Of a DNA stretch of 64,000 bases, positions 1 to 64,000 are shown one piece after another. Position 1 is the stretch's first letter, and each line of letters starts with the position of its first letter. The stretch is from positions 12,676,151 through 12,740,150 of the forward strand of contig OX453275.1 in the NCBI GenBank assembly GCA_949710005.1. The letters run 5' to 3'. The notes beneath the pieces are model-generated. The model was not told the origin of the DNA and did no database searches. It saw nothing but the letters and a program-made list of their open reading frames with translations. The translations under genes were made by a program, and so were the position numbers. The stretch comes from Ricordea florida. Lineage: Eukaryota > Cnidaria > Anthozoa > Corallimorpharia > Ricordeidae.

Positions 1-480
1 GTTTCTGTTTAACGTTGTGGTCGTTTAAGCCGTGATGCTATTTGTCAGTTTTATCACTCACGATCTGTTTGTTAATTACGCCTGTACTCTGAATCTCGTC
101 GATGAGTCGTTTATACGGTGCAGGTAATTGTTGAGAACGGTTCAGAGGCGTTTCTTGTAAGTTCGTGAACCAGCTGTCTAAAGTGACTCGCTAATAGTAA
201 TAAGTACCATATGTGACACACTCAGGGGAGTCCCTGTCCATTCTGTTGTCAGTCTTAAGAATGTTCAGCTATGCTGTCGGTAGCGTCACAGTTCCTCGTC
301 GCTCGTCTGTGTTCAGTCAGTCCTACCTTAAGGTTTCCGTCAGTCTCACTAATGTCGGTGGCTTGGCAGTCGCAGCATTTGATCTTGTATACTGCTTTTG
401 TCGGTCGCTGCGATGTTGCTTGTCTTTGACGTTTGCTAGTACTTGTCGTGGCGTGGTTATGGGTTAATGGCCAACACGGA
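1..480. other. Unassigned sequence
   Basis: No gene, repeat pair or RNA structure recognised. A plus-strand open frame at 213-467 has no recognisable motif and is not called. Confidence 0.4.
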
Positions 481-497
481 AACTGTAGGATTGTATA

Positions 498-686
498 TGC
501 CCTTTCCCAAAATGGCCGCCATTTATATATTCTTTTGTTTTTCTTTTTTTAATTTAAATTAGACCTTGATGCCTCGTTCAAGGTAAAATATTCTTTTGAA
601 GTTTAGCTTAAGAACGAAGCATGAAGGAATAATTTGAATAAAAAAACAAAAGAATATTTAAATGGGGGCCATTTTGGAATAAGGTG
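498..686. mobile_element. Small TA-flanked MITE (copy 1)
   Basis: Imperfect inverted repeats of about 45 bp read inward from both ends. They share CCAAAATGG near the tip and ATTCTTTTG further in. The dinucleotide TA flanks both sides (496-497 and 687-688), as expected of Tc1/mariner-type targets. A second copy of the family lies at 2992-3170. No coding capacity. Confidence 0.65.
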
Positions 687-1137
687 TATGGCCTTACTGA
701 CAAACGGCCCATAACATCACGGCATAAACGGCCATCATTTGACTCAGATGATGACTTTGTTCAGGTTGCCGAAACATCAGTCAGGGTCATCATCAACAGT
801 TCAACTACTCGGACGACCGAACTCCAGAAACAAACTCTGCTTTCTTGTATCCCTTCATTATATTAAAGTTTACAGTTGGTCAATCGTCCATTGCTGGATT
901 GGCCAAACGATCATGAACGTTCTTTTGCCCCTGTTGCACCTTTCAACCGCTCAAAGAGGGTAACATAAAAGAAGTAAGCCACATAAAACTCTAAACTAGT
1001 CTAAAAACCCGAAAAAGTTGCCTGCATACCCAACAAACAATCGAAAAGCTCGGTGAGCTAGCATACCTTAACCTGTTCCATTTTGGTTTTTTGAACAACA
1101 GTCTGCAAGCAAATTAATGCATTTTATTATATAGACA

Positions 1138-1440
1138 CGAGTGTTTTACTGGAAAATATACCACTCGTAAAACTCATAAAAACTAAATCGGGACCCGAGG
1201 GGTTTATTTTCCATAACCTCACACGTGAGTTTATCGATGACGTAATTTCGGTAATTTCCCTCTGAAATTCTTTTAGTCTATATAATAAAAAGAACATTAC
1301 ACGGCGGCTTGAAGATATGAATTTTATTTTCTCGTGGCAAAAACTATATTTTACTCACTTGCTGCGCTCGTTCGTAAAATATTGTTTTGCCACTCGAAAA
1401 TAAACTTCATATCTTCGCGCCACCGTGTAATATCCTCTAT
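1138..1440. repeat. Fold-back repeat, family A, copy 1
   Basis: A long inverted repeat at about 1296-1437 (ATTACACGG ... CCGTGTAAT, with GAAGATATGAA / TTCATATCTTC arms) follows a leader containing ACTCGTAAAACTCAT. The same leader and arms recur at 41404-41865 inside the KDZ element, so this is a dispersed non-autonomous family. No coding capacity seen. Confidence 0.6.
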
Positions 1441-2319
1441 ATACGTGGCAAAAGACCTCACGTCAACAGTTAAAATTCCACGTATTTAAAGCAGTAGTTC
1501 AAACGAAAGTCACATTTTGGGCCCAATATCGCATTTCTGCTGAGGCCGATAAATGTGAAAACCCGGTAGCTAATGTATTTGCATGGAAACGTAGAAGTGC
1601 ATAAACAAGACAGAACGTCTACTTAAATAGGAATTTTGTATCTCTTGAAAAAAATTCCCAGTAAGAAGTAATTTTGGCTTTTAATTAAGATACAGTCACG
1701 AGAATAGTTTGACTGTTCGGTTCTTAACCTCTGTACAATTTTCATTTGTTAGGCCGCTTAGCACTGAAACAGTGAAGTAGGATTTAAGTTTTCCAGCACC
1801 GTGGAACGAAAGTGAAATTTAATTACTCCGACAACCGAGAGAATTTCGCAATTGTCCACGAAGGTTAACATCTTAGGCAAATGTACATATTGCGAACCAC
1901 CAATCAGCCCGGGGCAAGACCATTCGACACACCAATCAACTGAAGGGATTCATATCATTTAATACTACCTTCACAAAGCCGTCTGAGGTGAGATGGGTGA
2001 GACATCGGTAATAACTGTGACCCTGACACGTCATAGAACGATGTAGTAAATAAGCTATGGTGAATGACGATGTGCAATTTTCCGACCTGTTATGACATGG
2101 TGTATAACTGCACTCACTATTGGCCACTGATATTCAGGACGCAATAGATCATTCCTCTCACATAGGACACAAATATCATGCTACAGTCGTCAACTAAAGT
2201 TGTCAAGAGAGTTGTCAAAGAGTAAAGCAATAGTAGACTTGTAGACGAATGTAATCAGTTTTAACACAAAAAATTGGGACAATAAAACAAGTTGATAAAG
2301 TAAGTTATGTAATAACATT

Positions 2320-2456
2320 AAAAGATCATCGCAGTTTAGTACACAACTTAAGCAGCTGTGAATTTTGAAGCCTGAAAAAAACTCAGGCCTGAACGGGATT
2401 CGAACCCATGCCTCTGCGATATCGGAGCAGTGCTCTACCAACTGCGCTATCAAGCC
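2320..2456 (-). mobile_element. tRNA-derived SINE
   Basis: The head at 2385-2456 (minus strand) folds as a tRNA. The 7-bp acceptor stem has one G-T pair, there is an A-box-like GCGCAGTTGGTAGAG, and a B box GGTTCGAATCC. The anticodon loop would read GAT, but position 33 is C instead of T and the anticodon stem has a mismatch, so this is a SINE head and not a working tRNA-Ile. The body continues to about 2320. A headless copy of the body lies at 2568-2655, and degenerate related heads at 44386-44425 and 62696-62765. Confidence 0.65.
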
Positions 2457-2567
2457 AACTGGGAGCTGGTCATATTGTGAGTTCGTTATATACCCGTAGA
2501 TGAAGAAGAATGATGCAAATGAATATATGAAAGACCATATATTTGAACTGCGGATTAATATGCAATA

Positions 2568-2655
2568 AAATTAAATGATCATCGCAGTTTTGAACACAAC
2601 TTAAGCAGCTGTGAATTTTAAAGCCTGAAAAAAAAAAAAAACGAAGGCCTGAAAG
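2568..2655 (-). repeat. Headless SINE body copy
   Basis: Repeats the body at 2328-2390, including ACACAACTTAAGCAGCTGTG, with an expanded A run, but lacks the tRNA-like head. Confidence 0.5.
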
Positions 2656-2659
2656 TAAG

Positions 2660-2850
2660 TTATACCACCGTAAAGTAAAAGGATGATACTGACGTTTCGA
2701 GCGTTAGCCCTTCGTCATTCGCTTACTCGTATCATTCGCCCTGACTTGTTTGATTATGCCAATTTCTTGTGCTTCAATTTCCCACCGACGCATCACCAGT
2801 TTCTTTAGAAACTATCCCCACAATACTTGTAATCAGTTTTGACTTTAGCT
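2660..2850 (-). repeat. Penelope-like repeat with hammerhead-like motif
   Basis: On the minus strand, 2691-2717 reads TGACGA, then a stem II hairpin (GGGC TAAC GCTC), then GAAAC-GTC. This is the arrangement of the minimal hammerhead ribozymes known in Penelope-like elements. The first core base is A instead of C and stem I is poor, so the copy is probably inactive. The flank to about 2850 matches the reverse complement of 13215-13330, showing a dispersed family. Confidence 0.45.
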
Positions 2851-2991
2851 TTCCTTACATTTGCCCAGTTGTGAATTGACTTACCCTTATTCCATCCACA
2901 AAGTTTGCCTGGAGGAAAGACAAGAAATATTAATACAGTTTCTAAAAACGATTTCTATAGCTTGTGTAGTGTAGTATTATACCATGCTATA

Positions 2992-3170
2992 GACCACTTT
3001 CATAAATGGCGGCCGATTTATTATTCTTTTGTATGTATGTTAATTAGATCCGCTGGCCTCATTTTGGAACAAAAATTTTATTGAATTTTGCACATCCTAG
3101 CGAGGCCAGTAAGGCTCATTACCATGAAAACAAAAGAATGTTTTCTTTGGTCGCCATTATGAAAGAGGTC
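2992..3170. mobile_element. Small TA-flanked MITE (copy 2)
   Basis: The ends read GACCACTTTCATAA and, on the other strand, GACCTCTTTCATAA, flanked by TA (2990-2991 and 3171-3172). Internal arms share ATTCTTTTGT / ACAAAAGAAT with the copy at 498-686. No coding capacity. Confidence 0.7.
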
Positions 3171-3581
3171 TATGTACCTGTCATATTGCATGACCAGCAA
3201 AACCGTTCGTCTTCACAAATCATACCAAAGCGTAAAAGTGCGACCTACCAAATGGAAACAACTGACCTGTTCAACAGGGATGAGTCCTACGAAGGCACGT
3301 TTCTTGGGGCTAAATATTAGAAGAAGCATTTTAACTTCACACTGTGGAGGGGGCGGGAAATGCACACAGCCGGCCTGAAAAAAAAAATCGACATAAATGG
3401 ATGTATCAATATGAAAATTTCATATATGTGCACTGCGGTAGAAAGATATTTCATAAATGAAAGATCCTCGTTGGTATGTAAGCAACAAAATCAGTTGTCA
3501 AGATGAGACCTGAAGAAAGTTCTTACCTTGGAAACTGACTATGTTGCTAACAAAACTGCGAGGATCTTTCATATATTAGAT

Positions 3582-4814
3582 TCCAGTGGCTATTCGTACG
3601 GGACCCGTACACCGACTTGTATTTGCTATTCACACGGGAATCTTCTGAGTATGCGCAATACAGCTATTAATCACAAAAAAATCTCAACCCACTTTCAATT
3701 TTTTTAACATTAACCCACACGGCATCGATTTCGTGGTATTATGGTAGGATATATACAACATCCTTTTATAATAGTAACGGTCACGAGATGAAATATTTCG
3801 TGACAAGTAGCTGGGATGTACAGTTCGTTGAAACATGCCCTCGGCTGAACAAAACGAGCAAATCAACACGTTCTTCAAAACTTGGGCGTGATGTTCAAAC
3901 AAACAGCAGAACTAAATTAAGACGATAGAATACATAACTGCTGAAAACGGAACGAAGCAAGTCTTTATTTATTTATTTATTTATTTATATGCAATATTTC
4001 AACAGGCCACCCAATTCAGCCTAGGCTGGTTTAAATGGGGGCCTGCAAACAATTTGCAAGACATACATTTCAATACATTACATCACATTACATAAACTCA
4101 TTTCAATTACATTTCATGCAGAAAAAAGGCGAAATAGTGCAGAACTATTTACAAAGATACTGTTTCAATTTTGTTTTAAAATTAGGTAGAGAAGTTATAC
4201 TTCTCAGATAGGCCGGAAGTGTGTTCCATACTTTAGCACCGTTATATAAAAAAGAGCTCTGAAATTTAGATGTTTTAGCCAGAGATAAACGGATTTGGTC
4301 TTTATGTCTAGTATTGTAAGTATGGAAGTCACGAGAAAAAGAGAATTGGTTAAGAAGATAAACAGGTGCTAGGCCATGCAGGCACTTAAAAACAAGTAAA
4401 AAAATTTGATAATTGCGGCGCGCCTCTAGCGAAGGCCATCTTAGCGTATTACGAACTTCAGACTGCTGAACAGTTCTGGACTCAATTATGCTAACAGCAC
4501 GCCGCTGCAGCCTGTCGAGATAGCTGCGGTTTGTCTGTCCGCAGCCACCCCAGACAACAGAGCAGTAGTCAAACAATGGAAGTACCATAGACTCATACAA
4601 ACTGATGCAAGCCTCTCGAGGAATGACCCTACGGGCTTTTCGTAGCATGCCCAGCCTGGATGATATTTTGGAAAAAAAACTCCCGTATGAATAACAAATG
4701 CCAGCTGAGCGCACGGGAGCTACCATGAATAAATAGCGGCGCATACTCAGAAGATTCCAGTATGAATAGCAAACACAAGTCGGTGTACGGGTCAGATACG
4801 CATAGCCACTGGGT
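3582..4814. mobile_element. Non-autonomous DNA transposon with long TIRs and 8-bp TSD
   Basis: The first roughly 75 bp (3583-3656) are repeated in inverse orientation at 4737-4810 with few mismatches. Both share CCCGTACACCGACTTGT and GGAATCTTCTGAGTATGCGC. The 8-bp direct repeat TATTAGAT lies immediately outside (3574-3581 and 4815-4822), with one base of slack at the right tip. An 8-bp duplication points to the hAT or P superfamilies. No transposase is left; most of the interior is a truncated LINE. Confidence 0.75.
3957..4680 (-). pseudogene. CR1/Jockey-like LINE, 3' part of reverse transcriptase
   Basis: The open frame ending at 4145 encodes about 180 residues typical of the end of a non-LTR retrotransposon RT: LYESMVLPLFDYCSVVWGG, then LDRLQRRA, a YNTRHK motif, and the WNTLP and F+TKL+ motifs near the C-terminus. 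A 3' untranslated region of about 190 bp ends in a short ATAAATAA-type repeat near 3970, as in CR1-like elements. The palm domain, endonuclease and ORF1 are missing, so this is a 5'-truncated dead copy. The first residues of the open frame (4683-4744) belong to the host transposon. Confidence 0.75.
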
Positions 4815-4822
4815 TATTAGAT

Positions 4823-6230
4823 AGATTTAACATAAATATAAAGGTTACACGTTTTGTTGTTTACTCAAAACACGGAGCCCTTTTAATGAAAAAAGTATTA
4901 TGCAAATGTGTGCCAGGCAACATGCAAAGGACCAAACGTGTCACTTATAGAATGGGTGGCAATGCAACTGCCACTGCATTCCCAGGGAGATTTTGTCCGC
5001 GACTCTGGTAATCTGATTGCTTAAAGAACAGTAGAAACCTGCCGGAAATGAAGTGAATGCGCGTTTGAAGGAGGACCTCACAAAGTCCACAGCAATCAAG
5101 AGTTTTCACTCGTCTCTGTACTAGTACTTAGCTTTCCTCGTCAAATATGGACGGTGCATATTTACCAAAGATAACTGTTCTGGGATTCTCTCCTTAACAG
5201 TGTGTTTATTAGGGAATGTCTTTCGTACCACTAGTTGTTCTGAGGAAGTTAAATATTACTCCGTGTTGGAGCTGTTATCCAGTAAGAGTTAATTCAACTA
5301 GTTAAAAGTAGTTGAGGGCAGGGAAGTCCTCAATCTCCGATTGAATTCAATGGAAAATGCCTTAGGTTTACTTTTGGCCTGCTATTATGTGTTCAATATT
5401 AGTTATCTATTAAAATGTACAAATAGATTTTTGTATAGTGAAGTTGTGCTTCTTAGCCGTCAAGAATGGCATGGAACTATATTCTAACCATATTTAGCAT
5501 AGAGATCATGGTAATGAAGAAAACATTAATTTGACTCAAATTATGATACTATGATATTTAAATACAAATCTGTGCATTTTATTAAATTTTTATTGAGAAT
5601 TTTCATTGCTAGATGTCTATTTACAATGATGTATGTCTGATATTTTTTGAGGCATCAAAATTGAAACTTTTCCGGAGATTTTTTTGCTTAGACTCAACTT
5701 TTAAATGTCTTTATGTCGTTGCATGTCTGAAGTTGTTTAAAGCATCAAAAATAACTGTTATGTTTTTTCTAGTATTGTACTCTGTTTTTAATCAATATTT
5801 CACTCCATTGACATCAGTCCCCATAATGCATCTACTGAAGAAATTGCATTGCAGAACTGTTTTTCCAAGATTGCAAGTAGAGGAAAATGAAACCCCTATG
5901 AAGTTATTCTAGCTAATAACTTCTCAAGGAGTAAAGTTAACTCCAAATGAGAAAACGTTTTAACTTCAATTTTGGAGTTAACACTTCAGGGATAAAAATA
6001 ACTCCAAAATCGGATATTTATTGACATTTATGATTTACTAAAGATCCTTAAAGAATTAATAATATACATGAAAAAATGTCTCCACTTTGATTGGCTAAGA
6101 GAAATGCAGTTTTCAGTTAACACAGTGCAGAAGAGAGGTAGTTCAGTGCAAAAAGAGGTAACAAACCAAGCATTCTTATTGGTCAATGACCAAAAAACAC
6201 ACAGATAGCCAATCAAATGCAAGTCCTTCG
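4823..6230. other. Intergenic sequence without recognised features
   Basis: AT-rich sequence. A few short copies of AACTCCAAA near 5910-6020 were noted. No convincing coding or mobile element. Confidence 0.35.
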
Positions 6231-6289
6231 TGGCACAAAATTTGGATACACTGAACATTTGCGAGCGAAACATTGGGCGGTGTTTCTGA

Positions 6290-7860
6290 GGAAATCGAAA
6301 ATTACGAGCCGGCGGAGCTTAACACGTTGCTCTAGCGATTCTATGTCGAACTTAAAAACAAACTCGATGAGGGTTACGAACCAGAAAGCCTGAAAGTAAT
6401 GATTACATCACTTGATAGACATTTGAAGAACAAAGGGTATAACCTGTCCATTGTTCGCGACAGAGAATTCAGTTCCTCCAAACAAGTACTGGACGGGAAA
6501 GCGAAACAGCTTCGCTTGGCTGGCCACGGCAAGCGCCCATACAAAGTTCGACAACAATCCGAAGAGGTGGAAGAAATTCTCTGGAAGAGCGAGAAACGCG
6601 GTGGCAAAACCCTTGAATCCTTGATTCCTACAGGTGGTGGCAACTCACCCAACAATTTGGTCTCCGTGGAAGGCAGGAACATCACGGAATGAGACTGCAT
6701 GGAGGATTTAAGAATCCTGAAAAGTGACGACGGCCTTGAATTTGTCGAGTTTGCTGAAGGGCCAACGAAAACCAGACCTGGCAAAGCCAAGACAACTTCA
6801 GCCCAAAATGTTCCAGACTGACGGAGAGAGATGTACAGTTGCGTTATTTCGCCAAGACATTAGCCGTAGGCCTCCAGCGTCAGGACGAGTGGTGCATTTT
6901 ATCATTCGATAAAACACAACAGAGGACCAAGCGATGAAATCTGGTACAAAGTCTAGCACATGGGAGAAAATAAAATCACATCCATGCAGAAATGGAAATA
7001 ACAGCCGGTGATCGGTAATTACCGATCAAATTTGCCAGCCAAAAATGAAATGAAATAATAAAATTTCACAAGAATCAAATCAAATATTATCTGGACATAA
7101 CAACACATTGGACATAGCCTTTATCGGTGTTGTGGCTCTTGAAAGAGCCGTTGTTAATGGAAAAAAATGCAAAGTCAAAGTGACAGTCTCAAATTCAGTT
7201 TCTCCTCAAATTGGTCCAGTTTCACCAGCATATTCATGGTATTTGCCTCCAATGAAAGATAGCAGTTGAAAACAGACGAGAGATCTTGGAAGCCATCGAC
7301 CGGCAAACTCTCTCAAGTTTCTAGGAGTTAAGTTCCCATTTCCTTCAGGTTTTCTGGTAAATCGAGATGTTCTTTGTTGATAAAATCCTTGAAAATATCC
7401 ATAATGGTACCGATAATGACGGTGTCTTTGAACCGCTGTGCAACTTGTACTGCAGATGCTCGGTGTCGGTGGATTAGGGAGACTGGGCGAGAACCAACGC
7501 TGAGACCTCCCTCGATTTTACCGCCCCCCCCCCCCCGCCCCCCCACGAGCCCCCCACCTCCACAATTTTACGCCCAAGCAAATTACCTATCAATCTGTTT
7601 TCCCTTATTTCCATCCCTGTCCATGATGAAACACATCATCTCTGAAACCACCTTTGAGTCATCTGAGAAGCGGTTTTCCAATCACAGTGCCCACAAAACA
7701 CTCGTAAGCAAGATGAAGAAAGCAAATCTCGAGAGGTCGTCAATTATTAAGTCACTGGGCACAGAAATATCCAGTCTTTTGACGACTACGATGAAGCAGA
7801 CGAAGACGAACAGCGACAGCTTTCGTGGGCCATCATAAGCTTCTACTTCAAACGCAGTAA
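6290..7860 (+). pseudogene. Crypton-like tyrosine recombinase (KIAA1958/QRICH1-like), decayed
   Basis: Three frames together spell a tyrosine recombinase of the Crypton-derived family. The N-terminal core-binding part (about 6290-6640) has EIENYEPAELNTLL, a YEPESLK motif, LDRHLK and RDREFSSSKQVLDGK. The central part (about 6640-6990) has TVWWQL, FGLRG and DEIWY-type motifs. The C-terminal part (about 7655-7860) has SNHSAHKT, I-K-S/V-x-G-H and DDYDEADEDEQRQLS. Stops and frameshifts break it. In the conserved H-x-x-R box the arginine position reads H (NHSAHKT), so catalysis would be lost. The stretch 6990-7650 is poorly conserved and contains a poly-C run. It is a relic; the family assignment rests on motif memory. 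Confidence 0.65.
7524..7550 (+). repeat. Poly-C tract
   Basis: About 25 bases almost all C. Its length is likely unreliable in sequencing. Confidence 0.8.
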
Positions 7861-8210
7861 TTCCACACATGATAAGGTCACAAGCGTAGAATGTAATGAA
7901 TTCCTTCACTAACTGCACTGTCACATTCAACCTCAACAGCAAGACCTCGCCTGTCATTAAACCTTGCAAACGACGATTCCATTTCATCGAAAGTGATTCG
8001 GATACAGATTGATCCAGACAATTCCTTGAATTTTGTTTGAGTCCAACTGTTGGTTTGATCGAAAGCCGTTGAGGTTTGCAGGGTTTGAACAAATTATTTT
8101 TCCCGTGATTAACGCGCGTTGCGTCTGCATAATCATGATAACATCTCGCATTTTTTCATGTATATTACCAATCAGCAATCACATGATTTCAAGTGCAATA
8201 GGTACAATCG

Positions 8211-8276
8211 AAGACGAAGACGACGACGACGACTACTACTACTACTGCTACTGCTACTGCTACTACTACCATGACG
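8211..8276 (+). repeat. GAC/TAC triplet microsatellite
   Basis: Runs of GAC, TAC and TGC triplets. These produce artificial Asp/Tyr/Cys and Ser/Arg open frames on both strands, which are not genes. Confidence 0.8.
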
Positions 8277-8691
8277 ACAAAGACTGCGGTTGTGGCTGTA
8301 ATAATGTGGCAGACGGTAAACAAAACAACATGAAAACCCAGAATGCAATTTTAAAACTGACACATACAAACTTTGTTCCATTGGATGCCATGACCCTGTA
8401 GAGTGCTTTTAGTGACTCAGCATCATTTGCAGCAAAATGAAAAGCAACTGTTCTTGAGTTCTGAAGGAGAGGACCTAAAGTAGACTAGGAAATAATAAAA
8501 GCGCAACCCGTAAGTACACACAACGTATGATTTTCATGATCGTAAAGACCAGTTTTAAGTCTTGACTTCATGGGCTAACAAGTTATTTACCACAGAACCG
8601 ATACTAACTTCAATAAACTTTGGCATCTTCTGATACACGTAATCAGCTTGGGCACTCAAAGTAGAGCCCACACCAAGACAAAGAGATTATT

Positions 8692-8828
8692 CCATGGAGA
8701 GTGAGCACAAACGACTTTTATTCACGAGCCGCCCTGCATCAAAGAAACGAACGAGTGAGAGCAGCGAACGAGTGAGTTTTTTGACGCATCACAACGAGTG
8801 AATGAAAATCGTTCAAGAACGATCCATG
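8692..8828. repeat. Small fold-back element
   Basis: TCCATGG at the left and CCATGG at the right begin arms that pair for about 35 bp (GACTTTTATTCAC against GTGAATGAAAATC). No coding capacity. Confidence 0.5.
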
Positions 8829-8981
8829 GTATGATGTTTTTATTTCATACAAAGAGGTTTTTCCTTTCTGACAAACACATCTCAAAGATTGGAAGCCATT
8901 CAAGTGCCAGTACAAATTTTATTTATATAAATACCGCCAAATCCGCAACGTGGCGCGATATTCAGTGTCTGTTGACAACTA

Positions 8982-9210
8982 TATATTCTTTATTTTGATG
9001 ATATTTTTAGCTTGATAGTCTTTCCTTTTGACATATCGCTGAAAGATTGCAATCATCCCTCGCAACGATGTGGACTCGTAGTCATTTCCACCTCTGGCTC
9101 TGACAGTGAGTATGGACTCGCTCAAAAATTCATTGAATTGAGCAGGAGGAATTTCTTCAACGTTTCTGAGCTCTACGGGTAACGTCTCTGTCGCTCTTTG
9201 CTTTGGTGTT
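8982..9210 (-). pseudogene. Crypton-like recombinase fragment (N-terminal region)
   Basis: The minus-strand frame contains EEIPPAQFNEFLSE, RARGGNDYESTSLRGM and IFQRYVKRKDY, the same core-binding region seen at 6290-6640 in another copy. Only about 70 residues remain; no catalytic C-terminus is nearby. It lies beyond the last MED25 exon that could be identified. Confidence 0.6.
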
Positions 9211-9778
9211 TTTATTTTCTTGGTCATCGAGGAAGTTATCTATTGTTCCTGAGCATATCTCGGCACTTCTTCCATTTTGCTTTTACAGAAAGCCGCGCGC
9301 TTGTTGCCTTCCCCTGTGAAGTAATGTTCGTGTCTCTAATTGGGACAGACGATGTATTTTCACAGTCGTTCGCTTTTCTGATTGGTTGTTTGTGTATTTG
9401 GTACGCGGGGCTTTTTTTCATTTCTAAATCTCAGTACATGTGAAATAAGTTAAATTTCTGTTTTCCGGACCACCACTACTTCTACCACTGTATTTTGCAC
9501 ATGCCGTTTCATTGCGTCATTCATAAGCGATATTGCCTTGTGCCGTCCGAGTAGATGTTGTCGTTGTCGTGCTTTGCTTTACTCACCTACACTGTGATAA
9601 CTGGTTGCGACAAGGCGTGTGTTCAGAGGTGCCGTAATAAATACCCTATCATTCAATCGCCCACGGAGGCATGGGAAGTGGATTGCCAGAGACAGGGATG
9701 GGATGGGGATATGAAATAAAAAAACATTGTAAGAGACGTGACATTTGTATAAGATTTGTTTCTCTTACCAGCAGGTTT

Positions 9779-12700
9779 TGTGGGATTAGCTGCATGATGA
9801 GTCTCGATGGCCAGTTGTTTGCTTTACTACAAGGGAAAAAAAAGGGACAAACAGTGAGTACACTTCCCAAGCCGAACAACAAACATAAGAGAATTCTCGA
9901 CTTAAATGGTCTCTCATAATTTGAGAGCGAACACATACAGTGTACCGCTTGATTCTCAATAAACGTTCCTCTGATACCTGCATGTTGTAGTATAGGATTT
10001 ATCTGACAGAAGATAGCACAATCTTTTCGTGCTCGGCATTATCTCACATGGCTTAAACGAGAGCCATATAACACCGTTCTAACAGCACGGCTATTGTGGA
10101 AACAAAATATTGGTGTTCGTAACTTAGTTCATTCGTAACCTTGGCGTAACCTAGGCGTAACTGAGGCTCGAAGAGAGAACTCACATAATGGCGACCACAT
10201 TTCACTTTGCATCCTCTGCAAACCAAACAAGGGATGACAACTAGTCGACGCTCGCTATTATTCGAAGTCTACTGCTTCCTTTGTTTTCAATCTCAGTCTA
10301 CTTACTGGTGACATAGAACGAATCTGAGGGAAATGGAGTCAAGCCGTCGCACGATAATATAAAGATCGCTCACTAAATGCTCGCTCCATAAAGGGTACAG
10401 AGCACAATATGCCAGCCAAAAGCATCGTGGCAGAAAACGAGTTTGATATTGTAACGGTTTTCGAAACGTTATTAGACTGCTCCGTTGCAGACTTTGTAGT
10501 GGAAAGGTCGGTGGCGTTGTTTAAGCGTACGTGACAGGAGATTGCAAGACTGATCATTTACGCGACTTTTCGCCTTCGGGTTTTCACCAGCTCTGGCTCC
10601 AAGTTGAGGTTAGACGCTCCAATTTGATTCTCATTTGTGAAGCATATAGACCGCCAAACACTGATTTTAATTGCGTTGAGATTAAATTTAATGATGTAAT
10701 CATTTCAGCATTTTATGTTTACGCTCTGTGCGACCTAAACTGTATTACGGTAAATGGTTTGAAACCTAATCAATCTACGTTCACGTATTGAGCACTGTTT
10801 TACGATTAATCAACTTTTACACTATATATATATATTGAAACGCTTACAACAGCCAGCACGCCAAGAAATCTTATTGCCTCCAATCAAGCTGTAATAAGGT
10901 GCAAGTCTAAACATTTCTTCATCAGCTTCAACCATACTTACAGGGAGTCTCCTGGAGCAACAGAAATATGGCAAGCCAAGGAACGAGTAATTCTCTGTTG
11001 CGCGCCGTTGGGATCAGTTCTTATCTGAAAGATATATCTATATATTAAATTACAGCACTAACTCTACGCGATATATGATTGGTTTTAACAGACTACTGTA
11101 TTAGAGCATAAAGAACGGAGCTCGTGTCATCTCGCCACTCACAAACAAAAAATGAAAGAATTTTTGTTCGATATTCCGAACGAGCTCGATCAAAACATCC
11201 CTTCCAACTTAGACGACAACGAAGATGAGGGGCAATTAGAAAATGTGGATATTGACAGCTCAACCGCCACTAGTTACAAAAGGGAGCTCAAGCAAACCAG
11301 GACTATAATATCGACCAGACGAACACCAGCAATGGCGTTTATGAGCGCAACAAGAAAACTGCCTGTGCAAAGCACATTTTGGTAGGTTTCCTTGCCATAC
11401 TCTAAGAAAAAAAAACGTGAAATTCCCTTTTTCAAAGTTTTCTCCAAGATGCAAGTGTTGACGGCAGAGATTGCTTTGAGGAATTCGAAACGTAATACAA
11501 ATGGTACCAAGTAGGAAATTCTCCAGTTATAAAAAAAAATGGAAACGAAATGAATATTGCCCACTGAAAGCAGTACAAGAGGAAAACAAATGCATTTTTT
11601 TTTTCTCTGGTACCACCTTCGGTGTCGTCTTCGTGTTTGCTAAGGCTCCCTTGAGTGGTGGTTGGTAAAAACACCAAACGGAACGGACCAAACAAATTGA
11701 TATCTCTACAACATTATCATTAAAGCAGAGACCAAAAGCGCGAACGAAGAGAGTAGTGTTCTCGCTGACATAAATTAAGCATCTTCCATACAGAAAACTT
11801 GGCACGGCATCGAAAGTATCAGCCGCGAGCACTAAGCAGTTCGTTTTCTCTTGCTAAGATACAGATCTCGGCACATACAACGTGTCAAATAGCAACCTTA
11901 AGCTTAAAATCTAAGTCTATAACTTTATCAAATTCGGTCTTGAAGTGGTTAAAACCATAGCTCAAGTTATGGCAAAAGGTACCACGATATTGATTCCTGA
12001 TCTTTGAGAGTTACCTTTCTACACATTTCTTTACAGTGTGCAGTAAACAGAAAATGGCTGGGCACTATTTTCATCCTCTCTAAGGGAGTTAATAGGTCTC
12101 TCATATGCCCCACTTCAAAAATAGTTAAATGTATTGAACACTATATTCCCCAGTGGGTGTTCCATCTTTTTTAAGCGCTTCGACGCAGTAATTAGCATCG
12201 AGGTTGGTTTAACCCTACCATCCTCCCTTCCGTCCCTCGCTACTCCTCCCACTTTACGCCCAAAAGTGGAATTTTTCCCCATATCTTGACTAACTTTACG
12301 AGAGAATGTCAATAACATTGCTCACAGCATCCTGCCACTCCAAGTGGCCAGTCCAGACTAAGTGCCTCTGCCCTCCTGGAGTCGGGGTCATATTTTCTGG
12401 GCCTGGCTGTACTTGTCCTGGTACTGGAGCTGGCGCCCTCACTTGTGGAAGTGTCCCTTGTAACGGATTCCCTCGCTGCTGTGGAGTTGCGTTGTTACTG
12501 ACAGGTTGGTTCATGCTAACTGCAATAAAAAAAAACCACGTATTAAGTTCCGAGTCGAGGATCATAAGAAAATTTAATCCAACTAGCAAAACACAAAATC
12601 TACCATTGTAGAACCTCATCAGTCGTCGACAAGAATCTTTGAAGTTTCGGCGACTAAACGTTAAATTATAAGCGTTAAATTATAAGGCCAGAACAGAGAA

Positions 12701-15700
12701 ACAGATAGGTGGTCACGCTTCTCACCCTGGAATCTAAAACGTGCAACATACGATGCGATAGATCAATGGCGACGGTAAAGAGACACTCATACGATAACAG
12801 TCTAAACTGGTCCGCTACAGTGCATTTGCACCAGCTGACACGATCCCTTTGTGTCCGACATGTTTCAGTAAAAAGTACATCCTCTACACTCAAGCGAATC
12901 GCAAATTGTGGCAAAGTTATTCTTGCAGTCTGGTTGTTAAAAGTAACTAGGAAATTTCTCATAAATATGCAGATTTAAAATTGATGAACGCGCGTGAAGC
13001 TATGTTTCCCTTAGCCTTACATTCAGGTGGCATCTTCTTTTGAGTCATTGCCTCCTGTAGGACTATGTTAGCAGTTAATTGTGCCGCAGAAAATGGATCC
13101 AGAGCCTGTCCACTGTTGGGAATCCCTGACGCTGCTGGTATGGCATTCACCATTATCCCTGAACCACCAAACTGATTTCCAGGCTAAAAGAGTAATGAAG
13201 TGATGTTACTAAAACTGTTTAGTGGCCAATATTGTAGGGATAGTTTCTAAAGAAACTGGTGCTGTGTCGGTGGGAAATTGAAACACAAGAAATTGGGTAA
13301 ATCAAACGAGTTGATTAAGTAAGTTATACCACCGTATGGTAAAAGGGAGGTGCTGACGTTTCGAGCGTTAGCCCTTTGTCTGAGCGAATGTTTAGTGGCC
13401 GCCCGTTACCGGCTTTGAAGTGGTTCTCTTGTGATTGGCATGGCATTTTAAATAGATTTTATACATCTGGTTTCCTTTACACCGGTATTCGCAAGGTAGC
13501 GGGATCCAATCTCGTTCCAACCTGTTGTTTTTTTCTTTTCTTTTTCTCTTTTCAGATTAAATCGCAATTGCTAAATATTGCGTTATACTGCCAGGGCCCA
13601 TTTTTCTCTTGCAACTCTTGACACTATTGTGTCATTTTCCTTGAATGCTCTAATCTTGACGTTCTCTGCTAACGGCTTGCTCCTGACATATGACTCTTAA
13701 GCGAACGGTCCAGCGTATCAGCGTGAGTTTATAGAACGGTAAAAGTTCTAGCCAAAATCCCGACATTTGTGTGATATCACAGTTTGAACACCGTTGGAAA
13801 AAATGTCCAATTCAAGACGAAACTGTCATGACTACGTCCATAGTTTCAGTGGCACGGCTACATATCCAGAAAACACTAAAGTTCAAAACAAGAAAATTTC
13901 AAGCTATTTCCAATGGTTGGCGAGAGGGTAAAAGGAGACTTGTTTCTTAACTTTCTTTACAAAGATTTCTTAACCTTCTTTACAGAGAAATCCATAATAT
14001 TTACAGAGAATTTATAGTGTTCTGAAACCATTTGGACCTAGAAAGAAAACAATCTCCTGATTAATACTACAGACCAATGTTTTAACTTATTCAATCAAGA
14101 CCAAGGAGATACTTTCTTCGGTGAACAACCCAGTTCATCTGTGATCTGGCTTTGTGATCAAAATTATCTATTTTCGTTCCCTCTTAGTCTTGCTATAGTG
14201 CAGCTCAATGTACCTGTGTTTGACCGGGCATTAATGGTACACTTGACGCTGATGAGAAAACAGGCATGCCTGGTTGCTGGCCTTTTGACACAGAGATTGT
14301 ACTTTGCGTTGCTGCTACCGACTGAGTGGCCTTTGATCCAATCTGAGGTTTCTGAGACATCACCCCTTGCGTCGATTGACTATTAACTGTACCATGGAAT
14401 GGGGACATCTCTGAAACGTTTCCTGTAGCTGGCTTATTGGAGGATTTGGCAGCTTTCCGTTGCTTTTCTGGGCTTTCTTTGCCTGCAGTAAGAGAGCAAA
14501 AGTCAACTTGCAGTTTAGTTTAGTTTTAGTTTTATTATTTTCGTCACAAAAATTAGATGTATTTTACAAAAGATTTACATCTATGACAGGAGGAAGAAAC
14601 AGGGCAAGCCCCAATTGACATCAACCCCCTAGACGTTTTGCAGGGATCGATACTAAAATCATCTTTTCTCTTCCTCTTTGAGTACCTCATAGATACAAAC
14701 TTCTGAGTTGCCAAATAATGGAAGGAATAGTGATACAAATCATTATGCTTTATCGTTTCTGTTATTGTCTTATAAGTGTTTAGTGTGGTCCGAGCTATTG
14801 AGATATTCACATGAACTGATTGGCAATCTGAGGGGGGTCATGCAATTTTTAAATGGTGCTTCCCGAATCACACCAGCCCCCCCCCCCCCCCCTCCCTCCT
14901 TCATAAAAACTGAACGGTCCGTAAATTGTGGTGTACAGTACTATCAAAAGTCCGAAGAACCTTAACTTTTGCTGTGGACTTCAGTCAGCCACGTTAGAGC
15001 AACTATATAGGAGTGCGTTTGTAAAAAGACTGCTGAATCGGTGGGAAATCGGAACGAACACAAAAACGGACCACGATGAACCATGCGGGAGTTGTGACGT
15101 AATTATACCCCGTGACCCAAATGCAACTGTTCCCAAATGGCTGCCGAATGACTAAAATAGAAAATTCGTTGACAGTTTGGGTCATGCCCGGTGTAATTAA
15201 CAACTATTCACCGAAGTGGAGGTGGCTAGTGGTGGATATTCGCGGCGAGGTAAATATCCACCACTAGCCACCGACACTGAGGTGAATAGTTGTTTTAGTA
15301 TATACTAAAACAGTGAGATAAGTGTACACAAAAAAGAGAAAAGGGCTTGGAAAATGGAGGACTTCTCAAATGACAATCCAACGCAGCGCCGATCGCCGTT
15401 AGGGATTTCTTGTTGTAATTACTGCCGTACGTCTCGTTTTCTCGCCGAGAGAAAAAAACTTGTTTAGTTCTAGTGGCGACATTTCATCAAATGGAGTTGC
15501 AAACCCTTTCTGTATTTGAAACCATTCAGTAAAAAATATAATTCAACTTTGGTTCTGAAGTGAACAAGCGACATCAAATTTGGTTATGCAAGATTAATTT
15601 GCATTTGTAAACAAAACCTTTCTCGTTGCTTTTTATCGCCAAACTCCGGGTTAAAAACATAAGCCATTACCTCTGAACACGGCCAAGCCAAATTTAGTCG

Positions 15701-18700
15701 CTTTCTTGGAGTTTCCAGGACTGCTTCGTTGTTAATTTGGATGATTTCTTCGCTTGTCATGGATACAAACCGGGCCGCCATATTCGCGCAGCGGAGCGAA
15801 AAATTCGCAAGTTGCTCGGAGGTAAATAGCACAGGATATTCGGAGTTTGACTAGCCAATCACAGCGCACCTTCAACGCTATCCACTGTTTTAGTATATGC
15901 TAATTAACAATTCGGTGAATATTCACCGAGAATCACTGAGCCTGAGGCGAATAATTGTTTTAGTATAAATACACAGGTGATTATTTCAAAAAAGAAAAGA
16001 AAAGCATCTTACAACACGAAAAAGTTGTGTGCACTTAAAAGCCTCTAGTGCATATTACTCGTCCCTGTTACCACTCTTATCTCAATAAAGTGTTGTAAGA
16101 ATTACGACAGCAGACCTACCACTTGCTATCATGCGATTGGAACTGGTTCCAGACTGTGATAAAGGCTTATTCTGTATTTCACTCTGCTGATCCTTCAAGC
16201 TGTGTGTAACTGAATTAAAGACAAGCAAAAAAGCTTTTCATAAATGCACTGAGACAATTTGTTTCACAAAACTAGAAACTAGCTTATCACATGTTAACAG
16301 CACGTGTTTTCTTACCAAAAAAAAAGCAGCAAGGTGCTAAAACTGAAAAAGAGCATATAAGAATAAAAAAGGAAAATAAAGAAAAATGCATTTTAAAAAA
16401 GGTTTCCCGGTTAATGGCTATTCAGAACTGAAATTGAGCAACAAATGTTAATACTCCTGTTCAACAAAAGTTGAACAATTTAGCATGTGACGTTGGATGT
16501 TAAAAATACACCTTTCAACATGCTGAACGTTAATGAATGAAATGGAGCTCCGCTCTATTCCGTTCAACATGTTGCCGCTTGTTGACCGACATAAACCAAT
16601 CGCATTTTAGTCTGGTGTCACGTGTTCGTCTTAACGTTTCAATATGACAACAGAAGCGTTCGAATGGGTGGCGGAATTAAACAAGTGAGCTCATCAGTCC
16701 GCATGAAAACTGTCCTACTCTGTATGATATTAGAATGAAAGACTACAAGAACCGATCACAATGCACAATACCATTCACTTTTATATCGATTTATTTTTAA
16801 ACTAAGAAGAGAATATGTAAAAGTAATGAAATCGAGGAAAGGCGATAGGTATGGCAAAAAGGTCTGAATAAACTTAATAAATGCAGTAGCCACATGCATG
16901 CAATGCTTGCCTATATTTAATTTTGGCGCAAATACGGGAAGGATGATCCGCGCTGGTTCTGGAATTGCTCTCACATAATGGCATTATTGTCCTCCAGTTT
17001 TTGAAGTACTCTAAATAAACTAAAAGGTAGATAATAGCGACTGCGAATTTCCTCTTCGCAAGCGTCGAAGACCACGAGCGTAGCAAAGCCAACGCGCATG
17101 GAAGAATCGGAGCCCGGCGAAAAAAAACCTGAGAAAACGAAGAAGATCCGAGGTATTGCAATTACTTTCTGAAAGATTCTATTGTTATGTCGGCCATTCT
17201 TATTTCGCTTTGACACCATCTTGTTTTTCTTCAAACAAAACTCACTAGCAGAAGGATTACCCAGAAGTCCCAGCACTACTCATCTCCTAGGAGGTGGATA
17301 ATGTTAATTAGTATCACCCAACTAGTGGACTAATGCAAATGCAGCAATCTGATTGGCTACGCTACTAGAGGACTATTAGTAATAGTCCTCGAGTAGCGAA
17401 ATTCGTGGCGCTTTCTTTTGTTTTATTCCCAAATAAATCTTTCTTCAACTTGCATGTGCTAACTTTATTATTGCTTTTTCTGTCCAACTAGTTGGGTGAT
17501 GCTAAAACAATTAGACCCTTCGCCCTCAAGGGCTACGGGTCTAATTGTTAAATATCCCGAGGGGAGAGCAAATCAGATTGCTTAAAATTCCAAGGTTGCC
17601 GAGTTGATACATACTAAATATATATATAGCTTTTTCAGGAAGTAGCCAACATTTCAGATTTTAGTTCCCATTAAGAAAATTGTGTATTGGTAATATCAGA
17701 TCCATTGGATCCTGATGCTTTCGTGTTGTACCATATTTATAATAAGTGCAAAAATCAAAGGCTCCTTCGAGCTACGTCGCGGTATGTGGTAATTTTTCCA
17801 TGAAGTGCTGTCCTTTCCTCAGACCATGAAGTGGTCATTCCGAATAGTTCGTTTTGTGCACTCTTGCTACGGCTGATCGATTACTCGTCGTCCAAATTGG
17901 ACACATCGTCACTTTTAAGACTTTTAAAACCGATTTCTTTCCCCTCGAGCATTCTCGAACACATTTCCTGTTTGTTCGCGAGATCTTCAAAAGTGTATTT
18001 TGATCAAAGATGGAGCGAAAGGAACAAAATCCAGCCTCGACAATCTTTGCGTCGGGCTAAACACAACAGACGCCAATTTGTAAACATGTGCTGCCGCTTT
18101 GTCTCACCCCCTCCTCCCGCATATGTCAACATAAAACAATTGCACGACTTTGTGGACAAAACTAAACCTAGTAGGGGAGATAGGGGAGAACATGGTTTAA
18201 TTCACATTTAATGCGGATTTAATGCATAAATTAATTGTCTAACGGGAATGGAGTGACAAATCCAACCATCACTATACCTCATGGTATGACATACATACCA
18301 TGAGGTAAAAAGTGAGAAAAAATCCCCGAAGCTTTGCGCACTGACATGGTACCTGGTAGCTCAAGTCCTTGAATGCACACAAGATGATGGGTCTCCTTAG
18401 AGTATTCCTTGGACAAAATACTCTTGCTATCAGCTCTCAATGACTGAAATTAGTAAAACAATTAAGATTGCCTATTTGAGATGGTTTAAGCAAGCTACCA
18501 AAACTGGAGGTACGCACTAGAAACGTGAGGTGCACAAAATAATCTTACACTTCGGATGCTTATGGTGCTGAAAGAGAAGCAAAACAAATCCAGCTACCAT
18601 TCTCAACCCAAAAAGGCTAATTCACAATTACACTTAACTGAATTCACTCAAAGGATTGACATTGTGGGGACATCGTGGTTTAGAGGAATATTGAAATAAT

Positions 18701-19302
18701 TTCCCGGAACCTCGACTTAATTACTTTAATTATGAGCATAATTATATAATCAGCAAACACACAGCATTAGTTAACTTCCAAGGAAAACGTCACAATGTAG
18801 TTTTTCTAACCAAGCTTTAACTGTGAAACTATCAGTTTTGTAGATATTAAACAACAAATGTTTGATACAACTAGAAAGTGCACAACAAACAAAAGTGCGT
18901 ATTCTGATCTTACCCTTTCAAATATTCTTTGCAAAGCGAGAATCTTTCTTGGGGCGATAATGGAGAGATGGATCCCTTTCTGGCAATTTCAAGAAAACCA
19001 TAGAATCAATGTTATTTCAAAATCAGTAAAATTAAAAAGTCTCAGTCGGTAACAATATTAAGCTTCAAATATTGATTCATATTTTAATTCCTTCCAACAC
19101 TTCAATCAAAAGCGATCATCATACATCAGTAAAAATCTACTCTAAATACTAATAATAAATATAAATAATAATAATAATAATAATAAATAATAATAAAAAA
19201 TACTAAATACTAATGCAAATGTCAGGAATCTGATTGGCTGAGCTACTGTAGACATATTTAAACAATAGGAAAACTGACAGGTAAATGTAGATCAGCACAG
19301 AC

Positions 19303-19338
<36 letters not shown>

Positions 19339-19402
19339 TAGATACATAGATAGATAGATTAGATAGATAGATAGATTAGATAGATAGATTAGATAGATAG
19401 AT

Positions 19403-19440
<38 letters not shown>

Positions 19441-22400
19441 CTTTATTCAAAAATATTTTGTAGCCAAAGGGCTGAATTGTGTAAAACTGAAAAATAATAG
19501 TTTAAAAGATTGCTAATAAATGAAATTAAATATGGAATTCAAAACTCCAAGATAAAAACTACAAACTATTATTTACATTGAGGCATTGCAATGTGATAGA
19601 ACTGTTCCTTGCCCTGTTGGATTTGAACGAAACGCTATCAGTTCTGGTGTGCCGAAAGGCATATTAAGGGAAATAGATCGGCGGTAAAAGTTTACGCAAA
19701 CGGTGTGTCTCATCATTTACGATGGTGTCAAAAAGAGATTTACAAAGACGTTTATGATGGTTCACTAAAGACAAATAGTATCCAACAGCACCTCTCTTTT
19801 ACCTTTTGTCCCATCTCCTCCGCAAGCTGCTCAGCAGTCTTGTCACAATAATCTTCACCACATTCTCTGCTTGGAAGACTGAATGGCGGCGAGTTACACA
19901 CAACTATACAGCTTTTATGGACTATTCCTCTAGAAAAATCCAAAGAGTCAGACCAAATAGTTATAAAATGACAACTCAGTCAAACAGCTCTTTGAGCCAC
20001 CGACTTACCAACTCTTTGGAAATAAAATTAAAAATGAATAAGACAACTATGAAAAAAGTGCAAAAAAAAAGCATTTATAATATTTTAAGTTGAATTCACA
20101 AATTTACCACTGGTACATTCATTGGCAATACTCAGGCCTACTCTGGGACCTCAAGTACCAATGTTTTTTCGTTGTTGTTGTCAATTTTGCTTAGGTCACC
20201 TTAAATCGCCTTAAGTTAAAAAACTATCTCCCTTAAAACACTATCTCCCTTAAGGAGTAGCTATAATCTGCGGGGTGTAAACGTTTTGTCTCTACCTAAG
20301 GTGAATAGCACCAAATATGGCCTTAAGCGTTTTAGTTATTACGCCGCGAAACACTGGAATGCACTTCCTGAGAGTATACGAAGCTTAGCTGGAACTAAGG
20401 ATTTTATCCGCAAGGTTCGCGGTTTAACGTTTTAAATAGTAGTAGTAGTATTTTTACAGTAGTTAGCATTTTTATAGTTTAATCTTAGTAATCTATATTT
20501 TAATATCGTGGAATATCTGGAAACTAGCTATATAGCTAAGTATATTGCACGTTAATAAAGTATCCTATCCTATCCTATCCTATCCTATCCTATCCTTAAG
20601 TCGCCCAAATTTACGGCGACTTAAGCTCCCAGAGTAGGCCTAATACTCTCAGGATAAAGGAAAGAAGAAAGTAACCACCTTAGCATACTTACTTGTAACT
20701 TTTACCTCTATGAATAGTTCTTTCATCAAAAATCTTTAAGAAACAAACATTTCCACAAATTAATATCTACTACAATTTATTTTCTTTACACTACATTCTG
20801 AGAGAATAGAAGCAAATTCATGTAAATGACTTGGACCTCACCACAACCGAATGGTATTTCGTCAAGAAAATACGGCAAGTTATTGATAATAGGAATTTGT
20901 TCAGTCTACTGAAAGTTGGATCGCAGACATAGATGACACCGACTGGTTAGAAAGTGTTTCGAGTGACGAACAACCTCTATAATGGTAGGTGTTGCCACCT
21001 AAAACAGTTCACGAGAAGAAAGCTACAGGTCTTCTATAACGATTGAGGGTGGCAAATAATTCTAAGACTGTGAGGCATTAATTAATCAAAGTAGGACTAT
21101 GGTGAACTCGTGGATATGTTTACAAAACAGAGAAAAAAGAAATAATATAAAAATTAACGAGGTGTTTTTTCAGAGTTGTGATTGAATGAACTTGAAGATA
21201 ATTTTAATAATCTATAATCACAACATAAAAGTGACCAGGGAGCTGAGTAGCTTTTTGAAATAAACATACAGTGAGTACATGACGCCAATCATTTGACTAC
21301 ACTAGGCATCAGTTATAAGGCAGGTGGCAAGCATACAGTTGTTAAAAAATTTGATAACTTAACATAAGGGTACAGGATTAAATGGCACCGAAACCAAATG
21401 TAGTTCTGGTATCCTGCTGCTCACTGTCTGTGAGTTCAAAGTTTCTAACACATGTAACAGGGTCCTTCTGAATAAGGTCTGAATTTTGTTGCCATGACAT
21501 TGTCAATTTTATCATCATTATAGTTTTTGTTGTCTACAAGTCTATTCAATGTGTTCAACAGAAATATCCACCTTGATTCTGCAGCTGATAATGAACAAAA
21601 CCATGTAGGATAGCCCAGCTGACGAATCATACCAAACAAGTCTTTCTTGCATTTTTGCAAAGTATGTTAGTAATGATCTTAAAATCCTTAAGACTCTCAA
21701 TCCTTTATCAAGTTGAATTAGTTTATTTACATTACCATCTCATTTTAGGTTATCAGTGGTATATATATTCAGCGTTGCACTTAAAAAAAATCACACTTGT
21801 CATCATTAATACAGCAATACATCTTTGTTTTTATCCTTATAACTTCTTGTTTTTACAATGTAAATATGATGAGTCACACAACAGTAAGCAAAACAGGTAA
21901 GCCTATTTTTCCAACATGTCTACTTCAACACAATCTAGTTCACTTCAAGGTAAATTCGGAAATCAATAGACAGAAAACTTTTCATTGTAACGGCTTGTGG
22001 TGTATTGTATATAATATAACGCTTAATACATTTTCTACATGACTTACTCTTTTCGAACCCTTTAATGACTTTCTTACATTGTAATCTTCATGGTTCTCCG
22101 CCATGGCATGCGCCTCCATATTTAATGGTAAGCGTTGACATACTTCTTGACCGTCCCAATACTTCTCCAACTCCATTCCTGTTCGTACTAACACTTACTT
22201 AGAACTAACACTTAGTAGAAAAGTCCTCCATGCGATGTTTCTTATCCAGGTTGGCCACAGAAGTTCTTCGGTTTCACATCATGGATTCGTCAATTTATTC
22301 TGTTTTCAGTAGTAGTTTCGTTCAATAACGAGTACTCATTTCGCTCATATAAGTTCTCATTCAAGTGCTAATTTCGCTCTATGAGTTCTCATCAAAGCTT

Positions 22401-25400
22401 ACTACATTAGCAAGAGATTTTCTCATCTTCAGATCACTTTCGAGCCAACTGAAATTCATATACTGCTTGTAATCTTGGGGGCGGTCGATGGCGGTCGATG
22501 TCGGAAAAGCGAATAGTTATCATCTGTTCACGTTTAGCGCCTGGCCGAGTAAAAGGCTCATGAAATTCAGTCTCCAAGTTGGTCATTGTCCTAACTGGAA
22601 ACATTTAAACTCCTTTTGATTTTAGTAAGACCGCTAATGAGGCCCTGTTAGTGAGGTTGTTTATGTCGCGCGTCTGAGTTTCAAACCTTTTCACGTCGCA
22701 ATTTCGGAAGGTCGAAGGTCGCTGTCGTAATTTCCCGTGAGCGGCTCGTCGTTCGTCGCCATTTCAGGCCCTTTATGTCGCCGTTTCAAGGCCATGTCGC
22801 TTTTCGAAATTTACCCCTAACAGGGCCTCGCTAATCGTCCTCTTAAGCTACAAAATCATTACAAACTCTGGCAACGGTACGATACACTTTCAGCGTGAAC
22901 TTTCATCAACAGACTTCCGTGACTTCGGTCACGACAATTGTCGTCTTCATATCGGTGCCCCCGAGTTCTATCCGACTAATTACGAAGATGTCTACACTGG
23001 AGTGAGTGAGTGAGTGAGTGAGTGAGTGACAATTTGCATATCGGAGTCCCCACAAAAACTCGCAAATACGCTTCGCGTATCCACGAGTTAAAAACGGCCC
23101 TTAAACTTTTCTCTTGATCAGTACTGTGAGCAGTCACACTTAAGAAGTGGAATACAGTCTTCGATGTTTTTAGAGCTTGGAGCCGGGAGGTATTTATCGA
23201 GTGTTTCCTGAGGCTGTTGGCGTCTTGTGGCAAGGATTATGATGGGCAGTATCTTGGCTTCAGAGACATGGCTTGCAATGACAAAGTGAATTGGCTCATA
23301 CTGTACCTTGAGATTTATAAGGTGTTCTCGAGGCAAGACTGCCGGAAAACTATTGGAGCCTCCTCCCTAACAATAAGGCCATTGCTTTAAAGCCTAACAA
23401 CTATTCGGATCAGTCTTTAGAGGCTCTAGTCGTTAAACTTAATTCAATGGAATAGCTGATTAATTTGCTGTGATTGAAAGACAATGTTTGCCCTTTAAAC
23501 TCAGTTTATCCCACACCTAAACGTGGCCTTGAAAGAGCCGGTTGATATAAGTTTTGTTACTTCCTATTTCTTCAGTGAAAGAGCCGGTTGATATAAGTTT
23601 TGTTACTTCCTATTTCTTCAGTGAAAGAGCCGGTTGATATAAGTTTTGTTACTTCCTATTTCTTCAGTGAAAGAGCCGGTTGATATAAGTTTTGTTACTT
23701 CCTATTTCTTCAGTGAAAGAGCCGGTTGATATAAGTTTTGTTACTTCCTATTTCTTCAGTGAAAGAGCCGGTTGATATAAGTTTTGTTACTTCCTATTTC
23801 TTCAGTTTTCCTGTTTGCTGTCCCTTTATAATTCCTTTGTAATCTCGGGTTTGTTTACTGTTTGGATAAATATTAACAAATCCGCTTCCTTGATTCAAAT
23901 GGTAATAAACAAACAAACAAACAAACAAACGTGATACTTGGTACCACTTTAGCAGGTTATTGAAAGCGAAAAAGATATCATAGGAACAACGAGACCTTGT
24001 GTCCCATCCCAACGAGATCAAAGAAATGCCCGTACGAAAATTTATAGCCTGACATGGGGAGAATCGGGCTTGAATCTGGCCATAATGTCATTTTTGCGGC
24101 GTGAATTGAACGAGACAAAGCGAGACACCAGATTTTTCCCGCTACAGTAGTCGACCGAGACGTTTGACTCGCTATGTTCTGAGCGATAATATGGCCAGAA
24201 TTAAGCGTGATCGAGCGAGTCTGATTTCACTTTGTTTACGATGATTAACGAGACATTCGTCTGGCAGTAATATGACCGGGAATGGAACGATACATCGACG
24301 TGATGGTTTAAAATTACGAAGGTCTCTGTGTTTCGAGACCATGACTTTTGTCATGCTCCCATATCGGCGATAATATGGCTGGCTTTAAGCGTGTCCCAAA
24401 CACGACAATAAAATCAGTTCTGGCTGCAGAGCTGCCGTTCGTGAAGATAATTGAATCGTAAATAATTAACTTACGTGAAATAGAATAATCATTTTGGAGG
24501 AGAAAGTAGGAGTGAAATGGCGCGTTCAGGGAAAGCAGCAAGTGTTTATTGGGACTATCCTCCATGTGTGCCCAAAATGTAAGTAAACATGCAAGTCGGA
24601 AGTATATTTGAAGCCGCTTAACTATTGCTGTTTTTGTCCGACTCTGAATTTTTCCCAAATTAATATTACAGTATAAACCGTTGCTGATGGCGCGCATTTC
24701 GGCTGATACCTACACAGCTCCAGAATAGTTGCATACGCCTGCACTCTATTAACTTAATACTCTTGTTCAGACATTCGTGTTAATTCTTACAAAGGCCAAA
24801 GTATCTTTGCCCCATTTCTTGCTTTTATGCAATTTAGTGCCACAAATATATGTCGTTGTACTTGGATTTCCATTCACAAATAAGCGCGGGAAACCCCGTA
24901 TCGACATCTTCAAGATGCCATTGTCAAGTCAAAGTTCGTGGTCAAACAATCTAAACAGTTAAGAACCTTTTAAGGATTATTTGTAGAAATAGCATGCGTC
25001 TGCGAGTGATTAGATAGTTGACCATGTGTTACGAGGTTGCAGAACACGTAAATTTTGGCTTGAATCGCTGATCATGATGGAGTACACAGCTTGATTTAGC
25101 ACCTTTTGTGATACGGTCCTGTGTTGGGTTGTTTAGTCGGTCGACCAAAACAGGAGCTACGATGTTATTTTGCAACCCTGTACAAGAAAGTGAACAATGT
25201 AACATGCTTGACTTGATGTTCGAGAGATATAACCGTTCTGTTTCTTGTAGCTAGGTTCTTTCTAATGCTTTGTCTCTGAACATGAGACACTTCAAAAGCA
25301 ATTGCTTCTGTCGGTTGTTAAAGTTAAAAAAGTATTCTTGGAGGGTAGTTTTGTAGTTTTTAGAGCTTACGCAAATCTCAAATTATCTTACGTGCGTGAC

Positions 25401-28367
25401 ATACGTGTGTTTACAGTAGGGTGGACCGCGCGCAAAGTCTGGCTATCCGGATATCATTTCTACATTCATTAACCGAGAAAATGTTCAGTGGAGAGTTTAT
25501 GCGAACAATCGACGAAGGAGAGAACACTGAATGGAATATCGAAAGAGACCAAAGACAAGAAGGCACCCGGAAACCATATGTAAATACAAAATACTTAATT
25601 ATATGCATATTTAACGAAATTTAGTTTTCCCACACACAAACGATTATTTACATGCGATATTATACTACGCCGGTTTGCGTTCTTTCAATATTAATGAAGT
25701 AGCCAATGCTTTACAAGTATTCCTTTCGTTTAAATTCTTGTACCTGTATAAAGAAAACTACTACGGTTTTCGTTTGACATGTTTTAAGATTGAATAAATA
25801 TCATATTTGTGACTGTGAAGGCTGTACGACGTGATACTGGATCATTTTTGCATCGTGTGGAATGTGGCATTTTAAATTGAGTTATGTCGATGTTTTTTCT
25901 ATATTTATATTTTATTCGATATTTAGCATTTCATGCGGCTGTTCTTATTATTTTGCTGATGTTATTTGCCATCCTAATGTCGCGGCGATACAAATGTCTC
26001 CCTCTAATCTCGTTACATTGTCTTTTAATGTTTTCCAATCGTTTGCCGGTGTATTAATTGTCAGGAGTTATTTTATCGTTTATTGACGTGATTTTTTTAT
26101 GGCTTGAAAATGGCCTGATTATCGCTAAGTCTGGCGATCCAAATGTCACGGCGATACACGCCTCGCTCTATTCTCGCTTGTTTTTGTCTCGCTCGTGTCA
26201 GCTAAATTTTCGCCATGACTTGTCACGTTCGAGTCTCGCTGGATTACATCTTTTTTTATGGCCTGAATCTGGCCCGTGTCTCGCCGAGGATTTTCGTACG
26301 GGTGTCATTTTGTCTTTAAAGGTCCTCTAACAAAAACTACGGCCAGCCTCAAAGAGGACTTTAGGGGTTATTTGCAACACATTGTAATCACAAATTAGTG
26401 TTCTTTTCATTGGTGCAGACAAAATTAAGCTTCGTATGCGCTAAGGTATCTATATTAGATCATCTCAGTGTATGATTAAGTATATTACAACAATAGTAAT
26501 GTAGGCATAACTACAGGTCTGGATGTTTTTGATGTTCTACAAACCTGCAAGGCTATGGCAAGACCTTCTGCTAACAAACTGCACTCCTCACCACCTCCCC
26601 CTTCAAATCTGTCAAATAGTAAAAACAAGACTAGAGACTGGAGGGTCTTAAACATTACATGTTCAGAAGTACTGGACAACTTTGACCACTGCGATGGGTA
26701 ATAAAGGCGCACACGAGCCACAGGAGGCCCAAACGGATGGAGCTTTTTTAATATCCCGGTTTCAATAGTATGAAGCACCTTGGAGTATTATTACTCCCCC
26801 CTGGATGGGATGCTAGTCCAACGCAGGGTTACCCCAAGCATTATATCACTGGTACCCATTTATACACCTGAGTGGAGAAAGACAGTGTGGAGTAAAAAGT
26901 ATTCTTGTCTAAGGAAACAACACAGTGCCAGCGCCAGGGCTCGAACTCCAAACCTCCTGCTTGGACGTCCGACACGCTAACCACTATACTACCGTGCCTC
27001 CACTGCGATGGGTAATTAAGTTAAAAGCCGTCATTGTCTTGGGCATGTGTAAAAAACAACGATGATTTTATGGTGAAAATTCTGCAAAACTACTTTAACC
27101 CTAAACTACATGTAAAGGCAACAGGGGAGACCCTTACATTGATCACTGTTGGTTGTAAGAAAATACTTCAGTACTTATCGGATGCCAGCTAAATGCAAAG
27201 AAAGGTCGTACTTCTCTTGCTGTTAGTAGGGCAGTATCGGGGGGTTGTCATCACCAGTGATAGGTAGTAAACAATAGGTAAACACAATTTACACAATAGG
27301 TATCGCTATTGTGTAAATCAATAGTGTGAGCGTGGTGTCACTTTGTTGAATAAACTTGTGATATTTTCAATATTGCTGTTAGTGCTTTCAATTCAAGTGC
27401 ACTGTCCTTATACTGCCAGCAGACTGCTTAAGCAATTTGTTCTCTCTTTTTCGTTTGGAAAATGATGAGGACACAAAGAGGACGTTGGAGGGAAGGCTTT
27501 GGCTCAAAACAGGCGAGACAACCTCGAATTACTTTCTCCTAATGCTTAATAATGTTTTATTAACAAATTTTAGGTTGTCAAAAAAGGTTTGAACGCCTGG
27601 GAATTCAGAACCACCTTAATGTGCCGAAAAATAACGAAATAAATCCCGCCAGAAATCCAGAAATCCATTGGGGGCTATGTACCCACCAAAGACCTGGGAA
27701 GCCGAGGAGGGCAAGTTATCGATCAGGATCTGTTGTGGCAAGGACCGGACCGGCTTCCCAAAACACGCAAATGGCCTCTGCATGTTGTGAGAACACCAAC
27801 TCGTGAGAATCAAGCAGAAGTAAAACTGACTCGCGACCTTTTCAGTGGAGCAACAGTATCAAGTGATCGACAAGACAAGCTGCTGGGAAAGTTTAACCTT
27901 AGCAAGACAATGACAGTATGAACCAAGATTTGCCAAGAATGTACGTGTTGAGAAATGCGAGAGAATGAACGTCCATTAACTACCGAGGAAATTCAAGACC
28001 AGCGCCTGTCTTGGACCAAACGCTCGCAACAGAGATTCAGAGGGTATCGAAGGCCAAATACGGTTGGATCTGAAGAATGATCAAGGAGTTTTGGTTTGTC
28101 AGGGTCGAGTGCAGGGTCATTAGTCAGTGTACCTATCTGATGCACACCCTTACACATTGAAGCTTGTGAAAGATGCCCATCACCGCACTTTGCATGGGGG
28201 AATTGGATTAACTATTGCAGAAGTCCAAGAGCGGCATTGGGTACCTAGGTCGAGGCGATTAGTATGTGTAATCGCATGGGCCGGAGGGCAATTAAGGATT
28301 AATTTCACGCGTACTTTCAAAGTTTTCCCAAAATTGCCCTCGTCGCTTCGCGACTCGGGCAATTTTG

Positions 28368-28407
<40 letters not shown>

Positions 28408-31400
28408 TCCGAGGGCACTTGCGATTACTTGTTTATCACAGAAAGGGCAAAATTTTTTTGGGAATTGCATTCTCGCACGATGTCCGCGCGATGAAGCCCT
28501 TTCAATGCCGCCACAAATGTCAAAACAAACGTAACTGACCAATAGATTCAATGAACATTTTATTCTCAAAATACAGTTAACAACGTTACACGGTTTCATC
28601 CAGTTATATTGCAATCAACAGTAAACAGCAAAAAGGCTCAAAATGCATTTATGTGAACATTACACCTTAATCGGAGTCAGATTCTGGGAGAAAAATTCTT
28701 TTGTAACCTCGCTTGCTCTGGCTGAGACTTGCTTGGGAAGAATGATTTCCAGCTATGTTGAGAGTGACACTGCAATGGCTGAAATTGTAGATTTGACTCG
28801 AAGCAGAGTCGGGCTGTGTTTGCACTGAGGACAGTGGTTGAAGTACTTGTCTTGTCGTGGCAGTATTTGTGAGATTGTCGATGATGTTGGACATCATTCT
28901 TTGCTCGTTTTCATCACCGCAGTCGTAGTCATTCAAACCTTGCTAGGAACTGTGACCAGTAATGTTTTTAATCTTGCATTTCGGAATGCCGGAGCTCTTC
29001 AATTTCTTGACAACCGTTTTTCTGGCGCTGTGGTTAGTAAGCTTCTTGTCTGGGCAGGTAACTTTCAGAGGTGAGTTTTCAGCTCTGCGAAAAATTGGGC
29101 GAGCGCTTCGTTCAGCTGTGACACTTCGTAGCTCTCAATTTCCTCCTTTGTCCCCCTTGTTACAGCCCATTGTTTGAAAACGCCGGTCCAATAGACAGTA
29201 CTTAGTTTAGAGTTTTTGTTCTCGCTACCGTGCTTTAGTCCCTCAATTAAGGTTCCGTCGGCTTCCACGAAACGGGAAGCCATTGTTGCAAAAAAAATTC
29301 ATCAGCAATAACGCTTCATTGCCAAGCAACTTATGACCAATCAGCAGGAAGTAATCATGCCCTCTTGATTACCTAAAGTGCCCTCGTGATTAAGAAAAAA
29401 TGCCCTCTGTCTAAGCCAATCAGCGTTCAGTAATTTTGCCCTGCATGTGATAAGTCAAGAAAACGATTAAGCAGTGCTACGGTTGTCATCGTTTCCAAAT
29501 CAGTGCCATAGCCAGACCATCACCAGCGGCACAACTTAGGACCATCGCTCTTTTCAAGTAGAGGGAGTTGAGTTCGCCGGACCTATAAGTAACGTGTCAC
29601 CCAAAGGAAATATGGAAATGTTTACATTGTCCTTCATGCCTGTAGCCTCACGAAACCCCTTATCTAAAATTCGGCAAGAGTATGGAAACTAGTGAGTTCC
29701 TCAGAAGCCTCAAGCGACTTACGGCACGGAAAGAAAGGTTCGAGAAGATATATTCGGACAACGTCAAGACCTTCACCGCAGGCGCAAACGGGCTGAAGCG
29801 AGTCCAGCAAGACGACTAGTTCCACAACTTTCTGTCCAATGAAAACATAAAATGGCAGTTCAATCTCAGTCGCGCTCACTGTTGTGGTGGCCAGTTCGAG
29901 TGGATGGTTAGTCTTCTAAAGTTCGCCTTGTACTGAACTTGGACTGAACTCGAGGAAGTACTGCTAGATGCCGACGTAACTTCAAACAACCATCCCCTAC
30001 TAATCTCAACAACAGTGATTATTGATAACTGAAGAATGATTAATAATCACTGGAGAAGGCTATCCGAAAAAAGCTATAGTTCCATCACATGAATGATCCA
30101 AAAATCAGTCCATTATTTCACTTCTGACGTGAAAATTATTTCCACGTTTTTTATCTTAGTTATTTCGAATAGATTAAATTACATTGCAGAGCCAAATGCT
30201 ATCGGTAGCAACAAAATCACATTAGCTACGGACATATAGAGTGCAACAATGATGCAACCAACCTCACTTCATCTAGAAATTGCAGTATTTGCTTAGCATC
30301 ACGAGTTTCTCTGACAGACAGCACTGCTGGCTCTGAGGTGTGACCTATTGTCCCATAAACCACAAGACCATACTCGTTAGGGCCATACTGAAAAATGAAT
30401 CATATAAGAAATAAGTAGGTGGCAAAGACGTACAAAAGCTGAGAGACAGGCGGGTCATAATGTATAGAAGGGGGTGAATCGAAAAATAAGGGAATGGATC
30501 ACAGTCTTGAATCCATGTAAAAAGGAATGAGATAAGAAAAAGCCATTCATTGAATGTAGGTGATATTTACATATGCTTGACCAATCCTTTTTGGAATAGC
30601 AAAGCTGGATTTATTCACACTCAAAGGGTACCACATCAACAAGTATCTGATGAGGGGCTACATTGGACAATACTGAATGTTAAATGTAATCACGTAACAT
30701 GACCAGCAAGGGAGAACTGAAAAGTAAATGGACATTACAAAGACACAAGGAGATACAAAATTTCGCTTCAAGTTTTTGAAAATATCTCACGACTCGAGTG
30801 AGAGCAGCGACGGCACGAGAAAAGACATTTCTTATCTCCAAGCGACTATGTAATGCTCTGCCGTAAAAGGCCATGTATAAGCCACACCTTTTTACACAAA
30901 ATTTTATTCAAGAATCGTGGGTGCAGCTTATCTGCAGTTTCATCCGAGATTGGGGCTCTTCAAGACTTCATTAATATTCATTAAAACTCCTTCCAAACAA
31001 GTGCTGTTGCTTATTTGGAACGCGACGCTAGTTGCACAGCCGGTCAGGCCATTAGACTGTCGTATCTGACTACTTTTTATAGAGCTATACAGACTTCTGT
31101 TTCCTGTGTCATGGAAGTGGACGATAATGTCGCGCTTATTTCATTTCTTTCGGGGAAGGGATTTGTAAAGAACAATCAACATGCTTATGTGGCGAATGAT
31201 AACGTTTCCTTTTAAAGCTTGGCTACAAAGCATTTCCTTACTCTTGCACAGCCAGGTTTCTTGACGGACAGTTTCGAAGTGTTAATCCTTAAACATCGAA
31301 GCAACAGAGAGTTAAGAGTTTAAAACGTGTGAACTCAAATGGAAAGGGATAACAACAACAACATTTATTTGAACTGCATTGTAAGTTTTAAAATACAATC

Positions 31401-34400
31401 ATTTATATTATAGCTTGTGTACAGAAGGTTCACCAAACGAAGAGCTCTCAGTAGAAGGATCCAGTGAAGGATGCAACGTTCTTTCAAGAAATTGTAGCTA
31501 AGTATACTTGGGCTAATCGAAAGAAACAAACTTCTAAAAGGTCCAACAACTTTATAACGTTTCGGCCGATCGCCCTTCATTGGATAAACAGATAAAAAAG
31601 TTAAAAGCATCAAAAATATAATGGAGACTTGCTGGACAGGCAATTTGACAGGGCCTTAAAAATTGAAAGATCCGAATTGAAAAATCCAAAAGAAGAGCAA
31701 AAAGGTGTTTCCTTTATTGTTTGACTCTAACCCTTTATTTCCTGATATTGATAAGATTATTAAATTTTAGCATGTTCATTTACTCAGCTCATTCCCCGAT
31801 CTTCAAGACATTTTCCCATCTGCATCTATCTTTCCAGCTTATCGCTGAACTAAGAATCTCAAAGATGTCCTGGCACCTTCCAAATTACGACCGCTAACTG
31901 GTGCTGTCAATCACGAAAGCGTGGCAGGGTGTTACAAATGTGGACGAAAGTGTGACCTCTGCACTAATTATTTACTCGAAGACACAAACTTCAGAAGTAA
32001 GGACACTGGACGTAAATACTTCATCAACCAAAGGGTTAACTGTGAGTCTAATAACGTTATCTATCTAGCTACATGCAATAAATCTTCAATATGTGGGCTC
32101 CACATCCCCCAAATTTAAGGTCAGATTTCAAAACCATAAATCGTCTATACTTGTCTAGACTTGAGAGCTGGTGGTACATTATAATTAGACCCCGCACGAT
32201 CTCTCGGACATTAGGTTCATGATTAAAGAAAAAATTGTCAACGCCATGAATAATCAACATCTAGAAAACCTCCTATTAACTAGAGAAGCTAGCTTATTAG
32301 ATGACCCAATTATTTACATTGCAGCCGCATGGTCTCAACAAGAGGCGAAAACTATTTCCCAGTAAAAAGTTTAAAGAGCACTGCTCTTATAGTTCTTGAG
32401 ATATTGGTGATTGAGTTTTGTACTGTTTGAGTGGAACAACTTATGACGTCATCACTTCTCTCATTTGCTTAATACAAAAACGCAAATATTCGAAAAAGGA
32501 AAACGCCATTCTTCTGAACTTTGAAAAGCCTTTCAAATAAGCAGCAATCATTTTTTACTTCATAGGTACTTTTAATATTTCCAAATCAACTTTCGATGCT
32601 CACTCTGACCCTATCTCCAGAGATTTAGGACTATTGAAACTCTTTGATATTAGACAACTAGAACTGGGTAAACTTATGTTTTCTTTTAGACACTCACTTC
32701 TGCCAGTAAAGTTTAAGGATTAATTTTGTTTTAACAAAGAAGTTCATAGCTATGACACGAGACAAACTGATAATTTTCACCTTCTCTTTTGTAGAACCAA
32801 CGTTCGTAAATTTTTTGTCAGTTTCCAGGGACCATCTTATTATAACTCTTTAACAAATGAAATCAAAGACACTACTTCTCTCTCCTCATTTAAAACTAAA
32901 CTTTGTAAATACTTTTATGAGAACTATTAATTATATAGATATTATTTAAACACATATAATCTCTGTAAACAGATATCGCTTTCTTCAAAGTGTATCATCA
33001 TTTGGTTTTATGTTTGTTACTTTACTTCATTAACATACTTATACTAGTTTTTGTCCCCTTTTCATCAATTGCCATGTAATTAATCTGAATACATTCGATC
33101 CTGGTCTTGCAAACGTACGCTTTAATACTCTGAAGGAGCCCAATATCTATAAGCCTTATGGTTTGTTTTTGGGAAATTTTTTGGCACTTTCTGTATTTTT
33201 TCTTTCCTTTTCTTTTTTCTTTTTCCTTTTCAGCAGTGAAAAAAAAATATTTTGGAGTAAAAAAAAATCTTTAAATTTTTAGTGATTTATTTTGTCGTAT
33301 TGGTGGCACAGATTGTCTTTGTTCTGCTCAAATTTCAATTTGTCGTTTCAAGCTGTGAATTTAAGGTTGCCTTTCTGTTTGTGTAGAGACAAGTCTACAA
33401 CGCACTATAGAATGTAGATCAGGACTACATACAAAGCATATGAGGGGGCCCAGGCCCCTCTTATAAGCCTGGTGGTTTCTCGGGGTCTCCTCGCCACAAT
33501 CATTGTAACATCCATCCTTTTTTTTAATCAGTGACTTCATCATTATTATTATTGCTTGTCCTTGTAATACTATTAATCTTGTGGCAAAAATAAACATAAA
33601 GTTAGCATACATACAGTAAACATACAGTAAAACACTCTGGACATTTAAGAACACTCATGTTCTCAAATGCCTGTCATGTTTTATCATGCGCATGAGTGTT
33701 CATCATGTGCATGCACAGAATGAGTCATAAGAGCACATGGCCAAGATCACTTTCTTCCAAAGTGATAAGTTCTTTGGTGGCCTCCATGAATACTTATGGC
33801 GTAAAATCGAACGACTTACAAACGCACACAACATTTGCAGTAGACCAACCTTAAAATATGTCAAGCATTTTCGGAACGGGTCAATTTGGGTTTTTGACAC
33901 AAAAAACTTGTGAAGGCAATCCCGTATGTCGCACTCTCTACGACGTAAATTACATTTATCAAAACTGCTCAGAGAATGTATGATACAGAGAATATACACC
34001 TCGTTCTTTAAGGGTGAAATCGAAAATCTCACGTTTACAAAAGGAGTTAGCTTGAATCCAATTTTCACTGCGTACCGCGAAACACGTGGCCGGCAAATTC
34101 TTGTGTTTATTTTGTGCTGCGTAGCCAGCTTCTAGAAGACATGCAAGTCTTCAATATATTTTGCACGGCGTACAGCATAGCCACCGTTTTCAGTAATGCC
34201 GTCAAAATGTTGTAAGGTATTCTGTAGTTACCAAAGATCTCTCCAAAGTGTAAATATATAATAAAATATCGAGCTAGCTGCAAGAGTTCTCAATCATGTC
34301 ACGTAATGCTTCCACTTCAAGGTCAACCCTTGCAAATTGCAAACAAAAATTTCTACTGATAAAAAAGAGGCAACTTTTGAGGAAGTACAAATTACACTTT

Positions 34401-37400
34401 CATGCACTAAGTTGCAAAGATGACTAGCGTTTCTAAAGAAAGGAATCCCGAGTTCACGCAGATATGCATCTAATTTTCTTATGTTTTGACAACAGGGAAA
34501 CATAAGATCAAAATAACACAATTATACCATTGTATTTCCATCACTTTGTGACTTTTTCTTTGGCAAAAATACCTCATTTCCAAAGCTGTACTCCGAGTCT
34601 ACTGGAACTTCCCCGTTGAAATAACTGCAGAATACAAAATAAACCTTACAGTTAACAAAAGCAAAGTTTTCCCCAGCAGATATGTGACCAGCAGGGGTAA
34701 AAATTGGCGGTCGCACAGTCGCCAGTGGCGAGTTAAAACTGACCAGGGCAACCAAAAGTTAAGGTTTGAACGCCCAATGTGCGACTATGCTACAGAATTC
34801 CGAAAAGTTGCAATGTAAATTATGCGAAGAACAAAGTTAAAAATAAAACTCAACATGTAGTTTACTACTGAATTTTTAGTTCTGAAGTGGAAATTCCGAG
34901 CCGTTTTGACAGTGATTTCACAAGCGATCCACATTCACAACATAAAGATGCCATTTTGATTTTGTGATAAATGCCACGTGACCGTGAAAAAAAAAATTGA
35001 GGGCTACTTCATTTTGGGATGGGCCACTAAGAATTCAAGGTAACTGGCCCGACTGGCCACCAAGCACTGGAGTTAACTTTTAGCCCTGGACCAGTCTCTA
35101 TGGTAAGACAAAACATTCTAAACCGTGTGATAACAACAATCCCAGTGGATTTTTACCTTGATGAATAATTATTTTAAATGGAAACTTAAACAGACAGGTA
35201 TTTTTCTGTGGCTTAAAATGATTATATTAATTCAACTATTGATTTTAATCTTATTATACCATCAAATATGATAAAACCACTGAGAATTGGAGCCAACACA
35301 GATGTCAGCAATTATCAGTTACATGTAATATCATGTGCTGCGATTGGTCAATTTAGCAGGCAGCACTTCACTGTATGGCCCGCTAAATTCAAAAGTTTGT
35401 TTTGAGATATAATACCTTACAAACCTTGTTTTCTCTGTCTGTACTGTAAGTTACAGATCCTCGTTTTTTCAGCTCGGATTTGTATAAATTTGCAAGGAAA
35501 AAACTTGGTCCGTAACGTACAGTACAGACCTTGAACTCGGTTAGTAAGAGGTATTGACAATAAAGTGATTACTTTTTGTAGGAATATCTTCTCACTAGTT
35601 ACGCATTGTATGCTGGGACCATGTGCTTGACATGGGAGGACAAATTTCAACTTTTGCTTCTTGCATTAAACTGTTGTTGTTGTGAATTTATCTCCTGGTC
35701 TGTGTGCAATTACTACACTTTTCACACCATCTTATTGGCTAGTTAGGGTCACACAGTGTCAAAAGCTGGACTGGTATCAGGCAATCTACCTATCTGTGTG
35801 GATATTTGCCCTGTTGTTTTCAGTAGCAAGAAAACATAACAAAGCCACGCTCTATCAAGTTACTTTACAATAACCTTGTTTTGTAGAATCCAATGATACT
35901 GTAATTAAGTAGCTAATTGCAATTGTAGCTATGGATAAAGCAGGAAATCAATGAAATAAGCTGCTGGTGTTTTTGGCCTGGAGGTGAACAAAAGTTATGA
36001 ACCAAGCTTGGGCAATCAAATTCTTGAAAATCTCCCCACTGAAATGTGCAAAAAGGCTGGTTTTGCACAAAGCTACACTTCCCACTGTCTTTAAAGCTGC
36101 AGGTTGAGAAACCTTTCCAAGTCAAAAACGATAAACTATGCAAGCAATAAATCGTTCCAGTCGTACCGGCAACTATTCGAGTCATCTGCAATTATTGGTT
36201 GATTTATAGCTCAACAGAATTCTGAGTTCAGTCAGTTCAACCTGTACTTGCAACTGGAACCAAAGTTCTTCCACACTTCCCGGCAATGTAATCACAATTT
36301 CGGGAACTTTTATCTTTGAGTTTCACATTGTTGTGCTCAAACAGTGTTTGTTAGAAATGAGTTGTCACCCCTGTTATGTGGAGGGTGATGAAACGATGTG
36401 TTGGAAAGCGAAGGGACAATGGAGAAGAAAAAAGTTAAGACCCAGCGGTAGAACATTACTGAGGTATTAAATCATGAGCAAATAAATGTACATGTACCAG
36501 CAGTCTACACATGTAGGGCAATTCAAGATTTGCTCTGCACTGTACATTTTGAAATCGAACTTACGATAGCATGAATTCTGTTTAAGTTATTGCAGAAAAT
36601 TGCTCTAGATTACGAAGCACCATCAAACGTGTTGAGTTTTCATCTCTCTATAAAACTGAGAGACTTGACATAATCTTTGGTTGCGAATCACACCTTAATA
36701 ACACAGTGCATAATGGAGAAATCTGCTAACCATCTTATGAAATCTTCTGTAAAGATTGTTAATTGGGCAGTGTATACATTGCAGCTCATGGGTGTTATAT
36801 AGCCGCTGATTTACCTGAACTACAGTGGGTGTGGACTCTGATTGCGAGGCTATATGGGTTAAAATTCATATCCAAAATTCTAGTCCATTATACCTCTGCT
36901 CCTTTTATAGAGCACCTAATAACAATACAGATCCTTTGGATGCCCTTGATGCATCTTTACAGTGGCCATGACACTGTCCTTGCTGATATTGATGTTAAGG
37001 CTAAGATCAACAAGAAATTACTACGAGTCATAAAGTCAATACAAGCTTATCTAAACTTGTATCAACAAGAATTTTTTTACTCTAATCCTCAAGAAAGATC
37101 TGTGGAAGAAAACTGGAAATCCTTGAAGGATTCTGTCTCCCAAGCCACTGAACATCATATCCCACAAAATAAAATTAATGGACAATGGGGATTTACCCCA
37201 TAATTAATTTTGTCAAAAGAACTCAAGTGTAAGATCAGAAAGAAGCATCATAGATATAAGAAGGCTAGGTTATCCGGGAAAGCTGAAGACTGCAAAAATT
37301 TCAAGAGTCTGCGCAGATATATTAAAAAGGCGCTCCAATTGGCTCATGATAGCTATGTCAAAGAAATCCTGTACACCTTTTAATTTATTACAATTTAATG

Positions 37401-39801
37401 GCAAAAGCACTACAATAAAATAAAGATGGTATTATAAAAATAAGTCATAAGAATTAAGAGGAAGCAAGAGGAGATAAGTGAAAAGGAAAAGGAAAAAAGA
37501 AAAAGAAAGAAAGACAAAGAGAAAGACTGAGATCAGAGATAAAAGAAAGTAACACAGAGCCATTAGGATAGTCTACAAAAGGGTCGACGACCCCCTACAA
37601 GGCGGAACACTGGAGAAACTCCTCCTAAGAACCATTTACAAACCTAAAGAAATAAATAAAATAACTAATTAAATATTAGATTCGTTACTTAATTCTAGAA
37701 GATAAGAAATCCCTTACACCCTTTTTAAAGCTAGAGATACTTGAGGCAAGATGCACAGATAGTGCTAATGCATTCCACATATCAATAGAGGTGACTATTG
37801 AGGTCATTTTGACTATTGCAATAGTATTGCGATAGTTGAAACACTATTGCGATAGTATTGCGATAGTAGGGATACTATTGCGATACTATTGCGATAGTAC
37901 TGGTCAGAATTTTTTAATCACTCAACAGTAGTAGCTAACGTGTATGTTATATTTAACACCACCAATCTCTCCAATTAAGTTGAGAAATAAATTGACTTTG
38001 TAGACTCTGCTAAAGTCGAATCAGTCGATGGCTGTTGCAAATACGTTGCGTGTTTCCGTCGCACGTGGTCAGTTAGATTTGTATTGTTTCCGCAATACTT
38101 GAGTACCATTCTGCACAACTTGCATCCAACTCTGGTTTTATCAAGGGGCTTGTCAGGCTCCTTTATAAACCCGACATGTTCCCATATGTTTGCCTTTCCC
38201 TTTCTGTTAGGAACGATTTCAAAACATTCCGGTTGGCTCTTATCCGCCATCTTTGTAGAACAGCAACAATCATTACTATGTACCCCCTTTATGAAATAGG
38301 AGAAGAAAAACATGGCGGAGAAGTTTAAAGTTTATATATTTCGTGCTCCTTTTGTTGTGACAGCGCAAACAAGCAGCGAACATGGATTCTGACGTGTTTC
38401 TCTGTTAAAGAAGAAGGCTACAGTGGACTATTTTAATTTATTCAAAAACTATCGAAACTATCGATAGTTGTCGAAACTATCGCAATTGTTATCGATAGTT
38501 GGATTTGCAATCGATGCGTCGCTATCGGGACACTCGCTATCGCGATACATCGATATTTCGATGTATCGTTACACTCCTACATATCAACTACTCTATTAAA
38601 AAAAACTAAACTTGAAAGTATTAGTCCTTGCATAGTTGTTCTTCAAGGTAAGTTCATCCCTTCCCCTTAGAAAGTATCTTTCAGAGTCTGAATAAAATTC
38701 AATATACGAAGAGATATCTATGTTGATATACCCACTTAAAATTTTAAGAAACAAAACATGAAACAAAAAGTGTCTGTCCTTCAAGGATAACAAGTTCAGT
38801 TTTTCTCTTATAGTATCATACTCGCCATCTGTCTTCAGTATAAACTTGGTAGCTCTTCGTTGAATTCTTTCCAACTTGTCAACACACCTAGCTGTATAAG
38901 GCGACCAGACAACAGTACAGTACTCTAGTTGGGATCTTACCAAGGCACAGTACAAGGTTCTTAAGGTGGTTACGTCATTCAGACCCCTACATGTTCTTTT
39001 GATGAGACCAAGAATTTTGTTTGCCTTGCTCGATATTTTATTGACATGGGCATTCCATGACAGCTTACCAGTGGTGACTAGACCAAGATCACGAAACTCG
39101 GATATTTCCTTCAATGTGTTATTATTGAGCCGAAGGTCAGCGTGAAAAGGCATTTTCTTCTTGGTGATACGTATCAATTTATATTTTTTCACACTGAAGT
39201 CCATTACATTTTGTTGACTCCGTGAGTACAGGTTATCCAGATCCATTTGAAAAACTTGGTGGTCGGATGGACAATTTATCACTCTCTAGATGTTTTACAG
39301 TCATCAGCATACAAGGCAACTGTGTTACCAGCCATAACTACATCAGGTAAATCACTGATGAATATTTCGCAAAGAACAGGGGGCCCAACAAGGTACCCTG
39401 TGGTACCTCCACACTACACGAGAAGCCTAAATGCTTTTGGTCCTATATTAAGGGCCTGAGTTAATTAACCAGCTGAGTATTGTAAATAGTGTCACAAGGA
39501 TAATTATAAATAGATAATCATTATGAGCGATAAATATACGAAAATAAATAATTGCAAGAGTCATTTATACGCAGCACCAGTTTCTTTACAAACTATCTTC
39601 ACAATAGATGTAGAAGTAAATGACAACTACCTGTAAGTTTACATTGAGACAATTTAAGTTATTAAAAACGTAGAAGTACACTTACTGTATTGCTGGTTCA
39701 ATGTAAGATTTTTTCAGATTCTCGAAGTCACGAAGTAAGTTTACAGTGCCTTCAACCACAATGACGACATCGTTTTCCACAGTCACTCCAACACCTGGCA
39801 T
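9779..39801 (-). CDS. MED25: Mediator complex subunit 25 (twelve exons identified; incomplete)
   Basis: MED25 is a metazoan Mediator subunit. Its N-terminal VWA domain docks to Mediator and its C-terminal ACID/PTOV domain binds transcription activators. Exons, in gene order: 39686-39801 (ATG at 39801, A at -3; [14 protein letters not shown]), 34573-34624 (YFNGEVP), 30263-30387 (YGLVVYGT), 26545-26608 ([20 protein letters not shown]), 19803-19929 ([10 protein letters not shown]), 18914-18979 ([12 protein letters not shown]), 18353-18443 ([12 protein letters not shown]), 16120-16199, 14214-14482, 13021-13183 ([13 protein letters not shown], Gln/Pro/Ser-rich linker), 12326-12519 ([15 protein letters not shown] start) and 9779-9836 ([15 protein letters not shown]). 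Where neighbours were both found, phases match. Three internal exons (within 26545-19929, 18353-16199 and 12326-9836) and everything after LIMQLIPQ were not located. TEs fill the introns. No stop or frameshift seen. Confidence 0.85.
10545..10735 (+). pseudogene. LINE endonuclease-domain fragment
   Basis: The frame contains [20 protein letters not shown] followed by AYRPPN, a signature of the APE-type endonuclease of non-LTR retrotransposons. It decays after about 60 residues. It lies inside a MED25 intron, antisense to the gene. Confidence 0.6.
13215..13384 (-). repeat. Penelope-like repeat with degenerate hammerhead motif
   Basis: On the minus strand, 13354-13384 reads CAGACAAAGGGC, a hairpin, then CGAAACGTC, a broken form of the hammerhead core also seen at 2691-2717. 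The flank shares GATAGTTTCTAAAGAAACTGG with the inverse of 2795-2820. MED25 intron. Confidence 0.4.
14878..14893 (+). repeat. Poly-C tract
   Basis: A run of C in a MED25 intron; assembly length uncertain. Confidence 0.7.
15183..15970. mobile_element. DNA element with inverted ends around a Crypton-like N-terminus
   Basis: Left end: AACAACTATTCACCGAAG, an inner hairpin (GGTGGCTAGTGGTGGATATT against its complement at 15241-15270), then GTGAATAGTTGTTTTAGTATA. Right end (15885-15968): GTTTTAGTATATGCTAATTAAC with matching ATTCACCGAG blocks. Between them a minus-strand frame (15584-15780) starts [16 protein letters not shown], resembling the N-terminus of Crypton-like recombinases. The catalytic part is missing, so this is an internally deleted copy. 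Confidence 0.5.
17307..17510. mobile_element. MITE with ~25-bp inverted ends
   Basis: The left end ATCACCCAACTAGTGGAC at about 17311 pairs with GTCCAACTAGTTGGGTGAT at about 17483. A strong internal hairpin (GAGGACTATTAGTAATAGTCCTC) sits near 17370. MED25 intron; no coding capacity. Confidence 0.6.
19302..19445 (+). repeat. GATA microsatellite
   Basis: Tandem GATA tetramers with interspersed GATTA variants; MED25 intron. Confidence 0.9.
20280..20598 (+). pseudogene. LINE 3' end with TATCC tail
   Basis: The frame ends with [19 protein letters not shown] then [15 protein letters not shown] and a stop near 20434. This is the usual end of a CR1/Jockey-like RT (W-N-A-L-P, F-K motif). About 130 bp of untranslated sequence is followed by tandem TATCC units (20567-20598), a LINE-type 3' tail. 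5'-truncated, dead. Confidence 0.6.
21375..21660 (-). pseudogene. Helitron helicase-like domain fragment
   Basis: Contains [20 protein letters not shown] and AESRW, the conserved start of the Helitron-like N-terminal domain, then after a one-base shift [20 protein letters not shown]. The Rep and helicase catalytic regions are absent. It lies in a MED25 intron in the same orientation as the gene. Confidence 0.7.
23003..23030 (+). repeat. GTGA microsatellite
   Basis: About seven GAGT/GTGA tetramers in a MED25 intron. Confidence 0.8.
23531..23806 (+). repeat. 46-bp tandem repeat, six near-perfect copies
   Basis: Each unit begins GAAAGAGCCGGTTGATATAA and ends TTTCTTCAGT. Starts at 23531, 23577, 23623, 23669, 23715 and 23761. 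No difference between copies was seen, implying recent expansion. MED25 intron. Confidence 0.9.
24028..26303. mobile_element. 2.3-kb non-autonomous transposon with long inverted subterminal repeats
   Basis: The left end CCCGTACGAAAAT near 24029 matches the inverse of the right end at about 26290-26302. Inside each end lie several inverted copies of motifs such as CGAGAC and TATGGCC. The middle has no recognisable protein. Target duplication not resolved. MED25 intron. Confidence 0.5.
26768..26999 (-). mobile_element. tRNA-derived SINE with conserved body
   Basis: On the minus strand the head has GGTAGTATAGTGGTTAGCG (A box) and GGAGTTCGAGCCC (B-box-like). The body includes, on the plus strand, GGGATGCTAGTCC, GTACCCATTTATACACC and GTGGAGAAAGACAGTGTG, as in widely distributed animal SINEs (possibly MetaSINE-type; not verified). 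It lies about 160 bp upstream of a MED25 exon, same strand. Confidence 0.6.
28264..29455 (-). mobile_element. Internally deleted Crypton-like element with inverted ends, inserted in BEL/Pao
   Basis: Removing this segment rejoins the BEL/Pao frame. The left end (ATCGCATGGGCC ... GGGCAA) and the right end (inverse of TTGCCCTGCATGTGAT) are similar. The left 170 bp form a near-perfect hairpin: GGCAATTAAGGATTAATTTCAC pairs with its inverse near 28400, and the inner arm is TTTTCCCAAAATTGCCC. A second inverted pair (28428-28457 with 29434-29463) suggests compound ends. Short TTAGT/TAAGT similarity at the junctions is the only hint of a target site. Confidence 0.55.
28667..29283 (-). pseudogene. Crypton-like tyrosine recombinase, N- and C-termini with the middle deleted
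   Basis: N-terminal segment 29283-29068: [15 protein letters not shown], then [12 protein letters not shown] and [21 protein letters not shown]-terminal segment from about 29060: [20 protein letters not shown], then [10 protein letters not shown] and [22 protein letters not shown] supplies the H-x-x-R box, TGH the second conserved H, and DYD the candidate nucleophile Y. The central part, with the first catalytic Arg, is missing and the halves are out of frame. The start is well placed (A at -3). Catalytically dead but built on the same plan as the 6290-7860 copy. Confidence 0.65.
31556..31590 (-). repeat. Hammerhead-like motif of Penelope type
   Basis: The minus strand reads AATGAAGGGCGATCGGCCGAAACGTT: the A-GA core, a stem II hairpin and GAAAC. 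The cleavage triplet is GTT in place of GTC and the first core bases are changed. It lies 150 bp upstream of a Penelope-like coding relic. Confidence 0.4.
31730..32375 (+). pseudogene. Penelope-like element, C-terminal RT/endonuclease relic
   Basis: Reads [36 protein letters not shown], then [16 protein letters not shown] and [13 protein letters not shown] (31921-32115). These are the NLK, cysteine-rich and GIY-YIG-type endonuclease landmarks of Penelope-like retroelements. After a frameshift, [10 protein letters not shown] continues. Stops at about 31850 and beyond show decay. The order of motifs supports the PLE assignment; the RT core is missing. MED25 intron, opposite strand. Confidence 0.65.
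32585..32931 (+). pseudogene. CR1/Jockey-like LINE C-terminal fragment
   Basis: The frame reads [20 protein letters not shown], then [27 protein letters not shown] and [13 protein letters not shown] before a stop at about 32931. This is the terminal RT motif set (Y-x-T-R, G-P-x-x-x-N-S-L, S-F-K). One internal stop near 32720. 5'-truncated. Confidence 0.65.
36745..37378 (+). pseudogene. LINE fragment (linker between endonuclease and RT)
   Basis: Contains [14 protein letters not shown] and [20 protein letters not shown] (37046-37140), then after a frameshift the basic KLKTAK and LKRRSN stretches usual before the RT domain of cnidarian LINEs. Several frame breaks. It ends abruptly where the next, oppositely oriented LINE begins. 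Confidence 0.5.
37786..38579 (-). mobile_element. hAT element, internally deleted, 8-bp TSD
   Basis: The tips are TAGAGGTG and (inverse) TAGGAGTG, flanked by an exact 8-bp duplication CATATCAA (37778-37785 and 38580-38587). Subterminal arrays of CTATTGCGATAG (left) and AACTATCGAT (right) resemble transposase binding sites. Removing the element rejoins the LINE frame around it. Confidence 0.8.
37975..38250 (-). pseudogene. BED-type zinc-finger exon of a hAT transposase
   Basis: [18 protein letters not shown] opens the frame; then [28 protein letters not shown] and RRKH form a BED finger (C-x2-C ... H-x4-H). This is the N-terminal DNA-binding module of hAT transposases. The catalytic domain is absent, so the copy is non-autonomous. 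Met 38250 chosen because the BED module follows directly. Confidence 0.75.
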
Positions 39802-40095
39802 TTTGCTTGATTCCTCAACGCTCAGTCGGGTATGGTGAAAAGAGGGTGTTAACTCATCAACTACCGAGACCTCTGTAAAATGATACTTTTGAAGCTTATT
39901 TTACAGCATATGTAAGAACAAATATGTACAAAGTTCGAAAGTAGTGGACATCGTTTCTAAAATCATTTCCTGATCGACACGCTCCGCTGGCCACTTTTGC
40001 CGTAGCGTCGGTGTCAGTAGTGGCTGAGGCCGCGACGATTGCCGAGACGGTCAGCAGTTGAATGATCATGCGCATTAAAGCAGGTTTGAGTGTCA

Positions 40096-40102
40096 AGTTA
40101 TT
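40096..40102. repeat. Left 7-bp target site duplication
   Basis: AGTTATT, repeated exactly at 63556-63562, directly outside the CAACAC/GTGTTG tips of the large transposon. Confidence 0.9.
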
Positions 40103-40172
40103 CAACACACTATCCCCATAAGAATAATGAATAGCATAAATTGCAAAAGAGGCTTGAAATTATGGATATCAT
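40103..40172 (+). repeat. Left terminal inverted repeat
   Basis: Begins CAACACACTATCCCCATAAG and ends TGGATATCAT; 67 of 70 positions match the inverse of 63486-63555. Confidence 0.92.
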
Positions 40173-40288
40173 AATATAACGAGGACCAGAAGGACCGCTG
40201 TTCAGTTGGAAAATGGAGCGAAGTCTCAATGGAGTAATTTTACGGTTTGGTCGACGCGGAGGAACGAGGGTCTTTTTTTTTCGTCATT

Positions 40289-40742
40289 ATGAACGATCAG
40301 GAAATCTCTGGTAAGAATATCAATGTTTGTATCCCATTGTCTTAAATTGTTCTTTATAATAGCATTAATTCCGAAATGCTTGGATGAACTGCACAATATA
40401 TACCCGTCCACTTATTTGCATCTCATTGAATAAGAATAGTGCCTCATGAAGCATTACGAACGGTGCACATTTATCTCTTTCAAATAAGCTTACATTATGC
40501 AGTTATCTATATGACCGCATGTTATTCAGTTCAGGATAACCATGATTTCTACCTGCAAATGTCAAAAGGCTTATTATGTAAGGTACGTGAGTGTACTGGC
40601 TGTTGCCGCTCGATGAACTGTGAGGCGATAGTTCCATGTACAGCCTGAATTATACGCGGCATTTTTGTGTGTTATATATGGGTTATTGACCAAGCGTGAG
40701 GTCAAGATGGCTGGATATTGGCTAAGTTCTTTTTTTTGCGTG

Positions 40743-40775
<33 letters not shown>

Positions 40776-43700
40776 CACGCAAAAAAAGAACAAGGCCAAT
40801 ATCCAGCCATCTTGACCGAACAAGCTTGGTCAATAAAGGATTTATTGGATGAATTTTCCTTGCGGGACAAAGCCCTTATCCCGAGCGGGCAACTTAGCTC
40901 CATATTGCCCGCTCGGGTAGCCAATCACAGCGCGAGATTCGGTTCATCTTGCCCGCTCACGGAGCTAGTCATATAATAAGACGATTTATTTAGCGCCATG
41001 GTTTGCAGGGGTGTTACAGACTATACCTTTACGTGTTTTACAGAAAGGGAAATATTCATTTACCAACTTGTGGGCCATTTTTTACCTACTTATGAATCAC
41101 TTTGGTTCGGGTTTTTTTCAATGTTTAGGCATCACACGTAGAAAAATCCCACCCCGTTTTAGAGTTTTTGAGATCAAAGTGACCACGACCCTTTTCACGG
41201 ACTGGAACAGTTTTCATGTTGTCAGTGTGTGTTTGATTTATGAATCTAGTGAAACCAAGTGAATGCAAGGCTGTTACAATGAGATTAATATTCTCTATGT
41301 CCCACTATTTCCAGTGCAAGGTCAACAACTTATGTAATAATTGTATACTTTTGCCCATATATTATCTTATTAGATGTTTTGGTGTGTAGTATCGCTGTTT
41401 CGGGAGTGTTTTACGGGGAAATACACCACTCATAAAATTCATGCAAGGCTACATCTGGTTACGGAGTGGCCTTTTTTTCTATATCCTAGCGAGTATATCA
41501 TTGACGTCTTAGTGAGTATATCAATGACGTCATAGTGAGTATATCAATGACGTCATAGTGAGTGAAGGAGCCAAATATCTTTGGTATTTGATTGATTCTT
41601 CTTCAGAAAATGTTTGCAATCTTCAGCAAAGTCAAAAAATGTTTGGAAACATTTGGAATGACACAGACAATTTCCAAAAATCTTTGAAAATCTCCGGAAA
41701 GTAATTTTCTGAATTCTTCTAATTTGTGTTGTCTATATAATGAAATGAACATTACACTTCGAGTTGAAGATATGAATTTTATTTTCTTGTGTTAAAAACA
41801 ATATTTACCACTCAAAAATAACATTCATATCTTTGTGCCACTGTGTAATATCCTTTATAATATTTTACACCAACACGCCTCAAGAACCATACCATTTGGG
41901 AGGCACATGTGTATATAGCTTATGTAGGGGAGGGGGGTGAAATGTATTTATTCACTGAGTGAGAGAGTCAAATGAAAAAAAAATTGGTCATGGCAGATGG
42001 GCAAAGTGCAGTGAGGTCTGTGTGCCTTAAGTGCCTTGCCTTGTCATTTGGCATTTCTTCACCCTACAATTTTGCTTGTTTACAGTCAACAGTTAAACTT
42101 TTTTGGACATCTCACATTGCAAATCCAGCTGAAAGCAACAACTTTGTCCCTTAAGTCCTTTCCAAACAGCGCATGATAGTCAATGACAGTTCAGAACTTA
42201 CAAAATCAGCAATCATGTGTATATAGCTTAATGTGTGCATGGTCAAAGGGACTGTTAAAAGCACTCTAAGTTTGCGATAGCTCACGATAGTCGATGATAG
42301 CACATGATAGTTGGTGGTCAAATGAGAGTGTAAGTGAATTTCAGCTATCATCATCATTAGTATCATCATCACTATCATTACCATTTTACTAAGGCTTTAG
42401 ATTTAATGGTTTCCAGGCACAAATACTAAATATGGTCTAACTTTTTTAATATTTTATAATTTGATCTTGGTAATAATGAAACGTCTTATCTTACAAGCTC
42501 ACAACTAAGTATAGGCACAAGTCTTTCCCCTCTACTCATTGTGTTGATTTCATCTTTTCATTTCAAAATTAATTATCTAGATGTCAGACAGGAGAGCCAG
42601 GTTGAGATTTCGGAGGTGGACGAGCCCAATTTTGAACCTATCTCAAGAGGAAGAAAGGTAATTTTTCACCAAGTGATCTGCCAAATTGTCATTTTACATT
42701 TTTTGTAGTTTTTATAATACATAATGCAACATGAGCGAGAGATTGTTTTATTATTTGAAGGTATCCTTTGTATCTCTGTATCCCTATGGTCTGGAGCTGT
42801 AGTGCTTTAAAGGAACTGTATTTAATTAACATGGATACTTGTCATGTGATGTTTGTGTGAAGTAAGATGTGATGGTTAGAAAAATATTTTGCTTGTTTGC
42901 AGAGATGCAACAGCTGCAGCAAGGTTTGCCCGGTTGCCTGCAAGAAATGCAGGCACTGTGGCGGGGATTTTAAAGTGAAGGAGTTTGACTGGGAGAGCAT
43001 TGACAAGATGGGACAAACAAACCCCACCCAGCAAAGACAATATCTGGAGAAAAGAGTAAGTAATAACACCTTAAACACTTGTGTATAAGCCGCACCTTTT
43101 TGCTCAAATTGTAGCCTCAAAATTTGGGGTGCAGCTTATCTATGAGGGTGCAATAATCTCCTAACTAAAGGTCACCTAAATGTTTATAAGAGATAAGCTG
43201 AATACCTGTCATTCTTTGTTGTTTCTAATTTGCTTTTTTGCAATTTGTTGGCTAGTAAACAAGCTTTATTTGCCTTCAGTTTCAAATCCTGGATCTTGTC
43301 ATCCAGTAGTTCCTTTCAAATGACTGATTTCACTTTATCTTGCACAAACTAAAACCAAGAATGTGTCTCTCTTTCTCCACAAAGCTGTTTAGAATATTAA
43401 TTCTGCCGCCAATGAGTATTTATCGGTTCTCCATATGCGAGAAAATAATATTATCACGATATTCAGAAGATCTCATGAGGCATATAGGACCAAACATTTT
43501 GTTGCTTTTTGTCACTTTTACTGCAAATTTATCCATGGAGTTTTTGATTAAGTCTTTCCCCAATGGATGGCTCTAAAATATCTCAAAAAACTTGGGTGGG
43601 GAAAGCCATTTTTCCCATTTTTCCTCTTTGAGTGAGTTTCTTCCAAAGGCTATTAAGCCTATTAGTTCTTTTAAGCCTATTAGTACTATTCGACCTATTT

Positions 43701-46700
43701 GGTCTATTTTAAGGTGTTTAAAAGTATTTTGAATTTATTTGATGTTAGCTCTCAAAGGGGTGGTGGACTCAATTTTGCTACCCTTTTGCCTCCATGTTTT
43801 GTCCCGATCTGTCTAGACGAACCTGTCTCAAAATGCCTGGTCACGTGGCTAGTGTTCCATGTATGAATTTCTTGTTTGAACTTCATTCACAACACAAAAA
43901 CATTCAGAGCTGAGGACATAATTATTTTCTTGATTATAATTCACACTTAACATGAAGTAGGGACTATCATATTACTTGTGCTTTTACTTTCTATTTTTTT
44001 TTTTTTCACAAAATTGAGTTGCAAAGTTGGAGATGCAGTTAATCTATACACACCTGTTTACAGTAAAATTAAACTGCTAACTAGTAAGCAAATATGTGTA
44101 AATAAATAATTTATGTATTAGGTAAAATAACATAAAACTAAACAAATAGAAAAAAGTAAGTTACACAAACAAAAGTGAAGCAAATAATAAATAAAATAGG
44201 AATTTGCCTTTGCATTTCCTCAGAATTGCTCTTCATCCACGGTCTCTCTGCGTTTTTCTTTTAAGAGGGGTTACTTTCTGAATTTGCAGTAGAATTATAT
44301 TCAGCTAATGGTTGTAAAACACTCATTTAAATGAGTAAAATTTGTGATCCTTGCAGTTTTGCTATCAACTTAGGCACATTGGCTTGGTAGCTCAAATGGC
44401 TAGGGTTCGATTCCTGTGTCAAACAAAAATTTCACTCGTACATGTTATAAATGTTATTCTGGGAAATCATAACGGTGACCTCATACCTATACAGCTGTAA
44501 CCTTGAATACTTATTAATAATAAATTCTGCGGGGGTACCGTATTTATTAGTTACAAGCAATTAAAAAATTGGCTAGTCTCAGAAGTTCTAATTCACAGCT
44601 ATGTAACTCTTGCTTTGAGGAATTCTTGATTACATGGTGATTGAAGGGCAATGCCTATTAGTGCAGGCCCCCACTGTAACATAACTGCCAAACTGTTACA
44701 CATTACATGAGGGATACCAAGACACATGGCACTCCTTTGTTAACAATTTATTTATTTTTAATGTCTTATTGTTTGTAGGCAAATATACTGTGGCGAAAGC
44801 ATGGATGGGATGTGGTGGTTTTTTATTACCACAAACATGCAAATGGTGATACAGTGATGACATTTGGCACACCAGGCATCGGCAAAGCTTTTGTTGGTGC
44901 CAACAAGAAGAGCATGTCAAAAGCAGGAAACATGGCCCTTAAAGTCTTTGATGGGTTTATAACAGGTACATATCTTCCAGTTATCACAATCCCAGTAGTG
45001 CATTTTAAAGTTGTCTGTTGCCTTGCCTTACATAGGTGATGATGATGATGATGATGATGATGATAGATGATGATGATGATGATAGATGATGATGATGATG
45101 ATGATGATAATGATGATGATGATGATGTTTGCACATGCCAACACATACATCCTTTATTCAGAGGGACCTCTGAAATTGTTGTCATTATAGAATGTCAAGA
45201 TTGGTTGTCTGAGGGATATTAAGTGTACAGGAATTATTGCTTACGTTAACAATATGAAAGAGAATATTTTGTTTCTCTTCAAACTAAAATTCTGTGCCAA
45301 CCGTAATCATTAATGCTAACCCTAATAAGGTATATTAGAAGTAAAAATTTACATGTTCATACAAACATGTTCACAAGTAGTTTGATCCTCATACCATTAA
45401 GCTCTCTGGTAGTAAACTTATTGATTGATCATATCCTCACAAAAAGACAAGAAAGGAGGTAGAGTGGGAGGGCTAAATCGATGGAAGGATTTTTCTTGAT
45501 GTTTCTTAATTACATGCTATGTTAGCCATATAATGCTGTTAAGGTGATTCCTTAGAAATAAAAGTTGACAAACGATTTTTTTAAAACTTTGTCTAATTGG
45601 TCTCAACCATGTGTTGTTTCGAATAGTACAATAAAAAACATAGGTCACCATACTCGCAAAATAGATATGATGGATTAAAGCTACCCCATTTTTTTTTATT
45701 TTATCACTTTACTGCTACCAATTACGCATGTCCTTATTTTATCAGTTCACATTGCATTTTGCGGTAGCTGAAATAGATGGTTTAAAATATGTACTTAAGA
45801 AAGGTGATAGATTGAAAGGTTAGAGCATACGAAATAATGTGATGTGTGATTTTATGGCAAAGGCACACAACTTCAGGTGGCATCGACTCAAAATCTTCCG
45901 CACGTCGATGATCTTAATTTCACAACTTTGCACCTACAAATAACGAATTTGGACATGTTTTTCTCGATAACTTTTTTTCCTGATGAAGAATTTTTTTAAA
46001 ACTCGTTTAACTCAAAGAAAATGATTAGCTCATCAGAATTATGCAGAAAAAAGATAGGTCATCGTGTTTGTTAAGTAGAAACTGACCCTTTATTTCTCTG
46101 GCAAGCTTAATCTCGTAGAGAAACCGTTAATGTGCGCGCGCTAATGACGCCAGAAATCGTGCGCAGTAAGGATGCGCAATGCAATACTGAGGAATCACCT
46201 TAAGGCACTGCTAGGTCAACATAATCATGACATATGCTATTTTGACATACATCAATGTAGCCACCAACCGCAGTAATAATAAGCAGTGATAGCACTATTG
46301 ACAAAGCACTCAGTAGCAACTAGGGTGATGGGCTTATATACAGGCCGAGGATCAGAGAGTGGATTAATGCGCATGCAGCAACTATCCCTGGTCAATAAAT
46401 GAGCCTGATCGAAATTCATTCAACTGACGAGAAAACAGTTAATTCATTCTTTGCACGAACTCTGATGATTTTGGCAGCCTATGTTTTCTAGTGTTGTAGT
46501 CGATGTAGGGGAATCATAACTTACCGGTAATTGTGTTATGTTTCTTTGAATAATAGAGCAACAACGATTGGCAGATGACAATTCATCACAATCGAAAGCA
46601 TCCAGTTCAACTGAGGCTACTGGCACTGTATCGTCACCAGCAACAGCACCATTAGCACCACCAGCACCACCACCAGCAGCAACGCCAGCAGCACCACGGG

Positions 46701-47677
46701 CAGCGACACCAACAGCACCACCTGCAGCTACACCAACAGCACCAGCAGCAACACCACTGACAGCTACACCAACAGCACCAGCAGCAGCATCACTGACAGC
46801 TACACCAGCAGCAACACCAACAGCACCACGGGCAGCGACACCAACAGCACCAGCAGCAGCACCACTGACAGCTACATCAACAGCACCAGCAGCAGCACCA
46901 CTGACAGCTACATCAATAGCACCAGTAGCAATGCCAGCAGCACCACCAGCAGCAACATCAGTAGCAGCACCACTACCAGCAGCACCATGTGATGGTTCAC
47001 CATATAACCCTTCCCCATCTTTCCCATGTACACATACTAACAACCCACATGCACAATCTAACCTTTCTGTGCCATCTAACCCTTTTACACAATCTAACCT
47101 GTTTACACAAGCTTACCCTTCCTCGTCATCTAACCCGGCAACACTATCTAAACCTTCTGCACCATCTAACCCTTTCGCGCCATCTACACAAGATACGCTT
47201 TCCACATCAGCTAATTCTTCTACACAATCTAACTTTGATGCACAAAGTAAACATATACATTCCTCTGATGTGTCTGAACACCTGTATACAATACCAAAAC
47301 GCTCACGTTCATTTGTTTCTCCTGCTAACACTTCATCACAAGATCCCATTCCACTAGATTGTCCAGCCACTCTGTCTAACATGGTCCCATCTCAAGAGAA
47401 ACTCGTGGCTTATGTTGTAGATAGAGTGGTCAATGCCATTGGTGTTCCTCAGCCACAAAGGACAGTTCTACACGGGAACCCCATCCCAAAGGGTTCTATC
47501 TGCATGCTGGTCCATTATGCAGTGGATAATGTCCCAGTTCCAATTGTGCTGGGGGATGCCGATGAAAATGCAAATTTAAAAGCTGGACTTTTTTTTGCTT
47601 TTCCAATTCACAATCTATTTAACTACAGTTATAATCCCATCTCTAACACGGCGAGTGTATCTCCCTTTTCCGTGTAA
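40289..47677 (+). CDS. KDZ-element accessory protein, 519 aa, cysteine-cluster plus Ala/Pro/Thr-rich region
   Basis: Five exons: 40289-40310, 42581-42657, 42903-43055, 44779-44965, 46557-47677. All junctions are GT/AG and all phases agree, giving one open frame of 1560 nt. The start ATG (40289, A at -3) is 117 bp inside the left TIR. Residues 35-53 form a tight cluster (CNSCSKVCPVACKKCRHCG), probably zinc-binding. Residues 85-147 (RKHGWDVVVFYYHKHANGD ... NMALKVFDGF) look folded. Residues about 170-290 are low-complexity A/P/T repeats encoded by GCA/CCA/ACA codons, followed by a Ser/Asn/Pro-rich stretch and a conserved-looking C-terminus (KLVAYVVDRVVNAIGV, VPVPIVLGDADENANLKAG). I recognise no family. 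Position suggests a transposition helper, DNA-binding or regulatory role (inference). Exon 1 is the least certain part. Confidence 0.65.
40681..40840. repeat. Fold-back MITE in intron 1 of the accessory gene
   Basis: Arms of about 70 bp: TTATTGACCAAGC ... CAAGATGGCTGGATATTGGC pairs with GGCCAATATCCAGCCATCTTG ... GCTTGGTCAATAA; the tip arms are CGTGTTTATGGACC / GGTCCATAAACACG. The following 140 bp carry GCCCGCTCGGG-type repeats. No coding capacity. Confidence 0.75.
41404..41880. repeat. Fold-back repeat, family A, copy 2
   Basis: Shares with 1138-1440 the leader GGAAATACACCACTCATAAAA-like sequence and the terminal hairpin (CATTACAC ... GAAGATATGAATTTTATTTTC and its inverse CATTCATATCTT ... 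GTGTAAT). It lies in intron 1 of the accessory gene and carries the 23-bp repeats listed separately. Confidence 0.6.
41489..41557 (+). repeat. Three 23-bp repeats with CRE-like palindromes
   Basis: Units start at 41489, 41512 and 41535 (GTGAGTATATCAATGACGTC + ATA). The last two contain the perfect CREB/ATF site TGACGTCA; the first has one change. Confidence 0.75.
44386..44425 (+). repeat. Truncated tRNA-like SINE head
   Basis: GGCTTGGTAGCTCAAATGGC (A box) is joined directly to GGGTTCGATTCCTG (B box). The anticodon arm is deleted, so it is not a tRNA gene. Confidence 0.5.
45037..45126 (+). repeat. GAT microsatellite
   Basis: About 30 GAT units with a few interruptions, in intron 4 of the accessory gene. 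Confidence 0.9.
45543..46199. mobile_element. 657-bp MITE with TTAA target duplication
   Basis: The ends are GGTGATTCCTTAG and (inverse) GGTGATTCCTCAG, flanked by TTAA (45539-45542 and 46200-46203) as in piggyBac- or Kolobok-type elements. No transposase. It is nested in intron 4 of the accessory gene, just upstream of exon 5. Confidence 0.8.
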
Positions 47678-47944
47678 CTGTTGCAGACTTGCAGTTTATT
47701 TTTTAAAGGTCAAATTGTACATTTGGGATTCAAGACAAAGTGTTATAGATTCAAAAGTATATTTTGCACGTTTGCATTTGCTATAAACAAAAATTTTATC
47801 AAAGTACCATCTCTCTTTGTTAGAGCTGGCCGGTATAGTATAACTATAACAAATAGTGATGAGGTAAAGTCGCACTCGAGCCACAGCTGGAGCTTAACCC
47901 AGTTTCCGTATATATATTATATATACCTCCATCCTAGCATCAGC

Positions 47945-47990
47945 ACTGCACTGATGAGGCCCAGAAGGCCGAAACAGTACTGTCTGCAGT
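47945..47990 (+). ncRNA. Hammerhead ribozyme 1
   Basis: Stem I ACTGCA pairs with TGCAGT (47985-47990). The core is CTGATGAG, stem II GGCC-CAGAA-GGCC, then GAAA, and short stem III ACAG-TA-CTGT. Predicted cleavage after C 47984 (GTC|T). All conserved core bases are present. Confidence 0.9.
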
Positions 47991-48172
47991 TAGATATAGC
48001 TCTTTGGCTTTCATGCCCAAATTGAGCACTCCACTGGGATGAGTCATTGCCGCTAGCATTGCGCATGCTCGCTAGTTCTCTAGTTTGAGCACTCTGGCAT
48101 GACTTAAATGATACCACAAGTGTGATTTCGTTTGAGGTGGCTATATAGCCATACCTCCATCCTAGCATCAGC

Positions 48173-48218
48173 ACTGCACTGATGAGGCCCAGAAGGCCGA
48201 AACAGTACTGTCTGCAGT
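48173..48218 (+). ncRNA. Hammerhead ribozyme 2
   Basis: Same sequence as the first copy, 228 bp downstream; predicted cleavage after C 48212. Cleavage at two neighbouring sites would release a 228-nt monomer. Confidence 0.9.
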
Positions 48219-48400
48219 TAGATATAACTCTTTGGCTTTCATGCCCAAATTGAGCACTCTACTGGGATGAGTCATTGCCGCTAGCATTGCGCATGCTCGC
48301 TAGTTCTCTAGTTTGAGCACTCTAGCATGACTTTAATGATACCACAAGTGTGATTTCGTTTGAGGTGGCTATATAGCCATACCTCCATCTTAGCATCAGC

Positions 48401-48446
48401 ACTGCACTGATGAGGCCCAGAAGGCCGAAACAGTACTGTCTGCAGT
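48401..48446 (+). ncRNA. Hammerhead ribozyme 3
   Basis: Third copy, core intact; predicted cleavage after C 48440. The unit ends just after it in an AT repeat. Confidence 0.9.
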
Positions 48447-48599
48447 TAGTTATATATATATATATATATAAAAAACGGTTATAAAATGCCTCAAGCCAAC
48501 AAAGAATGCCACTGCGTCAGGAGGATCAATGCAGATTCACAGTCCAAGCCTCACCACAAAAATGAATTTAAAAACGTTAGATAAAGCAAGGACGGACAA

Positions 48600-48675
48600 C
48601 TTCTGACGATAAAAAAGTTAAAAAGTTAAAAATTTAATAGAAAAAACGTTTCGGTCTTAGACCTTCGTCAGTTAC
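48600..48675 (-). ncRNA. Second hammerhead-like motif, minus strand
   Basis: The minus strand reads CTGACGA, stem II AGGTC-TAA-GACC, GAAAC, a long T-rich loop, then CGTC (GTC at 48605-48607). Core bases fit a hammerhead with a 3-bp stem III. No good stem I was found, so activity is doubtful. (AT)n runs flank it to about 48738. Confidence 0.5.
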
Positions 48676-48694
48676 CTATATATATATATATAGT

Positions 48695-48727
<33 letters not shown>

Positions 48728-49932
48728 TATATATATATTTGTTTTCTTGTATTTAAAGACTATTTTTCGATTTTTTCAATATCATGAATGGAATGAGAAG
48801 GTGATGGGGAAGATGAATATTACAACAGAGCGTCATAGTGATTTAAGTTTCCCCAATTTATAGTTAATAATGTTTAATCAACAATAGGAACAGGTTTTCA
48901 CTTTTATTGAAATACATTGTTTTGGTAACGATCCAAGTAGCTTTTAGCATAATACAAAATATTAAATAGAATTTCAGTATGTAAAAGGTATCCTTCACAT
49001 GTTTCCTAAACGTTGGACTTTTTTTGTAACTAGATTGCGAGCAGTTGTGATCTGTTAAATAACGACACTTCCTTTCTTTGTACTACCCAATAACTGCGTT
49101 TTTTTACTACGAAGTAGTGGTACAGCTTGATAATAACACTAAAACTATTGAACTTTCATGCCATACATTTCTTCTTTCTACAAGATCAAGTTGTTTTGAA
49201 GTTTTGTATGCAAAATATGTTGCTTATGGGAAAATGTAATCAATGTGATTATTTATTTTATTTATTTTTTTATTTCACCACACATTATTTACAAAGAAAA
49301 AATAATAAATCTAATTACGTTACAATAATACGGAGATTGAAAAGACACTAAGGAAAGAGAAAATGTCTAATACGTACAAATAGCGGAGAAAATAAAGTTG
49401 ACTTTGTAGTTAAATAAGATTGTGGCGAGGAAATCTCGAAGAAGCTTTGAGGTTTATTTGTGAGCTCGAGATTTCCTCCCGTAGAAATTGAAATTTAATA
49501 TAATTGTTGCATAGATAGGCTATGTTGAAGTAGAAATATAAGGAAGAAAAGAAAAATGTGAAGGAAATAAATATGGAAACTCTGATTTAAACTCGTTTTG
49601 CCTGTCTCTTAGAAAAGATTTCATGAGTCGTTTGCAGGTAGAAGCACCTGTTGCTGCTTTAATGTGATGAGTAGTAAATAAAAGTGGGTATAATACTTTA
49701 ATAAAAGATATTCACGTAAACATTAGTCTGTTTTAAATATCCATCCCAAGAATGGACCACTCTGTGAAATAAGCCAAGTTATGATCCAGTTTATTCAAAG
49801 TTGTACACCAAATAAATAAGAAAGCAAGGTTTCCAGATACTGTTTCATCAGATGGAGTCTTTTTGTTTATGTTGTTTTTTTACGGGAAGTGAGTAAATTT
49901 TGCTACCAATAAATTGCACGTAGCAGATTTCA

Positions 49933-50900
49933 GTTGGGTCATCCAGGTCTGTTGGGTCATCCAAGTCAGTTAGGTCATTCAAGTCAGTAGGATCATTGAA
50001 GTCAGTAGGAACATCTAAGTCAGTTGGGTCATCCAAGTCGGTTGGATCATCCAAGTCAGTTGGATCATCCCAGTCAGTTGGGTCATCCAAGTCAGTTTGG
50101 TCTTCCCAGTCAGTTGGGTCATTCAAGTCAGTTGGATCATTGAAGTCAGTAGGATCATCCAAGTCAATTGGGCCATTGAAGTCATTTTGGTCGTCCAAGT
50201 CAGTTGCGTCATCCAAGTCAGTTGGATCGTGCAAGTCAGTTGGGTCATTCAAGTCAATTGGATCATCCAAATCAGTAGGATCACCCAAGTCTGCTGGGTC
50301 ATCCAAGACAGCTGGGGCGTCCAAGTCAGTTGGTTCATCAAAGTCAGTTGAATCACCAAGTCAGTTGTGCCATTCAAGTCTTATCGGGTCATCTCACTCA
50401 GTTGGATCATTCAAGGCAGTTGAGTCATTTAAGTCAGGTGGGTCATCTTGTTCAGTCGGGTCATCCAAGTATCTTGGGTTATCCAAGTCAGTTGAGCGAT
50501 TCAAGTCAGTTAATGCAAGTCATCTGGATCACTGAAGTAATTTGGGTAATCTAAGTCAGCTGGGTCGCACGAGTTAATTGGGTCATACAAGTCATCTCCG
50601 TCATACAAGTCAGTTGGGTCACCCAATTCAGTTGTGTCATTCTGGTCATCTCACTTAGTAGAGTCATTTGAGTCATCATATTGGTTAGTCAGGTGATTCC
50701 AATCATGGGTCATCTAAACCAATTGGGTCATTCAAATCAGTTGGGTCATCCAATCCAATCCGAATCAGTTGGATCGCCTGAGTCAGTTGGATTATCTGAG
50801 TCGGTTCAGTCATCTGAATCAGCTCGATCGCCTGAGTCAGTTGGGTCATCTAAGTTAGGTGGATCATCTGAGTCAGTTGGGTTGTGGTCTTGTGACCTTT
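49933..50900. repeat. 18-bp minisatellite
   Basis: More than 40 imperfect copies of a unit like AAGTCAGTTGGGTCATCC. Because 18 is a multiple of 3 and most frames lack stops, both strands show long repetitive frames (KSVGSS on plus, DPTDLD on minus). These are treated as by-products, not genes. The right third is more diverged. Confidence 0.85.
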
Positions 50901-52600
50901 GGTTTTGACCCTCGCCCTTGAAACTTGGTGACCGTATTTTGCCGTCGACTGAACTTAGGTCAGGAGGTAAAAAGGTCAACGGTCAAAACTTAAGGTCGTT
51001 ACACATATTTTTCCTCCTTCCGACCTTACGTTTTGACCTTTAACCGTGTCGCAAAAGTGTGTTTGAATCTTTTACGCTATTAACCTTGTGTCAAAGTTTC
51101 AAAGGCAGCAGTTAAAACCTAAGGTCAAAAGAGCCAAAAATACGTTTTGTCTGGGTAGATTACCACCTGTGACCCTTACTTTAAACCTGTGACCTTGAAA
51201 CTTGGTGATCGTATTGTCCTCGACGAGTGAACTTAGGCCTGGAGGTAAATAGGTCAGAGGTCAAAAGCAAAGGTCATTGCGCATATTTTTCTTTCTCATG
51301 ACCTTTGGTTGCAACCTTTCACATTGTCGCTAAAGTATGTTAGGCTTCTTTATGCTGTTAAGACCCCGTCAAATTTTCATGGTCATTGGTTAAAATCTAA
51401 GGTCAGGAGAGTCAAAAGTAAGTTTTTTTATGGGAAAAATAAAAGACGTTTTGAGTCCTTGTGACCTTTGCTTTTGACCGTTGACCTTGAAACTTGGTGA
51501 CCGAATAGTCGTTCACGTGTTAAGTTAGGTCAGCGGGGTAGAAAGGTCAAAGGTCTAAAGCCTTGGACGTGGCACATTTTTTCTTTCTTATGACCTTTAG
51601 TTTTGACCTTTGACCTTGTTACTAAAGTATGTTAAACTTCTTTATGCTGGTAAGATCTCGTCTAATTTTCATGGTCATTGATTAAAATCCAAGGTCAGGA
51701 GAGTCAAAAGTAATTTTTTCTGGGACAGAATGCCTCTTCACAAATTGGAAGTTGGATCCTTGTCATCAGAGAGGATGAGGAGAAACAACGGGCCAGATTA
51801 GCACTTGTGACCTTTGCTTTTAACCTGTCACCTCGAAACTTGGTGACCGCATAGTCCATGACGGGTTGACTTAGGTCAGGCGGTGAAAAGGTCAAAGGTC
51901 AAAAGCTAAGGTGGGGGCGCTTATTTTTCTATTTTCTGACCGTTAGTTATGACCTTTGACCTTTTAGCTAAAGTATATACGGCTTCTTTACGTAGTTAAT
52001 ATCTCTTCCAATTTCCATGGTCAGTGACAAAAATCCCAGGCCAGGAGAGTCAAAAGTATTTTTTTATGAGGAAAAAATACGACATTTTAGTCCTTGTGAC
52101 CTTTGTTTTTGACAGTTCACCTTGAAACTTGGTGACCGGACATGAAATAAAAGCAAGGCTGGTATGGCGTATAAGAATTAATGCGACAGAGACGTGTATG
52201 AAAGAGACCAAACCGAGAGGCTCGGTTTGGTCTCTATCATGTCGACTCTGTCGCAGTATCAGCCTTGTTGTTATTTCATGTCTTTCATTGTTTACATCCA
52301 GCAGCATTTTCTCCACGGTCCTTTGCTTTTTGTGAACATGTCCTTAGAGAGGATGGTGAGAAAGAACGGGTCAGATTAGCATTTGTGACCTTTGATTTCG
52401 ACCTGTGACCTTGAAACTTGGTGATCATCTTGTCCTCAATGAGTGAAGCAAAGGTTGTGGCGCATATTTTTCTTCTCTTTACCTTTTGTTTTGACCCTTC
52501 ACCTTGTCGCAAAAGAATGTTAGGATCGTCTTTGCCTTTAACATTGTGTCCAAGTTGCGAGATCAGCCGTTCAAACTTAAGGTCAGAAGAGTAAAAAAAT
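50885..52600 (+). repeat. ~300-bp tandem array rich in nuclear-receptor half-sites
   Basis: Six diverged units start near 50890, 51169, 51458, 51803, 52094 and 52382 with TTGTGACCTTTG ... CCTTGAAACTTGGTGA. Each holds TGACCT/AGGTCA half-sites. Perfect DR1 arrangements include AGGTCAAAGGTCA near 51890 and TGACCTTTGACCT near 51606. No open frame of note. Confidence 0.8.
52138..52283. mobile_element. Palindromic MITE nested in the array
   Basis: GACATGAAATAA at the left pairs with TTATTTCATGTC at the right. Inner arms are GCGACAGAG/CTCTGTCGC and AGAGACCAAACCGAG/CTCGGTTTGGTCTCT. It interrupts the fifth array unit. Confidence 0.75.
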
Positions 52601-53705
52601 GTGTGTTGTTGATCTGGGTTTATAGAATGCCTCTTCACCACCTATTTTACCTTCATTTGGGATAAAAGTGGGCTTCTGGAGAGTTACGTTATTTGAAATT
52701 AGACTGAAATGGTATTTTCTTGTCATATTTCCAAAATCGACGGTTCCGTAAAATTATCCCACTTTTCTTAAATTTAGACTGTCTGTTCCATGAAATTTCA
52801 ATTAAGCTCAGTAAGGATAACTTGAAGTAATTTTCAAGAGCAAAATCACCCACACGTTATCAGGTCATCGGTAATGCGAGTCATTTTGCTCGTCTTAGAA
52901 TGTGTCGAATAGATGAATTTTTATACAAGAGGTACATGCGTTGATAGATCTGAAGAGTTAACAGTCGGGTCTAACAAATTCTTTTAACGTAGAGAAGACG
53001 TCAAAATATGGCAAGAACAAAGAAGTACGCCAATGAAACTCAGGCGAGTAGCGTGATTGATTCTTGCCGCATGCGGTCCACACGGTCCAGTAAAAACAAA
53101 AAGAATGAATTTCTCTTAAACCTTAAAGGCAGAGAGATTATCCAAAGTGAGCTTCATACCAAGTGCTTTGACAAACGTTGTAAACTGTAAAGAACTTCTT
53201 AAAATAAAGAAGTTCTAAATTAACATACTGAATCCCAAAGAAGTTTTGAAACAGCTTTCTGAAAGTAACCTTTATTCCACCAGCAAACAACTACTTCGAA
53301 AAAATCGACCGCATGATTTTGTTCATTGTTGACTATTCCTGCATTTTATCAGAGACAAACGTCTGGAAAAATTTCATCAGTTTTGTCTCACAACAAACAT
53401 TCTAGCTTATTAGCTCATAAAAGGACCTATATCCCCATTGATCTGTCCCAAGAACGTTTGTTTGTTTTTGTCTTTGACGAAGCAAATTTTCTGAAAAATA
53501 ACTTCGTCCTGCCACAGTGACGTCATTCGTGCCTCTGTACTATAATCACCCACTTCAGAAGACCAATCAGAAGCGAGTTTTTTACTCTTCATTGCACGGA
53601 AAGTCTTGAATACCTGGAAAGCTGAATAGACTATTACAAATCCTTACAGAGTACCTAGTACCTTACGGTATTGTGTTTAAGGCGGACGAGCAGCCCCCAC
53701 CCTCC

Positions 53706-53716
53706 CCCCCCCCCCA
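53706..53716 (+). repeat. Poly-C tract
   Basis: C run in the otherwise featureless interval 52650-54320 of the KDZ element; a small open frame at 53008-53190 has no support. Confidence 0.6.
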
Positions 53717-54323
53717 CCCCAATAGGGTAAGTGCAATGGCTGTCGGATATAACATCTAATCCCATCCATGGCGGAGAAGTGCAATGCCAGAGGGACGGGT
53801 CCACACATAAACAGGGGGACACCGGTCAACTTCGCTGGGAAATCGAATTCCACCCCTTAAAAAAATCTCCAAATATTGTGTCATAAAGGCATACAAAACG
53901 GAAACAACAGACCACCGCACAGCAGACCAACAAAGGACACCAAGCGCAAGCGATCTTACGAAAGGGATACAAACAAAAACACTATGAATAGTGCCTACAA
54001 TGTATACAACCGTCGAAGGCGACAAAGAAAGCCAAAATCAACACATAAACAAAAACAATAACACTACAAGTGTTGACGAGCAAAGAAAGAAACAACCCAG
54101 TTGCTTCCCATGAAAGTCAAACACCACACTTAACAAAGCTGCATGGAGTCAGATGATTGTCGATGGGATAGAGCATGCCAGCCCGGAAGCTTTGGTTGAT
54201 TGGCATCACCAACAATGTACGTCGCCCGGGAGTAGGCTGTGCAAGAAAACCAAGGGACGTGTTGGAAGTGAATTTTAGAACAGGAGTGGAACTTGCTTGG
54301 AACTTCCTTGCACAGGTTTCCAC

Positions 54324-55392
54324 TTAAAAGGTAATAAAGGAAAGATTGGCGTAGGTGTCATTCTGCAAACCTAGCACGGTCTGGCTGGCATGCACAAATT
54401 GGTCTAAGCTGTCACGCTGTCCCAATAACACTTCGGCACCATGGAGGCCATGTTGATGAGTATCCACCAAGGCAATAGAGCATTTCCCGATGGGCATAAA
54501 GAGGACGGTCTTCTCGTTGGCTATTAGCAAGGCAGCATGACCGTGGTTACCCGTACACAGCTTTCGCAACTGGAACAACAGAGTTGTGGGCGCATGTTGA
54601 TCAAAAACGCGTACCGGCAAAGGGAGGTCAACAGAAGCACTAACACTTTGCTCAACAATGGTAGCAGCCTCTGCTGCTGACAGGAAACGCTGTGGCAAGC
54701 TTTGGCGGCAACTGTCGTAGAACCGGTTACCAATTCTGATCGCAGTACACATAAGCACACCCACAGTGGAGATAGCAGACGCACTGGTTGCAGGTCAAGG
54801 CGCTGATGGTGTACTTCATGAGCAAAGATGAGCGCAATGACACTGCAAGCATAGCTACCATTACGGCCGTTAAGTGTCGATTGACTAATCTCTAGAGGAA
54901 ATTTCCATGCCATCAGGTTGCTATGCGGCAGATTTTCCCCAGTGACTTCAAGATCCTCCCCTGTGGTGGGCTGGTCGATGTCTACACGTTCGTCATCAGA
55001 CATTGCACCAGTATCAACATCGTCCTCGACAGCATCATCGTTTTCCTCTTCGTTGTCACCATCTTGGATTTCAAGGGAATCCTCAAAGCTGCTGCCTGAC
55101 AGAGCGGTTTTGAATGAGGTCGTTGCACTGACCAGTTGAGCTTTACAGAAAGCGATCCCCTTTTTGACGCATGCCAACTTGCCTTCAATTACGACTGCGT
55201 CCTGGGACTCAGTTGTATACCTGGCCATCTCCACCTAAACGTAAAAGAGTGAAAAGATATTTATTAGCCAAAATGATTTCCAATTAGAGACAAGTTTTAA
55301 AAGGTTTTGCAATTCTTAGCATACATTTTCTGACTGCACAGGCTCTTCACCAGTCTCGAGCGGCATCTCAACGTCCAATTCACAGGGAGGAT
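54324..55392 (-). pseudogene. Cysteine-peptidase-like exon block of the KDZ element, frameshifted
   Basis: Two exons: 55325-55392 (DPPCELDVEMPLETGEEP) and 54324-55234, joined in phase 0. After an acidic linker (EDDVDTGAMSDDERVDID) a globular domain starts NGRNGSYACSVIALIFAHE, with a candidate nucleophile Cys (codon 54845-54847). It continues in the -1/+1 frame with IRIGNRFYDSC and ends with IALVDTHQHGLHGAEVL (candidate Asp and His, codons at 54456-54464). The C...D-x-H order resembles papain-fold deubiquitinase-like peptidases (OTU or herpesvirus-tegument C76 type); this is inference. The two halves are in different frames; the shift lies near 54750-54765. The first exon's acceptor is in phase with transposase exon 14, so it could be an alternative C-terminus replacing exon 15. 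No separate start codon is convincing. Confidence 0.55.
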
Positions 55393-55440
55393 CTTCAAAA
55401 AATGAAGAAAAAAAAAACAGAAACAGTTGAAAATATACAT

Positions 55441-55446
55441 TTTATT
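55441..55446 (-). terminator. Polyadenylation signal of the transposase gene
   Basis: AATAAA on the minus strand, 55 bp after the transposase stop codon and before the acceptor of the peptidase-like exon. Confidence 0.6.
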
Positions 55447-55500
55447 TGAAGACAAGGCGACTCAACAAGAATGGAAAACATTGAATTCATTTGATTCAAA

Positions 55501-58500
55501 CTAACTATCGAGTCTGTCCTTCAACTCATCTGCAATCCTCTGAAGCTGGGGCATAGCAACCTCCATGTAGAATTTTATGAAGTGAGCCATCTCCATTTTG
55601 ATCAGGGCAACTTCTTCATCCCATCGCTTTGTCATTTCAAACTTTTCAACGATCAATCTCTTGTAACGTACTGGTGTGTCTACAGGAACATTAAGAATTG
55701 AACAAAGAGAGAAAGAGAGAGGTTTAGCACCCTATTTAAGTCAAAAAGGTTGTATTGCTAAGAGAGCTATAACAAGCAATAAGCCTAATTGGTGATTGGT
55801 CAGGTAAGTTCTTCAAAAAACAAGCTGTTTCGGCCTATTTGGGCCTCGTCAGCACGGCGCAGCAAGATTACCCAGTCTGAATTAGCAAATCAGTAACCAA
55901 TCTAACAGCCTGAGCAATTAGCAGCCGTGGACAGCAATCAGTATAGTTACCTACATGTATGCCTACCTTGTACCAATGATACATAATTCACCTGCATTAT
56001 TTCCCCAAGGGAAGTTTCCATTCATGACGTCTGCAACTATACATGGGTTAGGGTTAGCATCTTGGATACCTGCTGTCCCTTCATTGTACTGCTGCATCCG
56101 AGATGTTAGCTTTGCCTTGTCAGCAGATATTTTTGTGCGCAGTTTGGATCGTTGTTTTGATGACTCTGTGAAAACAACAAGAGGGAAATTCTCAAGAAAA
56201 AATATGTTAGCATATAACAGAATATGTTTTTTAATCCTAACCCTGAGCCCTTATTAGAAAAAAAGTCATGCACACACCTGCCAATTTGCTCATGGAACGA
56301 GTAGTCTGTTCAATAGATGACACCAACATTTCAATTTCGTCTTGAAGCCGCACGCTGCTGGTAGAACCATGCAAGGCTTCTATTTCTAACAAACAGCAAT
56401 TTTGACGTGTCAGTACACTAGCGATGGGTACTGCAATACAACATGGCCGTACCTATTTTTGGAATGTTTACTGTGCCCTCCAAAAAAAAGCAGAATACGA
56501 AATTCAAAATGACTGCCAACGGTTGGAGTTTATGCCACCATAAATCATTGCAACAGAAACTTAAGAAACAAAAGCGGCAGGTTCAAAAGGTAGCTTTTGT
56601 GCACAGTGATTGGTGGGTTTTGATCCAGTTTGTTTGATTGATCGCAATGAACAATGGAACCATACGTGGTGACTTGAATTTCAGCTTCAGCTTTTCAGCA
56701 GCTGCAGTAAACAAACTAGGAAAAATTTTCCTTGCCTTATAATTTGCACATCGAATACTTGTTAATTATTACAACTATAACAGATCTCATGAAATAATTT
56801 TAAAATGTAGGGAATAATAAATTAAAATGGAAATGCATGATTACAACAAACCATGCACAATATCAATTTTACCTTGTGCATGACAAACAACAATGTTCTT
56901 CCACTCGTCTGCCTTAAATCGAACTGTTGGTACATTATATGCAACAAGAACTTCAGTGAATTCTTTCTCTGATTCACTTTGCATCTTAACAGCCTAGCAC
57001 ACCAAAGATAAGAAGAATAGATGAGGTTATTCTGAAGCTAACAACCTATAGTATTTTCATATATTGACCTCTACGATTATATCACAAATACTGCAATCTG
57101 AATTGTACTCACTATTGATTCTGTAATAGACAGCCAGTATCAGAAAGGTGAACAACATGTACAGTTTAACCTTTAATGTAACAATGCAATGGAATAAAGA
57201 ATTGTTTAAGAAATTACATTATTGACTCTTGATTTCTATGTGAAATAGTTGATTTGGGCTATGCCCTCAGGTTCCCTCGTCAACTCTTGCTCAGTAAAAA
57301 TCTTCAGCCCAGGACCTAAACATCAAATAACATATGTATGTGTACTGTATGTGTATTAAGAGCAGGGGGGGGGGAGCATACTCACACGAGTGTAGCGTTT
57401 TGCAAGACTCTGCACCATGCCAACAATTTTCCTCCTGTTCCATGAGAGGGCATGCTTAGTGATGAGCTCTTCTCGATCTGGAAAATTTAAATAACATTTA
57501 TTTAAGCATTTGTTTCGAATAATGTTCTTCATCAATTTGTTATTTGTATTATGTGCTGCGGTTTAATTTCTTTTAAACGAACGATTTTTTTTAAATTCCC
57601 ATTCTTACAAATTATGGTAATGATTCGGAGACAGCAGGAATTCTAAATATTACTACACTGACTTGGAACGTTTTAAATAAAAAACATATCCAAATGCTAG
57701 AAATCTGTTTTTCAGCCTGTGTGATCTTCCTTTCATGGCTAGTATATAACTTCTTTTTGAAGGTTTCCACTCACTCTCAGGAAGCATGTACTTGGTGGTG
57801 TTTCCACATCGTGACATGTGAGAGTTGATCTGTTCTACTTCTTCACCAGTGGAACAGGCACTTCCATCTTGCCATCGACCTCCCCATATAACCTGCATGA
57901 TTATAATTAGACTGATAGCCAAGTGAAAATACTGCAGAAACAGACTTACAATATTGGAATGTTTTTGCAAAACAATATACAATAATAGCTAGGGTGGTAC
58001 AGGTAGGACAATTACTATTCAAACATTTTTTTCTAAATGATATGAGTATTTGCATTAGGGTGGGGAGGGTGTACGGTGAGGCATTCTTTTGTATTGGATA
58101 AATATATGTTTACCTGGCATGTCCAATTGTGAGCCTTGGCATGCATAACGGACAAGGCAGGTTTCATGTCACTTCCATCAAGACCACCAGCCTTTCTCGC
58201 CCACTTCCAGTATTTGCAAACTATATCCTCCCAAAAAAACTTGACGCCAGCTGGTATCATTTTTTTGAGATGAATATAGTTTGCATAACCATACAATTCC
58301 CCCTGAAACATATTCACTGCCCACTGGGCCAAGCCATGCCTGCAACCTGTAAATAAAGGACTTAATTGTAAATACAGCTAGTACAGTAAAATCAGCCAGA
58401 CTTAAATTAAGGTAAAAAACAGATATTTGTTTCATTCTAGTTTGACCTGCTATCTCCAGTCCAGTTTCATCCAATTTGGCTGACTTACTGCCTTTGTTGT

Positions 58501-61500
58501 TGGCCGCCCAACAGTGGGTATCTCCACATCTATTGTCACTATCCTGTAAACAACGCAAACATGAAAACACCTGCCTTTTTACATCAGCTTTAATATACAC
58601 TGTAAGATTAATTGCACAGTATATTGAAACTGATGTTAGCAAATAAGAAATAAGATGCAATATCTTGACACTACAGCCAAACATTATGGAGGTAGAATTT
58701 ATATCAATTTTAGACCTTTGAGTCCAAGTGAAATGTATGTTAAAAAGAGAGGTATTCCCTGATTACAAAACTGTACTAAAAGCTTTGATATTATTTAACT
58801 GAAGCATGGCAGCAAGTAAAAAAGGACAATCAAGTGTGAGAAGCAACAAGATCACTACGCCATATTAAACAAAATAATGCTACACGATTTGACTAAATAT
58901 ACTGTCCAAAATACATACAACTGACAAACCTTAGATTTTGGCTGCTTTGCATAAACTGTTTTCATGTGACAGTCAACATCATTATTACTAGCAATAAACA
59001 CATCACCATAATATGATGGCCTTCTTTGACTGCAAATGATATAAGGAATAAAACAATAAATACATTTTTAAAAATGAAGAACAAAACACTTTTCTTTGTT
59101 AGACACCTATTTTGGATCATATTTAAAAGTGATCCTCTTTTATTGAAGTGTATAAAAATACCAGCAGTGCAGTTGTATGTGCACCCCTTCAACAGGTATT
59201 AAAACATAAATACAGCTGAAATATACAATTTTTGTTACAATAATATTATTATTGTAACAGTAAAATTCACAACCTACCTTCCTGATGACTGGTAACGATA
59301 CAATTTCATGTTTCCATCAACATGACAGGAATGTTGACTTATTGAACACGTTGGACACTTTAAATAATCCATGCCTTGAAGTCGACAAAGTTCATACTGG
59401 CAAAATTTCCATTCTTTAAACGAGCGACTGAATGTTGCATGATTGATTGTTGGTTCCTGCAAAACATAAACCAACAAAACAATGAAACCAATGCCACATA
59501 TGTACAGTATATACTCAGTTGCTGTGACAAGGTGTAATAACTAGTTAATAAAAGATATGTAAGGCACAAATAAATAATCAATTTTTGCATGAGAGTAGGT
59601 GTTTTTTAACAGTAAATTAAGGGAACATGCATGCATCATTTTGTTTATTCTATAAAATAAATAGAAGTGATGTACCATTCTAAAATCATCCTTGCAACAC
59701 ATACAATAAATAATGTCCAATAAAGGACAAAGGTTGGCAACTGATGAATTAGGAATAAGAAACAATAACAAGAACAACACAGAATAGAAAGCATAGTAGC
59801 TCTCATGTGCAATTACATTTAAATAAATCATTGGTCCCAAAATAATGTGCAGCGGCTGCATTGTTATCACAGCTAGGCCCATACTTTCTGTTCTGTTGTT
59901 GGTTCTTGTTCTATAAACCAATGTTGTAAAATTGTGCAACACCTGCTGCACCAGATAAAAAATTGTAATGAACTAAAGCAGTACCCTTCCTTTCATCAAA
60001 GACACATCCTCAAGTGCTCTAATGAATGATGTCTCAGATGTCCCTGGCATTCTCTTCTGGAGCGAGTCCCACAGCTGAAAAAGGCGCTGATCAAATACAT
60101 AAGTTGTGTCAGTAGGACTGCCCGGCCAATACCCTGCATGGACAACACCAGCTAGTGTCCAGGATGGAGCAATGTCATTGCACCTCTTGCAGTGGATCAC
60201 AGACTTGTTTAAATCAAACCGACCTGGAGGTACACAGAAACACAAAAGCATATCATGAGACAAAGATTACAAAAAGATAGACGTCTAAATGAGTCATCAT
60301 TCGAACTAAGAGATAACATATATAAATATATTTAAAATACATCTAATATCTAAAAACTAGACTTGTTTGTAAACTAGTTAATTCTAATTAGCATAAAACA
60401 ATAATTATTTTATTAACCATTAAATGAAATTTTCATATTCAAACAGCATGCAGAAATTTTACAACAAAAATACAGAGTTGATACCTTTTTCATTTACAAT
60501 AATTAGAGTCTCCTTGGTATTCACAGTTATTTGCTGTAATGCTCCAGGTTCGTTACACTTGGAACAGAAAGCTGGCAATTTGACAACTGGATATAGCTTG
60601 GCTTGAAGGGCAGATAAAAACAAAGAGCAAATGTAAGTATGTTGAAAAATCTATAACTTTAGGAAGCTGTTTACCACCATTTTCATTGTTTAGCAATGAT
60701 TCAAATCAAAACTCCTGTGAAATGCTTCCAAAATTCTGTCAATGAAAGAATAAGCTGGTTTCAAAGTTTGCTTATGGAAAAAACAACGCATCCATTTATG
60801 GTATTAGACATAGGCGAAATTCAATGCCAGCTTAATGTTTGATTGATAGAAATGTTGGAAACATTTACACGGAATTTTTGGCATGAATCACTGCGTAGCA
60901 ATGCAAAAACTTTATTAGCAGTTGCATCATTGACGAAAATTCAATACACAACAAAATTATATTAAAGGAAAATGTAGCAAAAACATGGCATCATGATCAC
61001 TTTGTACGGGGGAACCTGGTTGACAGTAACACTGTTGTCAAGCAATGAAAAATTGGTCATGTTCACAGGGGTAGCCATGTCAATGCATGAGGTTGCACAT
61101 TTGATCACTATATAATATCTCCTTGAAAAAGCATGCCAGCAATAGCAATCAGTGACACATACAAGCAAGAAAATGTGAATAAGCACTGCCCTAATATAAG
61201 AACAGACTTGAACAGTGTCCCAGGTAACAATTCTATAACAGGGTAAAGGAACTTTGGTGCCATTACAATTATAGGTGTTGAATAATGTTTGACTCATTCA
61301 CTACAATCTATGAAATGGTGTACTTACAGGTACTTTGCATAGTTCCATTCTTGTCAAGTGTGACAGTTGGAGGGATGGCTTGAAAATACCCATTTAAATA
61401 CCCATCTCTGTTGTGAAAAGGTAAAAACTGGTGCACCTTTTCATCACACGATGGACACATAAAACTAACTGCACACTCCGTACATCGCACTAGCACTGTC

Positions 61501-63421
61501 CCTTCCAAGCACACTTGGCAACAATCTGGAAATGGGAGTCCCTCATAGCTTAGGACAGCCTCAAATAGAAGTTTTCTTGAAGTGTCCCAGCGGGATGTTA
61601 AATTGGACATCCTGTTCTCCCAACTTCTTGGAGTTAAAGGAAGATCAAGTGAGTGCAAAAACTCATCACATTTGGCTAAAGTTGCCTCAAGATTATCATC
61701 TGCGAAAATAAAAATTATGGCTTTTGTTACCTTTAAGGGTCTCACAAAAAATAAATTATAGAGAAAACAACGGTCTGGTTAGCTTAACTGGTTAGTTTAG
61801 TTTAGTTGGCTTAAATCTATGTTCTTAAATCTTGCGCGTGCACTCAGAAAGTTGCTTTTTGCTATATAGCGCGAGTCGCTTAAAAGTAACAAATGACAGG
61901 AGTATTTCAATAATAAGCCAAAGATTATGTCAGTTAAAATTTAAAAGTATCAATAAAATTTTAATGATATGACTTAATCAGTTAAAACTGTTATTGCATG
62001 CATCTCCTCACCTCATAGTGACCTCATATTGACTCATATCATTCATTTATGATAATGTGATAATTTAATCCACTATCAGAGTATAAAATTATGCATACAA
62101 ATGTATAATGTTTGGAGCATTGAATTTAGCATGACAGCATCTGACAGGGGACATTAATGCAACAGCTGATAGAAAACAATAAATTTAGAATTCAGTCAAT
62201 CCTACCATGAATGCTTGTAGAACACTGCTGGAATTCTACCAAACCTTGTCAGATTTTACCAAAACCTCTATGTCCACGACAGGTACCAAATGAAGCACCG
62301 TGTGTTGTTTTAACAGGAATAAAAGGTAATAAACATGGATTGTGTGCCTAACTTAAGGAATACAAAATACTTACCCTCAAGATTAGAGGATGATTGTTGT
62401 TCTACCCTCACTTCATCATCTTCATCCAAATCTACATTATCTGCATTGGAGTTAAGCATACTTTTGGAATGAATGTCAATATACCAAAATCATACACGAG
62501 AACTGCAGAAGAAATGTGAGTGAAATTTGTGATCCTCCTACACTATTTTAGTTGATCACAAAGCTGTGTGGATCAAAATTTTCACATTTCCATATACACA
62601 TTAATGATTTTCATATAATTTTTATTCACATTCATTTATTCACCACCATCAGGTACGTTACAAACTCACAATGACCTATCTAGCACAAAATACTGGCTTG
62701 GTAGCTCAAGTGGCTAAACAACTGCACTGGCGGGTATTGCATGGGTACAAGGCAAATCCCGGAAAAACCAGATTTTTAAAAGGTTTTCAAATGTTTAAGT
62801 TGATAATTATAAACTGTGAGGAACACAAATTAACTTATAGCATAAATAAAGAAATAACTTTACAACTAGTATCTATGGAAACATTTGTTGAGCGACCAGC
62901 TAAATATAGCCAACATCACTCAAACAACAAAGCTAGGTAGATGTAAACTTCTAGTTCGGTCCATTCATTATAAGAAGGCCAGGCACAGCCACAAAAGGGA
63001 AAATCTCGAAAATCTCCAACACGCGATCACAGAAAAATTATCTATAATTATTGCCAAATATCGTGTGTTTAAATTAGAAGGAACATTTCCATTATTATTA
63101 TATGTCAGTTAACGAAAAAATAACCTTAATATAAGTTAACATTTTTACAATAAAATCAAATTTACCCTCAATGGCTGAACTGCTGGCGATGGCGTAACTG
63201 GTAGATGGCAAGTCGAAATTTTCTCTTTCTGGTTGCTGGAACCGAGGTTTATACGGGTATTGACTTTCGCGTTTGCCCGTAATAGGATCGCGAAAAATTA
63301 AATAACGAGACTTTTTTTTGCGTTTTTTCATTTTTTTAACAAACTCATCGGCTTCATTAAGGATTACTTCGAAAGACTGCTTGGAACTTTCAGCTCGCTT
63401 GCTCCGCTTCGCGGCCGCCAT
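55501..63421 (-). CDS. KDZ-superfamily transposase, 816 aa, 15 exons, intact
   Basis: Exons: 63166-63421, 62375-62440, 61328-61699, 60485-60601, 59985-60223, 59278-59456, 58930-59029, 58447-58543, 58114-58346, 57775-57892, 57386-57477, 56873-56993, 56278-56385, 55992-56165, 55501-55679. Every junction is GT/AG and in phase; no internal stop. ATG 63421 has A at -3 and G at +4; upstream in-frame ATGs are weaker. Residues 1-50 are basic (KRSKRAESSKQ, KKMKKRKKKSRY), a likely nuclear signal. About 185-215: cysteine cluster (CCQVCLEGTVLVRCTEC ... CPSCDEKVH) of the CxC type found in KDZ proteins. 305-330: GYWPGSPTDTTYVFD. 384-399: CPTC ... HVDGN, first Asp D397. 456-479: CWAAN, LDETG, CRHG. 516: second Asp in WEDIVCKYW. 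534-573: VMHAKAHNWTCQ and GEEVEQ with the Glu near E570. A coiled C-terminus follows. The RNase H-fold transposase would bind the TIRs and cut in the nucleus. It is convergent with the accessory gene. Confidence 0.88.
55826..55853 (-). ncRNA. Hammerhead-like motif in transposase intron 14
   Basis: The minus strand reads CTGACGA, stem II GGCC-CAAATA-GGCC, GAAACAGC. The downstream triplet is GTT and stem I is not evident, so it is probably an inactive retroelement remnant. Confidence 0.4.
62696..62765 (+). repeat. Degenerate tRNA-derived SINE head
   Basis: TTGGTAGCTCAAGTGGCTAA (A box) and GGGTACAAGGCAAATCCCG (decayed B box) in transposase intron 1. Same family as 2385-2456. Confidence 0.45.
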
Positions 63422-63485
63422 TTTCTTTTCTGGTCTCATGCAACAAAGCACCACGGGAAGATATCAGCCTTGGCCCGTTAAATTA

Positions 63486-63555
63486 ATGATATCCATAATT
63501 TCAAGCCTCTTTTGCAATTTATGCTATTCATTATTCTTATGGAGATATCGTGTTG
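63486..63555 (-). repeat. Right terminal inverted repeat
   Basis: Inverse of 40103-40172 with three mismatches; ends ATATCGTGTTG. It lies 65 bp upstream of the transposase start codon and so probably overlaps its promoter. Confidence 0.92.
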
Positions 63556-63562
63556 AGTTATT
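63556..63562. repeat. Right 7-bp target site duplication
   Basis: AGTTATT, identical to 40096-40102. Confidence 0.9.
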
Positions 63563-64000
63563 AGGGAAGTCACTTTTCCACGGGCGTAGAGGGAGGGTGA
63601 GTTTTCGGTGTTCAATTAACAAGTCAGCGGTAGTTTGGAAATGAGAAAACGTATAAATATCAATAAGTATCGAGATTATTGTGAAAACAAACATACAAAA
63701 CAGGGGAGAATTGTTCCTTAGTGTATGCTTTCATGTCTGCGGTAACACCGGCTTTTAATACATATTTGTAATAAATCGCCATTCAAGGTCAAAAACTGAA
63801 AATCACAAATACTGTAGCCTCGGGCTGAATCAGAAATATTTATAGCTGGTGTTGTACTTTCACTGCACACAGCGTGAAACTAAATCAATGCAACTCTCAT
63901 GGGGGGCACTCCGGATTTCAAGTTCCGATTCAAGTGATGGGGGCTGGTCGTCTCGGATATTTTTATTACAAGAGAATGCGTGACAAATACAATGATCCTA
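63563..64000. other. Right flank of the KDZ element
   Basis: Before insertion this would have adjoined 40095, so it is the displaced upstream region of MED25. No gene or repeat recognised. Confidence 0.45.

Follow-up and report, generated by a model that had tools for sequence, protein, structure and literature searches.

The stretch from 40103 to 63555 of the window, by which we mean the whole 64,000 nucleotides of Ricordea florida DNA that were analysed, is best explained as a recently mobile two-gene KDZ DNA transposon. In this reading, to which we give a probability of about 0.82, one gene encodes a CxC3–KDZ transposase that can be extended by splicing into a viral tegument-like deubiquitinase (VTD) domain, and the other is an accessory gene, here denoted gene B; the two begin near opposite TIRs and are convergent. 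To the extent that a limited literature search can tell, a two-gene, deubiquitinase-bearing KDZ transposon is new. The initial annotation had called the element an unusual member of its superfamily, a judgement that stands on account of the VTD and the convergent gene B, although both of these had been overlooked.

Ends, copies and age of the element

The element is bounded by a 70-bp TIR beginning CAACAC (40103–40172, plus strand) and its counterpart (63486–63555, minus strand), which were placed by comparison with each other and with their genome matches and are mismatched at three of 70 positions. Directly outside them lie identical copies of the TSD AGTTATT (40096–40102 and 63556–63562). 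Both the TIRs and the exact duplication had been described in the initial annotation and were borne out, and the genome search that it proposed returned 11 matches to the 70-bp TIR in the element's own assembly (537.8 Mb, 48 contigs), including four head-to-head pairs, so the TIR is not a product of chance. The paired copies measure 23,453 bp (window), 24,318 bp (C9), 28,636 bp (C3a) and 14,102 bp (C16), and three of the four have exact, copy-specific 7-bp TSDs (AGTTATT, GTTCGGC and ACATGTC); no TSD was found at the paired ends of C3a. A further copy, C15, is near-complete except for about 41 bp lost from its outer left end, and C3b is decayed.

The suggestion that the element is young and recently mobile is upheld by these copy-specific TSDs and by K2P distances of 0.11–0.69% among five copies. 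The window copy is separated by 0.0011 from C9, by 0.0032 from C3a and by 0.0064 from both C15 and C16, while C15 and C16 are 0.0017 apart and the maximum of the ten pairs is 0.0069 (C3a–C16); the copies form two young subfamilies. The window, C9 and C3a contain two stretches, at about 40676–40976 and about 45482–45943, that C15 and C16 lack; part of the 23.45 kb that had been thought an unusual size is therefore due to later insertions. Nested inverted repeats of MITE-like character are seen close to the left end at 40700–40817, in a stretch missing from C15 and C16.

Between the two genes, a tandem-repeat scan found intergenic 18-bp arrays (49930–50880) and 292-bp repeats (51168–51719). There are also 228-bp tandem repeats with hammerhead-like motifs on the plus strand (47923–48454), which resemble a nested retrozyme; their Rfam matches lie below the gathering score and their cores are type I hammerhead-like. 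The available part of PMC7229834 gives 220–240 bp for the retrozyme repeats of A. millepora, the same size class, and the 228-bp repeats thus fit a cnidarian host. A hammerhead-like motif of the CTGACGA...GAAAC type, below the Rfam cut-off, lies inside a transposase intron (55819–55852, minus strand), and a minimal motif of this type was read by eye on the minus strand at about 48630–48675.

The transposase gene and its probable C-terminal domain

On the minus strand, fifteen exons joined by GT/AG introns form an open transposase frame, which in our gene model encodes 831 aa rather than the 816 aa first proposed. From the gene model and Pfam, exons 1–7 lie at 63421–63166, 62440–62375, 61699–61328, 60601–60485, 60223–59985, 59456–59278 and 59029–58930, and exons 8–14 at 58543–58447, 58346–58114, 57892–57775, 57477–57386, 56993–56873, 56430–56278 and 56165–55992; exon 15 in its long form occupies 55506–55679. 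The assignment to the KDZ superfamily was confirmed by Pfam, with PF18758 matching at residues 394–606 (106.5 bits, cut-off 26.6, E 2.1e-30). The cysteine cluster, expected to be CxC1 or CxC2, proved instead to be CxC3, PF18804, at residues 239–346 (92.0 bits, cut-off 26.6, E 2.8e-26). Residues D397, D516 and E570 are putative members of the D, D, E catalytic triad, judged by the motifs in which they stand. All three are retained in the relatives L045 and L043; L046 retains D397 and D516 (the E is not covered) and L047 retains D516 and E570 (D397 is not covered), and in the decayed L021 D397 is the sole one of the three to be retained.

The gene most likely does not end at exon 15, and comparison of the copies points to a 17-exon model with exon 16 at 55325–55392 and exon 17, holding the VTD deubiquitinase-like domain, at 54324–55234, both in compatible phase. 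In C9 and C3a the 17 exons form one 1156-aa frame with one terminal stop, and C15 has the exons of this model, with an 8-bp deletion in exon 1; some exons are missing from C16. Relative to C9, C3a and C15, the other copies that hold exon 17, the window copy has a one-base deletion near 54758, between the VTD Cys and Asp-x-His, and its C-terminal domain is therefore broken. The transposase had been described as intact, which is true of the 15-exon KDZ part and not of the frameshifted last exon. If the exon 15 donor is unused, a stop at 55503–55501 is read, starting with the third base of intron 15; the transposase could therefore exist in a short as well as a long form.

The C-terminal domain adopts a VTD papain-like fold, with 8add ('Viral tegument-like DUBs') as the top fold match. 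Its catalytic Cys and Asp-x-His are C983, D1111 and H1113 in the C9 protein, the Cys being conserved in 22 of 22 aligned members and the other two residues in at least 90%. The domain resembles the ubiquitin-removing enzymes of herpesviruses, and its cleavage activity is putative. L045 (C3 at 20.34 Mb), itself a decayed copy with a stop in transposase exon 6, shares the C-terminal domain and the splice phases, together with a candidate for a similar exon 16. Against L045, dN/dS (NG86) is 0.147 for the transposase part, 0.064 for the KDZ core and 0.106–0.124 for the VTD domain, all with dS near saturation; as judged from these sequences, purifying selection is shown for the transposase together with its C-terminal domain.

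VTD-like places beyond the KDZ loci make up a large domain family in the genome. Among the matches listed, 76 of 93 VTD places lie more than 40 kb from any KDZ (93 of 96 rows were used, the three omitted being second pieces of split loci). At one VTD-like place, L091 (G000 C15:24305700-24307900, minus strand), a VTD-like stretch (27% identity, E 1.5e-9) continues the frame of an ORF for a SERINC membrane protein (Pfam E 7.6e-36), possibly a host gene by which such a domain was captured.

Gene B and the recurrence of the gene plan

Gene B is modelled on the plus strand as five exons spanning 40289–47677 and encoding 519 aa. Exon 1 (40289–40310) carries a start codon of our own assignment, and exon 2 (42581–42657) comes from copy comparison. 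Exon 3 (42903–43055) holds a zinc-ribbon-like CxxC segment, whose match to Pfam UPF0547 falls short of the cut-off (17.5 bits, cut-off 29), and exon 4 (44779–44965) a middle domain conserved among relatives. In exon 5 (46557–47677), Ala/Pro/Thr-rich repeats precede a C-terminal beta domain (47384–47674), which was recognised from relatives and a structural model. In all five copies examined the gene has an open frame and its splice sites are conserved, its length varying by multiples of three. No Pfam family scored above cut-off for gene B, and the model of its C-terminal domain (pLDDT 90.4) has no clear match among solved folds. Relatives found by whole-genome search comprise the CxxC segment, the middle domain and the C-terminal domain, the last being 36–46% identical to that of the window, with two rows that have stops, L050 and L054, left out; the cysteine pairs are clear in L063, L064 and C13 and not in L065 and L066. 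The relatives have pN of 0.31–0.46 vs pS of 0.74–0.90, and at this level of comparison gene B is shown to be under purifying selection.

The same plan recurs across the genome. A VTD lies downstream on the same strand at 18 of 22 distinct KDZ loci (best 54 of 243 candidates scored), at a spacing of 3.1–7.3 kb, or 13.5 kb for one of the two C7 hits, and gene B lies within 40 kb of 19 of the 22, the nearest always convergent (best 83 of 107 gene B candidates scored). The two C7 KDZ hits have one VTD and one gene B in common, and the 22 loci amount to about five families by hit identity and are hence not independent. Among the matches listed, 14 of 32 gene B entries are without a KDZ within 40 kb.

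A second TIR family contains both genes. Its element on C13 is 25,259 bp long with TIRs that are identical at 120 of 120 bases and start CAACATG; its flanks, TCCTCGT and TCCTTGT, match at six of seven positions. The CxxC segment of gene B lies close to one of its ends, and close to the opposite end there is a short match (E 0.023) to the N-terminus of the transposase. This TIR has 30 matches in the same genome, and nine end pairings were inspected among more that were suggested, two of these being alternatives at C7. Exact 7-bp TSDs flank five of the nine (C6, C2, C16 and two shorter derivatives); besides the C13 pairing with its six of seven, the C6b pairing matches at four of seven positions, with AGAAGAC shared by eye if three terminal bases were lost, and no TSD was seen for the two C7 pairings, where one side is masked. 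Since both families have CAACA ends and the same gene plan, the VTD and gene B belong to the transposon itself. Shorter second-family units bounded by TIRs, with exact 7-bp TSDs, occur at C16:17167353–17169543 (2.2 kb) and C2:26368206–26376097 (7.9 kb) and are likely to be non-autonomous.

This recurrence leaves very little room for a plain one-gene KDZ transposon in which the VTD and gene B are unrelated neighbours or were captured once. Such a reading could appeal to Zisupton, described with a single coding sequence, to the abundance of VTDs elsewhere in the genome, and to the three of 22 KDZ loci (C8, C5:17.94 Mb and C3:25.30 Mb) that have neither a VTD nor gene B nearby among the matches listed. 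However, order, strand and similar spacing repeat at 18–19 of the 22 loci in about five families, whose gene B C-terminal domains share only 36–46% identity with that of the window, and both genes lie inside the TIRs of the second family; among the matches listed, a gene B entry would fall within 40 kb of a given locus by chance with a probability of about 0.005. That the proteins are non-functional and the element a dead relic is improbable too: the frameshift in window exon 17, the deletion in C15 exon 1, the missing exons of C16 and the decay of C3b would all agree with it, but both genes are open throughout in C9 and C3a, and the young-subfamily copies are only 0.11–0.32% apart.

Whether the VTD might be a separate gene, giving three transcription units in the element, turns on the junction with exon 15. 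C9 and L045 share a Met where the VTD exon begins, and a stop follows just beyond the exon 15 donor in both the window and L045, as a separate gene would have it. Against this, the diverged L045 has a similar exon 16 with compatible splice phases, and an acceptor stands immediately before the Met in both the window family and L045, which makes a separate VTD gene rather unlikely and favours the extendable transposase of the two-gene element.

Working model and known systems

Building on the sequence, the copies and their TSDs, the three-part recurrence, purifying selection and the VTD fold, the two-gene transposon may work as follows. The transposase would bind the TIRs, perhaps via its cysteine cluster, and its DDE core would cut and paste the element, leaving the 7-bp TSD. 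Splicing beyond exon 15 would append the VTD, a choice of short or long form that echoes the Ulp1-bearing isoform of Zisupton, and the VTD may then strip ubiquitin from the complex that the transposase forms, or from the partners of the transposase, and so prevent degradation. Gene B is placed like the second gene of MuDR, the maize Mutator element, in which the transposase gene and its companion likewise converge from opposite TIRs. A conjectural role for gene B is that it would bind DNA or the element ends, or act as a regulator, and in this way aid transposition. The likeness to MuDR is one of gene arrangement, whereas the transposase superfamily and TSD length differ, and the element is not a member of that group.

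Zisupton, which is about 11 kb long with a single coding sequence, has a splice isoform with a C-terminal cysteine-protease domain of the Ulp1 SUMO protease kind. It is said to be a KDZ DNA transposon of fish, reported by Bohne et al. in 2012. Both it and the present element have a multi-exon KDZ transposase and TIRs, and the protease isoform is in principle the same layout; in contrast, the present element is about 23 kb long, has a second gene and carries a VTD-like protease (Cys before Asp-x-His) rather than Ulp1. Its TSD is 7 bp, whereas that of Zisupton is given as 8 bp in the available part of PMC12730594. The intron count, which had also been regarded as unusual, is ordinary for animal KDZ elements, as the Zisupton genes of Pristionchus (P. 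pacificus) have 18 and 31 exons according to the accessible portion of PMC9297572. The fungal KDZ elements named Kyakuja are described, in the part of PMC12730594 available, with 7-bp TSDs and 5'-CA..TG-3' ends, features found in both the present element and the second family. Kyakuja-1_LB and -2_LB are there without TIRs and with TET/JBP; the present element, unlike these described fungal Kyakuja, has TIRs of 70 bp, and the second family TIRs of at least 120 bp, and no TET/JBP match was found in the element pieces scanned with Pfam.

A transposon carrying a VTD has a parallel in Helitrons and Helentrons, as VTD and OTU domains have been found in Helitrons and, in cnidarians, VTDs occur in fusion with several 'transposon-associated domains', according to the available part of PMC9741609. 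Those elements have a rolling-circle RepHel, whereas the present one is a DDE-type KDZ element with TIRs and a TSD, and the words KDZ, Zisupton and Kyakuja do not occur in the main text of that paper. One 'Likely KDZ transposase' row appears in the accessible part of PMC9926710, and a term count in PMC6431247 gave zero matches. No KDZ element with a deubiquitinase or second gene was found in the literature searched, which included the available part of PMC7599744 and had most subscription journals outside its range.

The wider picture that this allows is tentative: a large two-component lineage of animal KDZ elements in which gene B would be required, the fused VTD would shield the complex from ubiquitin control, and the lineage would be one source of VTDs for host genes such as SERINC-VTD. 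To judge by the VTD and OTU domains of Helitrons and the SUMO protease of Zisupton, ubiquitin-type proteases may have entered transposons more than once. Should the VTD do for KDZ elements what has been proposed for it in Helitrons, control of transposases through ubiquitin would become a general theme that can be tested, and the second gene would turn these animal KDZ elements into two-component systems.

Elsewhere in the window there are a tRNA gene on the minus strand (2385–2456, Rfam 53.9 bits), six perfect copies of a 46-bp tandem repeat (23530–23806) and a minus-strand ORF with a BED zinc finger (37975–38331, E 2.1e-8), perhaps a hAT-like relic.
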